A stretch of 45,174 nt of DNA. Origin: a virus. The first letter of the stretch is position 1; each line of letters begins with the position of its first letter. A program made the translations under genes and the position numbers. Below are positions 1-45,174 of the stretch, piece by piece. The notes under the pieces are model-generated. The model was not told the origin of the DNA. It did no database searches and saw only the letters and a program-made list of their open reading frames with translations. The stretch covers positions 808 through 45,981 of the IMG/VR virus record IMGVR_UViG_3300008113_000091. The stretch is one strand, 5' to 3'.

Positions 1-2784
1 CTTCAGGCGCGGGTGGTTGAGGTTGAGCGCCACGACGTAGCACTGCCCCATCTTGATGTCGGTCCCCTTGCCGAGATACGCCTTGTTGTTCTTGATGGGG
101 ACGACGATGCCCTCTGCCTCGAAGTCCCGCATGAGTTGGCGGTAGTCAACGTGGTTCACGGCCAGCCACTGCTTGAAGTGAGTGCGGTCTACCATCACAG
201 TCCCGTGGTCGAACACACCACGGGGGGTCTTGCGCATCACGTCGTAGCGTATCCGGACTTCGTTCCGTGGCATCCGGCTGAACAGCGGGGTGGGCTGCTC
301 GCCCACAGTCTGCATCACCGTCAGCGCAAGCGCAGTGTTGGCATTGAGGTACTCCGACAGGATGTCGAAGCTGTCCATCTTGTTCGCCTCGATGGTCATG
401 CGGATCGAGCCGGTCTGCTCAAGCACCCACCGTGTAGCCAGTGCGGGATCGAACTGGAACCAGCCCTGCTCCTTGGCGATCCGCATAGCCAGATCGGCCA
501 GCACGATGGTGACTTCCCAGTACCGCTCCTCACCGCTGAAGGTAGCGCCGTAGCGCTTCCCGAACGTATCCATCGCGTCGTTGACCATCGCTTTGACTGC
601 GTCCGGCCCCAAGCCCAGCAGGTACTCAACGAACTTCGGACCGATCCAACCATAGTTTGTGGTGACGAGTTGGTGGATCATGCGCCCTGCTGACGAGCCG
701 TCGGTGAACACCGAGTGCGGTTCGAACATCACTTCGAGGAGACGCATCCGCTGCGCACCTCCGGCGTTACCCATCGCATCGAGCAGGGCAGAGAGCGGCG
801 TGTTGGTGGAGACCATGACAGGCAGGCCCCATGACTTGATCTCACGCTCCTCGCCGGTCCTGCTGAGGCGGGCCTTGTCCCGGCCCTGTGTCACCATGTA
901 GAGGAAGTCGCCGACATCCTTCTGGTTCATGATGGTCACTTCGTCGATGGTCATCGGCAGGTTGCAGTAGAGGCCCAGCCGGTTGTAGAGGCTGTTCGCC
1001 GTGAACTTGGCTGCGAAGTGCAGCTTGAGCGGGTCTCCCCACACAGCCTGCGCTATCAACTGGGCCAACGTCTTACCGGTACCGGACGGCCCACACAGCG
1101 ACACCGTCACGCCGTTGAGGCCGGTGAACGCGAGCAGCGGAGCCGACAGACTCACACCCATAGCAAACATGTGGCCGTACATGTGAGCGCGCTGGAGCGA
1201 GCCGGTGAAATTGATCAGCGCCTGCGGGTCTCCCGCCGAGCAAAACATGTCGCTACCCAGTCGGGCCGAGGTACTGTTGAGTGAGACAACCTCCTTGGTT
1301 GTGGTGCCGTCGGGTAGCCTGCGGTAGAGGTCCGCTCCGTGAACGAACTGGGTGTAGTTCTCCTTCCACCCCATGCTGCTATAGAGGTTGGTCATGGCGC
1401 GCATCTCGCGCAGCTTGTCCATGTATGAGCGTAGCATAAACTGGAAACTCGCTGTCTGCTTCTCGGTCTTGAGGACGATTCCCTGATCCGCAATGGCGGT
1501 GGTGAACTCTTTCATCCGCGAGTCAGTGAGGTACGCCTGCCGCAGGACCAGTTCCTGCCAACCCACATGCTTGCGGTTCCAGTGATAGCGGACCGTCTCG
1601 TAACCAAGGTGGTCATCCCTGCCGTAGCCAACGGGGTAGATATCGAACGGGCAGATGTCGATGTCCGTACCATCAACGGTCTGCTTGATCCCCGTGGTGG
1701 TGCGCTTGTAGCTGCGTGGCAGCGGAACCTCTGCCCCTGCCTTGTCCGGCGCACTCTCAGATATCTCTACAGTGGAGAACTGCGCGCCGATCTGGACGGG
1801 CGATGCGATCTTGTTGGCGAACTTGCAGTCCTTGCACCCCTTGGGGCGCTCTTCCAGAAACTTCTTGCAGGTTGCAGGGCCGGTCGTTGACCGCTTCCAG
1901 TGCGCCATCTTGCGCAGCGTGGTGGCCCTGTCGAAGTCCGGATGTTTGTCGGACCAAGCGACTGCCGTGTTCTCTGCGTCGATGCAGTGCGCAGCCACCC
2001 CGAGCATGGCATACCAGAACGGCTCGGCTACCTCTGCTTGGTTCTCCACACCCCAACGTATCTGTTGGCACTTGGCCACGACCACATCAGGGTTGGCAGG
2101 GGGGTAGTCCTGTTCGACTGCGAGAGCCTCGGTCAGCTTGCTGGCCCGCGCCGGAACGCTGCTCGGCAGCAGAGGTGTGCCAGTGACGTACGCGCTGAGA
2201 GCCTGCCGCATGTCGTCTGCGTCCACCGGAGCAGCGTCCAAGAGGAGCTTGACCTCGGCCCCACCCTTCGGGTTGATGGTACCAACAGGGCGCAGCAGCC
2301 GGGCGCTGTCACCCGGCACGCTCATGTCGATCTCAAACCCCTTCGCCTTGGCGGCAGCCTTGAGCGCGAGACCCAGCGGCCCCCACTGCGCAGGCGCAAG
2401 CGCTTCGGTCAGCACCCAGTAGACGTGCAGCCCGTTGCCCGAGTGGATGATCATCGGTTTCGGCAGGCTGAGTTCGGTGATGAACTTACCCAGAGCTACC
2501 AGCCCGTCTTTCCATGTGGCGTAGGGTTTGTCCGCACCGCAGTCCACGTCGATGAACAGGGTCTGGGTCTTGTGGGTGTTGCGTTGGCTGCGCTCCGAGC
2601 CATCCTGCATCGAGGAGACAGCGTAGTATGTATTCCCACCTTGCTGGCTGCTGCGCTGCACTGCGTGTGCTAGGTCTTCCACCGTGCTGAAGAACTTGTG
2701 GATCATACCCCGCGTCGTGAGCACAGCGCCGACGTAGACCCCCTCCGGTGGCAACACCTTTCTTAGAAATGTTGTAGTGTCCAT
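1..2784 (-). CDS. Primase-helicase (AEP-type primase fused to DUF927-like AAA+ helicase), C-terminus cut by window edge
   Basis: At least 928 codons are visible and the frame is still open at base 1. The N-terminal part looks like an archaeo-eukaryotic-type primase: a DxD motif in FIDVDCG near residue 76, then SGNGLHVYW with its catalytic-type His, then RLLRPVGTINPK. A Cys cluster (CKKFLEERPKGCKDC) follows near residue 310 and may bind zinc. The second half is a P-loop helicase with GPSGTGKT at 565-572 and a Walker B-like IDEV around 613-616. The combination predicts a protein that primes and unwinds at the fork with the family A polymerase encoded upstream in the same direction. The start ATG at 2784 has AGGGG five bases before it. 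Exact family numbers are inference. Confidence 0.85.
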   Translation of the reverse strand, partial: MDTTTFLRKVLPPEGVYVGAVLTTRGMIHKFFSTVEDLAHAVQRSSQQGGNTYYAVSSMQDGSERSQRNTHKTQTLFIDVDCGADKPYATWKDGLVALGKFITELSLPKPMIIHSGNGLHVYWVLTEALAPAQWGPLGLALKAAAKAKGFEIDMSVPGDSARLLRPVGTINPKGGAEVKLLLDAAPVDADDMRQALSAYVTGTPLLPSSVPARASKLTEALAVEQDYPPANPDVVVAKCQQIRWGVENQAEVAEPFWYAMLGVAAHCIDAENTAVAWSDKHPDFDRATTLRKMAHWKRSTTGPATCKKFLEERPKGCKDCKFANKIASPVQIGAQFSTVEISESAPDKAGAEVPLPRSYKRTTTGIKQTVDGTDIDICPFDIYPVGYGRDDHLGYETVRYHWNRKHVGWQELVLRQAYLTDSRMKEFTTAIADQGIVLKTEKQTASFQFMLRSYMDKLREMRAMTNLYSSMGWKENYTQFVHGADLYRRLPDGTTTKEVVSLNSTSARLGSDMFCSAGDPQALINFTGSLQRAHMYGHMFAMGVSLSAPLLAFTGLNGVTVSLCGPSGTGKTLAQLIAQAVWGDPLKLHFAAKFTANSLYNRLGLYCNLPMTIDEVTIMNQKDVGDFLYMVTQGRDKARLSRTGEEREIKSWGLPVMVSTNTPLSALLDAMGNAGGAQRMRLLEVMFEPHSVFTDGSSAGRMIHQLVTTNYGWIGPKFVEYLLGLGPDAVKAMVNDAMDTFGKRYGATFSGEERYWEVTIVLADLAMRIAKEQGWFQFDPALATRWVLEQTGSIRMTIEANKMDSFDILSEYLNANTALALTVMQTVGEQPTPLFSRMPRNEVRIRYDVMRKTPRGVFDHGTVMVDRTHFKQWLAVNHVDYRQLMRDFEAEGIVVPIKNNKAYLGKGTDIKMGQCYVVALNLNHPRLK

Positions 2785-2800
2785 GATGCCCCTGCGTCTG

Positions 2801-2820
2801 TGGGGGGATTGCTCCCCCCA
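2801..2820 (-). terminator. Perfect 8-bp GC hairpin between HTH gene and primase-helicase
   Basis: TGGGGGGA, loop TTGC, TCCCCCCA forms a perfect 8-bp stem with a four-base loop. It lies between the stop of the HTH gene and the primase ATG. No T-run follows on the minus strand, so it may be an attenuator, an RNA-processing site or a weak terminator rather than a full stop. It resembles the poly-G/poly-C hairpins in the late gene cluster. Confidence 0.55.
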
Positions 2821-2825
2821 CTATC

Positions 2826-3110
2826 CTAGTTTTGTTCGAGTAGCTGGTGAAGCCGCTCCTTCCTCTGCTTCTGATCTGAAGCGATGACCTCCGGCATCGG
2901 CCACGAGTGCTGTGTCATGACCGCGAGCAACCGCTTTAGCACAGCCCGCACAACCGCGTCATTCGTTTTGCGGATGGGCTTGCCACGAAGCCAGCTATAG
3001 TAGGTCGCCCGGGTCACGCCGAACAGGTCGCAGATGTCCTGCACGGTGAGAAGCATGTGCTTGCGCAGTGCCTCCACCTTGGTGAAGTCGATGGAGTTAG
3101 GCGTCGTCAC
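2826..3110 (-). CDS. Small helix-turn-helix DNA-binding protein
   Basis: A 94-aa protein. Residues about 20-45 (LLTVQDICDLFGVTRATYYSWLRGK) read as a helix-turn-helix with a recognition helix RATYYSW. A helical, charged C-terminus follows. It probably binds DNA as a small regulator or accessory replication factor, since it sits between the ssDNA-binding-like gene and the primase-helicase. The start is GTG at 3110, preceded by GGGGG eight bases upstream, and it overlaps the end of the upstream gene by 14 bp. The regulatory target is unknown. Confidence 0.7.
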   Translation of the reverse strand: MTTPNSIDFTKVEALRKHMLLTVQDICDLFGVTRATYYSWLRGKPIRKTNDAVVRAVLKRLLAVMTQHSWPMPEVIASDQKQRKERLHQLLEQN

Positions 3111-4101
3111 TGTCCAGACCCCCGATCAGAGAAGCGATCTCGTCAGCCAGAGACATAGCATCCGTGGCTTCAGCGGTCACCACCTGCGCAGCCTTCGGCT
3201 TGGGTGCGGCCTTCGCCGGAGCAGGGGCCGGAGTCACGTCTTCAGCAGGCTTGGTTGCACCGAAACCGCGCTTCGGAGTAGTCGCTTCAGGCGCAGGGGC
3301 GACTGGTTCCTCCACGACTTCGACCGGAGCGGGCTTCGGTGCAACAGGTGCAGGCCGTTCGACCTGAACCGCAACTTCAGCAGGGCGGGGGGTGGTCTTC
3401 TCCCCAGTGATTTCCAGAACCTCATCGCTACCGAACAGGCCATCGACAGCAGCCTGCGTACCTGCGTCGAGGAACCCACCGAAACCGAACTTCAGCTTGG
3501 GGAACGACGCATCGGTGTCGAACGAGATCGTGGTCTGGATGACTTCCAGCGGGATACCACGGACCGACAGTTCCTTCTGGTACTGGTTGAGGCCCTTGAG
3601 CGCAGCAGGCGTGACCTGAAGCAGATAGACAGGACCGGTCGGGTCTTCTGCCGCAACGACAGCGAGACGCTTCTGGTCGGCGCAAGCCTTGATCTGCTGG
3701 CCGGTCGGGCTGATCTTCGAACCCCATGCGTTCTTCGGACAGGTTGCGCACAGGTCGTTCTCAGGGTTCTGCACAGACGCATCAGGACCGATGCCATCCA
3801 GCGAGAAGCAATCAGGGCCGGTCGGCTCGTCGTTGGGGTCCCACTGCTTGGCGTAGAACGTCTTCGACAGGCGCGGGTTAGCGCCGACGATCACTACGTT
3901 CAGCTTGGTCTGGTCGAGGACGGTCTCGGTCTTGCCTTCGACGATACGGAAGCGAGAACCCTTGATGCTGATGCGCGGATAGCTCGGGCCATCAGCGGCC
4001 AGACCAGCGGCCAGCGAGGCAGCCAGAGTCGAGGGTTGGCCAAGACGACCAGCGAGGTGAGCCGGGACTTGGATGTTGGTCGGGATAAGGGACGTGCTCA
4101 T
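3097..4101 (-). CDS. Probable ssDNA-binding protein with Cys4 motif and acidic tail
   Basis: A 334-aa protein. The N-terminal ~220 residues are a globular domain with four cysteines (C98, C118, C121, C140) spaced like a zinc site. A Pro/Ala/Val/Glu-rich low-complexity linker (about 240-310) follows, ending in an acidic tip GLDSDDA. A core domain, flexible linker and acidic C-terminus is the usual plan of phage and bacterial SSBs, and the zinc-like site recalls T4 gp32. Position between helicase/nuclease genes and the primase supports a replication or recombination role. The SD AGGAG lies five bases before the ATG. The function is inferred from architecture and context, not from a recognised sequence signature. 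Confidence 0.55.
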   Translation of the reverse strand: MSTSLIPTNIQVPAHLAGRLGQPSTLAASLAAGLAADGPSYPRISIKGSRFRIVEGKTETVLDQTKLNVVIVGANPRLSKTFYAKQWDPNDEPTGPDCFSLDGIGPDASVQNPENDLCATCPKNAWGSKISPTGQQIKACADQKRLAVVAAEDPTGPVYLLQVTPAALKGLNQYQKELSVRGIPLEVIQTTISFDTDASFPKLKFGFGGFLDAGTQAAVDGLFGSDEVLEITGEKTTPRPAEVAVQVERPAPVAPKPAPVEVVEEPVAPAPEATTPKRGFGATKPAEDVTPAPAPAKAAPKPKAAQVVTAEATDAMSLADEIASLIGGLDSDDA

Positions 4102-4124
4102 AAGTTCTCCTGTGTTGAGCGGTA

Positions 4125-4469
4125 TTAGAAATTGGCTTTGATGGCACTAACGCTGCCGCCGGTAAGCGGCAGTTCGTATTGCTGGCCGACACCGAGCGCA
4201 GTCTTCGCTGCTTCTGCCACGATGTGGTCTGCGATCTCTTTGTGGTCCTTGCAGTAGGTAAGTGCGGGAACCCGCCTTACCCCTTTGCTGTACATATCGG
4301 GCTGTTCGTAGGTCCGCAGGATGTACCCGTTGGCGATCTTGTAGGCCACGATGGCAGGACCGGACTCACGGAGCACTGCGTCGGTCTCGCGTATCTCGGT
4401 TTGTGTGTACCGCCAACTCTCGTCTGCGACGGGGATGCCCAGCCACTTCTGTATCGTCTTCTTGATCAT
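4125..4469 (-). CDS. Hypothetical protein, 114 aa
   Basis: Not recognised. A soluble mixed alpha/beta protein with no membrane segment or cysteine cluster; it opens with a basic stretch (MIKKTIQKWLG). It begins immediately after the stop of the coiled-coil gene upstream, with GGAGG before the ATG, so it is translated as part of the replication operon. It may be an accessory replication protein, but nothing in the sequence shows how. Confidence 0.7.
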   Translation of the reverse strand: MIKKTIQKWLGIPVADESWRYTQTEIRETDAVLRESGPAIVAYKIANGYILRTYEQPDMYSKGVRRVPALTYCKDHKEIADHIVAEAAKTALGVGQQYELPLTGGSVSAIKANF

Positions 4470-4874
4470 TCAATCCTCCACTTTCGCTGTCGGCTTGCGT
4501 ACGTTGACCTCCACCTTGGTGCCGTAGTTCACACCCGGCGGTACGGTCTTGTTCTCGTTGATGTACTCACGCACTGCGGTCTTGTTCACCGCCTTGTTGA
4601 GCATGTCGTAGGCACCGGTCTCCTTGATGAAAGCCAGTGTCGCGTCCCAGTCTGCAACGCTCGCATAGTCCTTGGTGGTCAGGAACGCTGTGCCGTGCGG
4701 GGTCTTGAACGAGGATACCCCCATCGCGTCGGCCTGCGTCTTGATCCACTTCTCCAACTTATCCATGCTGGCTTCGATCTGGGAAAGCTCGTCCTTGATC
4801 GAGGCTTCCACCTCTGCCTTCTTCTGCCGCAGCTTCATGTATGCTGCGACCGCTTGGTCCACTGTCACTGTCAT
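4470..4874 (-). CDS. Conserved phage protein with N-terminal coiled coil
   Basis: A 134-aa protein. Residues about 8-45 form a charged coiled coil (KLRQKKAEVEASIKDELSQ). A compact domain follows with a conserved-looking pattern: KTPHGTAFLT, VADWDATLAFI, YDMLNKAVNKTAVREYI and PPGVNY. Proteins of this plan commonly sit beside recombination or helicase genes in phages, sometimes described as Gam/Gp157-like, but identity with those families is not established here. It overlaps the SNF2-helicase start by 4 bp, indicating translational coupling. Confidence 0.65.
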   Translation of the reverse strand: MTVTVDQAVAAYMKLRQKKAEVEASIKDELSQIEASMDKLEKWIKTQADAMGVSSFKTPHGTAFLTTKDYASVADWDATLAFIKETGAYDMLNKAVNKTAVREYINENKTVPPGVNYGTKVEVNVRKPTAKVED

Positions 4875-6424
4875 ACCCTTGTGTCCTTCTGAATGAGGTC
4901 GAGCAGCAGACCTTGGAGTTTCTGCTTATTCTTCAGCCGCTCGTACGCCAGATGTTCAAGATCGGTGCCCTCTATGTGGATGACGTTGGATGTCTTGTTC
5001 TTCCCGATCCGCTCGATACGCCCGTTTGCCTGAGCGTATATCTCGTTGCTGTTCACCGGCCCGTACCAGATGATGGTCGATGCCGAAGTCAGCGTAAGTC
5101 CGTGTGCCATTGTGGCTGGGTGAGCGATGAGGACGTGCGGGTCCTTGCTCTCCTGAAAATCCTTGAAGATCACGTCGCGCTTGGAGGACGAGACCGCACC
5201 GTTCACAACACCCACAGACCAGTGCTTGGATAGCTCACGCTCCAACATGTTGAGCGTACCCGTCAACGGTACGAAAACGATGACCTTCTCTCCGGCCTCC
5301 TCGATGATCTCCTTGACCACGTTGATGCGCGGGCTTGCGTCGATCTCGATGTGCTGCCCGTCGTCACCATAGGCCACACCACAGGCGATCTGGATGAGCT
5401 TCTGCACCTTGACCGCCTCGTTCACCGCACTGATGGTGCCCTCACTACCCACCTCGGCGATGAAGTCCCTGACCATCGCCTTGTAGTGTTTGTTCTGCTC
5501 CGCTGTCAGCGGCACCTGCCGCGTCTGGATCATGGTGTCGGGTAGGTCGAGGCACTCATCACGCTTGTACCGCACCGCCGGTTGGAGCATGTCCCTCACG
5601 ATATCCGTGGCTTCAGGTCGGGGTACATACTTCCACTGTCCGATCTTCATCATGACCTGATCGCGGAACGCCGTGTAGGTATACTTGCAACTCGGGCTAT
5701 CGACGAGCTTGGCCAGCGCCCATGCGTCCGTCGGGTCGTTGGGTGTCGGTGTACCGGTCATCAACCACAGACGTGTATCGGGGTTTTTCTCCAGCCACTT
5801 GCGGACGTGTTTGAACCGCTGGGTGCTGGGGTTACGCAGGACCGCAGCCTCATCGACGATCACCAGATCGAACATGTCCTGCGTCTCGTTGGCGATGATC
5901 GGGAACCCATCGTGGTTGATGATGTAGAAGTCCACGTCCTGCTTGAGCAGTCTGCGTCTGCGCTCTGCCGTACCGTGCAGCACAACGAAGCTGCGGTTGG
6001 GGAACCCGAGGAAGATACCGTCACCCCAGACACGTTCCAGTGTGGACAGCGGGGACATGATGAGCACCTTCTTCACCTGCTTGGTGGCGATCAGATAGTC
6101 CGCAGCCCACAGTGCCGACTGGGTCTTACCGGTGCCGAGGTCGTTCAGCACCAGCGCCTTCTTGTGCAGCGTCAGGAACGCCGAGGTCTGCTTCTGGTGG
6201 TCGAACGGGGTGAACCGACCGGGCCAGTCGTAGTAGTGGAGGATCGGGGAAGGGGCCTTGATGCCCATGTTGTTGAGGACACGCACCTCATCGAGTCGGT
6301 GCGGAGCCACGACCAAATCGGTACCACGTACGTTGAGGGGTTTCGCTGTCGGGATGACATCGAGCACACGGTTCGGGTTGTTCAGCTTCAGCGCCAGCGC
6401 CTTGGCCTTCTCAATCACGAGCAC
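4871..6424 (-). CDS. SNF2/DEAD-like superfamily 2 DNA helicase
   Basis: A 517-aa SF2 ATPase with both RecA lobes. Motif I is NDLGTGKT at 94-101, preceded by a Q-type motif TPFDHQ near 72. Motif II is DEAA at 191-194 and motif III is TGTP at 223-226. Motif V-VI is represented by the QANGRIERIGK stretch near the C-terminus. It probably remodels or translocates on double-stranded DNA during replication or recombination. The start is GTG at 6424, chosen because GAGGG lies eight bases upstream. It overlaps the VRR-NUC gene by 14 bp, and a helicase next to two nucleases suggests joint DNA processing. Confidence 0.9.
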   Translation of the reverse strand: MLVIEKAKALALKLNNPNRVLDVIPTAKPLNVRGTDLVVAPHRLDEVRVLNNMGIKAPSPILHYYDWPGRFTPFDHQKQTSAFLTLHKKALVLNDLGTGKTQSALWAADYLIATKQVKKVLIMSPLSTLERVWGDGIFLGFPNRSFVVLHGTAERRRRLLKQDVDFYIINHDGFPIIANETQDMFDLVIVDEAAVLRNPSTQRFKHVRKWLEKNPDTRLWLMTGTPTPNDPTDAWALAKLVDSPSCKYTYTAFRDQVMMKIGQWKYVPRPEATDIVRDMLQPAVRYKRDECLDLPDTMIQTRQVPLTAEQNKHYKAMVRDFIAEVGSEGTISAVNEAVKVQKLIQIACGVAYGDDGQHIEIDASPRINVVKEIIEEAGEKVIVFVPLTGTLNMLERELSKHWSVGVVNGAVSSSKRDVIFKDFQESKDPHVLIAHPATMAHGLTLTSASTIIWYGPVNSNEIYAQANGRIERIGKNKTSNVIHIEGTDLEHLAYERLKNKQKLQGLLLDLIQKDTRV

Positions 6425-6713
6425 AGATATATCCCTCTACTTCGGTGATGGTGTCATCGTCATAGACGAGGAACCACATACCGCCTGCTTCCTTGATCTC
6501 GTGCCCTGTCTTCCATTGCAGGGCCGTCGGCTTCTTTGTTCTATCTGCCTTCACTTCGATCCCGACGAACCGCCCTCTCACGATGGCGATGATGTCGGGC
6601 AGTCCAGACTTCCCGAACCCGTTGTTTCCGGGGAAGAAGTACCAGACTTTGTGCCGTCGCAGCATCTCGGTGAGACGGCGTTTAACCTTCCCTTCCGGTG
6701 TCGATGCAGCCAC
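6411..6713 (-). CDS. VRR-NUC domain nuclease
   Basis: A 100-aa single-domain PD-(D/E)XK nuclease of the VRR-NUC family. Visible landmarks are an N-terminal Glu (E7), GLPDIIA with D40, the E53-V-K55 pair, and a conserved Gln (Q66) in ALQWKTG. Stand-alone phage VRR-NUC proteins act on branched DNA structures or flaps. The start is GTG at 6713 behind a very good AGGAGG Shine-Dalgarno five bases upstream. It precedes the SNF2 helicase in the operon, overlapping it by 14 bp. Confidence 0.88.
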   Translation of the reverse strand: MAASTPEGKVKRRLTEMLRRHKVWYFFPGNNGFGKSGLPDIIAIVRGRFVGIEVKADRTKKPTALQWKTGHEIKEAGGMWFLVYDDDTITEVEGYICARD

Positions 6714-6755
6714 AACTTCCTCCTACACTACGATACACACATGTCAAGTAGATAA

Positions 6756-7436
6756 TTATCGCCGCGCCCACTTACATGTGGGTTGTGCGGGGCACCAGCC
6801 ACACAGCCCGCTCGGTCTGGCGGGCCAGTTGTCGAAGTACAGAGCCTGCTCTACCCTGCTCGTGGCGACGGCGATGCCTCCCCATACCCCAGCCAGATCG
6901 GCCTTGCGGGTGTAGGTCTCGCTGTCCTGCTTCATATCCTTGAGCCACACGAGGACGGACTTGACCTGCTCCACATCAGGGAAGTGTTTGAACACCTGCG
7001 CTGCGAAGATTTCCATCTGAAAGAAGTCTGGCTTTCTTTTGCCGGTCTTCCAGTCCATCACGACAGCGTTGCGCCCCTTGAGCACCAGCACGTCGAGCTT
7101 CGACCTGAGCCATGCGTCCTTGTCCCACCAACCTGTCGGCTCGTGGTTGTCGTTGAGCACCAGTTCTTTTTCGATGTGCAGCTCGCCGCCTTCGGCCAGC
7201 TTCTCGACCCCCTTGCATAGCGCCTCGTAGTGCGCGATCTCCTGCGGCAGGTCTTCGTTATCCCTGAGCCTGCGCTCCAGCATCTCGTGGATACGTTCGC
7301 CATACTTGCTGGCCTCGCCGCCCTCGTCCTTGATGTCCTTCAGGATGCGCTGCCGGTAGTACCGCTGCGGGCAGTTCTCAAACATCTTCAGCGATGAGTA
7401 AGAGTGCGACAGGTAGATACCCTTCTCTTCGTTCAT
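6756..7436 (-). CDS. RecB/Cas4-like PD-(D/E)XK exonuclease with Fe-S-type cysteines
   Basis: A 226-aa nuclease. It opens with the LSHSYSSLKMFENCPQRY pattern typical of this superfamily, followed by GERIHEMLE (H50), D115 in KLDVLV and D128-x-K130 in DWKTGK, with Q140 behind. C22 and C-terminal C212, C215 and C221 (CGWCPAQPTC) match the four-cysteine iron-sulfur arrangement of Cas4 and AddB-type nucleases. It likely resects DNA ends for recombination or replication. Its ATG overlaps the dCTP deaminase stop by 4 bp. Confidence 0.88.
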   Translation of the reverse strand: MNEEKGIYLSHSYSSLKMFENCPQRYYRQRILKDIKDEGGEASKYGERIHEMLERRLRDNEDLPQEIAHYEALCKGVEKLAEGGELHIEKELVLNDNHEPTGWWDKDAWLRSKLDVLVLKGRNAVVMDWKTGKRKPDFFQMEIFAAQVFKHFPDVEQVKSVLVWLKDMKQDSETYTRKADLAGVWGGIAVATSRVEQALYFDNWPARPSGLCGWCPAQPTCKWARR

Positions 7437-7978
7437 GCCTTTATTCCTGACACTTCTTTGTCGTTGTTGTATCTACCACGGGTGGCATAGCTTGCCTCTG
7501 CGCTCACAGGTTCGTGGCGGTAGAAGATCATCTGCCCGATGGCATCGCCGGGTCTGATCCTGATAGCGTGGAACTGCGACATGTTCTTGAGTTCCAGCGT
7601 GAGCACAGACCCGTGCCAGCCAGCATCACACCAGCCAGCGTTCATATGTTCCAGACCGATGCGGGCCATGGACGACTTGAGTTTGTACTCTGCACTGATG
7701 TCGTTGGGTAGGTTGAACACCTCTACGCTCTGGGCAAGGACGAACTCACCCGGACCAAGCACGTAGCCATCCGCAGTCATGTCGTAGGAGAACATGCTAA
7801 GGGGTGTGCGACTGCGGTAGTCCACAACGGATTTAATATATGAATCATGCTCCTCTTCGAGCAGCAATCTATCACCGAGATGTATGTCTATGCTTGCAGC
7901 GTTGATCGCTGAGATATCTACAGGTGTGATTACACCATCGCTAACCAACTTACGTAGTTCATTGTGGCTTATTACCAT
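7433..7978 (-). CDS. dcd: dCTP deaminase
   Basis: A 181-aa member of the dCTP deaminase/dUTPase fold. Motifs are SSMARIGL (102-109), GWCDAGWHG (115-123), LTLELKN with the catalytic-type E129, and GDAIGQMIF. It converts dCTP to dUTP, feeding dUMP for thymidylate synthesis. The ATG at 7978 is preferred over the adjacent GTG at 7981 because AAGGGGG sits seven bases upstream and the ATG overlaps the preceding stop as TGATG. No thymidylate synthase or separate dUTPase is in the window, so the fate of the dUTP depends on host or unseen phage enzymes. Confidence 0.9.
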   Translation of the reverse strand: MVISHNELRKLVSDGVITPVDISAINAASIDIHLGDRLLLEEEHDSYIKSVVDYRSRTPLSMFSYDMTADGYVLGPGEFVLAQSVEVFNLPNDISAEYKLKSSMARIGLEHMNAGWCDAGWHGSVLTLELKNMSQFHAIRIRPGDAIGQMIFYRHEPVSAEASYATRGRYNNDKEVSGIKA

Positions 7979-8079
7979 CACTCGTCCCCCTTTCGACCGC
8001 CCCGCGCATTACCGAAGCCGTAGATGTATCCCACCACGAAGCAGAGCATGCACAGGGCTGTTGCGAAGATGTCAGTCAT
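7978..8079 (-). CDS. Tiny predicted membrane peptide, 33 aa
   Basis: A 33-codon ORF read directly from the sequence. It starts MTDIF and carries one hydrophobic stretch (ATALCMLCFVVGYIYGF) followed by a basic/acidic tail. This suggests a single-pass membrane peptide. The stop overlaps the dcd start, and the start abuts the upstream gene's stop, which fits an operon member. Function unknown. Confidence 0.55.
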   Translation of the reverse strand: MTDIFATALCMLCFVVGYIYGFGNARGGRKGDE

Positions 8080-8507
8080 CACTCACCCCCCTCTGCGGCT
8101 GCGACCGGCGGGACGGGGAGGGGTTGCCAGTGGGTGGGCTTCCAAAAGCCGTTATGGTGCCCGACTGCCATATCGACCCAGCAAGGCCCGCCTTTCGTGT
8201 TAAGCCAAGCGCCTACCGCAGACGGGATGATACCGTTGACCTCACGCCGTATGGCTGGCCAGCATATGATTTCCGTCCCATCCCTCGGCGCGCTTTCGAT
8301 ATCCTGCCACCCCTGCGCAAGCATCCCCCGCGCTTCGATCACGGCAAGGGCGGCTTGGGCGACCTTGGTTTGCTCTTCGTGAGTAAGCTCACCGGCGCGC
8401 ACGTCACCTTCAACTTCCCACACCAGCGCGTTGGCAATCGCAGCCCGCACCGCCTCAATCAGTTCCTCACGCCCCTTGGCGATCCGCTCGATCTCTGCGT
8501 CAGTCAT
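8079..8507 (-). CDS. DUF551-like small phage protein
   Basis: A 142-aa protein with a helical acidic N-terminal half (MTDAEIERIAKGREELIEA). The C-terminal domain carries the pattern WQDIESAPRDGTEII ... FWKPTHWQPLP. That ending is the hallmark of DUF551-type proteins in many phages and prophages, whose function is unknown. Start ATG 8507 is internal to a longer open frame; it is chosen because it overlaps the upstream gene end by 8 bp and begins with the recurrent MTD(A/E) start seen in other early genes here. Confidence 0.75.
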   Translation of the reverse strand: MTDAEIERIAKGREELIEAVRAAIANALVWEVEGDVRAGELTHEEQTKVAQAALAVIEARGMLAQGWQDIESAPRDGTEIICWPAIRREVNGIIPSAVGAWLNTKGGPCWVDMAVGHHNGFWKPTHWQPLPVPPVAAAEGGE

Positions 8508-8835
8508 GGCGCGTGTCCTTGAGGGCGCGGATGGTGGCTGCGATGCGGGAGCTGTCTGTTTCACCGATATACTCAGTAAGGCCGCGCACATTCTTTGCCC
8601 AATCAAGAGCGCGCTCATGAAACCCCACCGCCACCTTCGCCGCTTCTTCCAGCGCGTTCTCCCTCGCCGCGTCCCGTTCCGCCTCAAGCTGGGCGATGCG
8701 GGCGGTCAGGGCTTTGATTGTGTCGGCGGCTTCTTGCACCTCACGTTCAATTTCGGCTGCCGCCCAATAGGTGGCGCGAACCGTCATATCCTCCGGGAAG
8801 CGCGTCACGCCGTCCCTCTCAAACAACCTACCCAT
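8500..8835 (-). CDS. Hypothetical coiled-coil protein
   Basis: A 111-aa, mostly helical and highly charged protein, with heptad-like stretches around IEREVQEAADTIKALTARIA. Not recognised. ATG 8835 is preferred to the upstream in-frame ATG because GGAGG lies five bases before it. It overlaps both neighbours by 8 bp, consistent with coupled translation. Confidence 0.65.
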   Translation of the reverse strand: MGRLFERDGVTRFPEDMTVRATYWAAAEIEREVQEAADTIKALTARIAQLEAERDAARENALEEAAKVAVGFHERALDWAKNVRGLTEYIGETDSSRIAATIRALKDTRHD

Positions 8836-9124
8836 CACTTCCTCCATTCTTCAGCGCGCCCAACGCGGCGGGCGGGGGCTCCTCTGTCAGGGTGATCTGC
8901 CCGTCCCGCAGTTCAACGCGCCCTTCGGCCAGCAGCTCGGCGATAGCCTTTTCAGCGTCTCCGAATTGATGCTCAATGATGTGACGCGCCGCCCTCCGAA
9001 CGATCCGCAGGCGCTTGGCGTGGTGCTGCTGGGCGTTGACCCCCGCAGGTGTGCCGAGTGGTATTCGCGAAACGCCTGCGACAAACGCCAGCAGCGTGGC
9101 GTGCTCTCGTTCAAGGTCGCTCAC
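8828..9124 (-). CDS. Hypothetical protein, 98 aa (GTG start)
   Basis: Starts VSDLEREHATLLAFVAG and is helical and basic around AKRLRIVRRAARHIIEHQFG. It ends in a Pro/Ala-rich tail. The GTG at 9124 overlaps the stop of the previous ORF as GTGA. A longer open frame upstream exists but would overlap two other small genes and has Arg/Pro-rich shadow composition, so it was not used. Function unknown. Confidence 0.6.
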   Translation of the reverse strand: MSDLEREHATLLAFVAGVSRIPLGTPAGVNAQQHHAKRLRIVRRAARHIIEHQFGDAEKAIAELLAEGRVELRDGQITLTEEPPPAALGALKNGGSDG

Positions 9125-9288
9125 TTCCCCCTCCCCTTCAGCAGCAGCTTGGCGAACAGGCCCTCGAAGATGTCGCGCTGTTCGGGCATGGGTTCGAGCC
9201 TGCCGTGCCAGTATCCACGCATCCCTGCGCGGTGATCGGACGGGCGGTGTTCCCACGGGCGGCGGTTGCCGTTGGTGCGGTAAGTCAT
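9121..9288 (-). CDS. Hypothetical protein, 55 aa
   Basis: A small basic protein beginning MTYRTNGNRRPWEH and ending in a basic helix (KLLLKGRGK). The start ATG overlaps the preceding stop as ATGA and its own stop overlaps the next GTG. Not recognised. Confidence 0.5.
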   Translation of the reverse strand: MTYRTNGNRRPWEHRPSDHRAGMRGYWHGRLEPMPEQRDIFEGLFAKLLLKGRGK

Positions 9289-9449
9289 TTGCGCGGCCTC
9301 CCAGCGGCTTCCCACGACGCGACGGCTTCAAGCCAATCTTCGTGTTCTTCGATCTCATTGCGGGCGCGCTCGCTTTCCGCTTCAATCTCGGCATCAGTCA
9401 TTGCCTTGAAGTCAGCAGCATAACGCTTCCAGCTTTCATCATACGCCAT
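9285..9449 (-). CDS. Hypothetical acidic helical protein, 54 aa
   Basis: Read directly: MAYDESWKRYAADFKAMTDA at the N-terminus, then an acidic helix and a basic end (AAGRPRK). GGAG precedes the ATG by seven bases, and TGATG/ATGA overlaps join it to both neighbours. The internal MTDAEIE repeats the N-terminus of the 8507 gene, possibly a shared small domain. Function unknown. Confidence 0.5.
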   Translation of the reverse strand: MAYDESWKRYAADFKAMTDAEIEAESERARNEIEEHEDWLEAVASWEAAGRPRK

Positions 9450-9538
9450 CACATAACTCCATCAAGAAACAGGGCAGCGCCCCAGATAACGAAAGGCCAA
9501 AGCGACCCGGCGGCGAGTTCTAAATATCGCCCACTCAC
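9449..9538 (-). CDS. Tiny predicted membrane peptide, 29 aa (GTG start)
   Basis: A 29-codon ORF with a hydrophobic centre (SLWPFVIWGAALFLDGV), probably membrane-inserted. The GTG overlaps the upstream stop as GTGA, and its stop overlaps the following ATG as TGATG. The double coupling is the main reason to call it; function unknown. Confidence 0.4.
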   Translation of the reverse strand: MSGRYLELAAGSLWPFVIWGAALFLDGVM

Positions 9539-9654
9539 GGCAGCACCGGAAACGGTTGGGCAAACGCCTGCCACGGGAAGCTGAACCACGCGGCGATGAA
9601 GGCCAGCGCAGCAGCGGCGACAAGAAGGCGCGTCAGGGTGTCGGTGCGGTTCAT
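9535..9654 (-). CDS. Tiny predicted membrane peptide, 39 aa
   Basis: Starts MNRTDTLTRLLVAAAALAFI: a short polar head and a long hydrophobic segment, followed by an aromatic/proline tail (FSFPWQAFAQPFPVLP). It resembles either an uncleaved anchor or a signal peptide. It overlaps both neighbours by 4 bp. Function unknown. Confidence 0.45.
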   Translation of the reverse strand: MNRTDTLTRLLVAAAALAFIAAWFSFPWQAFAQPFPVLP

Positions 9655-10160
9655 TGCAGCGCCTCCTTGCTATGCTTGGCGAGTGTCTCGGTGATGCGGG
9701 TGAGGACTTGGCGGGCGATTGCCATTTCGCAAGGGTCGTTTAGCCCGTGTGCCTGGCAGTATCCATGGTGGTCACGCCAGCAGGGGTCATCCTCGGCATC
9801 TGTCACTATGCCTTCCAAAGCCTCCCGCGCTTCCTCAAGCGCCGCAATCAGCGGGGCGGTGGCGATAGCTTCGCAACGGTCGGAGCGACCTAGTTCCATG
9901 CCACGGTGAAGGGCGGCGAGGGCGATGGCCATTTCCTGTTCGTCATCCCAAACACCATCAAGCCACTGCCCCTTGCTTTCGTGGGTGTCGCAGGTGTCAG
10001 CGATAATTTGCCGCGCCTCGACCAGCAACGGATCGACCGGCTCCTCGGCAATCAGTCCTCGCTCGCGGAATATCTCGATGAAAGTGGCAGGCGCTGATTT
10101 TTGCGCTTGGTTCCACATTTCAATTGCCTGCGCTTCGGTCAGCAGCTTCGGTTCAGTCAT
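9651..10160 (-). CDS. Hypothetical protein, 169 aa
   Basis: An acidic, helical protein with a cysteine/histidine patch (DDPCWRDHHGYCQAHGLNDPC) that could bind a metal. Not recognised. ATG 10160 is preferred to an upstream in-frame codon because GGAGG precedes it and it overlaps the upstream stop as TAATG. It sits directly after the polymerase and an 83-aa gene. Confidence 0.65.
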   Translation of the reverse strand: MTEPKLLTEAQAIEMWNQAQKSAPATFIEIFRERGLIAEEPVDPLLVEARQIIADTCDTHESKGQWLDGVWDDEQEMAIALAALHRGMELGRSDRCEAIATAPLIAALEEAREALEGIVTDAEDDPCWRDHHGYCQAHGLNDPCEMAIARQVLTRITETLAKHSKEALQ

Positions 10161-10411
10161 TATTCTACCCTCCAACAGCGCACCTCACCCGCCTCGCGGT
10201 CGGTGCGGACAGTGAACTTCCAGCCATACCTACGGGTGTGTTGGGTGGTTGCTGAGCGTAGCTTGAGTGCAGCGCGGTCTTCCCCGTTGTGCATCTCACC
10301 TGCCAGCGGTACAGCAAAGCTGTCCCCTACGACCATATCAGGGAAGGGGTACTTCCGTGGTCGCCCCTCGGTGGGTGGTGGAACTGGTACGTCCTTGTCG
10401 ATCTTGATCAT
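10160..10411 (-). CDS. Small conserved-looking phage protein, 83 aa
   Basis: A compact domain with KYPFPDMVVGDSFAVPL near residue 20 and a closing pattern RRYGWKFTVRT ... VRCWRV. This matches a type of small domain found widely beside phage replication genes, with no known function. Its ATG overlaps the polymerase stop, so it is translated with it. Confidence 0.65.
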   Translation of the reverse strand: MIKIDKDVPVPPPTEGRPRKYPFPDMVVGDSFAVPLAGEMHNGEDRAALKLRSATTQHTRRYGWKFTVRTDREAGEVRCWRVE

Positions 10412-12294
10412 CAGCAGTCTCCGTAGTTGTCTGCACGACCTGACTCACAGGCCACCGGCAGATCAGGTGCCCAAGCCGGAGGTTCAGACATGATCCGGAT
10501 GATCTCCTGCTCGGCCTTATCAGCGCCTTCGCTTGGCACTACGCACACGTTCTCGTCATGGACTTGGAAGGCGACGAAGTGTCCGGCCAGTCCGAGCTTG
10601 ACCATCTGACCACGGACAATGATACCGGCCAGTGCCTGCACGATATTCTCTACGACCTTCCCGCCGTATATCCGTGTCCATGTCAGGTCGTCGAGGTCGC
10701 CGCCCGATACCCGCTGCGTCACGGCCTTACGGTAGGTGCGCGGGTCGTTGATGTACTCGAACCCATCCTTGGTCTGGCGCAGTGCAGGGTAGGTGATGCG
10801 CAGTCCGTTAGGTAGCAGGATGCCATCGCTGTCATAGCAGATAACCTCCCTGAGTGTGCCGCTGCGGTTGCCCACCATATCTTTGAGTATCTGACCGCAG
10901 GTCTGCCAAAGCTGGACGATCTTCCAGTACTTCTGCCGGTAGAGTCGGACGATGCGCTGCGCCTCGTTCTCGTCGATGTGGATTTTGGCGAGGGCCAGTG
11001 TCTTGCGGAACTTGTCGGCACCCATGCCGTAGCCAAGACCGAGGATGCAGGTCTTACCGACAAACCTCTCGGTGTAGTCTGCCTTGGTGATGGTGCGACC
11101 ATACACATCGCTGGCGAACTCGGAGTACACATCGCGCCCGTCACGGAACGACTGCACCAGATCGTCCTGCCCTGCCAGCCATGCCACGGTGCGCGCTTCG
11201 ATCTGACTGGAGTCACAGGCGATGATCTCGTAACCCTCCGGTGTGCGCAGTGCCTGTCTGATGGTGGTGTTGCCACGGCTCGGGAGGTTCTGGAGGTTCA
11301 CCTTGTCGCCACCCGAGAACCTGCCAGTGTGTGCCCCGTAGTAGTTCAGCATGATGGGCAGCGGGCCACGGCCAGCGATGCCGATGAACGCTTCGGTGCG
11401 GGTCTCCTCAAGCGTGGACTTGGTGCCGAGACGTGCCTCAACCGCAGCCCGGACACGTTCGTCAGGGTGCTCAAGCAGATCGGTCAGCGCCTTGTCGGTC
11501 TTGCTGAAGGCGTAGCTATCCTTGCCGGTACGGGGGCTGACCTTCGTCGGTGGCTCCACACCAAGCAGGTGCAACAGACTGGCGAACTGCGCGTTGCTCA
11601 TCAGCAGAGACTTGAGTGCGGCAGGGTCGAACTGCTCGCCCATACCGACAACACCAGCCAGTTCCTTGAGCAAGTCGTCCTTGCGTTGGCGCACCTCTAC
11701 GAGATGCTTCTCCAGCAGTGGGACATCGAGTTCGATCTTCGGCTCGGTGTACATCCGCAGGGTCTGGTCGATCACCAGTAGCTCGTGCGCTGGCAGTTCC
11801 TTCTTGAGGTTGAGCCACAGTTGGTAGGTCAACTCCACGTCGTTGACGCAGTAGTCGGCGTAGCGTTGCAGTTCTTCCTGAGAGAAGTCTGCGTAGCGTT
11901 TGCCGAGGGCGTTGACCACCTCGTCACCCTTGACCCCCAGTTTGTAGTAGGTCGCCAGTGCCTTGAGGCTGCCGCCCACAGTGACGTTGTGGATGGGGCG
12001 AGCCATCGACAGGGTATCCAACCACAGCTTGGGCTTCACGCCGTAGTGCCATGATAGAATAGCCCCGTCGAAGGCCGTGTTGTGGCAGAGGATGGCTGCC
12101 TTGGAGAAGTCAATGGCTTGCAGGATGTGCGCGACGAGGGGTTTGGGAACCCACTTGACCGGCCCGTTATTCTTCTTGATCCCCACGAGGATCACCTCGA
12201 ACTGAGGGTCGCGGATGTACGACTCCGTGGTCATCTTGGAAAGACTGAACGTCTTTGAGTAGAAAGTTTCCATGTCCACCGTGTAGATATCCAC
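10411..12294 (-). CDS. Family A DNA polymerase with 3'-5' exonuclease domain
   Basis: A 627-aa replicative polymerase. The exonuclease domain has D7-x-E9 (Exo I), HNTAFD at 71-76 (Exo II) and YCVNDVELT near 148-156 (Exo III), so proofreading residues appear intact. The polymerase domain has motif A with D361 (CDSSQIEAR), motif B as R410-K414-YG422-423 (ERFVGKTCILGLGYGMG), and motif C as VHDE at 578-581. Length and order match single-subunit phage polymerases lacking the 5'-3' exonuclease of Pol I. The start is GTG at 12294 with GAGGG upstream. A sigma70-like promoter lies just before it. Confidence 0.96.
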   Translation of the reverse strand: MDIYTVDMETFYSKTFSLSKMTTESYIRDPQFEVILVGIKKNNGPVKWVPKPLVAHILQAIDFSKAAILCHNTAFDGAILSWHYGVKPKLWLDTLSMARPIHNVTVGGSLKALATYYKLGVKGDEVVNALGKRYADFSQEELQRYADYCVNDVELTYQLWLNLKKELPAHELLVIDQTLRMYTEPKIELDVPLLEKHLVEVRQRKDDLLKELAGVVGMGEQFDPAALKSLLMSNAQFASLLHLLGVEPPTKVSPRTGKDSYAFSKTDKALTDLLEHPDERVRAAVEARLGTKSTLEETRTEAFIGIAGRGPLPIMLNYYGAHTGRFSGGDKVNLQNLPSRGNTTIRQALRTPEGYEIIACDSSQIEARTVAWLAGQDDLVQSFRDGRDVYSEFASDVYGRTITKADYTERFVGKTCILGLGYGMGADKFRKTLALAKIHIDENEAQRIVRLYRQKYWKIVQLWQTCGQILKDMVGNRSGTLREVICYDSDGILLPNGLRITYPALRQTKDGFEYINDPRTYRKAVTQRVSGGDLDDLTWTRIYGGKVVENIVQALAGIIVRGQMVKLGLAGHFVAFQVHDENVCVVPSEGADKAEQEIIRIMSEPPAWAPDLPVACESGRADNYGDC

Positions 12295-12330
12295 TGCCTA
12301 ATCCCTCGCTTACCTGCAAACTACGGTGTA

Positions 12331-12359
12331 ATAACTACCGGACTAAACAGCCTTGTCAA
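12331..12359 (-). promoter_or_regulatory. Putative sigma70 promoter before DNA polymerase
   Basis: On the minus strand, a perfect -35 TTGACA (12359-12354) is followed 17 bases later by AGTTAT, with TTATTA also available at a 19-base spacing. It overlaps the end of the 12343 ORF and lies about 40 bases before the polymerase GTG, in one of the few intergenic gaps of this operon. The -10 is weak. Confidence 0.4.
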
Positions 12360-12549
12360 GCGACTTGTAGTTCTCAAGCACCTGACGGAGGTGGTGGGGC
12401 GCACTGCCCCACACACCGAAGTTCCTGTCGTATGCCCGGCACAGTGCGCGCAGTTCGATGTCGTTCTTCCGCACCTCGTCACGCAGTCTGTCCTGCTCCT
12501 TGAGAGCAGCCGCTGCCCTCACGAGGATATCTCTCTGTTCGTCAGTCAT
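12343..12549 (-). CDS. Hypothetical helical protein, 68 aa
   Basis: Starts MTDEQRDILVRAAAALKEQD. It is a charged amphipathic helix followed by a short aromatic segment (YDRNFGVWG). The second of two adjacent ATGs is chosen because AAGGGAAGG is better spaced from it. It begins with the same MTDEQ start as the 18463 gene. Function unknown. Confidence 0.6.
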   Translation of the reverse strand: MTDEQRDILVRAAAALKEQDRLRDEVRKNDIELRALCRAYDRNFGVWGSAPHHLRQVLENYKSLDKAV

Positions 12550-13001
12550 CATACCTTCCCTTCCAGTCTGTCAGCCACGAGCTTGGCATAGCCAGCGATA
12601 TCGACCCAGCTATCGGCGTAGTCAGGGTCACCGTTGATGATGCGCCCAATCTTGTGGAAGATCATATCGAGTGCCTCCTGCTGGTCGAAGTCAAGCTCCT
12701 TCCCAGAGTTATGGAGGTACTTCTGTGCCACCATCTTGAGCCGCTGCGTGATCTCCGCATGGGTAGTGAACGCACCGTAGCGCGAGCCGCGCTCGTCAAG
12801 GATTGCGTCGATGGTAGTGTCCTCGTTTGGCACGCTTGGGAACATCTCCACCTGCCTATCGTCCGGTGCTTTGTCCGCGAGCCATGCGTTCTCGACCTGA
12901 TTGACATAGCTGGGGTGGCAACCCACTCGCTCTGCGATCTCGATCTTGTTGAGGTTGGGGTAGTCGCACATCGTGCGGATGATCATCTCTTTCTTGGTCA
13001 T
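12549..13001 (-). CDS. DUF6378-like protein with N-terminal HTH
   Basis: A 150-aa protein. Residues 5-40 read as a winged-helix/HTH (PNLNKIEIAERVGCHPSYVN). The C-terminal half has the pattern RGSRYGAFTTHAEITQRL, EALDMIFHKIGRIINGDP, then DSWVDIAGYAKLVADRL, which is characteristic of the DUF6378 group found across phages. Function unknown; the HTH suggests DNA contact. It overlaps both neighbours by 4 bp. Confidence 0.75.
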   Translation of the reverse strand: MTKKEMIIRTMCDYPNLNKIEIAERVGCHPSYVNQVENAWLADKAPDDRQVEMFPSVPNEDTTIDAILDERGSRYGAFTTHAEITQRLKMVAQKYLHNSGKELDFDQQEALDMIFHKIGRIINGDPDYADSWVDIAGYAKLVADRLEGKV

Positions 13002-13204
13002 TTCCCTATCCTTATTCTGTCTGGGTCTTTGCGGTATAGCTCCCAGTAGTAGACTTCACGGAACCACTTGTACCGCTGCTTCTGATGGTGCCTGACTGCT
13101 GTTGCGTAGCGTTGGATATCCTCACTCCAGTGACCGTGGAGCCGCAGCAAGGTGAGGGATTGCCTCACCCTGAATCGACCGGGCCACCACTTGGGCAAGT
13201 CCAT
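12998..13204 (-). CDS. Hypothetical basic protein, 68 aa
   Basis: A very basic and aromatic small protein (MDLPKWWPGRFRVRQSLTLL; YKWFREVYYWELYRKD). The composition suggests nucleic-acid contact but no motif is recognised. Start ATG 13204 overlaps the upstream stop as TGATG; longer upstream readings are shadow of the neighbouring gene. Confidence 0.6.
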   Translation of the reverse strand: MDLPKWWPGRFRVRQSLTLLRLHGHWSEDIQRYATAVRHHQKQRYKWFREVYYWELYRKDPDRIRIGK

Positions 13205-13845
13205 CACAGCCCTCCGAGTTTGCTCGCTGCCATCACCGCTGTCAGTCGGGTCGTATCCACATCGGGTGCTGCCTTCTCGGGCTTGTTGCGCACCGTGATC
13301 TCTTTGTGTTTGTTCTTGATGTGCTCCGGCAGCAGTTCCCACAGGGGAGGCCATGCCTTGAGAGCCGGAGACAGCGTCGAGTAGGTGGAGAGCAGCTTGG
13401 ATACACCATCGGAGAACTCCTGTGACTGTCTACGGATAGCATCGCAGCGTGTTTTCCATGCTGTCACCTCGGCGCACAGTTGCTCCCACACAGGGTCATC
13501 CTTAAGGCTGATAAAGCTGCCGTCGTAGCCACTCACCTCCGCAGGGGCATCAGCGGGCAGGTTCTTGGGCCACGGCTTGGGTGAGGACAGTTCGAACGTC
13601 AGGTTTACATACTGCCCGTATCCGGTGCGTTGGGTGGCGATCCTAGTGCGGTGTTCGAAGAACTCCGTGGGTAGCTGCTGCATGATGGGTAGGTACTGCC
13701 CGAGGATTTTCTCGTAGATGTAGTCACCCCACTGGGTACCAGTCGGCGCACTGTTCTCCGCCTTGACGAGGCGGTCGTGGAACTTACCCTTGGCCCTTTG
13801 CAGGACGATATCGGTCAGTTCCTTAGTGATGCGTACTGTCGCCAT
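13204..13845 (-). CDS. Nmad5-like protein (putative nucleotide modification-associated domain)
   Basis: A 213-aa protein starting MATVRITKELTDIVLQRAKG, continuing with an Arg/Lys-rich helix, a YLPIMQQLPTEFF segment and a beta-rich part. This overall plan resembles the Nmad5 domain, a phage family linked by gene neighbourhood to DNA base modification. The resemblance is from memory and not tested. The C-terminal 80 residues are helical and end near the small basic gene. ATG 13845 is chosen because AAGGAG lies seven bases upstream. Confidence 0.5.
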   Translation of the reverse strand: MATVRITKELTDIVLQRAKGKFHDRLVKAENSAPTGTQWGDYIYEKILGQYLPIMQQLPTEFFEHRTRIATQRTGYGQYVNLTFELSSPKPWPKNLPADAPAEVSGYDGSFISLKDDPVWEQLCAEVTAWKTRCDAIRRQSQEFSDGVSKLLSTYSTLSPALKAWPPLWELLPEHIKNKHKEITVRNKPEKAAPDVDTTRLTAVMAASKLGGL

Positions 13846-14044
13846 AGTCATTCTCCTTCATGTCTTTGATTGCTCGGTCGATGCTGTCGCTGAGTTCAGC
13901 CATCAGCTTGGTCTTGTCCATGCCTGATGACAGGCAGATATCTGCGAGGATGTAGGTCATCACGGACATGATCGTACTCAGTCGGTGTCCGTTGCAGGCT
14001 TGGCCTACCTCGACAAACAGGTCTTCAATATCTTGTTCTACCAC
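13823..14044 (-). CDS. Hypothetical protein, 73 aa (GTG start)
   Basis: A helical, acidic small protein (VEQDIEDLFVEVGQACNGHR; KLMAELSDSIDRAIKDMKEN). GTG 14044 has GGGGAG eight bases upstream and overlaps the stop of the VWA gene. Its last 23 bases carry the Shine-Dalgarno and start of the Nmad5-like gene. Function unknown. Confidence 0.6.
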   Translation of the reverse strand: MVEQDIEDLFVEVGQACNGHRLSTIMSVMTYILADICLSSGMDKTKLMAELSDSIDRAIKDMKENDYGDSTHH

Positions 14045-15168
14045 TTCACGATCTCCCCAAACGGTGCGGACTCAGCACCATCAGTGACCCAGAGCACAGG
14101 GTAGGCAGGCTCGGGGCCGAAGTCAGAGCAATACAGGTCGGTCAGGAACACACAGGCCACAGGCTCGATGTCGTTCTCCTCCATGTAGCGGAACACAGGG
14201 CTGAAGGCCGTGCCTCCACCGCCGTGCGGCTTGATGTCGAGCGTATCGCCCGGCTCATAGACATCCGCATGAGAGACCTTGTGGTCGAAGTAGATCACAT
14301 GCAGTCTGCGGGGACGGAAGTGCTCGAACATCTTGGTCACCTCGGCAGCAGCCTGATTGATCTGCGTCGGGGTGATGGAGCCGGAGCAGTCAACGCAGAA
14401 GGCGATCTCACCCATGCTCTCGCCAGTGATGCTCGGCATGTAGAGACCTTGTGCTGCGAAGATGCGGCTCGGTCTGGCGTAGGTGCGCTGGTCAGTGCGG
14501 GCCTTCTCGGCGAAACGCCACATCACGTCGGCCCAGTTGACCTTGGGTTGCAGCACCTCATCGACAAGTCGCTGCATGTTGGCAGACATCTTGCCCATCA
14601 TCTTGGCTGCCTGTGCAGCCTGTGCCACCTGCACCTTCATCTCGGCAGCAGCCTTGGCCTGCTCCGCAGGGCTGCCACCACCGTCCTGACAGTCGTCATA
14701 GGCTTCACCGCCGTCGCTGTCGTCATCGGGCAACAGGTTGTAGATGCCGTCACTGGTGCCGTTGCCAGCGTTGTAGAGGTTGGGATCGAGACACCCGCCC
14801 GGGATGAACTTGCCGATGCCCTCCTGCGTCAGCAGGTGGTTGATCACATAGTCAGCGGCCTTGTTCCACTTGGACTGGTTGCGCTCACCACGTCGGTAGT
14901 TGTGCTCCAGCATGGGGTGGAAGCACTCGTGCGCCACGAGGAACTTGAGTTGCTCGTCACACAGCGGGTCGATGAACGACGGGTTGAAGATCACCCGCTT
15001 GCCGTCGGTCGCTGCCGTCGGAACCTCATCGCTGAGGGTGAACGGCATGTTGAGAGCGATAGTCCCGACGAACGGGTGCTCAAGGATGAGGGAAGTCTTG
15101 GCCTTAGCCAGACGACGGTTGAGTGCGGCGACATCGCCGGTGAACTCATGCTTCACTGCTGCTTGCAT
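14038..15168 (-). CDS. VWA domain protein with N-terminal HExxH metallopeptidase-like domain (DUF2201-like)
   Basis: A 376-aa protein with two domains. The N-terminus has a zinc-peptidase motif HECFH (80-84) followed by KWNKAADYVINHLL, the pattern of DUF2201-type domains. A low-complexity acidic/Ala-rich linker runs about 145-195. The C-terminal VWA-like domain has a complete metal site: D260-x-S262-x-S264 (DCSGS), T320 in GGGGTAF, and D344 in FLTD. VWA proteins of this class act with MoxR ATPases, and one is encoded two genes upstream on the same strand. The substrate is unknown. Start ATG 15168 overlaps the end of a 57-aa ORF. Confidence 0.88.
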   Translation of the reverse strand: MQAAVKHEFTGDVAALNRRLAKAKTSLILEHPFVGTIALNMPFTLSDEVPTAATDGKRVIFNPSFIDPLCDEQLKFLVAHECFHPMLEHNYRRGERNQSKWNKAADYVINHLLTQEGIGKFIPGGCLDPNLYNAGNGTSDGIYNLLPDDDSDGGEAYDDCQDGGGSPAEQAKAAAEMKVQVAQAAQAAKMMGKMSANMQRLVDEVLQPKVNWADVMWRFAEKARTDQRTYARPSRIFAAQGLYMPSITGESMGEIAFCVDCSGSITPTQINQAAAEVTKMFEHFRPRRLHVIYFDHKVSHADVYEPGDTLDIKPHGGGGTAFSPVFRYMEENDIEPVACVFLTDLYCSDFGPEPAYPVLWVTDGAESAPFGEIVKW

Positions 15169-15319
15169 TGCTTTTCTCCTGTTTATCTATCGCTTCGATG
15201 ATACCGTTGAGGGTGGCGGACTGCATCCCATCGCAGACGTACTTCTGCTGCTTGAGATCGTAGTATATCCGCCGCCCTCGGTACTCGCCGGAGCCTACTT
15301 GCTTAGGCCCGTACGTCAC
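15146..15319 (-). CDS. Hypothetical protein, 57 aa (GTG start)
   Basis: Read directly: VTYGPKQVGSGEYRGRRIYY, then a short helical tail ending NASSSEA. The GTG overlaps the upstream stop as GTGA with a G-run before it, and the 3' end overlaps the VWA start by 23 bp. Small, basic, unrecognised; it may be a partner of the MoxR-VWA module by position only. Confidence 0.5.
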   Translation of the reverse strand: MTYGPKQVGSGEYRGRRIYYDLKQQKYVCDGMQSATLNGIIEAIDKQEKSNASSSEA

Positions 15320-16167
15320 TGGCCCCCCATGAAGACGCTCATCGCGTCCATGATCTTGCGTGCTTCCTCTGCTGCATCCTGACGCAGGTCAGGGTCATTG
15401 CGCAGGCTGTCAGGGTGGTGCCCCAGCAGCTTGCTCTCCACTGCCTGTCGCATCGCTTCGAGGTTGGGGTCTTCTGCGATGTTGAGGCGAGTCAGCAGGT
15501 CGCAGGTCTCGACTGCGTTGTCGATCATGCTGTCACGGAAGATACCCTTGGGGTCAGCGAGCTTCTCGGTGATATGCTCGACGTGCTTATACAGCCGATG
15601 CCAACAGTCACTCATCGCCTCCTGCTGCACCGTGGTCATGCGGGTTTCGAGTTCCTCTTGGATGCGGGTCAACTCATCGCTCGACAACTCCACACGGAAG
15701 TCGTTGCTCGGCACAGGCAGGATCGCCATGTCCATGTTGAACTTGTTGGTGATGCTCTCCTTGGAGGGGTAGTCCTTCTCATCATAGAGATCACCAAGCC
15801 ACCGCTTGGCCTCAGCCACGAGGTATTCATAGTTGTCGAGGAAAGTCTGAACGAGATACTGCCACTCGGCCTTCTCCTTGCGGAAGTCCTGCATGAATTG
15901 CAGGTAGTTGGCACTCGGCAGGATGCGGGTGCCGTCGATACCCCACGGCAGGGTGTTCTTGGCGAACTTCTCGCGGATCACACCGGTCTTCTGGTGGACG
16001 TGGGCAAGCTGGTCGTTGAGCGGAAGCAGAGACTTGTTGTAGCGTCCGGCACTGGTGCTGGCACGGTTGATGTCAGCGACTTCCTTGGTCGCCTTCTTGT
16101 CGAGTTTGCGGGCAGTCCACTGCGAGATCGACAGGGACACGAGGAGGGCACGGTCATTGAGTTTCAT
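15316..16167 (-). CDS. Large helical protein of the MoxR-VWA module (DUF3150-like?)
   Basis: A 283-aa mainly alpha-helical protein (MKLNDRALLVSLSISQWTAR at the start; KRWLGDLYDE, LTRIQEELETRM). It lies between the MoxR ATPase and the VWA gene, the position often taken by DUF3150-type proteins in phage MoxR-VWA clusters. That link is by context and general character only. Two in-frame ATGs are possible; the one at 16167 has GGAG ten bases upstream, whereas the one at 16176 is almost touching it. Confidence 0.6.
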   Translation of the reverse strand: MKLNDRALLVSLSISQWTARKLDKKATKEVADINRASTSAGRYNKSLLPLNDQLAHVHQKTGVIREKFAKNTLPWGIDGTRILPSANYLQFMQDFRKEKAEWQYLVQTFLDNYEYLVAEAKRWLGDLYDEKDYPSKESITNKFNMDMAILPVPSNDFRVELSSDELTRIQEELETRMTTVQQEAMSDCWHRLYKHVEHITEKLADPKGIFRDSMIDNAVETCDLLTRLNIAEDPNLEAMRQAVESKLLGHHPDSLRNDPDLRQDAAEEARKIMDAMSVFMGGQ

Positions 16168-16182
16168 AGTATACATACTCCA

Positions 16183-16398
16183 CTACTTACCAAGCAACCG
16201 CTGCTTGGTTTTGAAAGCGAGGTAGTCCTCGGGGTATTGCAACGCGAGTTCCCCAAGGCGGGCAAGAACGGCGCGCCGCCCTGCTCTACTGGCATCCAGT
16301 TGTTGGTGCCGGTGCAGTAGCTCCATCCTTTTGTGTGGCTGACGCTCCAGAAGAAACGCCAGCCACGCCTTGGCCTCGCTGACCTCGGACAGGTACAT
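16183..16398 (-). CDS. Hypothetical basic helical protein, 71 aa
   Basis: Starts MYLSEVSEAKAWLAFLLERQ and continues as a Leu/Arg-rich helix (RAGRRAVLARLGELALQ). ATG 16398 overlaps the MoxR ATPase stop as TGATG, so it is coupled to it. It could be an adaptor of the ATPase module, but no motif proves this. Confidence 0.6.
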   Translation of the reverse strand: MYLSEVSEAKAWLAFLLERQPHKRMELLHRHQQLDASRAGRRAVLARLGELALQYPEDYLAFKTKQRLLGK

Positions 16399-17393
16399 CA
16401 GAACAGCACGTCCTGATGCGACAAGCTCCACTTGACGAAGGCTGGGGTGCTGGACAGGTCGGGGTTCTTGCGCAGTGCCTGACTGATCATAAGCACAGAG
16501 AACTCAGCAGGCATACGCTCGGCGTAGGTCACAGCCCTGTCCATGTTGCTGTCAGTGATGCGAGATGCGAGCGAACCAGACAGTGCGTAGAGCGTAGCCG
16601 GATCGGTCGGCACCTCTGCCGTTGACGGGTTCATCAGGACAGCATCAGGGTTGGGCAGCTTGCGCCAGATGCGCATGAAGCCAACGAACTCAGCGGCTGC
16701 ACCCTCACCGACGGCACCCTTGAAGCACTCGTACTCTGCATCGAAGGGCACAGTGCCAAGCACATCGGAGACACCTTCGACCCAGCTACGAGGGGTCGGG
16801 TTAGCGTCACGCTGCGGGTCGAAGTCATGGAGCAGGCCGGGCCGGAACCGGATGAAGCTAACCACCTCCGGCTTGACCCCGTGGTCGATCATCCACTTGG
16901 TGCTGTCATTGAGGTCGGTCTCGAACTCCAGTGTGGTCTCGCGGTTAGCGAGGTGGCTCAGAGTGCGGACAGCACCGGCACGGTGGGACTGGAGGTTACC
17001 AGTGGACACCACCTGCCAGCCATCAGCCAGAGGCACACCGTGGAGATCACGGGCCTGACAGAGGTGGGCGATAGCCTTCTGGTGGTCAGGCCCTGCCTGA
17101 GTGCGGTCGTCAAACAGCAGGATGCCGCCACGCTCAGTGCCCGCCTTGCCCTGATAGGGGAACCAGTCAGGCATCTTGTAGCCGAAGGACTTACCCTCGG
17201 CCAGCATGTCGGGAGCACCGAAGTCCTCGACCGGAGTCAGCGCAGGATTGCGGATGATGATGGGGAGATCAAGCTCGTCAGCCACCTCTCGCACGATGGT
17301 GGTCTTACCGCCGCCCGGAGGGCCGACGATGAGGACAGTGCGACGGATGCTGTAGAGCGCCTTGAGCGTTCCCTTGAGAAGTTCTGCACGCAT
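16398..17393 (-). CDS. MoxR-like AAA+ ATPase
   Basis: A 331-aa single AAA+ module. Walker A is GPPGGGKT at 24-31. The Walker B strand is ILLFDD at 91-96, with Asp in place of the usual Glu. A sensor-1-like VVSTGNLQ follows, then an arginine-finger-type region. MoxR proteins are chaperone-like ATPases that remodel a target through a VWA partner (RavA-ViaA, NorQ-NorD and CobS-CobT are known pairs). Here the partner is the VWA gene downstream. The D-for-E change at the catalytic position deserves note. GGAG sits nine bases before the ATG. Confidence 0.88.
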   Translation of the reverse strand: MRAELLKGTLKALYSIRRTVLIVGPPGGGKTTIVREVADELDLPIIIRNPALTPVEDFGAPDMLAEGKSFGYKMPDWFPYQGKAGTERGGILLFDDRTQAGPDHQKAIAHLCQARDLHGVPLADGWQVVSTGNLQSHRAGAVRTLSHLANRETTLEFETDLNDSTKWMIDHGVKPEVVSFIRFRPGLLHDFDPQRDANPTPRSWVEGVSDVLGTVPFDAEYECFKGAVGEGAAAEFVGFMRIWRKLPNPDAVLMNPSTAEVPTDPATLYALSGSLASRITDSNMDRAVTYAERMPAEFSVLMISQALRKNPDLSSTPAFVKWSLSHQDVLF

Positions 17394-17397
17394 GGTA

Positions 17398-17571
17398 TTA
17401 TTCTCCTTCGTAGAGCTTGTGGTCAGGGCCGAAGGTCACGACAGTGCGGCCTCCGAGACGGTCACGAAGCTGCTTCGCTTCCATCTTGTTGTCGAAGTGG
17501 AGCGGCTCGCCGAACTGGTCAGTGATCAGCGGCCCCTTCTTGTGTTCTCGCAGTGCAAACAGACGACGCAT
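17398..17571 (-). CDS. Hypothetical protein, 57 aa
   Basis: Read directly: MRRLFALREHKKGPLITDQF, followed by KMEAKQLRDRL and TVVTFGPDHKLYEGE. It is a small mixed-fold domain with a basic N-terminus. Its ATG overlaps the upstream gene end by one base, and its 3' end carries the GGAG used by the MoxR gene. Function unknown. Confidence 0.6.
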   Translation of the reverse strand: MRRLFALREHKKGPLITDQFGEPLHFDNKMEAKQLRDRLGGRTVVTFGPDHKLYEGE

Positions 17572-17867
17572 TACCAATACCTCCGGATGTCGTTGATGAG
17601 TTCAGCAGCTTCTTCGAGGGCATCCACCATCTCAGGATCACCCTCTGAAGTCAGGTCAGTCAGCCGGTCGAGCGCGGCGAACAACTCCTGAGCGTGGATC
17701 ATGCTGGCCGTAGCCAAGTCGATATCGTGGGTTGTCTGCCCCTGCCGAGGCAGTATCGTGGTGGTTACACGGACAACCTTCTGCCCGTTCATCTCGGCAC
17801 CACCGACACGAACCATGATCGGTTCCTTTGGCGAGCGAGTGTATACTTCTTCATTTTCGACACGCAT
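17571..17867 (-). CDS. Hypothetical protein, 98 aa
   Basis: The N-terminal half is beta-rich (KVVRVTTTILPRQG) and the C-terminal half is an acidic helix bundle (AQELFAALDRLTDL; DALEEAAELINDIRRYW). Not recognised. The ATG overlaps the upstream stop as TAATG. Confidence 0.6.
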   Translation of the reverse strand: MRVENEEVYTRSPKEPIMVRVGGAEMNGQKVVRVTTTILPRQGQTTHDIDLATASMIHAQELFAALDRLTDLTSEGDPEMVDALEEAAELINDIRRYW

Positions 17868-18463
17868 TACACAGTCTCCTCATCCTCGATAACGTCGAGG
17901 TCGTTGGCCACAATGGCCTCCCACACAGCTTCATCGCTGGTCAGGTAGTCGTAAGTCTCTTCGAGCCGTCGGTAGAGATCGCGGCAGTAGTCACGGACGA
18001 TCTCGGTCACAGCCTCGCAGATGGTCGCATACTCGGCATCGAGTTTCACATCCCACTGCTCGATGACCTCTGCCCTGAGACCGTCGCTCGGCAGGATGTG
18101 GTAGAACATGTCAGTGTGTGACAGACCAACGCCGACAGTGTTCTCGTGGGCGTATCTCCGGTCTGCAATGCGCTCGATAGACAGTGTAAACCCACCGCCC
18201 AGAGACATGAGTTTGGTGATCCACGGATAGCTCTCCGTGAGATTGTGCTGATCGAAGAACATCTTGTTGTTGCTGACGTAGCCGGTGAACGACGCGCCAT
18301 CACCCTGTGACCAGAAGCCGCTGAACCGCATGTCGTAGACATGGATACCCTTGGCTGCCATATCACAGATGAAGTCGTCGTAGACGCCATCCCACCAGTC
18401 GATGTGCTCGACGTTGAAGTCGCGATACTGCTCGATGAGAGCCTGTTTCTGCTCGTCAGTCAT
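17867..18463 (-). CDS. Conserved phage protein of unknown function, 198 aa
   Basis: A soluble acidic protein starting MTDEQKQALIEQYRDFN. The central block IHVYDMRFSGFWSQGDGASF is a pattern I associate with a family of uncharacterised phage proteins, recalled and not searched. The C-terminus is a long acidic helix (VRDYCRDLYRRLEETYDYL). It overlaps its upstream gene by 8 bp. No catalytic motif is evident. Confidence 0.7.
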   Translation of the reverse strand: MTDEQKQALIEQYRDFNVEHIDWWDGVYDDFICDMAAKGIHVYDMRFSGFWSQGDGASFTGYVSNNKMFFDQHNLTESYPWITKLMSLGGGFTLSIERIADRRYAHENTVGVGLSHTDMFYHILPSDGLRAEVIEQWDVKLDAEYATICEAVTEIVRDYCRDLYRRLEETYDYLTSDEAVWEAIVANDLDVIEDEETV

Positions 18464-18689
18464 TGGGTTCTCCTATGAGTTCGATCACCTCGTCGAGGCA
18501 CTGCCACTCGATACCGCCATTGGCGCACAGCCTGACAAGCTCACGCAGTGACGGCTCCAGCATCCGCAGGGCGTTGAGGTTCTCTATGCTGTCGTCATAC
18601 AGCGCACCCTCGGCATCGACAGCGTTGCCGAACAGCACACACTCACGGCTGTCGAGCAGTTCGCGGACGGTTCTAAAGATGTCAGTCAT
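18456..18689 (-). CDS. Hypothetical protein, 77 aa
   Basis: An acidic helical protein starting MTDIFRTVRELLDSRECVLF. Its first 14 coding bases are identical to those of the 33-aa ORF at 8079. ATG 18689 is preferred to an upstream codon because the longer version overlaps the preceding gene heavily. Function unknown. Confidence 0.6.
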   Translation of the reverse strand: MTDIFRTVRELLDSRECVLFGNAVDAEGALYDDSIENLNALRMLEPSLRELVRLCANGGIEWQCLDEVIELIGEPND

Positions 18690-18691
18690 GG

Positions 18692-18985
18692 TCACAGCAC
18701 CCCCGCTATGCTGTCGGACTCCATCTGTCCTGCATCCAGCAACTGCTCCAATGTGGCTGCATGGCATTTGTAGAGTGCGGTGGCTGCTGCCTCGACGAAA
18801 GCACAGGCGTAGAAGTCCAACCCTGCTGCATACGCTGCATCACGGCGCTTGATCGCCTCCATAGCCACGGCGATACACAGTTCCGCCATCTCGTCGGTAT
18901 ACCGGTCGTTGTAATACAGGGCATCTGTCCCTGCATCCGCTGCAAAAATAGCCGCATAGCGGGCCAACTCTTCTGCGTCAGTCAT
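18692..18985 (-). CDS. Hypothetical Ala-rich helical protein, 97 aa
   Basis: Starts MTDAEELARYAAIFAADAGT. It is all helical, rich in Ala and Tyr, with two cysteines (C47 region and CAF). Not recognised. It overlaps the upstream HTH gene by 8 bp and is followed closely by the 77-aa gene. Confidence 0.6.
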   Translation of the reverse strand: MTDAEELARYAAIFAADAGTDALYYNDRYTDEMAELCIAVAMEAIKRRDAAYAAGLDFYACAFVEAAATALYKCHAATLEQLLDAGQMESDSIAGVL

Positions 18986-19496
18986 AGTTCATCTCCAGTG
19001 CTTTTGCGGTGACCTTCACCAGCATCGTCTCGTCCTTGGCTCCTGACAGCACCAGATCAGCTAGGTGCTTGTCTCCTGATGCGCGCACCTCAGCAGCGAC
19101 GATCTGCCGCGCCTTGAGGATGAGGGGGTCAACACCGAGGTCAGGATACCGCTCAAGAGCGTTCTTCTTCCACGCCTCCAACTCATTGATACGGCTGCAT
19201 AGCTCAGCGATCTGCATCTTGAGGGCAGTATCAGTGGGCCTGTCGTTCTTGAGTTTCTTGGCAGGCGGCGTCGGGTTGTCGCTTACGACGTAGGTGTCGA
19301 ACGGCCTATCGCCACTGGCAGTGGGCAACGTCTTATACCCGCTCTTGACGACAATACCCTGCATCTTGAGTCCATGCAGGGTGGACGATACAGTGCCCTT
19401 GGGAATGTGCGGCACGAACGTGTAGATTTCTCGTGCTGTGATGTTCGGTAATTCCCTGATTATCTCAAGGATTTCCTCGGTTTGCTTCTGGTTCAT
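18978..19496 (-). CDS. Winged-helix DNA-binding protein with coiled coil
   Basis: A 172-aa protein. Residues 1-60 read as a winged helix (EEILEIIRELPNITAREIYT, then HIPKGTVSSTLHGLKMQGIV), followed by a Pro/Lys linker and a coiled coil with KMQIAELCSRINELEAWKKN. The C-terminus is another helical segment. It is likely an early transcription regulator or DNA-bound accessory protein. Its ATG overlaps the upstream stop as ATGA. Confidence 0.7.
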   Translation of the reverse strand: MNQKQTEEILEIIRELPNITAREIYTFVPHIPKGTVSSTLHGLKMQGIVVKSGYKTLPTASGDRPFDTYVVSDNPTPPAKKLKNDRPTDTALKMQIAELCSRINELEAWKKNALERYPDLGVDPLILKARQIVAAEVRASGDKHLADLVLSGAKDETMLVKVTAKALEMNYD

Positions 19497-20281
19497 GTGA
19501 ATTTCCTTACGGCTTTGAGGGCGTTGTCGAGATCACGATAGCTGTCGAACGACTGGACAGTCTCGTAGCGGAAGCAGTCCTCGTGATCCCTGATGGAGTC
19601 ACGGACGAAGCTAAGCAGGTAGTTCGCCGAGATGTGGCTGTTGGTGTGCTCGGTGATCAGGGTGCGCCAGCCTTCAGGGCCAGCTTCGAGATACTCGATG
19701 AGTGTGTAAGCACTGGGCTTGACCCAGCGCCACGACTCAAGGGAAGTCCTCATGGGCTCGAAGTGACCCAGCCTGTCGAGGGTCATGAGCCACGACTTGA
19801 ACTCGTTGAACTTGTATTGCTTGAGCGCAGCGTTGAGAGCCTTGCGGTCTACACGGGGGATATCCACCGGCACTGCACCACCGACGATCTGCCCATCGAG
19901 GATATCGACATAGTTGGGTGTATGGTAGTAGTGCTCGCCGACTTTGGTGAAATAGCGCGGCGTCTGGTAGGTATCCTTCCAGACCGGTCTGATGTCGGTG
20001 TGCCGCAGCAGTCCACTAACCACGTCGTTGGTCAGCCGTGAGCCATAGGGTTCCAGCAGGATATGCCCGTCCTTCTGGAAGATCACCACGTCCGTCCGAT
20101 AGAGCTTGACGATGAAGCTCTCGGCGCTGTCAGTGCGGATAGTCAGGTTCCAGTTGGTGCGACCGGCCAGAGGACGCTCGTTAGGGTCACGACCACGGAC
20201 AGGTTTGATCTTGTTGTATGCCTTGACCGCTTCAGCGTAGTTGCTGATAGGCGGTGGTGATGCTCTGTTTGATCCGAACAT
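19493..20281 (-). CDS. Hypothetical phage protein, 262 aa
   Basis: The N-terminal ~100 residues are beta-rich, with a pattern SFIVKLYRTDVVIFQKDGHI and a later LEPYGSRLTNDVV. This recalls a widespread small phage domain of unknown function. The C-terminal half is helical (KALNAALKQYKFNEFKSWLM). The SD is weak (GAAG close to ATG). It is the largest of the leftmost early genes; function unknown. Confidence 0.65.
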   Translation of the reverse strand: MFGSNRASPPPISNYAEAVKAYNKIKPVRGRDPNERPLAGRTNWNLTIRTDSAESFIVKLYRTDVVIFQKDGHILLEPYGSRLTNDVVSGLLRHTDIRPVWKDTYQTPRYFTKVGEHYYHTPNYVDILDGQIVGGAVPVDIPRVDRKALNAALKQYKFNEFKSWLMTLDRLGHFEPMRTSLESWRWVKPSAYTLIEYLEAGPEGWRTLITEHTNSHISANYLLSFVRDSIRDHEDCFRYETVQSFDSYRDLDNALKAVRKFT

Positions 20282-20287
20282 AGTTCT

Positions 20288-20368
20288 TCATTTCCTAGAG
20301 GGGTCTGCCTCGTCAGCAGTGGGTAACCAATCCCACTGGACGCTCCTTGAGGGAGCGTTTCGGCTCAT
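20288..20368 (-). CDS. Possible 26-aa peptide overlapping a hairpin
   Basis: A 27-codon ORF (MSRNAPSRSVQWDWLPTADE at its start) begins with ATGA overlap and has GGAG five bases upstream, as a coupled gene would. But the same DNA folds into a 7-bp hairpin, so the stretch may instead be a processing or regulatory RNA element. Low confidence as a gene. Confidence 0.3.
   Translation of the reverse strand: MSRNAPSRSVQWDWLPTADEADPSRK
20340..20358 (-). other. Intercistronic hairpin in early operon
   Basis: ACGCTCC, loop TTGAG, GGAGCGT is a perfect 7-bp stem in the 83-base gap between the 69-aa and 262-aa genes. No T-run follows on the minus strand. It is possibly an attenuator or RNase processing signal early in the transcript. 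Confidence 0.4.
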
Positions 20369-20574
20369 GCAGTCTCCACGATGAAGTAGTAACCGATGCC
20401 CCAAGCATCGAGCAGGTCAAAGAGGCTCCACAAGGGAGCCTCCGGTGTGGTCTCTGAGAGGGCCACGTCCAACGGCAGGCCGTCCTTCCAAGCGACATCG
20501 AGGACGTATCCAGAGACAGGGACAAGAGCCTTGGCAAAGGCGACGAGAGTGAGCGGGGTGAGTGAAGCAGCCAT
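20365..20574 (-). CDS. Hypothetical protein, 69 aa
   Basis: A hydrophobic-leaning, acidic small protein (MAASLTPLTLVAFAKALVPV; FDLLDAWGIGYYFIVETA). It may be membrane-associated. The start overlaps the upstream stop as TGATG. Not recognised. Confidence 0.55.
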   Translation of the reverse strand: MAASLTPLTLVAFAKALVPVSGYVLDVAWKDGLPLDVALSETTPEAPLWSLFDLLDAWGIGYYFIVETA

Positions 20575-20756
20575 CAGTCAATCCACTTCGATTTGTGTTG
20601 GTCAAGGACACCCACAAGCTGCCGGTCGGCACTGTCAGGGCCGACAAGATCACGGACAGTTGCCCAGATCGGAGCAGTGATGGGTAGGACGAGGCGCTGT
20701 AGAGGCCCCTTGGTGAAGGACGCATAGACGATACGGCTGTTGTTCTTCCGCTTCAC
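20574..20756 (-). CDS. Hypothetical basic protein, 60 aa (GTG start)
   Basis: Starts KRKNNSRIVYASFTKGPLQR after the initiator and is basic at its N-terminus. The GTG overlaps the upstream stop as GTGA, and its own stop overlaps the next ATG. Not recognised. Confidence 0.55.
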   Translation of the reverse strand: MKRKNNSRIVYASFTKGPLQRLVLPITAPIWATVRDLVGPDSADRQLVGVLDQHKSKWID

Positions 20757-21037
20757 AGGGCGATCTCCACAGAGCGGTCGTTGTTGTAGGTGATATCGAC
20801 GGCGGTGTAGCCGTGGCGCTTCAGAGTGGCGGTGTCCAAGGACGAAATGAAGCAGCCATGAAACGGGCTGGTCGGGTCAACCACGATGAAGTCATGACCC
20901 ACAGAGAAATCATACACAGCGTCAACTTCCGAGAGGTAGTGACGGCGGCGGGGCACCACAGAGAGTGCTTTGGAGACGGTGTAAATGTCAGCGAGATCAT
21001 CAAACGATGTAAACTTAGTCCGGTTCATAACCTTCAT
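20753..21037 (-). CDS. First gene of leftward operon, hypothetical, 94 aa
   Basis: A mixed alpha/beta protein (FTSFDDLADIYTVSKALSVV; DAVYDFSVGHDFIVVDPTSP). It is the first leftward gene after the A+T-rich control region, hence probably immediate-early. Two ATGs (21037 and 21028) are possible, with AAGGA or GAAGG close by. The sequence TATACAT just upstream on the minus strand could be a -10, but a matching -35 is not clear. Function unknown. Confidence 0.65.
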   Translation of the reverse strand: MKVMNRTKFTSFDDLADIYTVSKALSVVPRRRHYLSEVDAVYDFSVGHDFIVVDPTSPFHGCFISSLDTATLKRHGYTAVDITYNNDRSVEIAL

Positions 21038-21156
21038 TCCTTATGTATACTGGACGAGGATCGCCCCAGCCCCGAGGTTTTGCCACGACCCGCCGCCGAG
21101 GTCAAGCGCCTCGTTGCTACTAAAATTTACATATGGGCTGTGTATAGCCACGGGTC

Positions 21157-21261
21157 AATCAAAATTAGAACGCGTTTGAAATTTAATCTTTACGTATAAT
21201 AATCAAAATAAAAACGTGTCGGAAATTTAAATTTAAAATAAAAACGCGTCTGAAATTTAAT
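21157..21261. repeat. Three iteron-like repeats in A+T-rich control region
   Basis: Three related ~30-base units lie at 21157-21187, 21201-21231 and 21233-21261. Each has an A/T-rich arm, a core ACGCGT or ACGTGT, and the tail GAAATTTAA. Cores start at 21170, 21214 and 21244, so units two and three are spaced exactly 30 bases. Units two and three differ at about 4 of 29 positions. Such iterons usually bind an initiator or a regulator. The position in the divergent gap between the leftward and rightward gene sets supports an origin or a switch. Confidence 0.7.
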
Positions 21262-21766
21262 TGGATTGTGTAAAGTATGTGATATGGTGTTGATATACCA
21301 CGATAATGTTGAAACTAGGCATGGAGCAACAATCTAGTATAGTTAGGCAAATGATCCACTGTAAGTGCTTGAAAACACGGCAATGATATAGATAATCTAC
21401 TTTTTTGGAGATAAAGGCGCGCAAATGGGAAAATTTTTGTGGGGGGTTGGTAAGTATACAGTGTTCAGTTGCATATTGAAACGGAAAAATTGCTCGCGCG
21501 AAAGGATTGATTTCCAAAAAAGTTGGATTTTTTATATTATTTATATTATTAGAACTAGACACACTCCCACAGGCCCTTGGTTTTAAAAGCGTTTTCCTGT
21601 GGCTATACGTATACTTTGTGTAGTTAGGTAAATAATCGCCGCTATACATCTTGGGTGTATCGTCCCAGTTGACCCCAAGCGTAAGCCGTTGGTTTAACAC
21701 GATTAATCCAATTTCATCTGCTAGATTTTGGCCCAAATCTTCGTCCGATATGGCATTCATAGACAT
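21257..21766 (-). CDS. Doubtful leftward ORF inside the A+T-rich region, up to 169 aa
   Basis: An open frame without stops in A+T-rich DNA. The first ~70 residues look protein-like (ISDEDLGQNLADEIGLIVLN; LGVNWDDTPKMYSGDYLP). The rest is rich in Asn, Ile, Phe and Cys and looks like translated non-coding DNA. A TATACT lies upstream on the minus strand, and AGG sits seven bases before the second ATG (21760). It could be an early gene of foreign composition, a decayed gene, or chance. The wholly longer reading to 22153 is antisense to a convincing gene and is not used. Confidence 0.25.
   Translation of the reverse strand: MSMNAISDEDLGQNLADEIGLIVLNQRLTLGVNWDDTPKMYSGDYLPNYTKYTYSHRKTLLKPRACGSVSSSNNINNIKNPTFLEINPFARAIFPFQYATEHCILTNPPQKFSHLRAFISKKVDYLYHCRVFKHLQWIICLTILDCCSMPSFNIIVVYQHHITYFTQSN
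21340..21637. repeat. 17-base direct repeat pair in control region
   Basis: TAGTTAGGCAAATGATC at 21340-21356 recurs as TAGTTAGGTAAATAATC at 21621-21637, with two mismatches and 281 bases apart. Both copies follow a TATA-like motif (GTATAG; GTATACTTTG). They are possible binding sites of one regulator. The DNA between them has no supported gene apart from the doubtful leftward ORF. Confidence 0.4.
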
Positions 21767-21818
21767 ACCTATGTATAGCGCTGTGAAAAGTATACACGGG
21801 GTTCGGCCAAAAGAAAAC

Positions 21819-21846
21819 TTGACGCTAGGCCGCAATCGGCTATTCT
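21819..21846 (+). promoter_or_regulatory. Sigma70-like promoter of the 21905 gene
   Basis: TTGACG (21819-21824), a 16-base spacer, and TATTCT (21841-21846). Transcription would start near 21853, about 50 bases before the ATG of the 145-aa gene. A terminator closes the unit at 22362-22397. Confidence 0.6.
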
Positions 21847-21904
21847 GGACAGGCCAAGGCGAGGTGCCGAGGCTCTGGAATAACTCTGTGAAGGATTGAA
21901 TATC

Positions 21905-22342
21905 ATGGCTTATGAACGTCGAATCTATAATGGCGCTGTCAAAATCGTGGAGCAGACAGACAAGAAAACCGGAAAATCCTTTGTTGCTTTGGACATTGCA
22001 TCCTCCGGCGGTTATATCACTCAAAACCCGGCTGAATTCAAAGAAATGCTGGCAACTATCCCCGAAGCACTCCGGCACTATAAGCTCAATTTGTCCGGAT
22101 ACTCTTTGTATTTGCGGGACAAAACCGATTGGGCGCACTATAAAATCCCGCATAAAGATATGGGGGATTACGTAGTTTCAGCCAGCGGCTTTACTGCAGC
22201 GCAACTTGAAAAGATATTCAAGGAACGGGACATTACTTGCGAAGCAGCCCGCTTCGGTAAGCCTAAACTATACGCATCCCCCAAAGGCGGCGCAGCAAAA
22301 GCACCTAAGGCGAAAAACACCGAACGGCGCTTCGGTAAATAA
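21905..22342 (+). CDS. Moron-like single gene, hypothetical 145-aa protein
   Basis: Starts MAYERRIYNGAVKIVEQTDK and has a compact alpha/beta domain to about residue 118, followed by a Lys/Ala-rich basic tail (KGGAAKAPKAKNTERRFGK). Base composition is visibly lower in G+C than the late genes beside it. It has its own promoter upstream and a strong intrinsic terminator downstream, the layout of a phage moron or accessory gene. AAGGA lies ten bases before the ATG. Function is not recognised; host-takeover or anti-defence roles are possible for such units but not shown. Confidence 0.75.
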   Translation: MAYERRIYNGAVKIVEQTDKKTGKSFVALDIASSGGYITQNPAEFKEMLATIPEALRHYKLNLSGYSLYLRDKTDWAHYKIPHKDMGDYVVSASGFTAAQLEKIFKERDITCEAARFGKPKLYASPKGGAAKAPKAKNTERRFGK

Positions 22343-22361
22343 CTAAACAAATCAACTACTT

Positions 22362-22397
22362 AGCCCGCTAGGCCACGCGCCTAGCGGGCTTTTTTTG
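22362..22397 (+). terminator. Strong intrinsic terminator
   Basis: AGCCCGCTAGG and CCTAGCGGGCT form a perfect 11-bp stem around a 7-base loop (CCACGCG), followed by a run of eight T on the plus strand (22390-22397). It sits 20 bases after the stop of the 145-aa gene and ends its transcript. Confidence 0.9.
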
Positions 22398-22488
22398 TGC
22401 CTAAAAACGGGGTGCCAGAGGGGGGTATACATGGATCGGCGACGCGGCGGGCCAGGGGGCATAAGGCAACCTCGGAGATCGAGACCCC

Positions 22489-22517
22489 TTGACAGCAAGT
22501 ACCCCTGTGTGTATGCA
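22489..22517 (+). promoter_or_regulatory. Sigma70-like promoter of the endonuclease VII-like gene
   Basis: A perfect -35 TTGACA (22489-22494), a 17-base spacer, and TATGCA (22512-22517). It lies about 30 bases before the ATG at 22547 and downstream of the terminator at 22397. Confidence 0.6.
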
Positions 22518-22546
22518 CCACGCAACCATATAGAAAGGGGTACGAT

Positions 22547-23224
22547 ATGAAGCGGGACCTGCCAGTCGAACACATCCGTCGGGCTTTTCGGTACGATCCG
22601 GAAACCGGAGTGATTCTCCGCGCACCACATTGGAAAAAGGTTAGCGTCCGGGCCGACGGAGCGAAGTCTGGCGCGTCGGTAAAAATCGGTACAATGCGGT
22701 TATCTGCGCGTAGGCTCGTCTGGGCGTTGGTTACTGGTACGTGGCCACCGGCACATCCCGGCTATATCCGTACTCGCAACGGTGACCCCTTGGACCTGCG
22801 CTGGGCCAACCTGTATTCGCGGGACGACGAGTCTCACTGTGCGCGCTGTGATACATTCAAGCCAGTTAGCGAGTTCCACTCCCGTGGGGTGACAAAGACT
22901 GGTCTCCCGCTATACGTGGCCTACTGCAAGCCATGCACTGCGCTTCGGCATCAGGAGCGTCCTGATTGGGCGCATCGAAACAAGGTGAAGAAATATGGCC
23001 TGACCGAGCAGTGCTACGCCGACATGCTTGCTGAGCAGGGGGGTGTGTGCGCGATCTGCAAAGACCCTCCGGGTGTCCGACGTCTAGCAATCGACCACTG
23101 CCACAGCACCGGAGTGGTACGGGGTCTTCTCTGCGGACCATGCAACGTCTCGCTTGGGCAGTTCAAAGACAACCCCCGTATTCTGCTAGAAGCTGCGAAG
23201 TACTTGATAAAACGTCGGTCCTGA
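22547..23224 (+). CDS. Endonuclease VII-type HNH nuclease with N-terminal degenerate HNH-like domain
   Basis: A 225-aa protein in three parts. Residues ~10-92 resemble the HNH_3/homing-endonuclease fold (RLSARRLVWALVTG ... RNGDPLDLRWANL), but the catalytic His position is Ile or Arg, so it may only bind DNA. Residues 98-130 form a CxxC...CxxC zinc ribbon (C98, C101, C127, C130). Residues 165-222 are recombination endonuclease VII-like, with C168-x2-C171, DHCH (183-186) and C196-x2-C199. Endonuclease VII enzymes cut branched DNA before packaging; homing activity is the alternative. The SD AAAGGGG is well placed. Confidence 0.85.
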   Translation: MKRDLPVEHIRRAFRYDPETGVILRAPHWKKVSVRADGAKSGASVKIGTMRLSARRLVWALVTGTWPPAHPGYIRTRNGDPLDLRWANLYSRDDESHCARCDTFKPVSEFHSRGVTKTGLPLYVAYCKPCTALRHQERPDWAHRNKVKKYGLTEQCYADMLAEQGGVCAICKDPPGVRRLAIDHCHSTGVVRGLLCGPCNVSLGQFKDNPRILLEAAKYLIKRRS

Positions 23225-23272
23225 AAAATTTCCCCTTGCAAAAACCAACGTGTATAGTTATCCCAACCCCAC

Positions 23273-23348
23273 GCCGCAATAGCTCAGAGGTAGCAGCAAC
23301 CGCCTTGTAAGCGGTAGGTCGTAGGTTCGACTCCTACTTGCGGCACCA
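23273..23348 (+). tRNA. tRNA-Thr (anticodon UGU)
   Basis: A 76-base cloverleaf. The acceptor arm GCCGCAA pairs with TTGCGGC and ends in encoded ACCA. The anticodon stem ACCGC/GCGGT encloses CTTGTAA with anticodon TGT at 23306-23308. The T arm is GTAGG-TTCGACT-CCTAC. The D stem is short (GCT/AGC). It decodes ACA, an uncommon Thr codon in G+C-rich genomes. It ends 24 bases before the small terminase ATG and could be processed from the same transcript. Confidence 0.93.
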
Positions 23349-23372
23349 TCTCTCCCGTGGTACCCTCCCACC

Positions 23373-23864
23373 ATGGACAGCCTTCCGCTTCACCTGACCA
23401 AGTGGACCGACCGCCTCGCGTTCGACGTGGCCCTGTGCCTTGAGGGTTCGGGCGAAAGCCTCGACGAGATCAAGCAGCGCCACCACATCGACGCTGACAC
23501 CCTGCTGGTCTTCAACAAGGACCCGGTGTTCCTCAAGCGCGTGGAGACATACCGGGACGAGGTTCGCGAAAAAGGGATCACGTTCCGCCTCAAGGCTCGG
23601 GCGCAGGCCGAGGAGCTTCTGACCACGAGCTACATGCTGATCCACGATCCCGCCGTCTCCCCCGCCGTCAAGGCTGACCTGATCAAATCCACGGTCAAGT
23701 GGGCTGGCTTGGAGCCGAAGAACAACGAGGATCAGGGTGGCGCTGTGGGTGGCGTGAAGATCATGATCAACCTTGGCAACAACACCGCCGATGCCCGCAT
23801 GATCGACGCGACCCCAGTGACCATAGAGGCGGACACCAGTGGCGACAGCGACGAGTACCTATAA
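23373..23864 (+). CDS. Putative terminase small subunit
   Basis: A 163-aa protein. The first half is helical (LDEIKQRHHIDADTLLVFNK; AEELLTTSYMLIHDPAVSPA), which fits a DNA-binding/oligomerisation domain. The C-terminus is flexible and acidic, ending DTSGDSDEYL. Called by its position just before the large terminase and by its general form rather than a clear motif. No good Shine-Dalgarno is visible before the ATG, which lies just downstream of the tRNA. Confidence 0.6.
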   Translation: MDSLPLHLTKWTDRLAFDVALCLEGSGESLDEIKQRHHIDADTLLVFNKDPVFLKRVETYRDEVREKGITFRLKARAQAEELLTTSYMLIHDPAVSPAVKADLIKSTVKWAGLEPKNNEDQGGAVGGVKIMINLGNNTADARMIDATPVTIEADTSGDSDEYL

Positions 23865-24009
23865 CGGCGTGCCGTGCTTGCGGTTGAAGACTGCTACTGA
23901 CACCGTGGCTGCCGAGTGTGCCTTGCGGGAACAGGGTCGGTCCTACCAGACCAAGATCAGCAAAACCCGCAAGCGTGGACTTGAGTACATCGTCCTGCTA
24001 TTCGGGTGA
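23839..24009 (+). CDS. Hypothetical protein, 56 aa (GTG start)
   Basis: Read directly: starts ATATSTYNGVPCLRLKTATD after the initiator, with a basic middle (KISKTRKRGLEYIVLLFG at the end). GAGG lies nine bases before the GTG. It overlaps the small terminase end by 26 bp. A shorter GTG start at 23868 is possible. Function unknown. Confidence 0.55.
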   Translation: MATATSTYNGVPCLRLKTATDTVAAECALREQGRSYQTKISKTRKRGLEYIVLLFG

Positions 24010-24012
24010 CCC

Positions 24013-24219
24013 GTGATATACGATTGGGTCTCTGCGATGGTCTACGAAGCTGACGATACCAGCCACTTTCACATTGTCCCCATCGGTGATCTGCGTGACC
24101 ACGAGGCAGACCCGCGCTGCTGGTGCAGACCGACCGAGGATGAGGAAGACCCCGGCATCTGGGTGCACCACGCGATGGACGGGCGTGAGCAGTACGAGCA
24201 GGGTAGGATGAAACACTGA
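24013..24219 (+). CDS. Hypothetical acidic protein, 68 aa (GTG start)
   Basis: A small acidic protein with His/Cys/Trp residues (DPRCWCRPTEDEEDPGIWVH). Its stop overlaps the large terminase ATG as TGATG, so it is coupled to it. Not recognised; a metal site is possible. Confidence 0.6.
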   Translation: MIYDWVSAMVYEADDTSHFHIVPIGDLRDHEADPRCWCRPTEDEEDPGIWVHHAMDGREQYEQGRMKH

Positions 24220-25607
24220 TGGCCCTGACGATCAACTACACCCCGCCGCCTACCGGTGCGCGGTTCATGGCGAGCAACGCCAAGATGCGGGCGCTCATGG
24301 GTCCGGTCGGGTCGGGTAAGTCTGTGACCTGCTGCTTCGAGATCATCCGCAGGGCCTCGATGCAGGAACCTGATGATCGCGGCATTCGCCGCACGAGAGC
24401 CGCTGTGGTCCGTGAAACCGCCCGGCAGTTGGAAGACACCACGATCAAGACCTTCCTCGACTGGTTTCCCCCGGGCCAGTGCGGAACGTGGCTGCGGACC
24501 AAGAAGACCTACTACTTCAAGGTCGGGGATGTGGAGTGCGAGATCATGTTCCGCGCTCTCGATGACGCAGACGACGTGGCCAACCTGAACTCGCTGGAGC
24601 TTACTTTTGCGTGGTTCAACGAGTGTCGCGACATCCACCCCGATATCGTCGATGCCATGTCCAAACGTGTCGGTCGTTTCCCGTCTGCCAAGGATGGCGG
24701 GCCGACGTGGCATGGGATGTGGGGTGATACCAACCCGCCGACGATGGACACTTGGTGGTACTACCAGTTCGAGAAGCTCGATCCCAAGGACGGCGTCTCG
24801 CCCAACGACAACGGCTGGGATGTGTTCAAGCAGCCTTCGGGTCGCAGTCCCTACGCCGAGAATATCGAGAACCTACCCGACGGGTACTACGATACGCAGG
24901 GGCGGTCGGAGGAGTACATCCGGGTCTTCATCGACGGCGAGTACGGCCTGTCCAGTGCAGGGCAGCCGGTCTACAAGTACTTCAGGCCGGACTACCACAT
25001 GGGCAAGCAGCCGCTTCGACCCATCGTCAACGGGATGCGGCCCATCATCGTGGGGATGGACCTCGGGCTTACCCCTGCCGCTGTCCTCGGGCAGCAGGAC
25101 CCACGGGGGCGGGCGCTCATCCTCGCCGAGGCGGTGAGCTTCGACATGGGCATCCAGCGGTTCATCCGGACTGTCCTCAAGCCGTTGCTCTACGAGCGCT
25201 TCAGTGGTGCCCCGGTGCTCATCGTGGTTGACCCGGCGGGTATCCAGCGGGCGCAGACTGACGAGCGCAGCGCGGTGGACATCATCAAGGCCGAGGGGTT
25301 CAGGGTCATCCCGGCGCGGACCAACAGCGTCTCGGCGCGGATCAACGCGGTTGATGATTACCTCATGCGGCAGGTGGACGGTGACCCGGGGTTCCTGCTT
25401 GATCCGCGCTGTACCGCGCTCAAGGCTGCCATGATGGGTGGCTACCGGTACAAGCCCAAGACCGACGGGGCCATCGACAAGAACAAGCACTCCCACGTTG
25501 CCGAAGCGCTCCAGTACCTGTGCCTCCATCTGCACAGCGGTGGCGAGGCCGGACACCTCCCGCAGAGGCGCGAGATCAGACCTGTTGCGTCCGCTGGCTG
25601 GACCTGA
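24219..25607 (+). CDS. terL: Terminase large subunit
   Basis: A 462-aa packaging motor. The ATPase has Walker A GPVGSGKS at 28-35 and a Walker B-type strand LTFAWFNE at 128-135. The RNase H-like nuclease has D281 (GMDLG), D338 (VVDPAG) and the late HSHVAEALQYL block. It pumps DNA into the prohead through the portal and cuts the concatemer. The length is typical of podovirus large terminases. It is followed by a strong hairpin terminator. Confidence 0.95.
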   Translation: MALTINYTPPPTGARFMASNAKMRALMGPVGSGKSVTCCFEIIRRASMQEPDDRGIRRTRAAVVRETARQLEDTTIKTFLDWFPPGQCGTWLRTKKTYYFKVGDVECEIMFRALDDADDVANLNSLELTFAWFNECRDIHPDIVDAMSKRVGRFPSAKDGGPTWHGMWGDTNPPTMDTWWYYQFEKLDPKDGVSPNDNGWDVFKQPSGRSPYAENIENLPDGYYDTQGRSEEYIRVFIDGEYGLSSAGQPVYKYFRPDYHMGKQPLRPIVNGMRPIIVGMDLGLTPAAVLGQQDPRGRALILAEAVSFDMGIQRFIRTVLKPLLYERFSGAPVLIVVDPAGIQRAQTDERSAVDIIKAEGFRVIPARTNSVSARINAVDDYLMRQVDGDPGFLLDPRCTALKAAMMGGYRYKPKTDGAIDKNKHSHVAEALQYLCLHLHSGGEAGHLPQRREIRPVASAGWT

Positions 25608-25638
25608 TATACAGAGACATCACTGCGCTGACCTTACC

Positions 25639-25687
25639 GCCCCCGTTGAGCCGCCTCCCACCCTCTCCGGCTCCGGGGGCACCTTTT
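25639..25687 (+). terminator. Large bulged hairpin terminator after terL
   Basis: The outer stem GCCCCCG (25639-25645)/CGGGGGC (25674-25680), a TT bulge, and the inner stem GAGCCG (25648-25653)/CGGCTC (25668-25673) enclose a 14-base loop. ACCTTTT follows. It separates the terminase unit from the virion genes. Confidence 0.75.
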
Positions 25688-25690
25688 CAG

Positions 25691-25720
25691 TTGCAGTGCG
25701 CAGATATCCCGTGGTAAGAT
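25691..25720 (+). promoter_or_regulatory. Possible promoter of the virion gene cluster
   Basis: TTGCAG (25691-25696), an 18-base spacer and TAAGAT (25715-25720) lie between the terL terminator and the next ATG at 25746. A fresh promoter is expected after a terminator of that strength. Confidence 0.45.
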
Positions 25721-25745
25721 ACAGCACCACAACTAGGGGTATCCC

Positions 25746-26102
25746 ATGCCTACGATCACTCCCGTTCTGAACAATGCCATCGACGGCGTCCCTCGCGTCA
25801 TCTGGCAGGGTGCTGCGACCGGTGACACGTTTGAGCCGTTCACGCTCAAGCAGCAGTACGGGCTGGCGGCATCGGTGCAGTTGACCGGTACGTTCGGTGG
25901 CGCGACCATCACCATGCAGGTGAGCAACGACGGAACCAACTGGGCTACGGCACGCGGCCTCGATACGACGGACATCACTTTCACCGCCGCAGGATACCGC
26001 GAGTTTTCGCTCTGCGCTGCCTATATCCGCCCGCTGATCACCGGAGGATCGGGTACAGGTCTGAACGCCACGATGGTCCTGCGGGGATCGCATGGGGTTT
26101 AA
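25746..26102 (+). CDS. Small beta-rich virion-associated protein, 118 aa
   Basis: An all-beta domain rich in Thr and Gly (ASVQLTGTFGGATITMQVSN, DGTNWATARG). The SNDGTNW element is common in phage head-fibre and carbohydrate-binding-like domains. AGGGG precedes the ATG. It overlaps the following long structural gene by 11 bp. Probably a minor virion or fibre-base protein; the assignment rests on composition and place. Confidence 0.55.
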   Translation: MPTITPVLNNAIDGVPRVIWQGAATGDTFEPFTLKQQYGLAASVQLTGTFGGATITMQVSNDGTNWATARGLDTTDITFTAAGYREFSLCAAYIRPLITGGSGTGLNATMVLRGSHGV

Positions 26103-27849
26103 CCTCCCTGTCCTTAACCGACGGCGGCGCACTACACGCGCAGTTAGCGTCTTCACCCCCGCGTCCCTGTTCACCGCTGGCGAGAGCGGCTACTGGCTCG
26201 ACCCGTCCGACTTCACCACGATGTGGCAGGACAGCCAAGGCGTGACCCCCGTCACCGCGACTGGGCAGACCTGTGGCTTGATCCTCGACAAGCGCATCGG
26301 CACGCGGACACAGGTGTTCGACGACGCGAACGTGACTTTCGGTGGCCCAGCAGGTTACGCGGGTCGTCTCAGCTCCGGCGTGTATGAGTATGCCCGTGAT
26401 GCTGGCGGTGGCGGCTCTGTGTCTTTCGGCGGTCTAGTCGTTGGTAGAGCCTACCTCGTCAGCCTCCAGATTTCTGCTTACGCAGGGGCTGTTCCGGGAA
26501 TTACGGGGGTCAGCGCGCAAATTCGCAACGCCTCTAACGTGGCGGTCGGCACGCCGCTCACTGCGGCAGGCACCCTTAATCTTTTTTACGTTGCTGACGG
26601 CACGTTTTTCCGTGTGACCAGCAACTTCAACGGCGCTGGCGGCACCATCTCCAACGTCTCGATCCTCGAAGTTCCGGGCAACCACTTCGTGCAAGCCACG
26701 GCGGCGAAGCGACCGATCCTCGGCACCGAACCCCTTGTTGGTCGGCGCAACCTGCTGCTGCAAACCGGCCTGACCGGCGCGACTAGCGGCACCCCCGGCA
26801 CGGCCCCTACTGGTTGGCCTTTCCTTGTGAGCGGTGGGACAACTACCGTTATCCCCGGCGGGGGTAGCCTCGGCGGCGATGCGATCCGGTTGTCTGCCGT
26901 GGCTAATAGGCACCTGTATAGCCAATCGTCCCTACCGATGGCCGCGAATAGCACCTACATATTTAGTGTGCAGTGCATCGTCCACACTTCGATCAGCATC
27001 GTGTCTTTTGCCAATCTGTCCGGCTCAATCCCTGTGGGGACTACACTCGAATACCTGATAGACGGTGTGGTGGTGCCTAGTGGTACGGCGCTTCCACTTG
27101 GCCCTTGCACAGTAGCGGTGCGGGCGACGACCTCGACCACCGCTGGGGTAGCTACACTCCGCCTCGGTATCGGGACTGCCGGTGCTGTCACCGCCGATGT
27201 CACCTTCTGGGACCCGCAGTACGAACTCGGCAGCACCCGCACGGCCTACCAGCGCGTCACCGATCAGTGGAACGTCACGCAGGCGGGTGTCCCCAACGTG
27301 TACTACCTCCAAGGAGATGGTACGGACGACGTGTTGGGTGCCGTGGCAGCTATTCCGGCTAACGCCTCCACAAGCGCGCAGCAGATTTTCGGCCTTCGGA
27401 CGGCGGCGTTGGTGAGCGCAATCGCGTTCACGACTAGGGCTACCCTCGCCGGGGGGTCGAATACACCGTCTGCTGCGCCGGGTAGTATGGGGCTTCGGCT
27501 TATCAACTTCGCCTCTTCACCCACTATGGTCATGAGCGGGGTAAACCGCGTTCAGATGACCATCACGAGTGTTACGGCGGACACAAAATACGTCTACTCC
27601 CTCCTCGGGGATATTTCTGCGCCAAGTATGGTCGCACGAAGAAATGCCGCACCAGATATGTCGAACACGACTTCGCTGGGCGGTGGTACGTTTACCGACA
27701 GCGTCGCCTATATTCTCGCCGATACCCCATCAACTGCCTTCTTCCCCGGTAGGATTTACCAAGCTGTCATGCGCTTCGGCCCGAACCTCACCGCCGACCA
27801 GATCACGCAGACCGAGACCTTCGTGAACTCCAAGACGGGGGCCTACTGA
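26092..27849 (+). CDS. Putative virion surface or receptor-binding protein, 585 aa
   Basis: It opens with a short basic N-terminus and the pattern YWLDPSDFTTMWQDSQGVTP, CGLILDKR, seen near the start of many phage surface proteins with lectin-like domains. The rest is a long beta-sandwich-rich sequence with jelly-roll-like repeats and very high Gly/Ser/Thr content. No enzymatic motif is visible. It lies before the portal gene, an unusual place for a tail fibre, so a head-decorating or head-fibre role is also possible. Confidence 0.55.
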   Translation: MGFNLPVLNRRRRTTRAVSVFTPASLFTAGESGYWLDPSDFTTMWQDSQGVTPVTATGQTCGLILDKRIGTRTQVFDDANVTFGGPAGYAGRLSSGVYEYARDAGGGGSVSFGGLVVGRAYLVSLQISAYAGAVPGITGVSAQIRNASNVAVGTPLTAAGTLNLFYVADGTFFRVTSNFNGAGGTISNVSILEVPGNHFVQATAAKRPILGTEPLVGRRNLLLQTGLTGATSGTPGTAPTGWPFLVSGGTTTVIPGGGSLGGDAIRLSAVANRHLYSQSSLPMAANSTYIFSVQCIVHTSISIVSFANLSGSIPVGTTLEYLIDGVVVPSGTALPLGPCTVAVRATTSTTAGVATLRLGIGTAGAVTADVTFWDPQYELGSTRTAYQRVTDQWNVTQAGVPNVYYLQGDGTDDVLGAVAAIPANASTSAQQIFGLRTAALVSAIAFTTRATLAGGSNTPSAAPGSMGLRLINFASSPTMVMSGVNRVQMTITSVTADTKYVYSLLGDISAPSMVARRNAAPDMSNTTSLGGGTFTDSVAYILADTPSTAFFPGRIYQAVMRFGPNLTADQITQTETFVNSKTGAY

Positions 27850-28196
27850 TGCTGTCTACCGTCCTGATCCTCCCCATCGACCAAGTCGCCACGGGTAACG
27901 CTGTGGCCGAGGCTATGGGCTGGGGGCCGAACAACTACAGCGTCGCGCTGTCGGCTGACGGCAGCGAGCCTGCGACCCACTACGGCCTTCACGCGTGGGC
28001 GGGCAACGAGTTCGAGCAGATGGTTGTGACAGGCTACTACCCGCCGCAGGTGGCCGAGGCTGGCATTGACCAAGCGACCTTCGACGCGATGATGGCCGTG
28101 CTGATCTACTCGTTCTGGCCGGACTACACCGACCACTTTGCGACGATCATCGCCGAGAACAACCTCACAGTTGTAACCGAACCTGAAACAGTATAA
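27849..28196 (+). CDS. Hypothetical protein after the 585-aa structural gene, 115 aa
   Basis: Starts MLSTVLILPIDQVATGNAVA and is mixed alpha/beta with Trp-rich segments (HAWAGNEFEQM, IYSFWPDYTDH). Its ATG overlaps the preceding stop as TGATG. It may be a chaperone or small partner of the surface protein upstream. Not recognised. Confidence 0.55.
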   Translation: MLSTVLILPIDQVATGNAVAEAMGWGPNNYSVALSADGSEPATHYGLHAWAGNEFEQMVVTGYYPPQVAEAGIDQATFDAMMAVLIYSFWPDYTDHFATIIAENNLTVVTEPETV

Positions 28197-28231
28197 TCAT
28201 GCGTAGATACGTGCTCGTATTGGGATAAGTA

Positions 28232-30292
28232 ATGGCTGGACTGACCTTCCTTCGTGTTGTCGGGAATGACGAGCTTGCTCGTCAGGAGAAGGAAGCGGCT
28301 GAGCGCGCCTTGCAGGAGCGCCAGAACCAGCCGGTTATTCTCGGGTTGACGGGGTACCTGCGGCAGTGTTGGGACGTGGCCGAGATGGCGAAGCGACCCA
28401 TTGAGCAGATCATGCTTCGCGCCATGCGCCAGCGTAATGGCGAGTATGAGGCGGATAAGCTCCAGCAGATCAGGGCGCAGGGCGGCTCCGAAGTTTACAT
28501 GATGATCACCGAGGTGAAGTGTCGGGCTGCTGAAAGCTGGCTGCGCGATATTCTCCTTGAAGGTGGCGGTCCGCCGTGGGACCTTGCGGCTACGCCGATC
28601 CCTGACCTCTCTCCCGCACAGTCTGCTGAGGTGCAGGGTGCCTTCGCGGAGAAGGTGCTGGAGATCGTGCAGAATACCGGACAGGCTCCATCCAAGCAGC
28701 AGATGCTCGAACTGCGCGAGATGGTCAGTCAGGACTATCGCTTCGCCATCTTGCAGCAGACCCAGAGCCGCGCAGACCGGATGAAGTTGAAGATCGAGGA
28801 CCAGTTCACTCAAGGTGGGTGGGACACGGCGTTCAACGACTTCATCACTGATCTGGTGACGTTCCCGGCTGCCTTCATCAAAGGACCGATTGTGCGTCGG
28901 CAGCGTGCGCTCGGGTGGCGGACCACTCCGGATGGCCGGACGCAGGTCGAACCTATCGAGCGCCTCGGCCCCGAGTATGAGCGTGTTGATCCGTTCCGCA
29001 TCTACCCGGAGCCGGGTATCAGCAACATCCACGAAGGCTACCTCTTCGAGCATCATCGACTGTCGCGCTCGGAGTTGGCCGAACTTATCGGCGTGCCGGG
29101 GTATGATGACGACGCGATCCGCAAGGTCCTTGAGATCGGTAACGGTCAGTCGTGGATCGCGGAAGACGTAGAGCTTCAGAAGGACGAGGAGGAGCGCAAG
29201 TACTACAGCTACATGCGCCCGACGACCGAGTTCGACGCACTGGAGTTCTGGGGTAAGGTGAGCGGTAAGATGCTCATCGAGTGGGGTATGACCGAGGACG
29301 AGGTCCCTGACCCTGCCCGCGAGTACGACGCCAATGTCTGGCTCGTGGGTAACTACGTCATCAAGGCGGTACTCAACTATGACCCGCTGGGTGAGAAGCC
29401 ATACTCGAAGACCAGCTTCATCAAGTGCCCCGGTGCGTTCTGGGGTAAGGGTATCCCCGAGATCATCGAGGACCTTCAGGGTGTCTGCAACGCGGCTGCC
29501 CGCGCACTGGTGAACAACATGGGGATCGCTTCGGGTCCGCAGGTCGAGATCAACCTCGACCGCATCCCGCCCAATGAGGATATCACGCAGCTTTCCCCTT
29601 GGAAAATCTGGCAGACAGTCAACGACCCTGTGGGTTCGTCCGCGCCAGCTATCCGTTTCACGCAGCCGGATTCCCGTGCAACCGAGCTTATGGCGGTCTA
29701 CGAGAGGTTCTCTCGACTTGCCGACGATCACTCGGGTATCCCGGCCTATGTGTATGGCGACCTGAATGTGCAGGGGGCAGGCCGTACTTCGTCGGGTCTT
29801 TCGATGCTGATGGGTGCGGCAGGTAAAGGCATACGTCAGGTCGTCATGCACATCGACAGCGACATCGTGAAACCTATCGTCGAGCGCCAGTTCGTCTACA
29901 ACATGCGCTACGACGAGGATGAGTCCATCAAGGGTGATGTCGAGGTGGTGGCCAAGGGTGCCATCAATCTCGCGGTCAAGGAGACCGTCAACATCCGCCG
30001 TATCGAGTTCCTCAACGCAACCGCCAATCCGTTCGACATCGAGATCATTGGTAAGGATGGCCGTGCCGCGATTCTTCGCGAAGTGGCTAAAGGGTTGCAG
30101 ATGCCCGTGGATGAAGTCGTCCCGTCTCGGGAACGCTCCGCGTATGACCAGCAACAGGCAGCGCTCGCGATGGCTTCGATGCCGCCGCAGCCCCAGCAAG
30201 GTGCGCCTGCCGAGACTGGTCCTGCCGGAGAACCCAAAGGTGGGATGGAGGCTAACACGGTCATGAGTCGTGCAGGAGGGGCAGCGGCATGA
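28232..30292 (+). CDS. Portal protein
   Basis: A 686-aa protein at the expected place after the terminase genes and before scaffold and coat. Features typical of podovirus portals are the helical N-terminus, the VYMMITEVKCRAAESWLRDI segment, the long stem region with KTSFIKCPGAFWGKGIPEII, and GRTSSGLSMLMGAA followed by helical crown repeats. It ends in a flexible Pro/Gln/Gly tail. It forms the dodecameric DNA channel at one vertex. Confidence 0.88.
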   Translation: MAGLTFLRVVGNDELARQEKEAAERALQERQNQPVILGLTGYLRQCWDVAEMAKRPIEQIMLRAMRQRNGEYEADKLQQIRAQGGSEVYMMITEVKCRAAESWLRDILLEGGGPPWDLAATPIPDLSPAQSAEVQGAFAEKVLEIVQNTGQAPSKQQMLELREMVSQDYRFAILQQTQSRADRMKLKIEDQFTQGGWDTAFNDFITDLVTFPAAFIKGPIVRRQRALGWRTTPDGRTQVEPIERLGPEYERVDPFRIYPEPGISNIHEGYLFEHHRLSRSELAELIGVPGYDDDAIRKVLEIGNGQSWIAEDVELQKDEEERKYYSYMRPTTEFDALEFWGKVSGKMLIEWGMTEDEVPDPAREYDANVWLVGNYVIKAVLNYDPLGEKPYSKTSFIKCPGAFWGKGIPEIIEDLQGVCNAAARALVNNMGIASGPQVEINLDRIPPNEDITQLSPWKIWQTVNDPVGSSAPAIRFTQPDSRATELMAVYERFSRLADDHSGIPAYVYGDLNVQGAGRTSSGLSMLMGAAGKGIRQVVMHIDSDIVKPIVERQFVYNMRYDEDESIKGDVEVVAKGAINLAVKETVNIRRIEFLNATANPFDIEIIGKDGRAAILREVAKGLQMPVDEVVPSRERSAYDQQQAALAMASMPPQPQQGAPAETGPAGEPKGGMEANTVMSRAGGAAA

Positions 30293-30504
30293 TCCGTCCG
30301 ACCCCTGAAGTAACCAAGGCGCTCGCCGCTTCTGTCAGGCAGTTTCCTGTCCTTCTGGACTGGCTGCGTGAGTGGGAGATGAGTGAGCTTCGTCGGTTGC
30401 CTACTGCCGTCGAGAACACTGGCATCTATCAGGGCAGGTGCCAAGTGCTGGGTGAACTCACCAAGTTCGCCAACGATGCCCCCAACCTAGCGGCTAACCT
30501 ATAA
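30289..30504 (+). CDS. Small helical protein between portal and scaffold, 71 aa
   Basis: A helical protein (TKALAASVRQFPVLLDWLRE; SELRRLPTAVENTGIYQGRC). Its ATG overlaps the portal stop by 4 bp. Small proteins like this commonly sit beside portal genes in podoviruses; their role is unknown. Confidence 0.6.
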   Translation: MIRPTPEVTKALAASVRQFPVLLDWLREWEMSELRRLPTAVENTGIYQGRCQVLGELTKFANDAPNLAANL

Positions 30505-30540
30505 GCCGACTGATCAAGCTCACAGATTGGAGCAATTAAC

Positions 30541-31569
30541 ATGGCAATTCCAGAGCAAGTTCGTAAACAATCCGAAGCCGTACAGGAACTGTACAAGCAG
30601 CTTAACGACGACACCGCACCGGCGGGGGGTACCCCGACCGAGAGTGAAGTTGTGGGTGGCGAGGACATGGACCAACAGGCTGACGAGGTTGATAACGACG
30701 ACGCTGCTCGGGCACCGGCAGGCGAGCAAACTACCGGTGCGTCAGATACGGAAGATGAGAACTCTGAGACCTATGCTCAGAGGTGGCGTTCCCTTCAGGG
30801 GTCGTACAACGCGACGGTTCGGCAGAAAGCCGAACTGGCGCAGCGCGTACAGCAGATGGAACAACTGCTTGCTACGCTCTCACAATCGCAGCCCGCTGCG
30901 TCTACCCAACCTGAGCCGGAGGCCGCGCCTGTGCGCTATGTCACCGATCAGGAGGTCGATGAGTACGGTGAGTCGATTGATGTGATGCGCAAGGTGAGCC
31001 GCGAGGAGCTTGTCCCCGTGGCCCAACGTCTGGCGCAGATCGAGGGCCTCCTCCAGCAGATGCAGGCGACCGTGGTGCCGCAAGTTCAAGCGGTGTCCCA
31101 GCGTCAGCAGATGACGGCAGAGCAGCAGTTCTGGTCTGATCTGACCAACTACGTGCCCGACTGGCGTGAGATCAACGACAACGGAGACTTCCAGTCTTGG
31201 TTGCTGGAGACCGATCCGCTGACTGGTGTGAACCGCCAGACGTACCTCGAAGACGCTCAACGCTCGCTCGATGCCCATCGGGTGAGTGCCTTCTTCCGCG
31301 CTTGGCTTGAGTCTACTGGACAGGCCACTGTTGCTCAATCCACCCCCAAACCTGCTGCCGAGCTTGAGAAGCAGGTGGCTCCGGGCCGTTCACGCGGTGT
31401 CGGGTCCGCTGCATCCAAGCAACCCAAGACCTACACGCCCGACGACATCAAGAAGTTCTTCGATGACGTTCGGTCGGGTAAGTACAAGGGTCGAGAGCAG
31501 GAGCGGGATCGTATCGAACGCGACATCTTTGCGGCGCAACGAGAAAACCGCATTGTCGCTACTGCTTGA
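30541..31569 (+). CDS. Scaffold protein
   Basis: A 342-aa, very hydrophilic protein rich in Gln, Glu and Ala with coiled-coil stretches (QRVQQMEQLLATLSQSQPAA; QIEGLLQQMQATVVPQ). It has an acidic disordered N-terminal third and a basic C-terminal segment (DDIKKFFDDVRSGKYKGREQ). This is the usual plan of internal scaffolds, whose basic C-terminus contacts the coat protein. It is directly upstream of the coat gene. Confidence 0.82.
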   Translation: MAIPEQVRKQSEAVQELYKQLNDDTAPAGGTPTESEVVGGEDMDQQADEVDNDDAARAPAGEQTTGASDTEDENSETYAQRWRSLQGSYNATVRQKAELAQRVQQMEQLLATLSQSQPAASTQPEPEAAPVRYVTDQEVDEYGESIDVMRKVSREELVPVAQRLAQIEGLLQQMQATVVPQVQAVSQRQQMTAEQQFWSDLTNYVPDWREINDNGDFQSWLLETDPLTGVNRQTYLEDAQRSLDAHRVSAFFRAWLESTGQATVAQSTPKPAAELEKQVAPGRSRGVGSAASKQPKTYTPDDIKKFFDDVRSGKYKGREQERDRIERDIFAAQRENRIVATA

Positions 31570-31584
31570 TTGAAAGGCTAACTC

Positions 31585-32508
31585 ATGTCGTACCCCGTCT
31601 CCCCCGGTCGTCCGAATTACTCGGGCAACTTCATCCCCGAAATCTGGTCGGGCAAGCTGATCGAGAACTTCTACGACGCCACCGTGCTCGCAGCGATCTC
31701 GAACACCGACTACGAGGGTGAAATCCGTCAGTTCGGTGACACCGTCAACATCCGCACCACCCCGGAGATCACGATCCGCGACTACGTCAAGGGTCAGGCC
31801 CTGACTGTCGAGAACCCGGACAAGCCGAAGATTCAGCTTGTCATCGACAAGGGCGAATACTTCGCCTGCGTCGAGGACGACGTGGACAAGGTGCAGTCGG
31901 ACATCAACCTGATGGACACTTGGTCGAAGGACGCCTCGGAGCGTATGAAGATCAAGATCGACCAGCGCGTGCTGACCGACATCCTGCCGGGCATCGCCAC
32001 GACCAACAAGGGTGCCACCGCTGGTGAGCAGTCGGCTTCGTTCAACCTCGGCACGACCGGCGCTCCGCTGACCGTGACCAAGGACGGCGCTGGCGGCAGC
32101 ACCTCGGTGATCGACCTGATCGTCGATATGGGCACCGTGCTCGACGAAGCCAACGCTCCGGAAGCCGACCGCTTCCTCGTCATTCCGGCCAAGATGGCTG
32201 GTCTGATCAAGAAGTCGGAACTCAAGGATGCCTCGCTGACCGGCGACGGCGTCTCGGTGGTCCGTAACGGTCGCCTCGGCATGATCGACCGCTTCACCGT
32301 GTATGTGAGCCACAACCTGCTGGTCTCGTCGGGTAAGTACAACCTGATCGCTGGCCACAAGATGGGCTTCACCTTCGCGTCGCAGATGACCAACATGGAG
32401 ACCATCCGTTCCGAATCGACCTTCGGCAACATCATCCGTGGTCTTCAGGTCTATGGCTATCAGGTCATCAAGCCGGAAGCTCTCTCGACTGCCGTCGTCC
32501 AGTTCTGA
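31585..32508 (+). CDS. Major capsid protein (HK97-fold, P22-coat-like)
   Basis: A 307-aa protein beginning MSYPVSPGRPNYSGNFIPEI. The FGDTVNIRTTPEITIRDYVK stretch and the later VSHNLLVSSGKYNLIAGHKM segment are typical of P22-like coat proteins of this size. Codon use is strongly biased to G/C-ending codons, as expected for the most expressed gene. A UUCG-capped hairpin follows immediately. Hundreds of copies make the icosahedral shell. Confidence 0.9.
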   Translation: MSYPVSPGRPNYSGNFIPEIWSGKLIENFYDATVLAAISNTDYEGEIRQFGDTVNIRTTPEITIRDYVKGQALTVENPDKPKIQLVIDKGEYFACVEDDVDKVQSDINLMDTWSKDASERMKIKIDQRVLTDILPGIATTNKGATAGEQSASFNLGTTGAPLTVTKDGAGGSTSVIDLIVDMGTVLDEANAPEADRFLVIPAKMAGLIKKSELKDASLTGDGVSVVRNGRLGMIDRFTVYVSHNLLVSSGKYNLIAGHKMGFTFASQMTNMETIRSESTFGNIIRGLQVYGYQVIKPEALSTAVVQF

Positions 32509-32510
32509 TA

Positions 32511-32532
32511 GTAGGGGGCTTCGGCCCCCTAC
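32511..32532 (+). terminator. UUCG-capped hairpin after the major capsid gene
   Basis: GTAGGGGGC, loop TTCG, GCCCCCTAC is a perfect 9-bp stem with the extra-stable UUCG tetraloop, beginning two bases after the coat stop. ACACTTT follows, a poor T-run, so it probably terminates only partly or protects the 3' end of the coat mRNA. Confidence 0.75.
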
Positions 32533-32553
32533 ACTTTAGGAAAGGTTTTTCTC

Positions 32554-33006
32554 ATGCCTGCTTACACTGACTCCCTCGGCTTCAACAAGGGCACCGCTGC
32601 GTTCCCTGACAGCAGCCCCGTCAAGAAGTTCGAGGTCGAACTCGACTTCGCCGCCATCGTCGCTGCTCGTGCAGCCGCTGGAGCTACCGCTCTGGCCGCT
32701 GGCGATACGCTTCAGGTGATCAACCTCCCGGCTTACTCGGTGGTCCTCGCCGCCGGTCTGAACGTCGTCTCGGCTGAAACGACCAACACGACCGCGACGT
32801 TCGACTTCGGTTTCACCGGTGGTTCGCCTGCTGCTGCCAACGTGTACGCCAACGATGCCGCGTCGAACGTCGTTGCGATGGACAGCGATAACCTCGCTAA
32901 CCCGACCGTCATCGCGACGGCGGACACCATCGACATCCTCCTCAACACTGCGGTTCCGGCCAACGCTGTTGTGAAGGCGTGGGCCATCGTGGCTGACTGC
33001 AACTAA
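32554..33006 (+). CDS. Putative head decoration/minor capsid protein, 150 aa
   Basis: A beta-rich protein with Ala/Thr/Val content (KKFEVELDFAAIVAARAAAG; NVVSAETTNTTATFDFGF). The pattern AGDTLQVINLPAYSVVLAAG is common in capsid-associated proteins encoded right after the coat gene. Its biased codon use suggests high expression. It is flanked by hairpins on both sides. Confidence 0.65.
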   Translation: MPAYTDSLGFNKGTAAFPDSSPVKKFEVELDFAAIVAARAAAGATALAAGDTLQVINLPAYSVVLAAGLNVVSAETTNTTATFDFGFTGGSPAAANVYANDAASNVVAMDSDNLANPTVIATADTIDILLNTAVPANAVVKAWAIVADCN

Positions 33007-33007
33007 G

Positions 33008-33033
33008 GAGTGGGGGGCCTTGTGCCCCCACTC
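33008..33033 (+). terminator. Hairpin after the decoration-like gene
   Basis: GAGTGGGGG and CCCCCACTC form a perfect 9-bp stem around the 8-base loop GCCTTGTG. CTAAAAGG, not a T-run, follows. The loop bases recur in the hairpin at 33368. Confidence 0.6.
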
Positions 33034-33048
33034 TAAAAGGAGGTTCTC

Positions 33049-33363
33049 ATGGGTGTTTATCGCGGTATTACTCAGGATAATGTGACCATTCAGGGCGGCA
33101 CGCTCTACAACGTCACGCTGTCCGGCGCGACGCTGGGTGGCACGCTCACGGGCAATGTCGATGCGACCGCTGGTTATATCCAGCTTCGCACCGCCACAGC
33201 TACCGAGATCGGTGCCATCGGCAACGCAGTCAACACGTCCGGCAAGGCTGCTGGGACTATCGTCTTCGATACGACTAACAGTCGCCTGATGATCGCTACT
33301 GGGGCCAACGCGAACTCGACTTGGGTTCGTGCTGACGGTACCAACCCCGTCACTCCGGCGTAA
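33049..33363 (+). CDS. Small virion protein with beta-repeat N-terminus, 104 aa
   Basis: Starts MGVYRGITQDNVTIQGGTLY and has short repeating Thr/Gly strands (NVTLSGATLGGTLTGNV), followed by a domain with IGAIGNAVNTSGKAAGTIVF and DTTNSRLMIATG. The latter motif is frequent near the attachment ends of fibre and decoration proteins. AAGGAGG precedes the ATG. Role in the virion is inferred. Confidence 0.55.
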   Translation: MGVYRGITQDNVTIQGGTLYNVTLSGATLGGTLTGNVDATAGYIQLRTATATEIGAIGNAVNTSGKAAGTIVFDTTNSRLMIATGANANSTWVRADGTNPVTPA

Positions 33364-33367
33364 CGGA

Positions 33368-33386
33368 TGGGGGCCTTGTGCCCCCA
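33368..33386 (+). terminator. Hairpin after the 104-aa virion gene
   Basis: TGGGGG, loop CCTTGTG, CCCCCA is a 6-bp stem. It shares its loop with the hairpin at 33008-33033, and no T-run follows. Confidence 0.5.
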
Positions 33387-33404
33387 CCAACACAGGGTAG
33401 AAAC

Positions 33405-33632
33405 ATGGCTGGCAAACGCATTCCCGACCTTGACCCTCTCTCCGGCGCAGCATCTGCGAACGACGACAAGTTCGTGGTGTATGATGCGTCCGAAGGTGTG
33501 ACCAAGCGTATGGATCGGTCTCAGGTTGGCGCGGCCATCGCGGGCGACCTTGGCGGTGCCAGCGGATCGTTTACGACTGTAGATGGTAAGACCGTGACCG
33601 TGGTCGCCGGTTTGATTACCAGCATCGTCTGA
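33405..33632 (+). CDS. Small virion-associated protein, 75 aa
   Basis: Starts MAGKRIPDLDPLSGAASAND and continues KFVVYDASEGVTKRMDRSQV. The I-P-D-L...D-KFVVYD pattern is a short module often found at the N-terminus of phage tail or fibre proteins. Here it stands alone just before a fibre-like gene, so it may be a separate attachment subunit. GGG-TAG-AAAC precedes the ATG. Confidence 0.6.
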   Translation: MAGKRIPDLDPLSGAASANDDKFVVYDASEGVTKRMDRSQVGAAIAGDLGGASGSFTTVDGKTVTVVAGLITSIV

Positions 33633-33643
33633 GGACCATAGCA

Positions 33644-34576
33644 ATGCCAACTAACCTGACAGGCTCAACGATCAACAGCACGTATGATCAGTTGCTGCAC
33701 ATCGACGGCGGTCCGGTTGCGTCTGAGCAGACGGTCTATAGCGGCACGGGTGTGGCGACAGCCCTGAAGCTCGGCACTGTGTCGGCTTCGGTGGACAACA
33801 TCCAGTTCGATGGCAACACGATCACGACGCTGGATAACGGCAACCTGATCCTCACCCCCGGTGGGACTGCCACGGTCAACATCTCGCGGGCTGCCATCAC
33901 TGGCGGCACGATTTCGGGGATCACTGACCTCGCCGTCGCCGACGGCGGCACGGGTGCCTCAGACGCTACGACCGCTCGGTCCAACCTCGGCCTCGGGTCT
34001 ATCGCCACCCAGAACTCGAACAACGTCACCATCACGGGCGGCTCGATCTCGGGGGTGACCTTTACCGGTTCGTTCACCGGCCTTACGCTTATTGAGTCGG
34101 TCACCCTCACCGGGACTACGACGACCAACGGCGGTAATCTGCGTCTGAACGGCAACACGCTGTCGAGCACCAATACCAACGGTAATATCATCCTCGCCCC
34201 CAACGGGACCGGCGAAGTCTACGCGACTAAGCCGTTCGGGTACGGCGGTTCGGGTACGGGCGGCACTGTCACGCAGGCTACCAGCAAGTCTACGGGTGTG
34301 ACGCTCAACAAGCTGTGTGGTCAGATCACCATGAACAACGCACAGCTTAACCGCGTGACTTCGGTGACTTTCACGCTGACCAATAGCTTCATCGACACGA
34401 CTGATGTCGTCGTAGTGAATATCGCTTCCGGTGCGACTGCGGGGGCGTACACGATCACGGTTGAAGTGATCGCCGCAGGTTCGTGCAACATCTCGCTGCA
34501 TAACCTGCTTACCGGTACTGACTTGTCCGAAGCTGTCGTCCTGAACTTTGCCGTCATCAAGGGAGTAAACAACTGA
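33644..34576 (+). CDS. Putative fibre-like virion protein, 310 aa
   Basis: Long Thr/Gly/Asn-rich beta repeats (NISRAAITGGTISGITDLAV; NVTITGGSISGVTFTGSF) and the common tail-fibre phrase ADGGTGASDATTARSNLGLG. The C-terminal ~110 residues are a different beta domain (NKLCGQITMNNAQLNRVTSV). Such proteins form trimeric fibres, but the location among head genes leaves open a head-fibre role. Confidence 0.6.
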   Translation: MPTNLTGSTINSTYDQLLHIDGGPVASEQTVYSGTGVATALKLGTVSASVDNIQFDGNTITTLDNGNLILTPGGTATVNISRAAITGGTISGITDLAVADGGTGASDATTARSNLGLGSIATQNSNNVTITGGSISGVTFTGSFTGLTLIESVTLTGTTTTNGGNLRLNGNTLSSTNTNGNIILAPNGTGEVYATKPFGYGGSGTGGTVTQATSKSTGVTLNKLCGQITMNNAQLNRVTSVTFTLTNSFIDTTDVVVVNIASGATAGAYTITVEVIAAGSCNISLHNLLTGTDLSEAVVLNFAVIKGVNN

Positions 34577-34854
34577 TGAACCGTCGTCCCCAAGAAGGTA
34601 GGCCCGTCGTCCGCGTCCGGTTGGATCGGTCTGCCCCGCTGCCGTCACAGAACCCGGCTGCCGCACGCCTGAAGGCTGCTGCGAAGAAGCCGAAGAAGCC
34701 CGCTGAGACCGAAGCGCAGCGCTATCGCCGGATGATGGGGTCCGAGGCAGACATCGTGGCCCGGGCCAACCGCTCGCAGGCAGAGGAAGTCCGTAGCGAG
34801 GGTAAGCTCATCAGCCGCACCGGCACCGGTTACGGTAGCTACAGGAACAAGTGA
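34576..34854 (+). CDS. Small basic protein 1 of 5, 92 aa
   Basis: A strongly basic, mostly disordered protein (AAARLKAAAKKPKKPAETEA; PQEGRPVVRVRLDR) with a Gly-rich end (SRTGTGYGSYRNK). Its ATG overlaps the stop of the fibre-like gene by one base. Probably contacts nucleic acid or serves as a minor virion protein. Confidence 0.6.
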   Translation: MNRRPQEGRPVVRVRLDRSAPLPSQNPAAARLKAAAKKPKKPAETEAQRYRRMMGSEADIVARANRSQAEEVRSEGKLISRTGTGYGSYRNK

Positions 34855-34855
34855 G

Positions 34856-35131
34856 ATGGCCAAGCGGGTCGATAAAGGGTCGATGCCCTGCAATTCTCCG
34901 AGGGCTACACCCTCTCACCCGAAGAAGTCGCACGTCGTTAAGGCGTGCAGCGGCGGGAAAGAGAAGGTGATCCGCTTCGGGGAGCAGGGAGCCAAGACTG
35001 CCGGTAAGCCCAAAGCTGGCGAGTCTGAGGCGATGAAGAAGAAGCGTGCGAGCTTCAAGGCCCGCCATGCCTCCAACATCTCCAAGGGTAAGATGAGCGC
35101 AGCCTACTGGGCAGACAAGGTGAAGTGGTAA
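34856..35131 (+). CDS. Small basic protein 2 of 5, 91 aa
   Basis: A Lys/Ser-rich protein with two cysteines (MPCNSP, VKACSGGKEKVIRFGEQG) and ending in RHASNISKGKMSAAYWADKV. The pattern KACSGGKEKxIRFG...G is shared by a family of small phage proteins of unknown function, by memory. Its stop overlaps the next ATG as TAATG. Confidence 0.65.
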   Translation: MAKRVDKGSMPCNSPRATPSHPKKSHVVKACSGGKEKVIRFGEQGAKTAGKPKAGESEAMKKKRASFKARHASNISKGKMSAAYWADKVKW

Positions 35132-35298
35132 TGGCCAGCCCCAAACCAACCAACCCATCGCTCTGGTCCAAGGTCAAGGCGCAAGCCAAGGCGAAGTTCG
35201 ACGTGTACCCCAGCGCCTATGCCAACGCGTGGGCAGCGAAGGAATACAAGAAGCGCGGCGGCGGTTGGAAGGGGCCGGACAATCGGGTGAAGAAATGA
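35131..35298 (+). CDS. Small basic protein 3 of 5, 55 aa
   Basis: Read directly: MASPKPTNPSLWSKVKAQAK, then FDVYPSAYANAWAAKEYKKR and a GGGWKG tail. The P-x-LW-x-KVK...YPSAYAN-x-W pattern recurs in short phage and giant-virus proteins. It overlaps both neighbours (TAATG; ATGA). Confidence 0.65.
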   Translation: MASPKPTNPSLWSKVKAQAKAKFDVYPSAYANAWAAKEYKKRGGGWKGPDNRVKK

Positions 35299-35531
35299 GC
35301 AAGGGCGGTCTCGGTAAATGGTTCGGTGAGAAGTGGGTCGATGTGAAGACCGGCAAGCCCTGCGGGCGATCCGGCTCTGAGAAGTCTACCCGCAAATACC
35401 CGGCCTGTCGCCCCGAGGCTGCTGCCAAGAAACTCACCGCGTCCGAGCGCAAAACCATGGCGGCGAAGAAGACAGGCCCTGCACGTAAGTCATGGCCTGT
35501 CTCGCCATCTGGTAAACGGAAAGGGAAGTGA
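35295..35531 (+). CDS. Small basic protein 4 of 5 (DUF5872-like), 78 aa
   Basis: Starts MSKGGLGKWFGEKWVDVKTG followed by KPCGR and KYPACRP. This GLGKWF-x-EKWVD...CGR...KYP-x-C motif is typical of a small family named, as I recall, DUF5872. The rest is Lys-rich (KKLTASERKTMAAKKTG). ATG 35295 overlaps the preceding stop as ATGA; longer upstream readings are shadow. Confidence 0.7.
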   Translation: MSKGGLGKWFGEKWVDVKTGKPCGRSGSEKSTRKYPACRPEAAAKKLTASERKTMAAKKTGPARKSWPVSPSGKRKGK

Positions 35532-35713
35532 TGGCTAAGAAACCAACCAAGGCACAGGCGAAGGTCGCCAAGGTGATGGGTGAGTTCAAGCGGGGCACGC
35601 TCCATGGGGGTATTGATCCCAAGGGTCCCAAGAAGGCACCTATCGTCAAATCTCGTAAGCAAGCTATTGCCATCGCGCTGAGTGAGGCGGGTAAAGCAAG
35701 GAAGAAGAAATGA
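35531..35713 (+). CDS. Small basic protein 5 of 5 (DUF6496-like), 60 aa
   Basis: MAKKPTKAQAKVAKVMGEFK, then RGTLHGG and a C-terminal KSRKQAIAIALSEAGKARKK. The VMGEFKRG...SRKQAIAIALSEAG pair is the hallmark of DUF6496-type proteins. It starts at a TGATG overlap. DNA-binding is plausible from its charge. Confidence 0.75.
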   Translation: MAKKPTKAQAKVAKVMGEFKRGTLHGGIDPKGPKKAPIVKSRKQAIAIALSEAGKARKKK

Positions 35714-36000
35714 CCGAGAAGCTCTATATTCGTGTCAAGAAGGATGGGTTCATCTACGACTTCAACGAGCAGTTGGCCAAGAACCCGACCTGCGAAGTGA
35801 TCACCGAAAAGGAAGCCTTTCCCGAACGGTTCATCACCCCAGAGATCGAGGCCAAGATCGCAGAGATCGTGGAGACCACGAAACCGAAGCGCGGGCGCAA
35901 GCCGCGCAAGCCACTCAACGTAGCTACTGACATTCCCGGGGAACCGGTATATACTGATCCCGAATTGGCTGCCGAAGCTGCACGGGGTTTGCCTGAGTGA
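35710..36000 (+). CDS. Hypothetical protein, 96 aa
   Basis: An N-terminal small beta/alpha domain (KLYIRVKKDGFIYDFNEQLA) resembling ones near head-tail genes, a basic AT-hook-like patch (KPKRGRKPRKP) at ~60-70, then an acidic tail. The patch could bind the minor groove. It overlaps both neighbours by 4 bp. Confidence 0.6.
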   Translation: MTEKLYIRVKKDGFIYDFNEQLAKNPTCEVITEKEAFPERFITPEIEAKIAEIVETTKPKRGRKPRKPLNVATDIPGEPVYTDPELAAEAARGLPE

Positions 36001-36641
36001 CACCTGCGGATATCATCGCTGAAGCACGAGTGTTGGTCCAAGACTCGCGAACGCCGTATCGCTACAGCGATGTGGTGCTGCTGGGCTTCGTCAATCAGAC
36101 GTTGCGCCGTATGTCGATCCTGCGCCCGGACTTGTTCTCGGTCATCGGTGATATCCCTACGGTGGCCGACACGGTCATCCAGAGTTGTCCCAGTGACTCG
36201 CTGCGTCTGGTCGAGATTTTCCAGATCAAGAACGGTGACGCTGTCACCGAGGTCAACCGGGAAGTCCTCGACCAGATGAATCCCGGGTGGGTCAACGAGG
36301 CAGCGAGCACCCCACTCAACTTCATGCGGCACGTCCGCAACCCGAACAAGTTCTTCCTTTACCCCCGCCCTACGGCGGGGGTCGTGCTTGTCGGTGAGTA
36401 CGCTCAAGTCCCTCCGGCCTACGCGCTGGACCAGACGATTGCGGCGCTCCCCGACTCCTACCTCCCGGTAGCCGCTGATGGGGTTGTGTTCCTCGCCGAG
36501 TCGGTGGACAACGAGCACGTCAATTCTGGGCGGGCGAAGCTGTTCCAAGACTCGTTCAACCAGACGCTGGCGGCGGGCCTCCAGACCCGGACTATCACTG
36601 ACACGGAAGACGCTGGGCTTGACCCGAGGCAGGTGATCTAA
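35997..36641 (+). CDS. Phage adaptor protein (DUF6682-like)
   Basis: A 214-aa protein starting TPADIIAEARVLVQDSRTPY after the GTG, followed by YSDVVLLGFVNQTLRRMSIL. This is the pattern of DUF6682-type head-tail adaptors that dock under the portal. It continues with a beta domain (NKFFLYPRPTAGVVLVGEY) and a helical end. The GTG overlaps the preceding stop as GTGA. A 9-bp hairpin lies within the coding sequence at 36361-36382. Confidence 0.75.
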   Translation: MTPADIIAEARVLVQDSRTPYRYSDVVLLGFVNQTLRRMSILRPDLFSVIGDIPTVADTVIQSCPSDSLRLVEIFQIKNGDAVTEVNREVLDQMNPGWVNEAASTPLNFMRHVRNPNKFFLYPRPTAGVVLVGEYAQVPPAYALDQTIAALPDSYLPVAADGVVFLAESVDNEHVNSGRAKLFQDSFNQTLAAGLQTRTITDTEDAGLDPRQVI

Positions 36642-37414
36642 TGGCTGACCGCGCATTCTCCACCTTGGCGGCTAAGATCAACCCGAGCGTTCCGGGCTGC
36701 CCTACTGCGACGATGGTCCAGTACATCCGCGACTCAGCAATCCGGACTTGCGAACGCACTCTCGCGTGGCGGTACGAGGTGCCGCTGTTCGACCTCCTGC
36801 CCGGGGTCCATGAGTACGCATACAACAAGCCGGTCAACACGGATGCCCACGCCGTCTTCGCCGCTATCGTCAATGACAGCCATCTGGAGAAGCTGACGCT
36901 CGACGATGCGCTACGGCTCTACCCGCGTTGGGCTGATCTCTACTCGGGTGAAGACCCGTCTGTGCTGTGGAGCCTGACGCCCCCGGGTAGCTACAACACG
37001 TCTGAGTACAACGATGCGCTGTTCAACGATGGCGAACCGTTTGTGCTGCCCGACTCCGTGGTTGCCGATGCGAGCACGCCGCGCTCGATCTGTCAGGTGA
37101 CCCCGGACAAGTTCATCGTCCTCCCGCTGCCGGATGCCAACGAGCCGTATACGATGCGTATGTTCTTGGCGCTCAAGCCCAAGCGCGATGCAAGCGGTAT
37201 GGACTCGGTGATCTTCGACGACCTCGAAGAAGTCATCATGCACGGTGCACTTCAGCATCTGCTGGTTCTACCGAACCAGTATTGGTCGGACCGCGAACTT
37301 GCGGCATACCACGCAAAGCAGTACACATACCAAATCGCAGAACGCCGTGCACGGGCTAATCTCGGTAATATCCGGGGTTCGATGCGGGCCAAGATGCAGC
37401 CGTTCGGAGCCTGA
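36641..37414 (+). CDS. Head-tail connector / tail tube-like protein, 257 aa
   Basis: The helical start (ADRAFSTLAAKINPSVPGCP, TMVQYIRDSAIRTCERTLAW) is followed by a beta-rich core. The segment ALKPKRDASGMDSVIFDDLE, leading to HGALQHLLVLPNQYWSDREL, is typical of the second adaptor or gatekeeper in podovirus tails (the role of tail tubular protein A). It is coupled to the adaptor upstream (TAATG). Confidence 0.65.
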   Translation: MADRAFSTLAAKINPSVPGCPTATMVQYIRDSAIRTCERTLAWRYEVPLFDLLPGVHEYAYNKPVNTDAHAVFAAIVNDSHLEKLTLDDALRLYPRWADLYSGEDPSVLWSLTPPGSYNTSEYNDALFNDGEPFVLPDSVVADASTPRSICQVTPDKFIVLPLPDANEPYTMRMFLALKPKRDASGMDSVIFDDLEEVIMHGALQHLLVLPNQYWSDRELAAYHAKQYTYQIAERRARANLGNIRGSMRAKMQPFGA

Positions 37415-37416
37415 CC

Positions 37417-37746
37417 ATGGGTGTGAAAGTAACCAACAACGCGACGACGACTACGGTGGGGGCGGTCTCCAGCACCGCGCTGTCTCTCACGGTGGCCAGC
37501 GGTACAGGTGTGATCTTCCCTGTCCTCGGGTCTGGCGACTATTTCTACGGCACGTTGAGTGATACTGCCGGAAACTACGAGGTGGTCAAGGTCACGGCGC
37601 GCACTGACGACGTGATGACTATCGTGCGCGCTCAGGAGGGGACCCTTGCCCTACCTTTCCCTGATAATAGCCGCTTCGAGCTTCGGGTTACTGCTGCTAG
37701 TGTTCTGGAGTCGTTCATTTCGAACTACGACTTCCTGCTTCTGTGA
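37417..37746 (+). CDS. Stand-alone anchor-domain protein, paralogue of tailspike N-terminus
   Basis: A 109-aa beta domain (NNATTTTVGAVSSTALSLTV; GDYFYGTLSDTAGNYEVVKV; DVMTIVRAQEGT; RFELRVTAASVLE). It aligns end to end with residues 1-100 of the next gene at well over half the positions. Probably a virion adaptor to which a fibre or spike attaches. The last 15 residues differ from the paralogue. Confidence 0.75.
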   Translation: MGVKVTNNATTTTVGAVSSTALSLTVASGTGVIFPVLGSGDYFYGTLSDTAGNYEVVKVTARTDDVMTIVRAQEGTLALPFPDNSRFELRVTAASVLESFISNYDFLLL

Positions 37747-37753
37747 GGACAAT

Positions 37754-39370
37754 ATGGGTGTCGTTATCAAGAACAACGCGGTCAGCACGATCACTACGGC
37801 GATCAGTGCGTCCGACGTTGGTCTCGCAGTAGCTGCGGGCACCGGTTCGCTCTTTCCCGCGCTCGGGGCGAGTGACTATTTCTATGCTACGCTGGTCAGC
37901 GCGGGCGGCACCTACGAGGTGATCAAGGTCACGGCGCGGGTCGGAGACACCATGACCATCGTCCGTGCTCAGGAAGGTACGACAGCACAGAGCTTCGCTT
38001 CCGGCTCGCGGCTGGAGCTTCGCGTCACGGCTGCGTCCATCACCGACACGACCGATGCACTGGCCATCTTCACGCAGTCTGGCACCGGCGCTGTTGCGCG
38101 TACGGTGCAGGGTAAGCTGCGCGAGTATGTTTCGCCAGAAGACTTCAGCGGCACCGACACGGCCAAGTTCAACGCTGCACTGGCGACCGGCAAGCCGGTG
38201 CGCTGCGGGGCGCAGTCCTACGCCATTACGGGTACGCTCACGCCGACTGCGGCTGGGCAGATCATCGACCTCAATGGCGCGCTGCTAACCTGCACCGGCA
38301 ACTTCGACGTGTTCAACGTCACCGGCTTGCAGGGAGTTGTGATCGGTAACGGACGCATCGAGGCCGCTGCCATGTCAGGTGGCGACATCCTCAACGTCGT
38401 GAACGCCGACCGCACTACCTTCGAAAACGTGCTGGTGTTCAACCCATTCAACTTCGCCTTCGTGCAGAAGGCAAACGTGGTCGAGATCAACAACGTCTGG
38501 GCCAACAACATCCGAGGCACCTACGGCATCCGCTGGCTCGGCGACGCTGCTAATCGCTCGGACGTGCTGCGCCTTATCGGCGTGGTCATGTCGTTTCCCG
38601 ATGCTGGTATCGGCATCGACTGGGACGGCAACTGCCACACACTCCAGACGTTCGGCACCATCATCGTGCGCCCGAACAAAGGCGTTCGTATTCGCAACAC
38701 GGCAGGCGCGACCGCGCCCGAGTTCGGCTTCCTTACCAATCTGGAGATCGACTTCCCCGTCAGCTATGGCGTGGAGATTCTGGCGGGTGAAAGCTACTAC
38801 TTCGGGCCGCAGTTCTACTGCCATGGCTCGACCACTGCGAGCGGCGTCTATGTCGCGTCCGGCCTTACTGCCGACCGCATTCAGTTCGCGGGCGGTAAGA
38901 TCAGCGGCAATGCCACCTACGGCATCGAGAATAACAGCCGCGTGCTGGCGGCAAACCTTGTCCTGACGGGCAACACGACCGCCAACTTCCTGAATGTCGA
39001 CAACGCCATCTTGAGCGCCTCTCGCATCGAGATCGACAGCACGTTCCTGATGCGCCGAGCGAGTGGCGATCCCGTGCTCCAGTTCGACGTGAACGACTAT
39101 ATCGGGTACAACCGCGCCGCCAACGACTTGTTCGTCTCTCTTGGTGGGACGACTGTCTTCCTCATGGCGGCAGATCGCATTCAGTTCACGCAGCCGCCCC
39201 AGCTTCCGACCGTCACTGTGGCTCAGCTTCCCGCAGCCGCTGCGGGCAACCGTGGGCGCGAGTACTACGTCAGCGATGCCAACGCCACCACACGGCTGGC
39301 GACTGTCGCAGGAGGTGGGGCCAACTTCGTTAAGGTATTTAGTAACGGGACAAACTGGTTGATTGCGTGA
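37754..39370 (+). CDS. Tailspike with anchor domain and beta-helix
   Basis: A 538-aa protein. Residues 1-100 are the anchor domain shared with the upstream gene. A linker (GAVARTVQGKLREYVSPEDF) precedes a right-handed beta-helix core with pectate-lyase-like repeats (GVVIGNGRIEAAAMSGGDIL; GGKISGNATYGIENNSRVLA). The end LPTVTVAQLPAAAAGNRGRE is a C-terminal cap seen in other phage spikes. Tailspikes of this plan bind and often cleave surface polysaccharide. The catalytic residues cannot be named from sequence alone. Confidence 0.82.
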   Translation: MGVVIKNNAVSTITTAISASDVGLAVAAGTGSLFPALGASDYFYATLVSAGGTYEVIKVTARVGDTMTIVRAQEGTTAQSFASGSRLELRVTAASITDTTDALAIFTQSGTGAVARTVQGKLREYVSPEDFSGTDTAKFNAALATGKPVRCGAQSYAITGTLTPTAAGQIIDLNGALLTCTGNFDVFNVTGLQGVVIGNGRIEAAAMSGGDILNVVNADRTTFENVLVFNPFNFAFVQKANVVEINNVWANNIRGTYGIRWLGDAANRSDVLRLIGVVMSFPDAGIGIDWDGNCHTLQTFGTIIVRPNKGVRIRNTAGATAPEFGFLTNLEIDFPVSYGVEILAGESYYFGPQFYCHGSTTASGVYVASGLTADRIQFAGGKISGNATYGIENNSRVLAANLVLTGNTTANFLNVDNAILSASRIEIDSTFLMRRASGDPVLQFDVNDYIGYNRAANDLFVSLGGTTVFLMAADRIQFTQPPQLPTVTVAQLPAAAAGNRGREYYVSDANATTRLATVAGGGANFVKVFSNGTNWLIA

Positions 39371-39442
39371 TTTTACGTACAGCAGTTGCCACCGAGGTAA
39401 CGAACTCTTCTATCTTACACTGTAGCTTTAGTGGTGCTTGTA

Positions 39443-39736
39443 ATGGATCAAACTATTATCAACTGGTTGTTCGCCGGATTTGGTGCCGCTATTGGCTGGA
39501 TTCTTAAAGTTGTCTGGGATGCTCTCGCTGATCTGAAGTCGGATATTCGCGCTATCGAGCGAGATTTGCCGGAGGTCTATGTGCGCAAGGATGATTTCAA
39601 GGACGCCGTCAGAGAGATCAAGGAAGAGATGCGCGAGATGCGTCAGGACATCAAGTTGAGTTTCAACAAGGTCGATGATACACTCAACGTGATCTTCGAG
39701 AAGATCAACAAGAAGGAGGACCGCAATGCCCGGTAG
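39443..39736 (+). CDS. Single-pass membrane protein with coiled coil (XhlA-like)
   Basis: A 97-aa protein. An N-terminal membrane segment (NWLFAGFGAAIGWILKVVW) is followed by a long charged coiled coil (LKSDIRAIERDLPEVYVRKD; KEEMREMRQDIKLSFNKVDD). This is the plan of XhlA-type proteins and membrane-tethered spike/lysis helpers. The ATG at 39443 is used; upstream GTGs are possible. It opens the group leading to the lysis genes. Confidence 0.6.
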   Translation: MDQTIINWLFAGFGAAIGWILKVVWDALADLKSDIRAIERDLPEVYVRKDDFKDAVREIKEEMREMRQDIKLSFNKVDDTLNVIFEKINKKEDRNAR

Positions 39737-39857
39737 CAAGATGATGTCGTACAAGAAGGGCGGTATGGTGTTCAAGCCGTGCGCCAAGTGTCCGTCTCCC
39801 GCCAAGTGCCGCGCTGCTGGTAAGTGCGCCATGAAGGGCAAGCCCAAGGGGAAGTAG
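39726..39857 (+). CDS. Cys-rich 43-aa protein
   Basis: Read directly. After MPGSKMMSYKKGGMVFKP comes a four-cysteine cluster CAKCPSPAKCRAAGKC, then a Lys/Gly tail. The spacing suggests a small zinc-binding knuckle. The ATG overlaps the preceding stop codon region, and it is followed after one base by the next ATG. Too short for routine gene callers. Confidence 0.55.
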   Translation: MPGSKMMSYKKGGMVFKPCAKCPSPAKCRAAGKCAMKGKPKGK

Positions 39858-39858
39858 T

Positions 39859-40185
39859 ATGGCCAAGAAAGGCTATTGGCAGACCAAGAAGGGCAAGTCT
39901 GCTATCCAGCAGCAAGGCGCTATTGATGCCGCAGGCGCTATGCGTGTCACTCCTGCTACGCAGAACTCTCTCGGTAGCGTCGATACCGGTATGGTCCGCG
40001 CCCCGAGTATGGGTATTGCCCCCGGCAGTCTCCCCGGGCGCGGTACGATGCAGACCTTCGATAGCAAGCTCATCGCGCAGGGTCCGACGACCGGGTTCGG
40101 TAGCTTCCGTGGCGGCACGTCGATCTCCGGCGTAGAGCGCAAGGCAACCGGTTCGCTCGGTGGCACCACCTTCAGGGCGCGGTAA
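39859..40185 (+). CDS. Hypothetical virion-cluster protein, 108 aa
   Basis: A basic, Gly/Thr/Ser-rich, probably disordered protein (MAKKGYWQTKKGKSAIQQQG; GGTSISGVERKATGSLGG). Starts one base after the stop of the Cys-rich gene. Not recognised. Confidence 0.55.
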   Translation: MAKKGYWQTKKGKSAIQQQGAIDAAGAMRVTPATQNSLGSVDTGMVRAPSMGIAPGSLPGRGTMQTFDSKLIAQGPTTGFGSFRGGTSISGVERKATGSLGGTTFRAR

Positions 40186-40186
40186 G

Positions 40187-40579
40187 ATGAGCATCGTGCT
40201 CGGCACTCGCTCGCTGTCGCGCCTTGAGGGGGTTCATCCCGATCTGGTGCGTGTCGTCAAGAAAGCCGCTGCGATGTCGGACCTCGACTTCACGGTACTC
40301 GAAGGGCTGCGCACCATCGAGCGTCAGCAGCAGCTTATGAAGCAGGGTGCCACCAAGACGCTCAACTCGCGTCACCTGACGGGACATGCTGTCGATCTGG
40401 CACCCATGATCGGCGGAAAAGTATCTTGGGACTGGCCGCTTTACCATCGACTGGCCAAGATCGTGAAGGCCGCTGCGGCGGCTGAGAACGTCCCCATCCA
40501 GTGGGGTGGGGACTGGCGTACCTTCAAGGATGGCCCGCATTGGGAACTGCCTTGGAAGGTCTATCCGAAAGGAAAGTAG
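40187..40579 (+). CDS. Endolysin: M15-type peptidase (L-Ala-D-Glu / D-Ala-D-Ala carboxypeptidase fold)
   Basis: A 130-aa single catalytic domain. The zinc site is visible as SRHLTGHAVDL (H63, D70) and GPHWELP (H118), with WGGDW before it, which is the M15C pattern. It cuts peptide cross-links in peptidoglycan. ATG 40187 is chosen over an upstream start because it has GGTAAG nearby and avoids overlap with the preceding gene. The lack of a binding domain is normal for Gram-negative phages. Holin and spanin genes follow. Confidence 0.9.
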   Translation: MSIVLGTRSLSRLEGVHPDLVRVVKKAAAMSDLDFTVLEGLRTIERQQQLMKQGATKTLNSRHLTGHAVDLAPMIGGKVSWDWPLYHRLAKIVKAAAAAENVPIQWGGDWRTFKDGPHWELPWKVYPKGK

Positions 40580-40580
40580 A

Positions 40581-40754
40581 ATGAGCAAGGATCAGCTTTT
40601 CGGTATCATCCGCACCGTTGCCGCTGCCGGGTTTGGCTTCATGGCCGGTAAGGGTTGGCTCGATGGTGCTACTGTCGAAGCTCTTGCTGGCGCTGTCGCC
40701 ACCATCGGTGTCGCTGTGTGGTCGGTTGTCAGCAAGAAGGCACCGGCTGAATGA
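40581..40754 (+). CDS. Holin-like membrane protein (Pam3 gp28-like)
   Basis: A 57-aa protein with two hydrophobic segments (FGIIRTVAAAGFGFMAGKGW and ALAGAVATIGVAVWSVV), a short polar turn and a charged end (SKKAPAE). Length, topology and place directly after the endolysin fit a holin or pinholin. GGAAAG precedes the ATG. Its stop overlaps the next ATG. Confidence 0.75.
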   Translation: MSKDQLFGIIRTVAAAGFGFMAGKGWLDGATVEALAGAVATIGVAVWSVVSKKAPAE

Positions 40755-40972
40755 TCCGGTTCCTGACGCTCCTTCTGGAACTCATCCATCGGTTCTTCCA
40801 AGAGAAGGACAAGGCTGAGCACAAACAGGAGGGGCGTCAGGAGACCATCAAGGAGATCAACGATGCGATCAACCGCCAAGTCGAGTTGGGTGAAGCTGCT
40901 ATCAGCATCCCTGATCCTGAGCGCGACGAGCGGTTGCGCTCACGATTTGACCGATCCCGCACCCCTCGATAA
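40751..40972 (+). CDS. Inner-membrane spanin (Rz-like)
   Basis: A 73-aa protein. The N-terminal hydrophobic anchor (MIRFLTLLLELIHRFF) is followed by a charged periplasmic coiled coil (EHKQEGRQETIKEINDAINR) and an Arg-rich end. It would bridge to the o-spanin encoded in the overlapping frame, fusing inner and outer membranes at lysis. The ATG overlaps the holin-like stop by 4 bp. Confidence 0.75.
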   Translation: MIRFLTLLLELIHRFFQEKDKAEHKQEGRQETIKEINDAINRQVELGEAAISIPDPERDERLRSRFDRSRTPR

Positions 40973-41105
40973 CTACTGCCGCATCGCCAAGCCGATCACC
41001 TACGATAGCGTGGCCGACACGCCGGAGACGGTCCAGCAGATCGAGCGACATAACTCGCAGTATGTGTGCGTCTGCGAAGCAGACTGTCCGACAGCGTCGA
41101 AGTAG
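40863..41105 (+). CDS. Outer-membrane spanin lipoprotein (Rz1-like)
   Basis: An 80-aa protein in a different frame from the Rz-like gene, overlapping it by 110 bp. A basic N-terminus, hydrophobic signal and lipobox-like TSGC (LLSASLILSATSGC) indicate lipidation at that Cys. The mature part is short with further cysteines (YVCVCEADC). The overlapping Rz/Rz1 layout is classic. Confidence 0.78.
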   Translation: MRSTAKSSWVKLLSASLILSATSGCAHDLTDPAPLDNYCRIAKPITYDSVADTPETVQQIERHNSQYVCVCEADCPTASK

Positions 41106-41118
41106 GATATGATACCCC

Positions 41119-43539
41119 ATGGCCGGTGTCAAAATCACAAACTTCTTCGGGATTGCGCCCAAGATTTCCCCCGAGCTTCTGCCGGAGACGGCGGGTCAGA
41201 TCGCACGCAATGCGAAAGTCTATTCTGGTGATCTGATCCCGTACCCTCAGCCTGTGGTAGTGGGTAACACCGGGCGCACCGGTACGATCAAGACGCTCTA
41301 TGCGCTCAAGGACCCGCTCGGCGTTAACCAGTGGCTGTCGTGGACGACCGATGTCGATATCGCCATTGTGACTTCGTCCGATGTGACTGACCAGCGGTTC
41401 TACTACACTGGCGATGGGGTTCCGAAAGTCTCGAACTACAGCCTCGCCTTTGAGGGTATCGGTCCTTACCCCACCAATCATTACGACCTCGGACTCCCGC
41501 TGCCGACCACCAAGCCGACTGTGACCGTGGTGCCGTTCACTACGGCTACGACCGCGACGTATGCCCGGGACAACAACAACACGGCTCGACTTACCACGGC
41601 AGCACCGCACGGTCTGAAGGAAGGGGCCTACGTCACTGTAACCGGCTTCAGCTATTTGGCTGGGTCCTACACATATGTCGGTACCACCGTCACCTGCACT
41701 ATCGCGAACCACGGGTTGACGGGGTCTCCGCAGGTTTCACTGGATTTCACCTCTGGCGATGCGATTGACGGGGTCTACACGGCGACGGTCACCGGCCTAA
41801 ACACCTTCACTATCAGCGTCCCTGTTGCACCCACGTCTGGCGGCACTGTCCGTTTGAGCATGACCTCGTTCAATGTGACGGGGACTCAGGCCACTGTCAT
41901 CGACGCATCGACTATCGAGTACTTCAGCCCCGGCCCGCAGATCGCAGCTACTTCGTTCGCAGGTGGGAAGATTGACCTCGGTGGTCCGACCCAGTCGCGC
42001 TCGTACGTCTATACGTGGTACACTCCGTGGGAGGAGGAGAGCATCGCCTCCGACCCGACTACCGACGTGTTCGTCAAGGAGGGTGTGACCATTACGGTCG
42101 GTGGCCTCCCGACCGCAAAGCCTGCTGGCAACAACTTTGTGCGTGGTATCCGGCTCTATCGCACGCTCGCTACAGTCTCGGGCACTGAGTACTTCCGCCT
42201 CAAGACCCTCTGGTTCCCCACCGATCTGGCGACTGTGAGTCGCAACGCGAATGTGTCCACGGTGCGGCTGAAGTTCCCACACAATCTGGGTATCGACGAC
42301 CGGTTCAAGATCAGCGGCTGTTCGGACGCGTCGTTCGATATCACTGGCGGGGTCGTGCTCGACATTCCGGACGAGTACACGTTCACCTATGCGCAGGTTG
42401 CTGCCAATGTGGCGACCACCACCGTTGCCGCTGGTACGCTGTACCACGATATCTCTGAGGACCCGCCGACGACGGCTGCGCGGTATTGGGGTGACGGTGG
42501 GAACTATGACTTCACGGACGACTTCGATCCCCTGAACCTGATCGACATCCTCGCGTCCGATGAGTACGACGCACCGCCGGACAACCTCCAAGGTCTGATC
42601 GCAGCGCAGAACAATATCCTCGCTGGCTTCGTGGGGAACAAGCTCTACCTGTCTGAGCCTGCGCTCCCTCACGCATGGCCCATCGCCTACGCGATCACAT
42701 TCGAGAGCGACATCGTAGGTCTGGCACCGATCAATGGCTCGATCCTCGTGCTGACCACGGGCTACCCGTTCTTGGTGTCTGGTAGCGACCCTCGTGCCGG
42801 ACTTAGCGTTCAGCGGATCGACGCGCTCTACCCCTGCCTCAACCGCAAGGGTATCGTCTCGATGAACTACGGGGTGGTCTACCCCACCCATGACGGTCTG
42901 GCCGTGTTCTCTCCGTCCAGTGGTCCGACGATCATCACCCGCTCGAACTTCAACGACGATACATGGGCTGCGGAACTGGACCCCACCACTATCGTCGGCG
43001 AGTTCTACGGTGATGCGTATCTTGCGTCGCACTCCACCGGTGGCTTTGCGTTCGAACCTGACCGTAACATCGGCGGGCAGTTTGTGGACCTCGACTTCAC
43101 CTATACCGCCTCGTGGTATGACGCTGTGGGTGGTCGGTTGTTCTGCGTCACCGGGACTAACGGTGATGTTTATGAGTGGGACAATCTGGACCAGCCTGCT
43201 CTGACGCAGGAGTGGAAATCCAAGGTCATCAAGACCGCTGACATGATCAACCTCGGCGCGGCCCGGGTGATTGCTGACTACGCAGAGGTGACCACTACAT
43301 GGGATTCCGCATCACAGCAGTGGCAGGTTGATACCTCGCCTTGGGCTACGGTGAACAACATCACCTTCCGGCTCTGGGTGGACAAGCAGCTTTTGCTCAC
43401 CACGACGGTAACTGATATGAATGTCTTCCGGCTCCCCACTGGCTACCGCTCGGATACGTTTGAGGTCGGTGTCGAAGGGGACATCCGGATTCGTGCCATC
43501 CACCTCGGCGAAACCCCGCTTAGTCTGAAGGAAGCGTGA
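41119..43539 (+). CDS. Tail nozzle-like protein (tail tubular protein B-like)
   Basis: An 806-aa beta-rich protein. The start KITNFFGIAPKISPELLPET with AQIARNAKVYSGDLIPYPQP is typical of podovirus nozzle proteins that cap the tail tube. Middle insertions contain Ig-like Thr-rich repeats (AAPHGLKEGAYVTVTGFSY and a related VRLKFPHNLGIDDRFKISG). The C-terminal half has propeller-like strands (GIVSMNYGVVYPTHDGLAVF). The length matches that family. Confidence 0.75.
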   Translation: MAGVKITNFFGIAPKISPELLPETAGQIARNAKVYSGDLIPYPQPVVVGNTGRTGTIKTLYALKDPLGVNQWLSWTTDVDIAIVTSSDVTDQRFYYTGDGVPKVSNYSLAFEGIGPYPTNHYDLGLPLPTTKPTVTVVPFTTATTATYARDNNNTARLTTAAPHGLKEGAYVTVTGFSYLAGSYTYVGTTVTCTIANHGLTGSPQVSLDFTSGDAIDGVYTATVTGLNTFTISVPVAPTSGGTVRLSMTSFNVTGTQATVIDASTIEYFSPGPQIAATSFAGGKIDLGGPTQSRSYVYTWYTPWEEESIASDPTTDVFVKEGVTITVGGLPTAKPAGNNFVRGIRLYRTLATVSGTEYFRLKTLWFPTDLATVSRNANVSTVRLKFPHNLGIDDRFKISGCSDASFDITGGVVLDIPDEYTFTYAQVAANVATTTVAAGTLYHDISEDPPTTAARYWGDGGNYDFTDDFDPLNLIDILASDEYDAPPDNLQGLIAAQNNILAGFVGNKLYLSEPALPHAWPIAYAITFESDIVGLAPINGSILVLTTGYPFLVSGSDPRAGLSVQRIDALYPCLNRKGIVSMNYGVVYPTHDGLAVFSPSSGPTIITRSNFNDDTWAAELDPTTIVGEFYGDAYLASHSTGGFAFEPDRNIGGQFVDLDFTYTASWYDAVGGRLFCVTGTNGDVYEWDNLDQPALTQEWKSKVIKTADMINLGAARVIADYAEVTTTWDSASQQWQVDTSPWATVNNITFRLWVDKQLLLTTTVTDMNVFRLPTGYRSDTFEVGVEGDIRIRAIHLGETPLSLKEA

Positions 43540-43886
43540 TGAGTAGGTTCTCCGCGATCCCAAATCCGCCGCAGTCCGAGATGTCGGGCTGGCAGTACTA
43601 CATGCTCAACGCACTCAAGGAGAACGTCGAACTCCTGACCGGTGCACGCGGCGAGAAAGACGGTGCAAGCCGGGCCATCACCAAGGCTGCTGTAACTGTG
43701 GCGCAGGCACCCGCTCAGTCCATGCGGCAGGTTACGGCTCAGGGTTCTGCTGTGAATATTGACGGCGCGGTCGTCCCCGCTATCGACGACTATATCGAAC
43801 TCCTCAAGAACGTTCAGTCGCTGGCGAATGATGTTGCGGCGCTGCGCGAAACCCTGAATACACTCATCGGACAGCTACGAGGTTAG
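43539..43886 (+). CDS. Small virion-cluster protein, 115 aa
   Basis: Starts MSRFSAIPNPPQSEMSGWQY, followed by YMLNALKENVELLTGARGEK, and a long C-terminal helix (VAALRETLNTLIGQLRG). The P-x-x-P...W-x-YYMLNALKENVELLTG pattern is common for small proteins after nozzle genes. ATG 43539 (not the GTG at 43536) overlaps the preceding stop. Probably a virion component. Confidence 0.6.
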   Translation: MSRFSAIPNPPQSEMSGWQYYMLNALKENVELLTGARGEKDGASRAITKAAVTVAQAPAQSMRQVTAQGSAVNIDGAVVPAIDDYIELLKNVQSLANDVAALRETLNTLIGQLRG

Positions 43887-43887
43887 T

Positions 43888-44709
43888 ATGGAAAACCCTG
43901 TGATGGCAGCGCTGAACCCGCAGACTGCTTCGACCACCTCTCTCGATCTCCCCCCGGCACTCGCCAGCATCTTGGCTATGCCTGCTGCGGGGGCTGCGCC
44001 CATGTCGGCTGCCGGTCCGATCACACCTGCTGCTCCCACTACTCCTGCTGTTCCGACCATGCAGTCGCCCACTATTGGTGGTGCTCTGGGCGGTGCCCCC
44101 GCAATGCAGTCGCAGCCCCTGCCGAGCTTTCAGGAAGGTGGGATGGTTGGCATGGGCGGTATGCCGATGCGTCCCGGTGGGATGGCGGAGCCGGGTACTC
44201 CGATGGACCCGATGGAGCGGGATCAGGCGATTACTCAGGGCCTCAACCAGAACCCGCAGGTGGTTCAGGAAATCCAAGCCGCGCTGATGGAGGGTCTCCA
44301 GACTGGTGAGATCACGCCGCAAGAACTCAACATGATCATCCAGCTTACCCAGTTGGCTGCACAGAACCCTGACATGTACCCATATGTCCGGCAGTTCGCG
44401 ATCCAGCAGGGTATCGCCACCGAAGAAGACCTGCCGCCCGAGTACAATGAGGGTCTGCTCATCGCCATGCTGACTGTGGTCAAGTCCGCACAGCAGTTGA
44501 TCCAAGGTGGGCAGAACATGATGGCGGGCGCGCAGCCCCAGATGCCCATGGCTTCGATGAAGGCAGGCGGTACGGTCAAGGGTAAGGCCGATGCTCCTGT
44601 CCCGATCATGGCACACGAGGGTGAGTATGTGATCCCTAAGAACGTGGTGCAGATGAAGGGCCGTGAGTTCTTCGACCGCCTCGTTGAGCAGTACAAGGAC
44701 AAGGCGTGA
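43888..44709 (+). CDS. Putative internal virion or structural protein, 273 aa
   Basis: The N-terminal third is Ala/Pro/Met-rich and low in complexity. The middle is helical (AITQGLNQNPQVVQEIQAAL). The C-terminus carries MAHEGEYVIPKNVVQMKGRE, a GEYVIP motif found at the ends of many podovirus and siphovirus structural proteins. It starts just after the 115-aa gene. Exact role unknown. Confidence 0.6.
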   Translation: MENPVMAALNPQTASTTSLDLPPALASILAMPAAGAAPMSAAGPITPAAPTTPAVPTMQSPTIGGALGGAPAMQSQPLPSFQEGGMVGMGGMPMRPGGMAEPGTPMDPMERDQAITQGLNQNPQVVQEIQAALMEGLQTGEITPQELNMIIQLTQLAAQNPDMYPYVRQFAIQQGIATEEDLPPEYNEGLLIAMLTVVKSAQQLIQGGQNMMAGAQPQMPMASMKAGGTVKGKADAPVPIMAHEGEYVIPKNVVQMKGREFFDRLVEQYKDKA

Positions 44710-45140
44710 GCACACCGTCTGTCGAGCTACTGACTACCGAGCGGGCGCTCTCACTGTGGCCGCAGATGGTGCCGCTTATTGAGGAGTCCATCGAGGGTAA
44801 CGAAGTGTCTGCTGATGACCTCACCGTGCAGGACATCTTCAATGCCGTGTGCAACGACGAGGTGGCGATCTTCGCTTGCTTTCTGGATGGTAAACTCACC
44901 ACTATTCTGGCCATCCAGTTCCACGGTGACGAGACCACGAAGTGCGCAACGATAGTCGCCATGGCTGGTAAGAAGCTGGTGTTCTTCAAGCGGCACTATT
45001 GGCAGGCAGTTCTTGACTGGCTGCGTGGTAACAACATCAAGTTTCTCGATAGCCATGTACCGTTTGATCGTGCTATGATGTACACCAACAAGTTCGGTTT
45101 CGACAAATCCTGTGCCTACATTCGAATGACGCTAGGGTAA
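44706..45140 (+). CDS. GNAT-like / small virion-region protein, 144 aa (GTG start)
   Basis: A mixed alpha/beta domain (TTERALSLWPQMVPLIEESI; ILAIQFHGDETTKCATIVAM; FLDSHVPFDRAMMYTNKFGF; SCAYIRMTLG). The strand/helix order recalls an N-acetyltransferase fold but no clear acetyl-CoA motif (R/QxxGxG/A) is visible, so it may be an inactive version. GTG overlaps the preceding stop as GTGA. Confidence 0.5.
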   Translation: MSTPSVELLTTERALSLWPQMVPLIEESIEGNEVSADDLTVQDIFNAVCNDEVAIFACFLDGKLTTILAIQFHGDETTKCATIVAMAGKKLVFFKRHYWQAVLDWLRGNNIKFLDSHVPFDRAMMYTNKFGFDKSCAYIRMTLG

Positions 45141-45144
45141 TCTC

Positions 45145-45174
45145 ATGGGTAAGCGTGTTTTCAAGACAGTCCTC
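45145..45174 (+). CDS. Start of a virion gene, truncated by window edge
   Basis: Only ten codons (MGKRVFKTVL) are visible, following AGGGTAATCTC. By position it is probably the next structural or internal virion gene. Nothing more can be said. Confidence 0.5.
   Translation, partial: MGKRVFKTVL

Follow-up and report, generated by a model that had tools for sequence, protein, structure and literature searches.

A conserved MoxR/Midasin-like ATPase, DUF3150-like and HExxH-VWA gene triad in phages and plasmids

We found that three large genes in a 45,174-nucleotide stretch of viral DNA (the window) form a conserved triad encoding a predicted MoxR/Midasin-like ATPase, a DUF3150-like helical protein, and a protein that joins an HExxH domain to a VWA domain. 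The ATPase-VWA/peptidase pair is neither new nor phage-specific. The new element is the helical protein, a third component as constant as the ATPase and the VWA protein. We lean toward the view that the triad is a three-component ATP-driven protein-remodeling machine that works inside the cell during the replication phase of infection.

Gene layout and conservation

The five open reading frames (ORFs) described in an earlier note on this DNA were confirmed, all on the minus strand. They are listed below with their neighbors.

16398..17393, minus strand: MoxR/Midasin-like AAA+ ATPase, 331 aa, with GPPGGGKT; gene 1 of the triad, relative of N4 gp24
16183..16398, minus strand: 71-aa ORF, its ATG overlapping the ATPase stop (TGATG); not conserved
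15316..16167, minus strand: DUF3150-like helical protein, 283 aa; gene 2 of the triad
15146..15319, minus strand: 57-aa ORF with a GTG start; not conserved
14038..15168, minus strand: DUF2201 protein (the VWA protein), 376 aa; gene 3 of the triad, relative of N4 gp25
14926..14931, minus strand: HExxH codons H80-E81 of the VWA protein (approximate, by residue counting); conserved
13204..13851, minus strand: 215-aa protein with a sub-threshold Nmad5 match; constant downstream neighbor, associate of the triad
17398..17577, minus strand: 59-aa ORF; neighbor on the immediate upstream side of the ATPase, with moderate conservation
10411..12294, minus strand: family A DNA polymerase; shares the strand of the module and is part of its constant context

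The earlier note treated the five ORFs as one module, which held for the three large genes and failed for the two small ones. The 71-aa ORF had a homologue in 6 of 80 related loci and the 57-aa ORF in none of the 80, and the sister locus L010 had no room for either; therefore, we place both outside the conserved module. Co-occurrence in related phages, which the earlier note had set as a test, was observed throughout: the order and strand of the triad were kept in 61 of 61 viral loci, fetched with the VWA protein as the only bait. The helical protein, which is 283 aa long from the ATG matching the start of most homologues and 286 aa from the first ATG, was present in all 76 related viral loci. 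The triad is under purifying selection (dN/dS of 0.08–0.12 for the three large genes against the nearest fetched relative), and the ATPase and VWA trees agreed (r = 0.79; none of 500 permutations was equally high).

The surroundings of the triad were also constant. A family A DNA polymerase lay downstream in 35 of the 35 loci having a 7 kb flank, and PolA, exonuclease and helicase genes adjoined the module in almost every locus whose flank was long enough. Both in the window and in its relatives, the module genes were grouped with replication genes, and the structural genes lay on the other strand. This conserved placement indicates timing at best. No constant gene for a metalloenzyme client was seen beside the module in the related loci. 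The 59-aa upstream ORF was found in 51 of 80 related loci and the 215-aa downstream gene in 77 of 80. The 215-aa protein matched PF18757 (Nmad5) at 8.3e-5, and 9 of 19 family members also gave a match; of 13 further phage and plasmid records tested that carry the module, none had Nmad5. A PADLOC scan gave P-loop matches only and no defense system, and NCBIfam gave nothing specific to the module. Neither the 215-aa gene nor the status of the helical protein as a third component had appeared in the earlier note.

Sequence features of the three proteins

Judged by profile, the ATPase appears to be MoxR/Midasin-like. It matched PHROG 1297 (9.7e-61), and its best match among PDB profiles was Midasin (3.7e-32). 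Midasin (Rea1/Mdn1) is one giant chain that holds both a ring and a MIDAS domain, acts in ribosome assembly and has no peptidase domain. The AAA_5 (PF07728) match of the window ATPase was under the cut-off (0.0014); among eight relatives, AAA_5 was found in four and AAA_3 in three. Walker A, D95, the sensor N133, R151 and R202 were invariant across 79 homologues. The GPPGGGKT motif and the unusual Asp of Walker B were confirmed, the second acid being D96. This position was Asp in 52 and Glu in 27 of the 79 homologues; where the homologue came from a named phage or a bacterial genome (27 cases), it was Glu in 25. The Asp in this clade could slow hydrolysis.

The VWA protein is a full member of the DUF2201 family with HExxH and MIDAS intact. 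It comprises an N-terminal HExxH zincin-like domain, matching PF13203 (DUF2201_N; 2.7e-41, 142.4 bits against a cut-off of 23.2), and a C-terminal VWA domain with MIDAS, matching PF09967 (DUF2201; 1.1e-22, 80.9 bits against 26.4). The protein also matched PHROG 1314 (7.8e-96), so that the PHROG 1297 ATPase and the PHROG 1314 VWA protein stand in the same module of the window. Homologues from phages and from bacterial genomes, 97 in total, all had H80 and H84 of HExxH, and 96 of them had E81. The intact metal site claimed for the VWA domain was equally well preserved, with D260, S262, S264 and D344 in 97 of 97 and T320 in 96. The earlier note had named the lack of a DUF2201-type domain together with a variable HExxH as grounds against its reading; the domain was present and the motif conserved, and its reading of a MoxR-type ATPase paired with an HExxH/VWA protein is supported. 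Candidates for the third zinc ligand are H89 and D106, both invariant in the homologues. The zincin part weakly resembled the peptidase selecase MJ1213, by profile and by fold. The VWA part is short (~120 aa), with no pore finger like that of NorD evident in it, and its model gave a weak match to the MDN1-MIDAS/NLE1-UBL entry. We infer from the sequence that the HExxH domain may be a peptidase.

The helical protein matched PF11348 weakly (0.0025, 17.6 bits against a cut-off of 24.9). PF11348 was found in 7 of 18 relatives at E ≤ 0.01, none stronger than 0.0015. The DUF3150 assignment came by further routes: a homologue in MinM2 annotated as DUF3150 (31%), which is itself matched by Cupriavidus plasmid proteins annotated as DUF3150, and a fold match to a viral DUF3150 protein (9.6e-16). 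When the model of the DUF3150-like protein was compared with PDB folds, no match reached E 0.001 and only generic helical bundles came up. A Pfam match to OPA1_C (9e-5) was set aside as chance because it was below the cut-off, covered a helical region and occurred in 2 of 18 members. DUF3150 was absent from RHph_TM3_14A, the nearest cultured relative, indicating that it is not indispensable everywhere. A literature search found no mention of DUF3150.

Distribution and known relatives

The VWA protein occurred in at least 556 phage records, and a DNA-level phage search found no close sequenced relative of the window. The same triad, in the same order, was found on Burkholderiaceae, Variovorax and Rhodovastum plasmids, on the same side of the tree as the window triad. 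One of these plasmids, pBcn842-1, is conjugative, with type IV secretion system (T4SS) genes adjoining the triad. In the tree, the triads fall into what is essentially a single lineage, new to this work; its carriers are the phage group of the window, a cyanophage and large plasmids, conjugative ones among them. The Burkholderiaceae plasmids add a PRTRC cassette, present in 34 of 34 with DUF3150. These plasmids largely share a backbone, and we claim no functional link between the triad and PRTRC; a literature search found no report of PRTRC together with plasmid and ubiquitin.

No pattern in the wide alignments A4 and A5 was conserved well enough to be used for scanning contigs. A scan of genome contigs with alignment A10 gave only three loci, so bacterial chromosomes were surveyed by genome search instead. 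The ATPase and the HExxH-VWA protein occurred as a pair in 20 of 20 chromosomal loci, without phage context. HExxH had been taken as the mark of a phage version of such pairs; this does not hold, because the same fusion of HExxH and VWA, again next to this ATPase, is encoded on bacterial chromosomes and on plasmids.

The closest published counterpart is gp24-gp25 of N4, a core pair of the N4-like phages (Schitoviridae; PHROG 1297 and 1314) among the middle genes (PMC4193335). It likewise consists of an ATPase followed by a DUF2201 protein with the same conserved residues. However, it has two components and sits on a separate tree branch, whereas the window module has three; the G7C record held no DUF3150 partner anywhere. 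Iyer et al. 2021 described a MoxR and metallopeptidase-vWA pair in group 2.2 jumbo phages (PMC7824862). This pair, as at the SP27 locus, shows the same domain fusion and ATPase partner as the window, and DUF3150 was not found in SP27 or Ettore. In NorQ-NorD and RavA-ViaA, too, a ring ATPase of the MoxR type has a VWA protein bearing MIDAS as its partner; however, those partners are not described with HExxH and their known clients are respiratory enzymes. NorQ-NorD offers a precedent in structure, with a VWA finger in the ring pore and client binding proposed for MIDAS (PMC9976466, PMC13036017). The genome-wide screens of the CRISPRi-ART paper covered T4, T5, SUSP1 and PTXU04 and hold no fitness data for N4 gp24/gp25. 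The literature yielded neither a reported function for gp24-gp25 relatives nor experimental data on any member, and the purpose of the module in a phage is still, as the earlier note stated, not established.

Proposed activity and alternative explanations

We propose that the ATPase would form a MoxR/Midasin-type ring on which the VWA domain docks, using its metal site to hold the client by a ligand. The client would then be pulled or twisted through ATP turnover, and the zincin domain, which shares a polypeptide with the VWA domain, would most likely clip the loosened client. The DUF3150-like protein may be a helical scaffold or client adaptor, an extra of this lineage. Because plasmids carry the same set, the triad probably has intracellular proteins as its targets and no part in particle building; the client would probably be a host protein or a complex at phage or plasmid DNA undergoing replication, rather than the virion. 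A narrower version is more doubtful: a split ATP-dependent protease, common to phages and conjugative plasmids, in which an AAA+ ring drives a separate metallopeptidase through a VWA coupling domain, the DUF3150-like protein serves as substrate adaptor, and a host or replisome protein is cut while the element replicates. If proteolysis is confirmed, this would be an AAA+ protease with its motor in one protein and its peptidase in another, linked by the VWA domain, and such an architecture would be new among energy-dependent proteases. With a third partner and a plasmid sister lineage, the focus moves away from virion assembly and toward a step inside the cell that phages and plasmids have in common, and the triad provides a minimal set of three proteins for purification and testing.

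Virion assembly or maturation, with the pair as chaperone and co-chaperone for structural proteins and the peptidase domain processing them, is the only published proposal that we found for the pair. It was made for the group 2.2 jumbo phages and takes the tail protein system of the archaeal virus ATV as its analogue (PMC7824862). The pair is widespread in tailed phages, and a second structural gene cluster lies near the gp24/gp25 homologues of N4-like roseophages, both of which agree with such a role; relatives of gp24/gp25 are not in the mass-spectrometry virion protein list of two of these roseophages (PMC4193335). We nevertheless consider the proposal unlikely because the lineage is shared with plasmids, the same pair sits on chromosomes without phage context, and the genes lie among replication genes (middle genes in N4), opposite to the structural genes; that is, the module is neither restricted to viruses nor linked to virion genes. 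We are similarly skeptical of a pure remodeling or metal-insertion chaperone resembling NorQD, CbbQO and the chelatases, in which HExxH would bind metal or client without cutting. MoxR-VWA pairs of known role are indeed chaperones or metal inserters and not proteases (PMC13036017, PMC7159879), and the third zinc ligand is represented by candidates only. However, conservation of the catalytic Glu in all but one homologue goes beyond what binding alone needs, and no metalloenzyme client gene is a constant neighbor of the module.

Phages and conjugative plasmids face the same defenses, and the Nmad5-like gene adjoins the triad in nearly all related loci; the triad might thus disarm a host defense complex or serve DNA modification together with this neighbor. 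Such an accessory role appears quite improbable, since the module also occurs on chromosomes, Nmad5 is missing from the 13 other records tested, no defense family was matched, and membership in the core gene set of N4-like phages points to a need of a general kind. The PHROG 1314 label, repeated in many phage records, names the VWA gene an HNH endonuclease, and we give this identity almost no credence: no HNH domain was matched in Pfam at E 0.1, and DUF2201_N and DUF2201 cover the whole protein with strong matches. A possible source of the label is seen in G7C, where gp24 and gp25 are separated by a distinct HNH gene.

Identity and conserved residues of the three large proteins

All five open reading frames that the earlier note described in this region were found on the minus strand. 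The three large ones, referred to here as the triad, are as follows:

14038-15168, minus strand, VWA protein (376 aa)
15316-16167, minus strand, DUF3150-like helical protein (283 aa)
16398-17393, minus strand, AAA+ ATPase (331 aa)

In the profile search proposed earlier, the VWA protein matched DUF2201_N (putative metallopeptidase; 2.7e-41) and the DUF2201 VWA-like domain (1.1e-22), both far above the cut-off, confirming its DUF2201 type. We found no HNH domain in it and rejected the name "HNH endonuclease", which many phage records give to this protein (PHROG 1314; e.g., F417_gp056 of NC_019516.2) and which is a mislabel being copied between records. The ATPase was assigned to the AAA+ ATPases of PHROG 1297 (9.7e-61), and Midasin was its best solved relative (3.7e-32) using a profile built from the window protein and seven diverse phage relatives. 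The helical protein matched the DUF3150 profile weakly, below the threshold; nevertheless, we named it DUF3150-like because its cyanophage MinM2 homologue (31% identity) is annotated as DUF3150 and its predicted model matched the fold of a viral DUF3150 protein (9.6e-16). The N-terminal zincin domain of the VWA protein showed weak, mutually independent hints of likeness to selecase MJ1213 by sequence profile (0.0015) and by predicted fold (0.034). Mean pLDDT values of 71 and 79 place the structure models at moderate confidence.

Phages and bacterial genomes supplied 97 VWA homologues, among which H80, H84, H89, D106, N110, D260, S262, G263, S264, D295 and D344 were invariant, and E81 and T320 showed one exception each; that is, the HExxH motif is conserved and the VWA metal site (D260, S262, S264, T320, D344) is intact, as had been claimed. 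The invariant histidines, acid and MIDAS residues were shared by plasmid members in a separate 13-row alignment containing five of them. H89, D106 or another residue may be the third zinc ligand. Across 79 ATPases, G27, G29, K30, D95, N133, R151, P201 and R202 were invariant. The aspartate noticed where glutamate is usual in the MoxR Walker B motif is D96; of the 79, 52 have D and 27 have E at this position, and D is typical of the phage clade of the window.

Distribution of the pair and of the three-gene form

The VWA protein was detected by tblastn in at least 556 phage records, many of them N4-like, where the ATPase–VWA pair corresponds to gp24–gp25; other carriers were jumbo phages, Thermus phage phiFa and cyanophages. 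Of 200 bacterial genomes from the order to which a Paucibacter MAG belongs, 54 scored above the cut-off for DUF2201_N, and the ATPase adjoined the VWA gene in all 20 bacterial loci with room for it (18 from the genome survey and two of three from a contig scan, the third being cut at a contig end). Since bacterial genomes, N4-like phages and jumbo phages carry them, the HExxH–VWA fusion and the ATPase pairing were already known and are not confined to phages; the proposal that HExxH makes the phage version distinct was therefore not upheld.

The three-component form is a distinct variant within this known phage and bacterial pair. We fetched 80 viral-contig loci with the VWA protein as sole bait; these were the nearest ones, some being near-copies of one another. 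A DUF3150-like gene was present in 76/76 loci with room for it, and the order and strand ATPase–DUF3150–VWA were kept in 61/61 with room for all three, which bears out the expected co-occurrence. Relative to the closest fetched relative, dN/dS values for the triad were 0.075, 0.095 and 0.117. The five-gene operon of the earlier note thus held for the three large genes but not for the small ones: none of the 80 loci had a homologue of the 57-aa ORF, and six carried one of the 82/71-aa ORF. The three large genes adjoin one another directly in the sister viral locus L010, leaving no space for either small ORF. Overall, the earlier observation was confirmed and its interpretation partly supported.

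Outside these loci, a strong DUF3150 score was obtained in only 2/300 genomes of the Paucibacter-MAG order, both with the full triad, and in 41-43 plasmid records, mostly Burkholderiaceae. In the plasmid records read, ATPase and VWA genes flanked DUF3150, one on either side, with the exception of Simplicispira, where the ATPase lies 3.6 kb upstream. DUF3150 was not found in the complete records of G7C, S-TIM5, phiFa, Ettore, SP27, RHph_TM3_14A, pRBH2-3 and pSYSA. In a 32-row tree of concatenated ATPase and VWA proteins, all 13 triad rows fell on one side of a branch, and a single clade was not rejected (AU p 0.22); the separate trees agreed with r 0.79. The sole pair-only row on the triad side was the long-branched RHph_TM3_14A, which has ATPase and VWA genes with DUF3150 undetected. 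Among cultured phages it is likewise the one closest to the window, with 55% in the head protein and 37.5% in the polymerase; the simplest reading is therefore that DUF3150 was lost there. The nearest cultured relatives are Rhizobium phages RHph_TM (MN988472.1 and MN988461.1-MN988463.1).

A PRTRC cassette (ParB- and ThiF-related) occurred in 34/34 Burkholderiaceae plasmid records with DUF3150, e.g., on Burkholderia and Cupriavidus plasmids (2067-16221 of plasmid locus L108 and 1845-16167 of L112); its parts were ParB-like, small protein C and ThiF-like E1. We do not claim a functional link, because these cases largely share one backbone and no PRTRC was found near the Variovorax and Rhodovastum copies. 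The 75-kb Acinetobacter plasmid pRBH2-3 (NZ_CP110465.1) carries a gp24-gp25-like pair that clusters with G7C, and encodes a phage-like RNA polymerase, a toprim protein and a ParB-like protein; it may be an N4-like phage-plasmid.

Genomic neighbours and proposed action

The source record is an IMG/VR virus of 45,981 bases, of which the window covers 45 kb. A podovirus-like gene set occupies the plus strand; replication genes (primase/helicase, helicase, nuclease, exonuclease and polymerase) lie on the minus strand. Read in the direction of transcription, the triad region comes before the polymerase gene.

10411-12294, minus strand, family A DNA polymerase
13204-13851, minus strand, 215-aa protein directly downstream of the triad
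24219-25607, plus strand, large terminase
31585-32508, plus strand, major head protein
40160-40579, plus strand, endolysin
41119-43539, plus strand, internal virion protein

Every one of the 35 viral loci with 7 kb or more of downstream flank contained the polymerase. The most constant triad neighbour was the 215-aa protein (77/80 viral loci), with a sub-threshold match to Nmad5 (nucleotide modification associated domain 5); it was not found in the other module-bearing phages and plasmids tested.

Iyer et al. 2021 reported the pair from group 2.2 jumbo phages, with its metallopeptidase fusion, and proposed virion assembly (PMC7824862). We consider that the triad probably acts intracellularly while replication is under way. 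Three observations point to this: its phage neighbours are replication genes, its lineage also occurs on plasmids, once beside a conjugation region (directly after the triad in pBcn842-1), and its N4 relatives are middle genes. In the accessible text of Chan et al. 2014 (PMC4193335), gp24 and gp25 are core genes of N4-like phages and middle transcripts in N4, and are not named among the virion proteins identified by mass spectrometry. The evidence from plasmids, neighbours and N4 timing is new and argues against a purely virion role.

NorQ–NorD provides a physical model: there the VWA protein docks onto the AAA+ ring and places a finger in the pore, ATP work is handed to it, and its MIDAS is proposed to engage the client (PMC9976466, PMC13036017). 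By analogy, the triad VWA protein would dock on the ATPase ring and receive ATP work, as NorD does on NorQ; its N-terminal portion is a zincin, which may cut the loosened client. Our literature search found no experiment on any family member, and this reading offers a testable mechanism.

In some relatives the PHROG 5162 protein (198 aa; 17867-18463, minus strand) is encoded upstream of the triad, and in others immediately after the VWA gene; its position around the module thus shifts. Between the minus-strand replication genes and the plus-strand genes (approximately 21020-21850), many promoter-like sites were observed, most on the plus strand (12 in the scanned region vs 5.7 expected). The protein encoded at 22547-23224 (plus strand) gave an HNH-type match in its N-terminal part and an endonuclease VII-type match in its C-terminal part; a tRNA-Thr(tgt) gene (23273-23348, plus strand) lies beside it.
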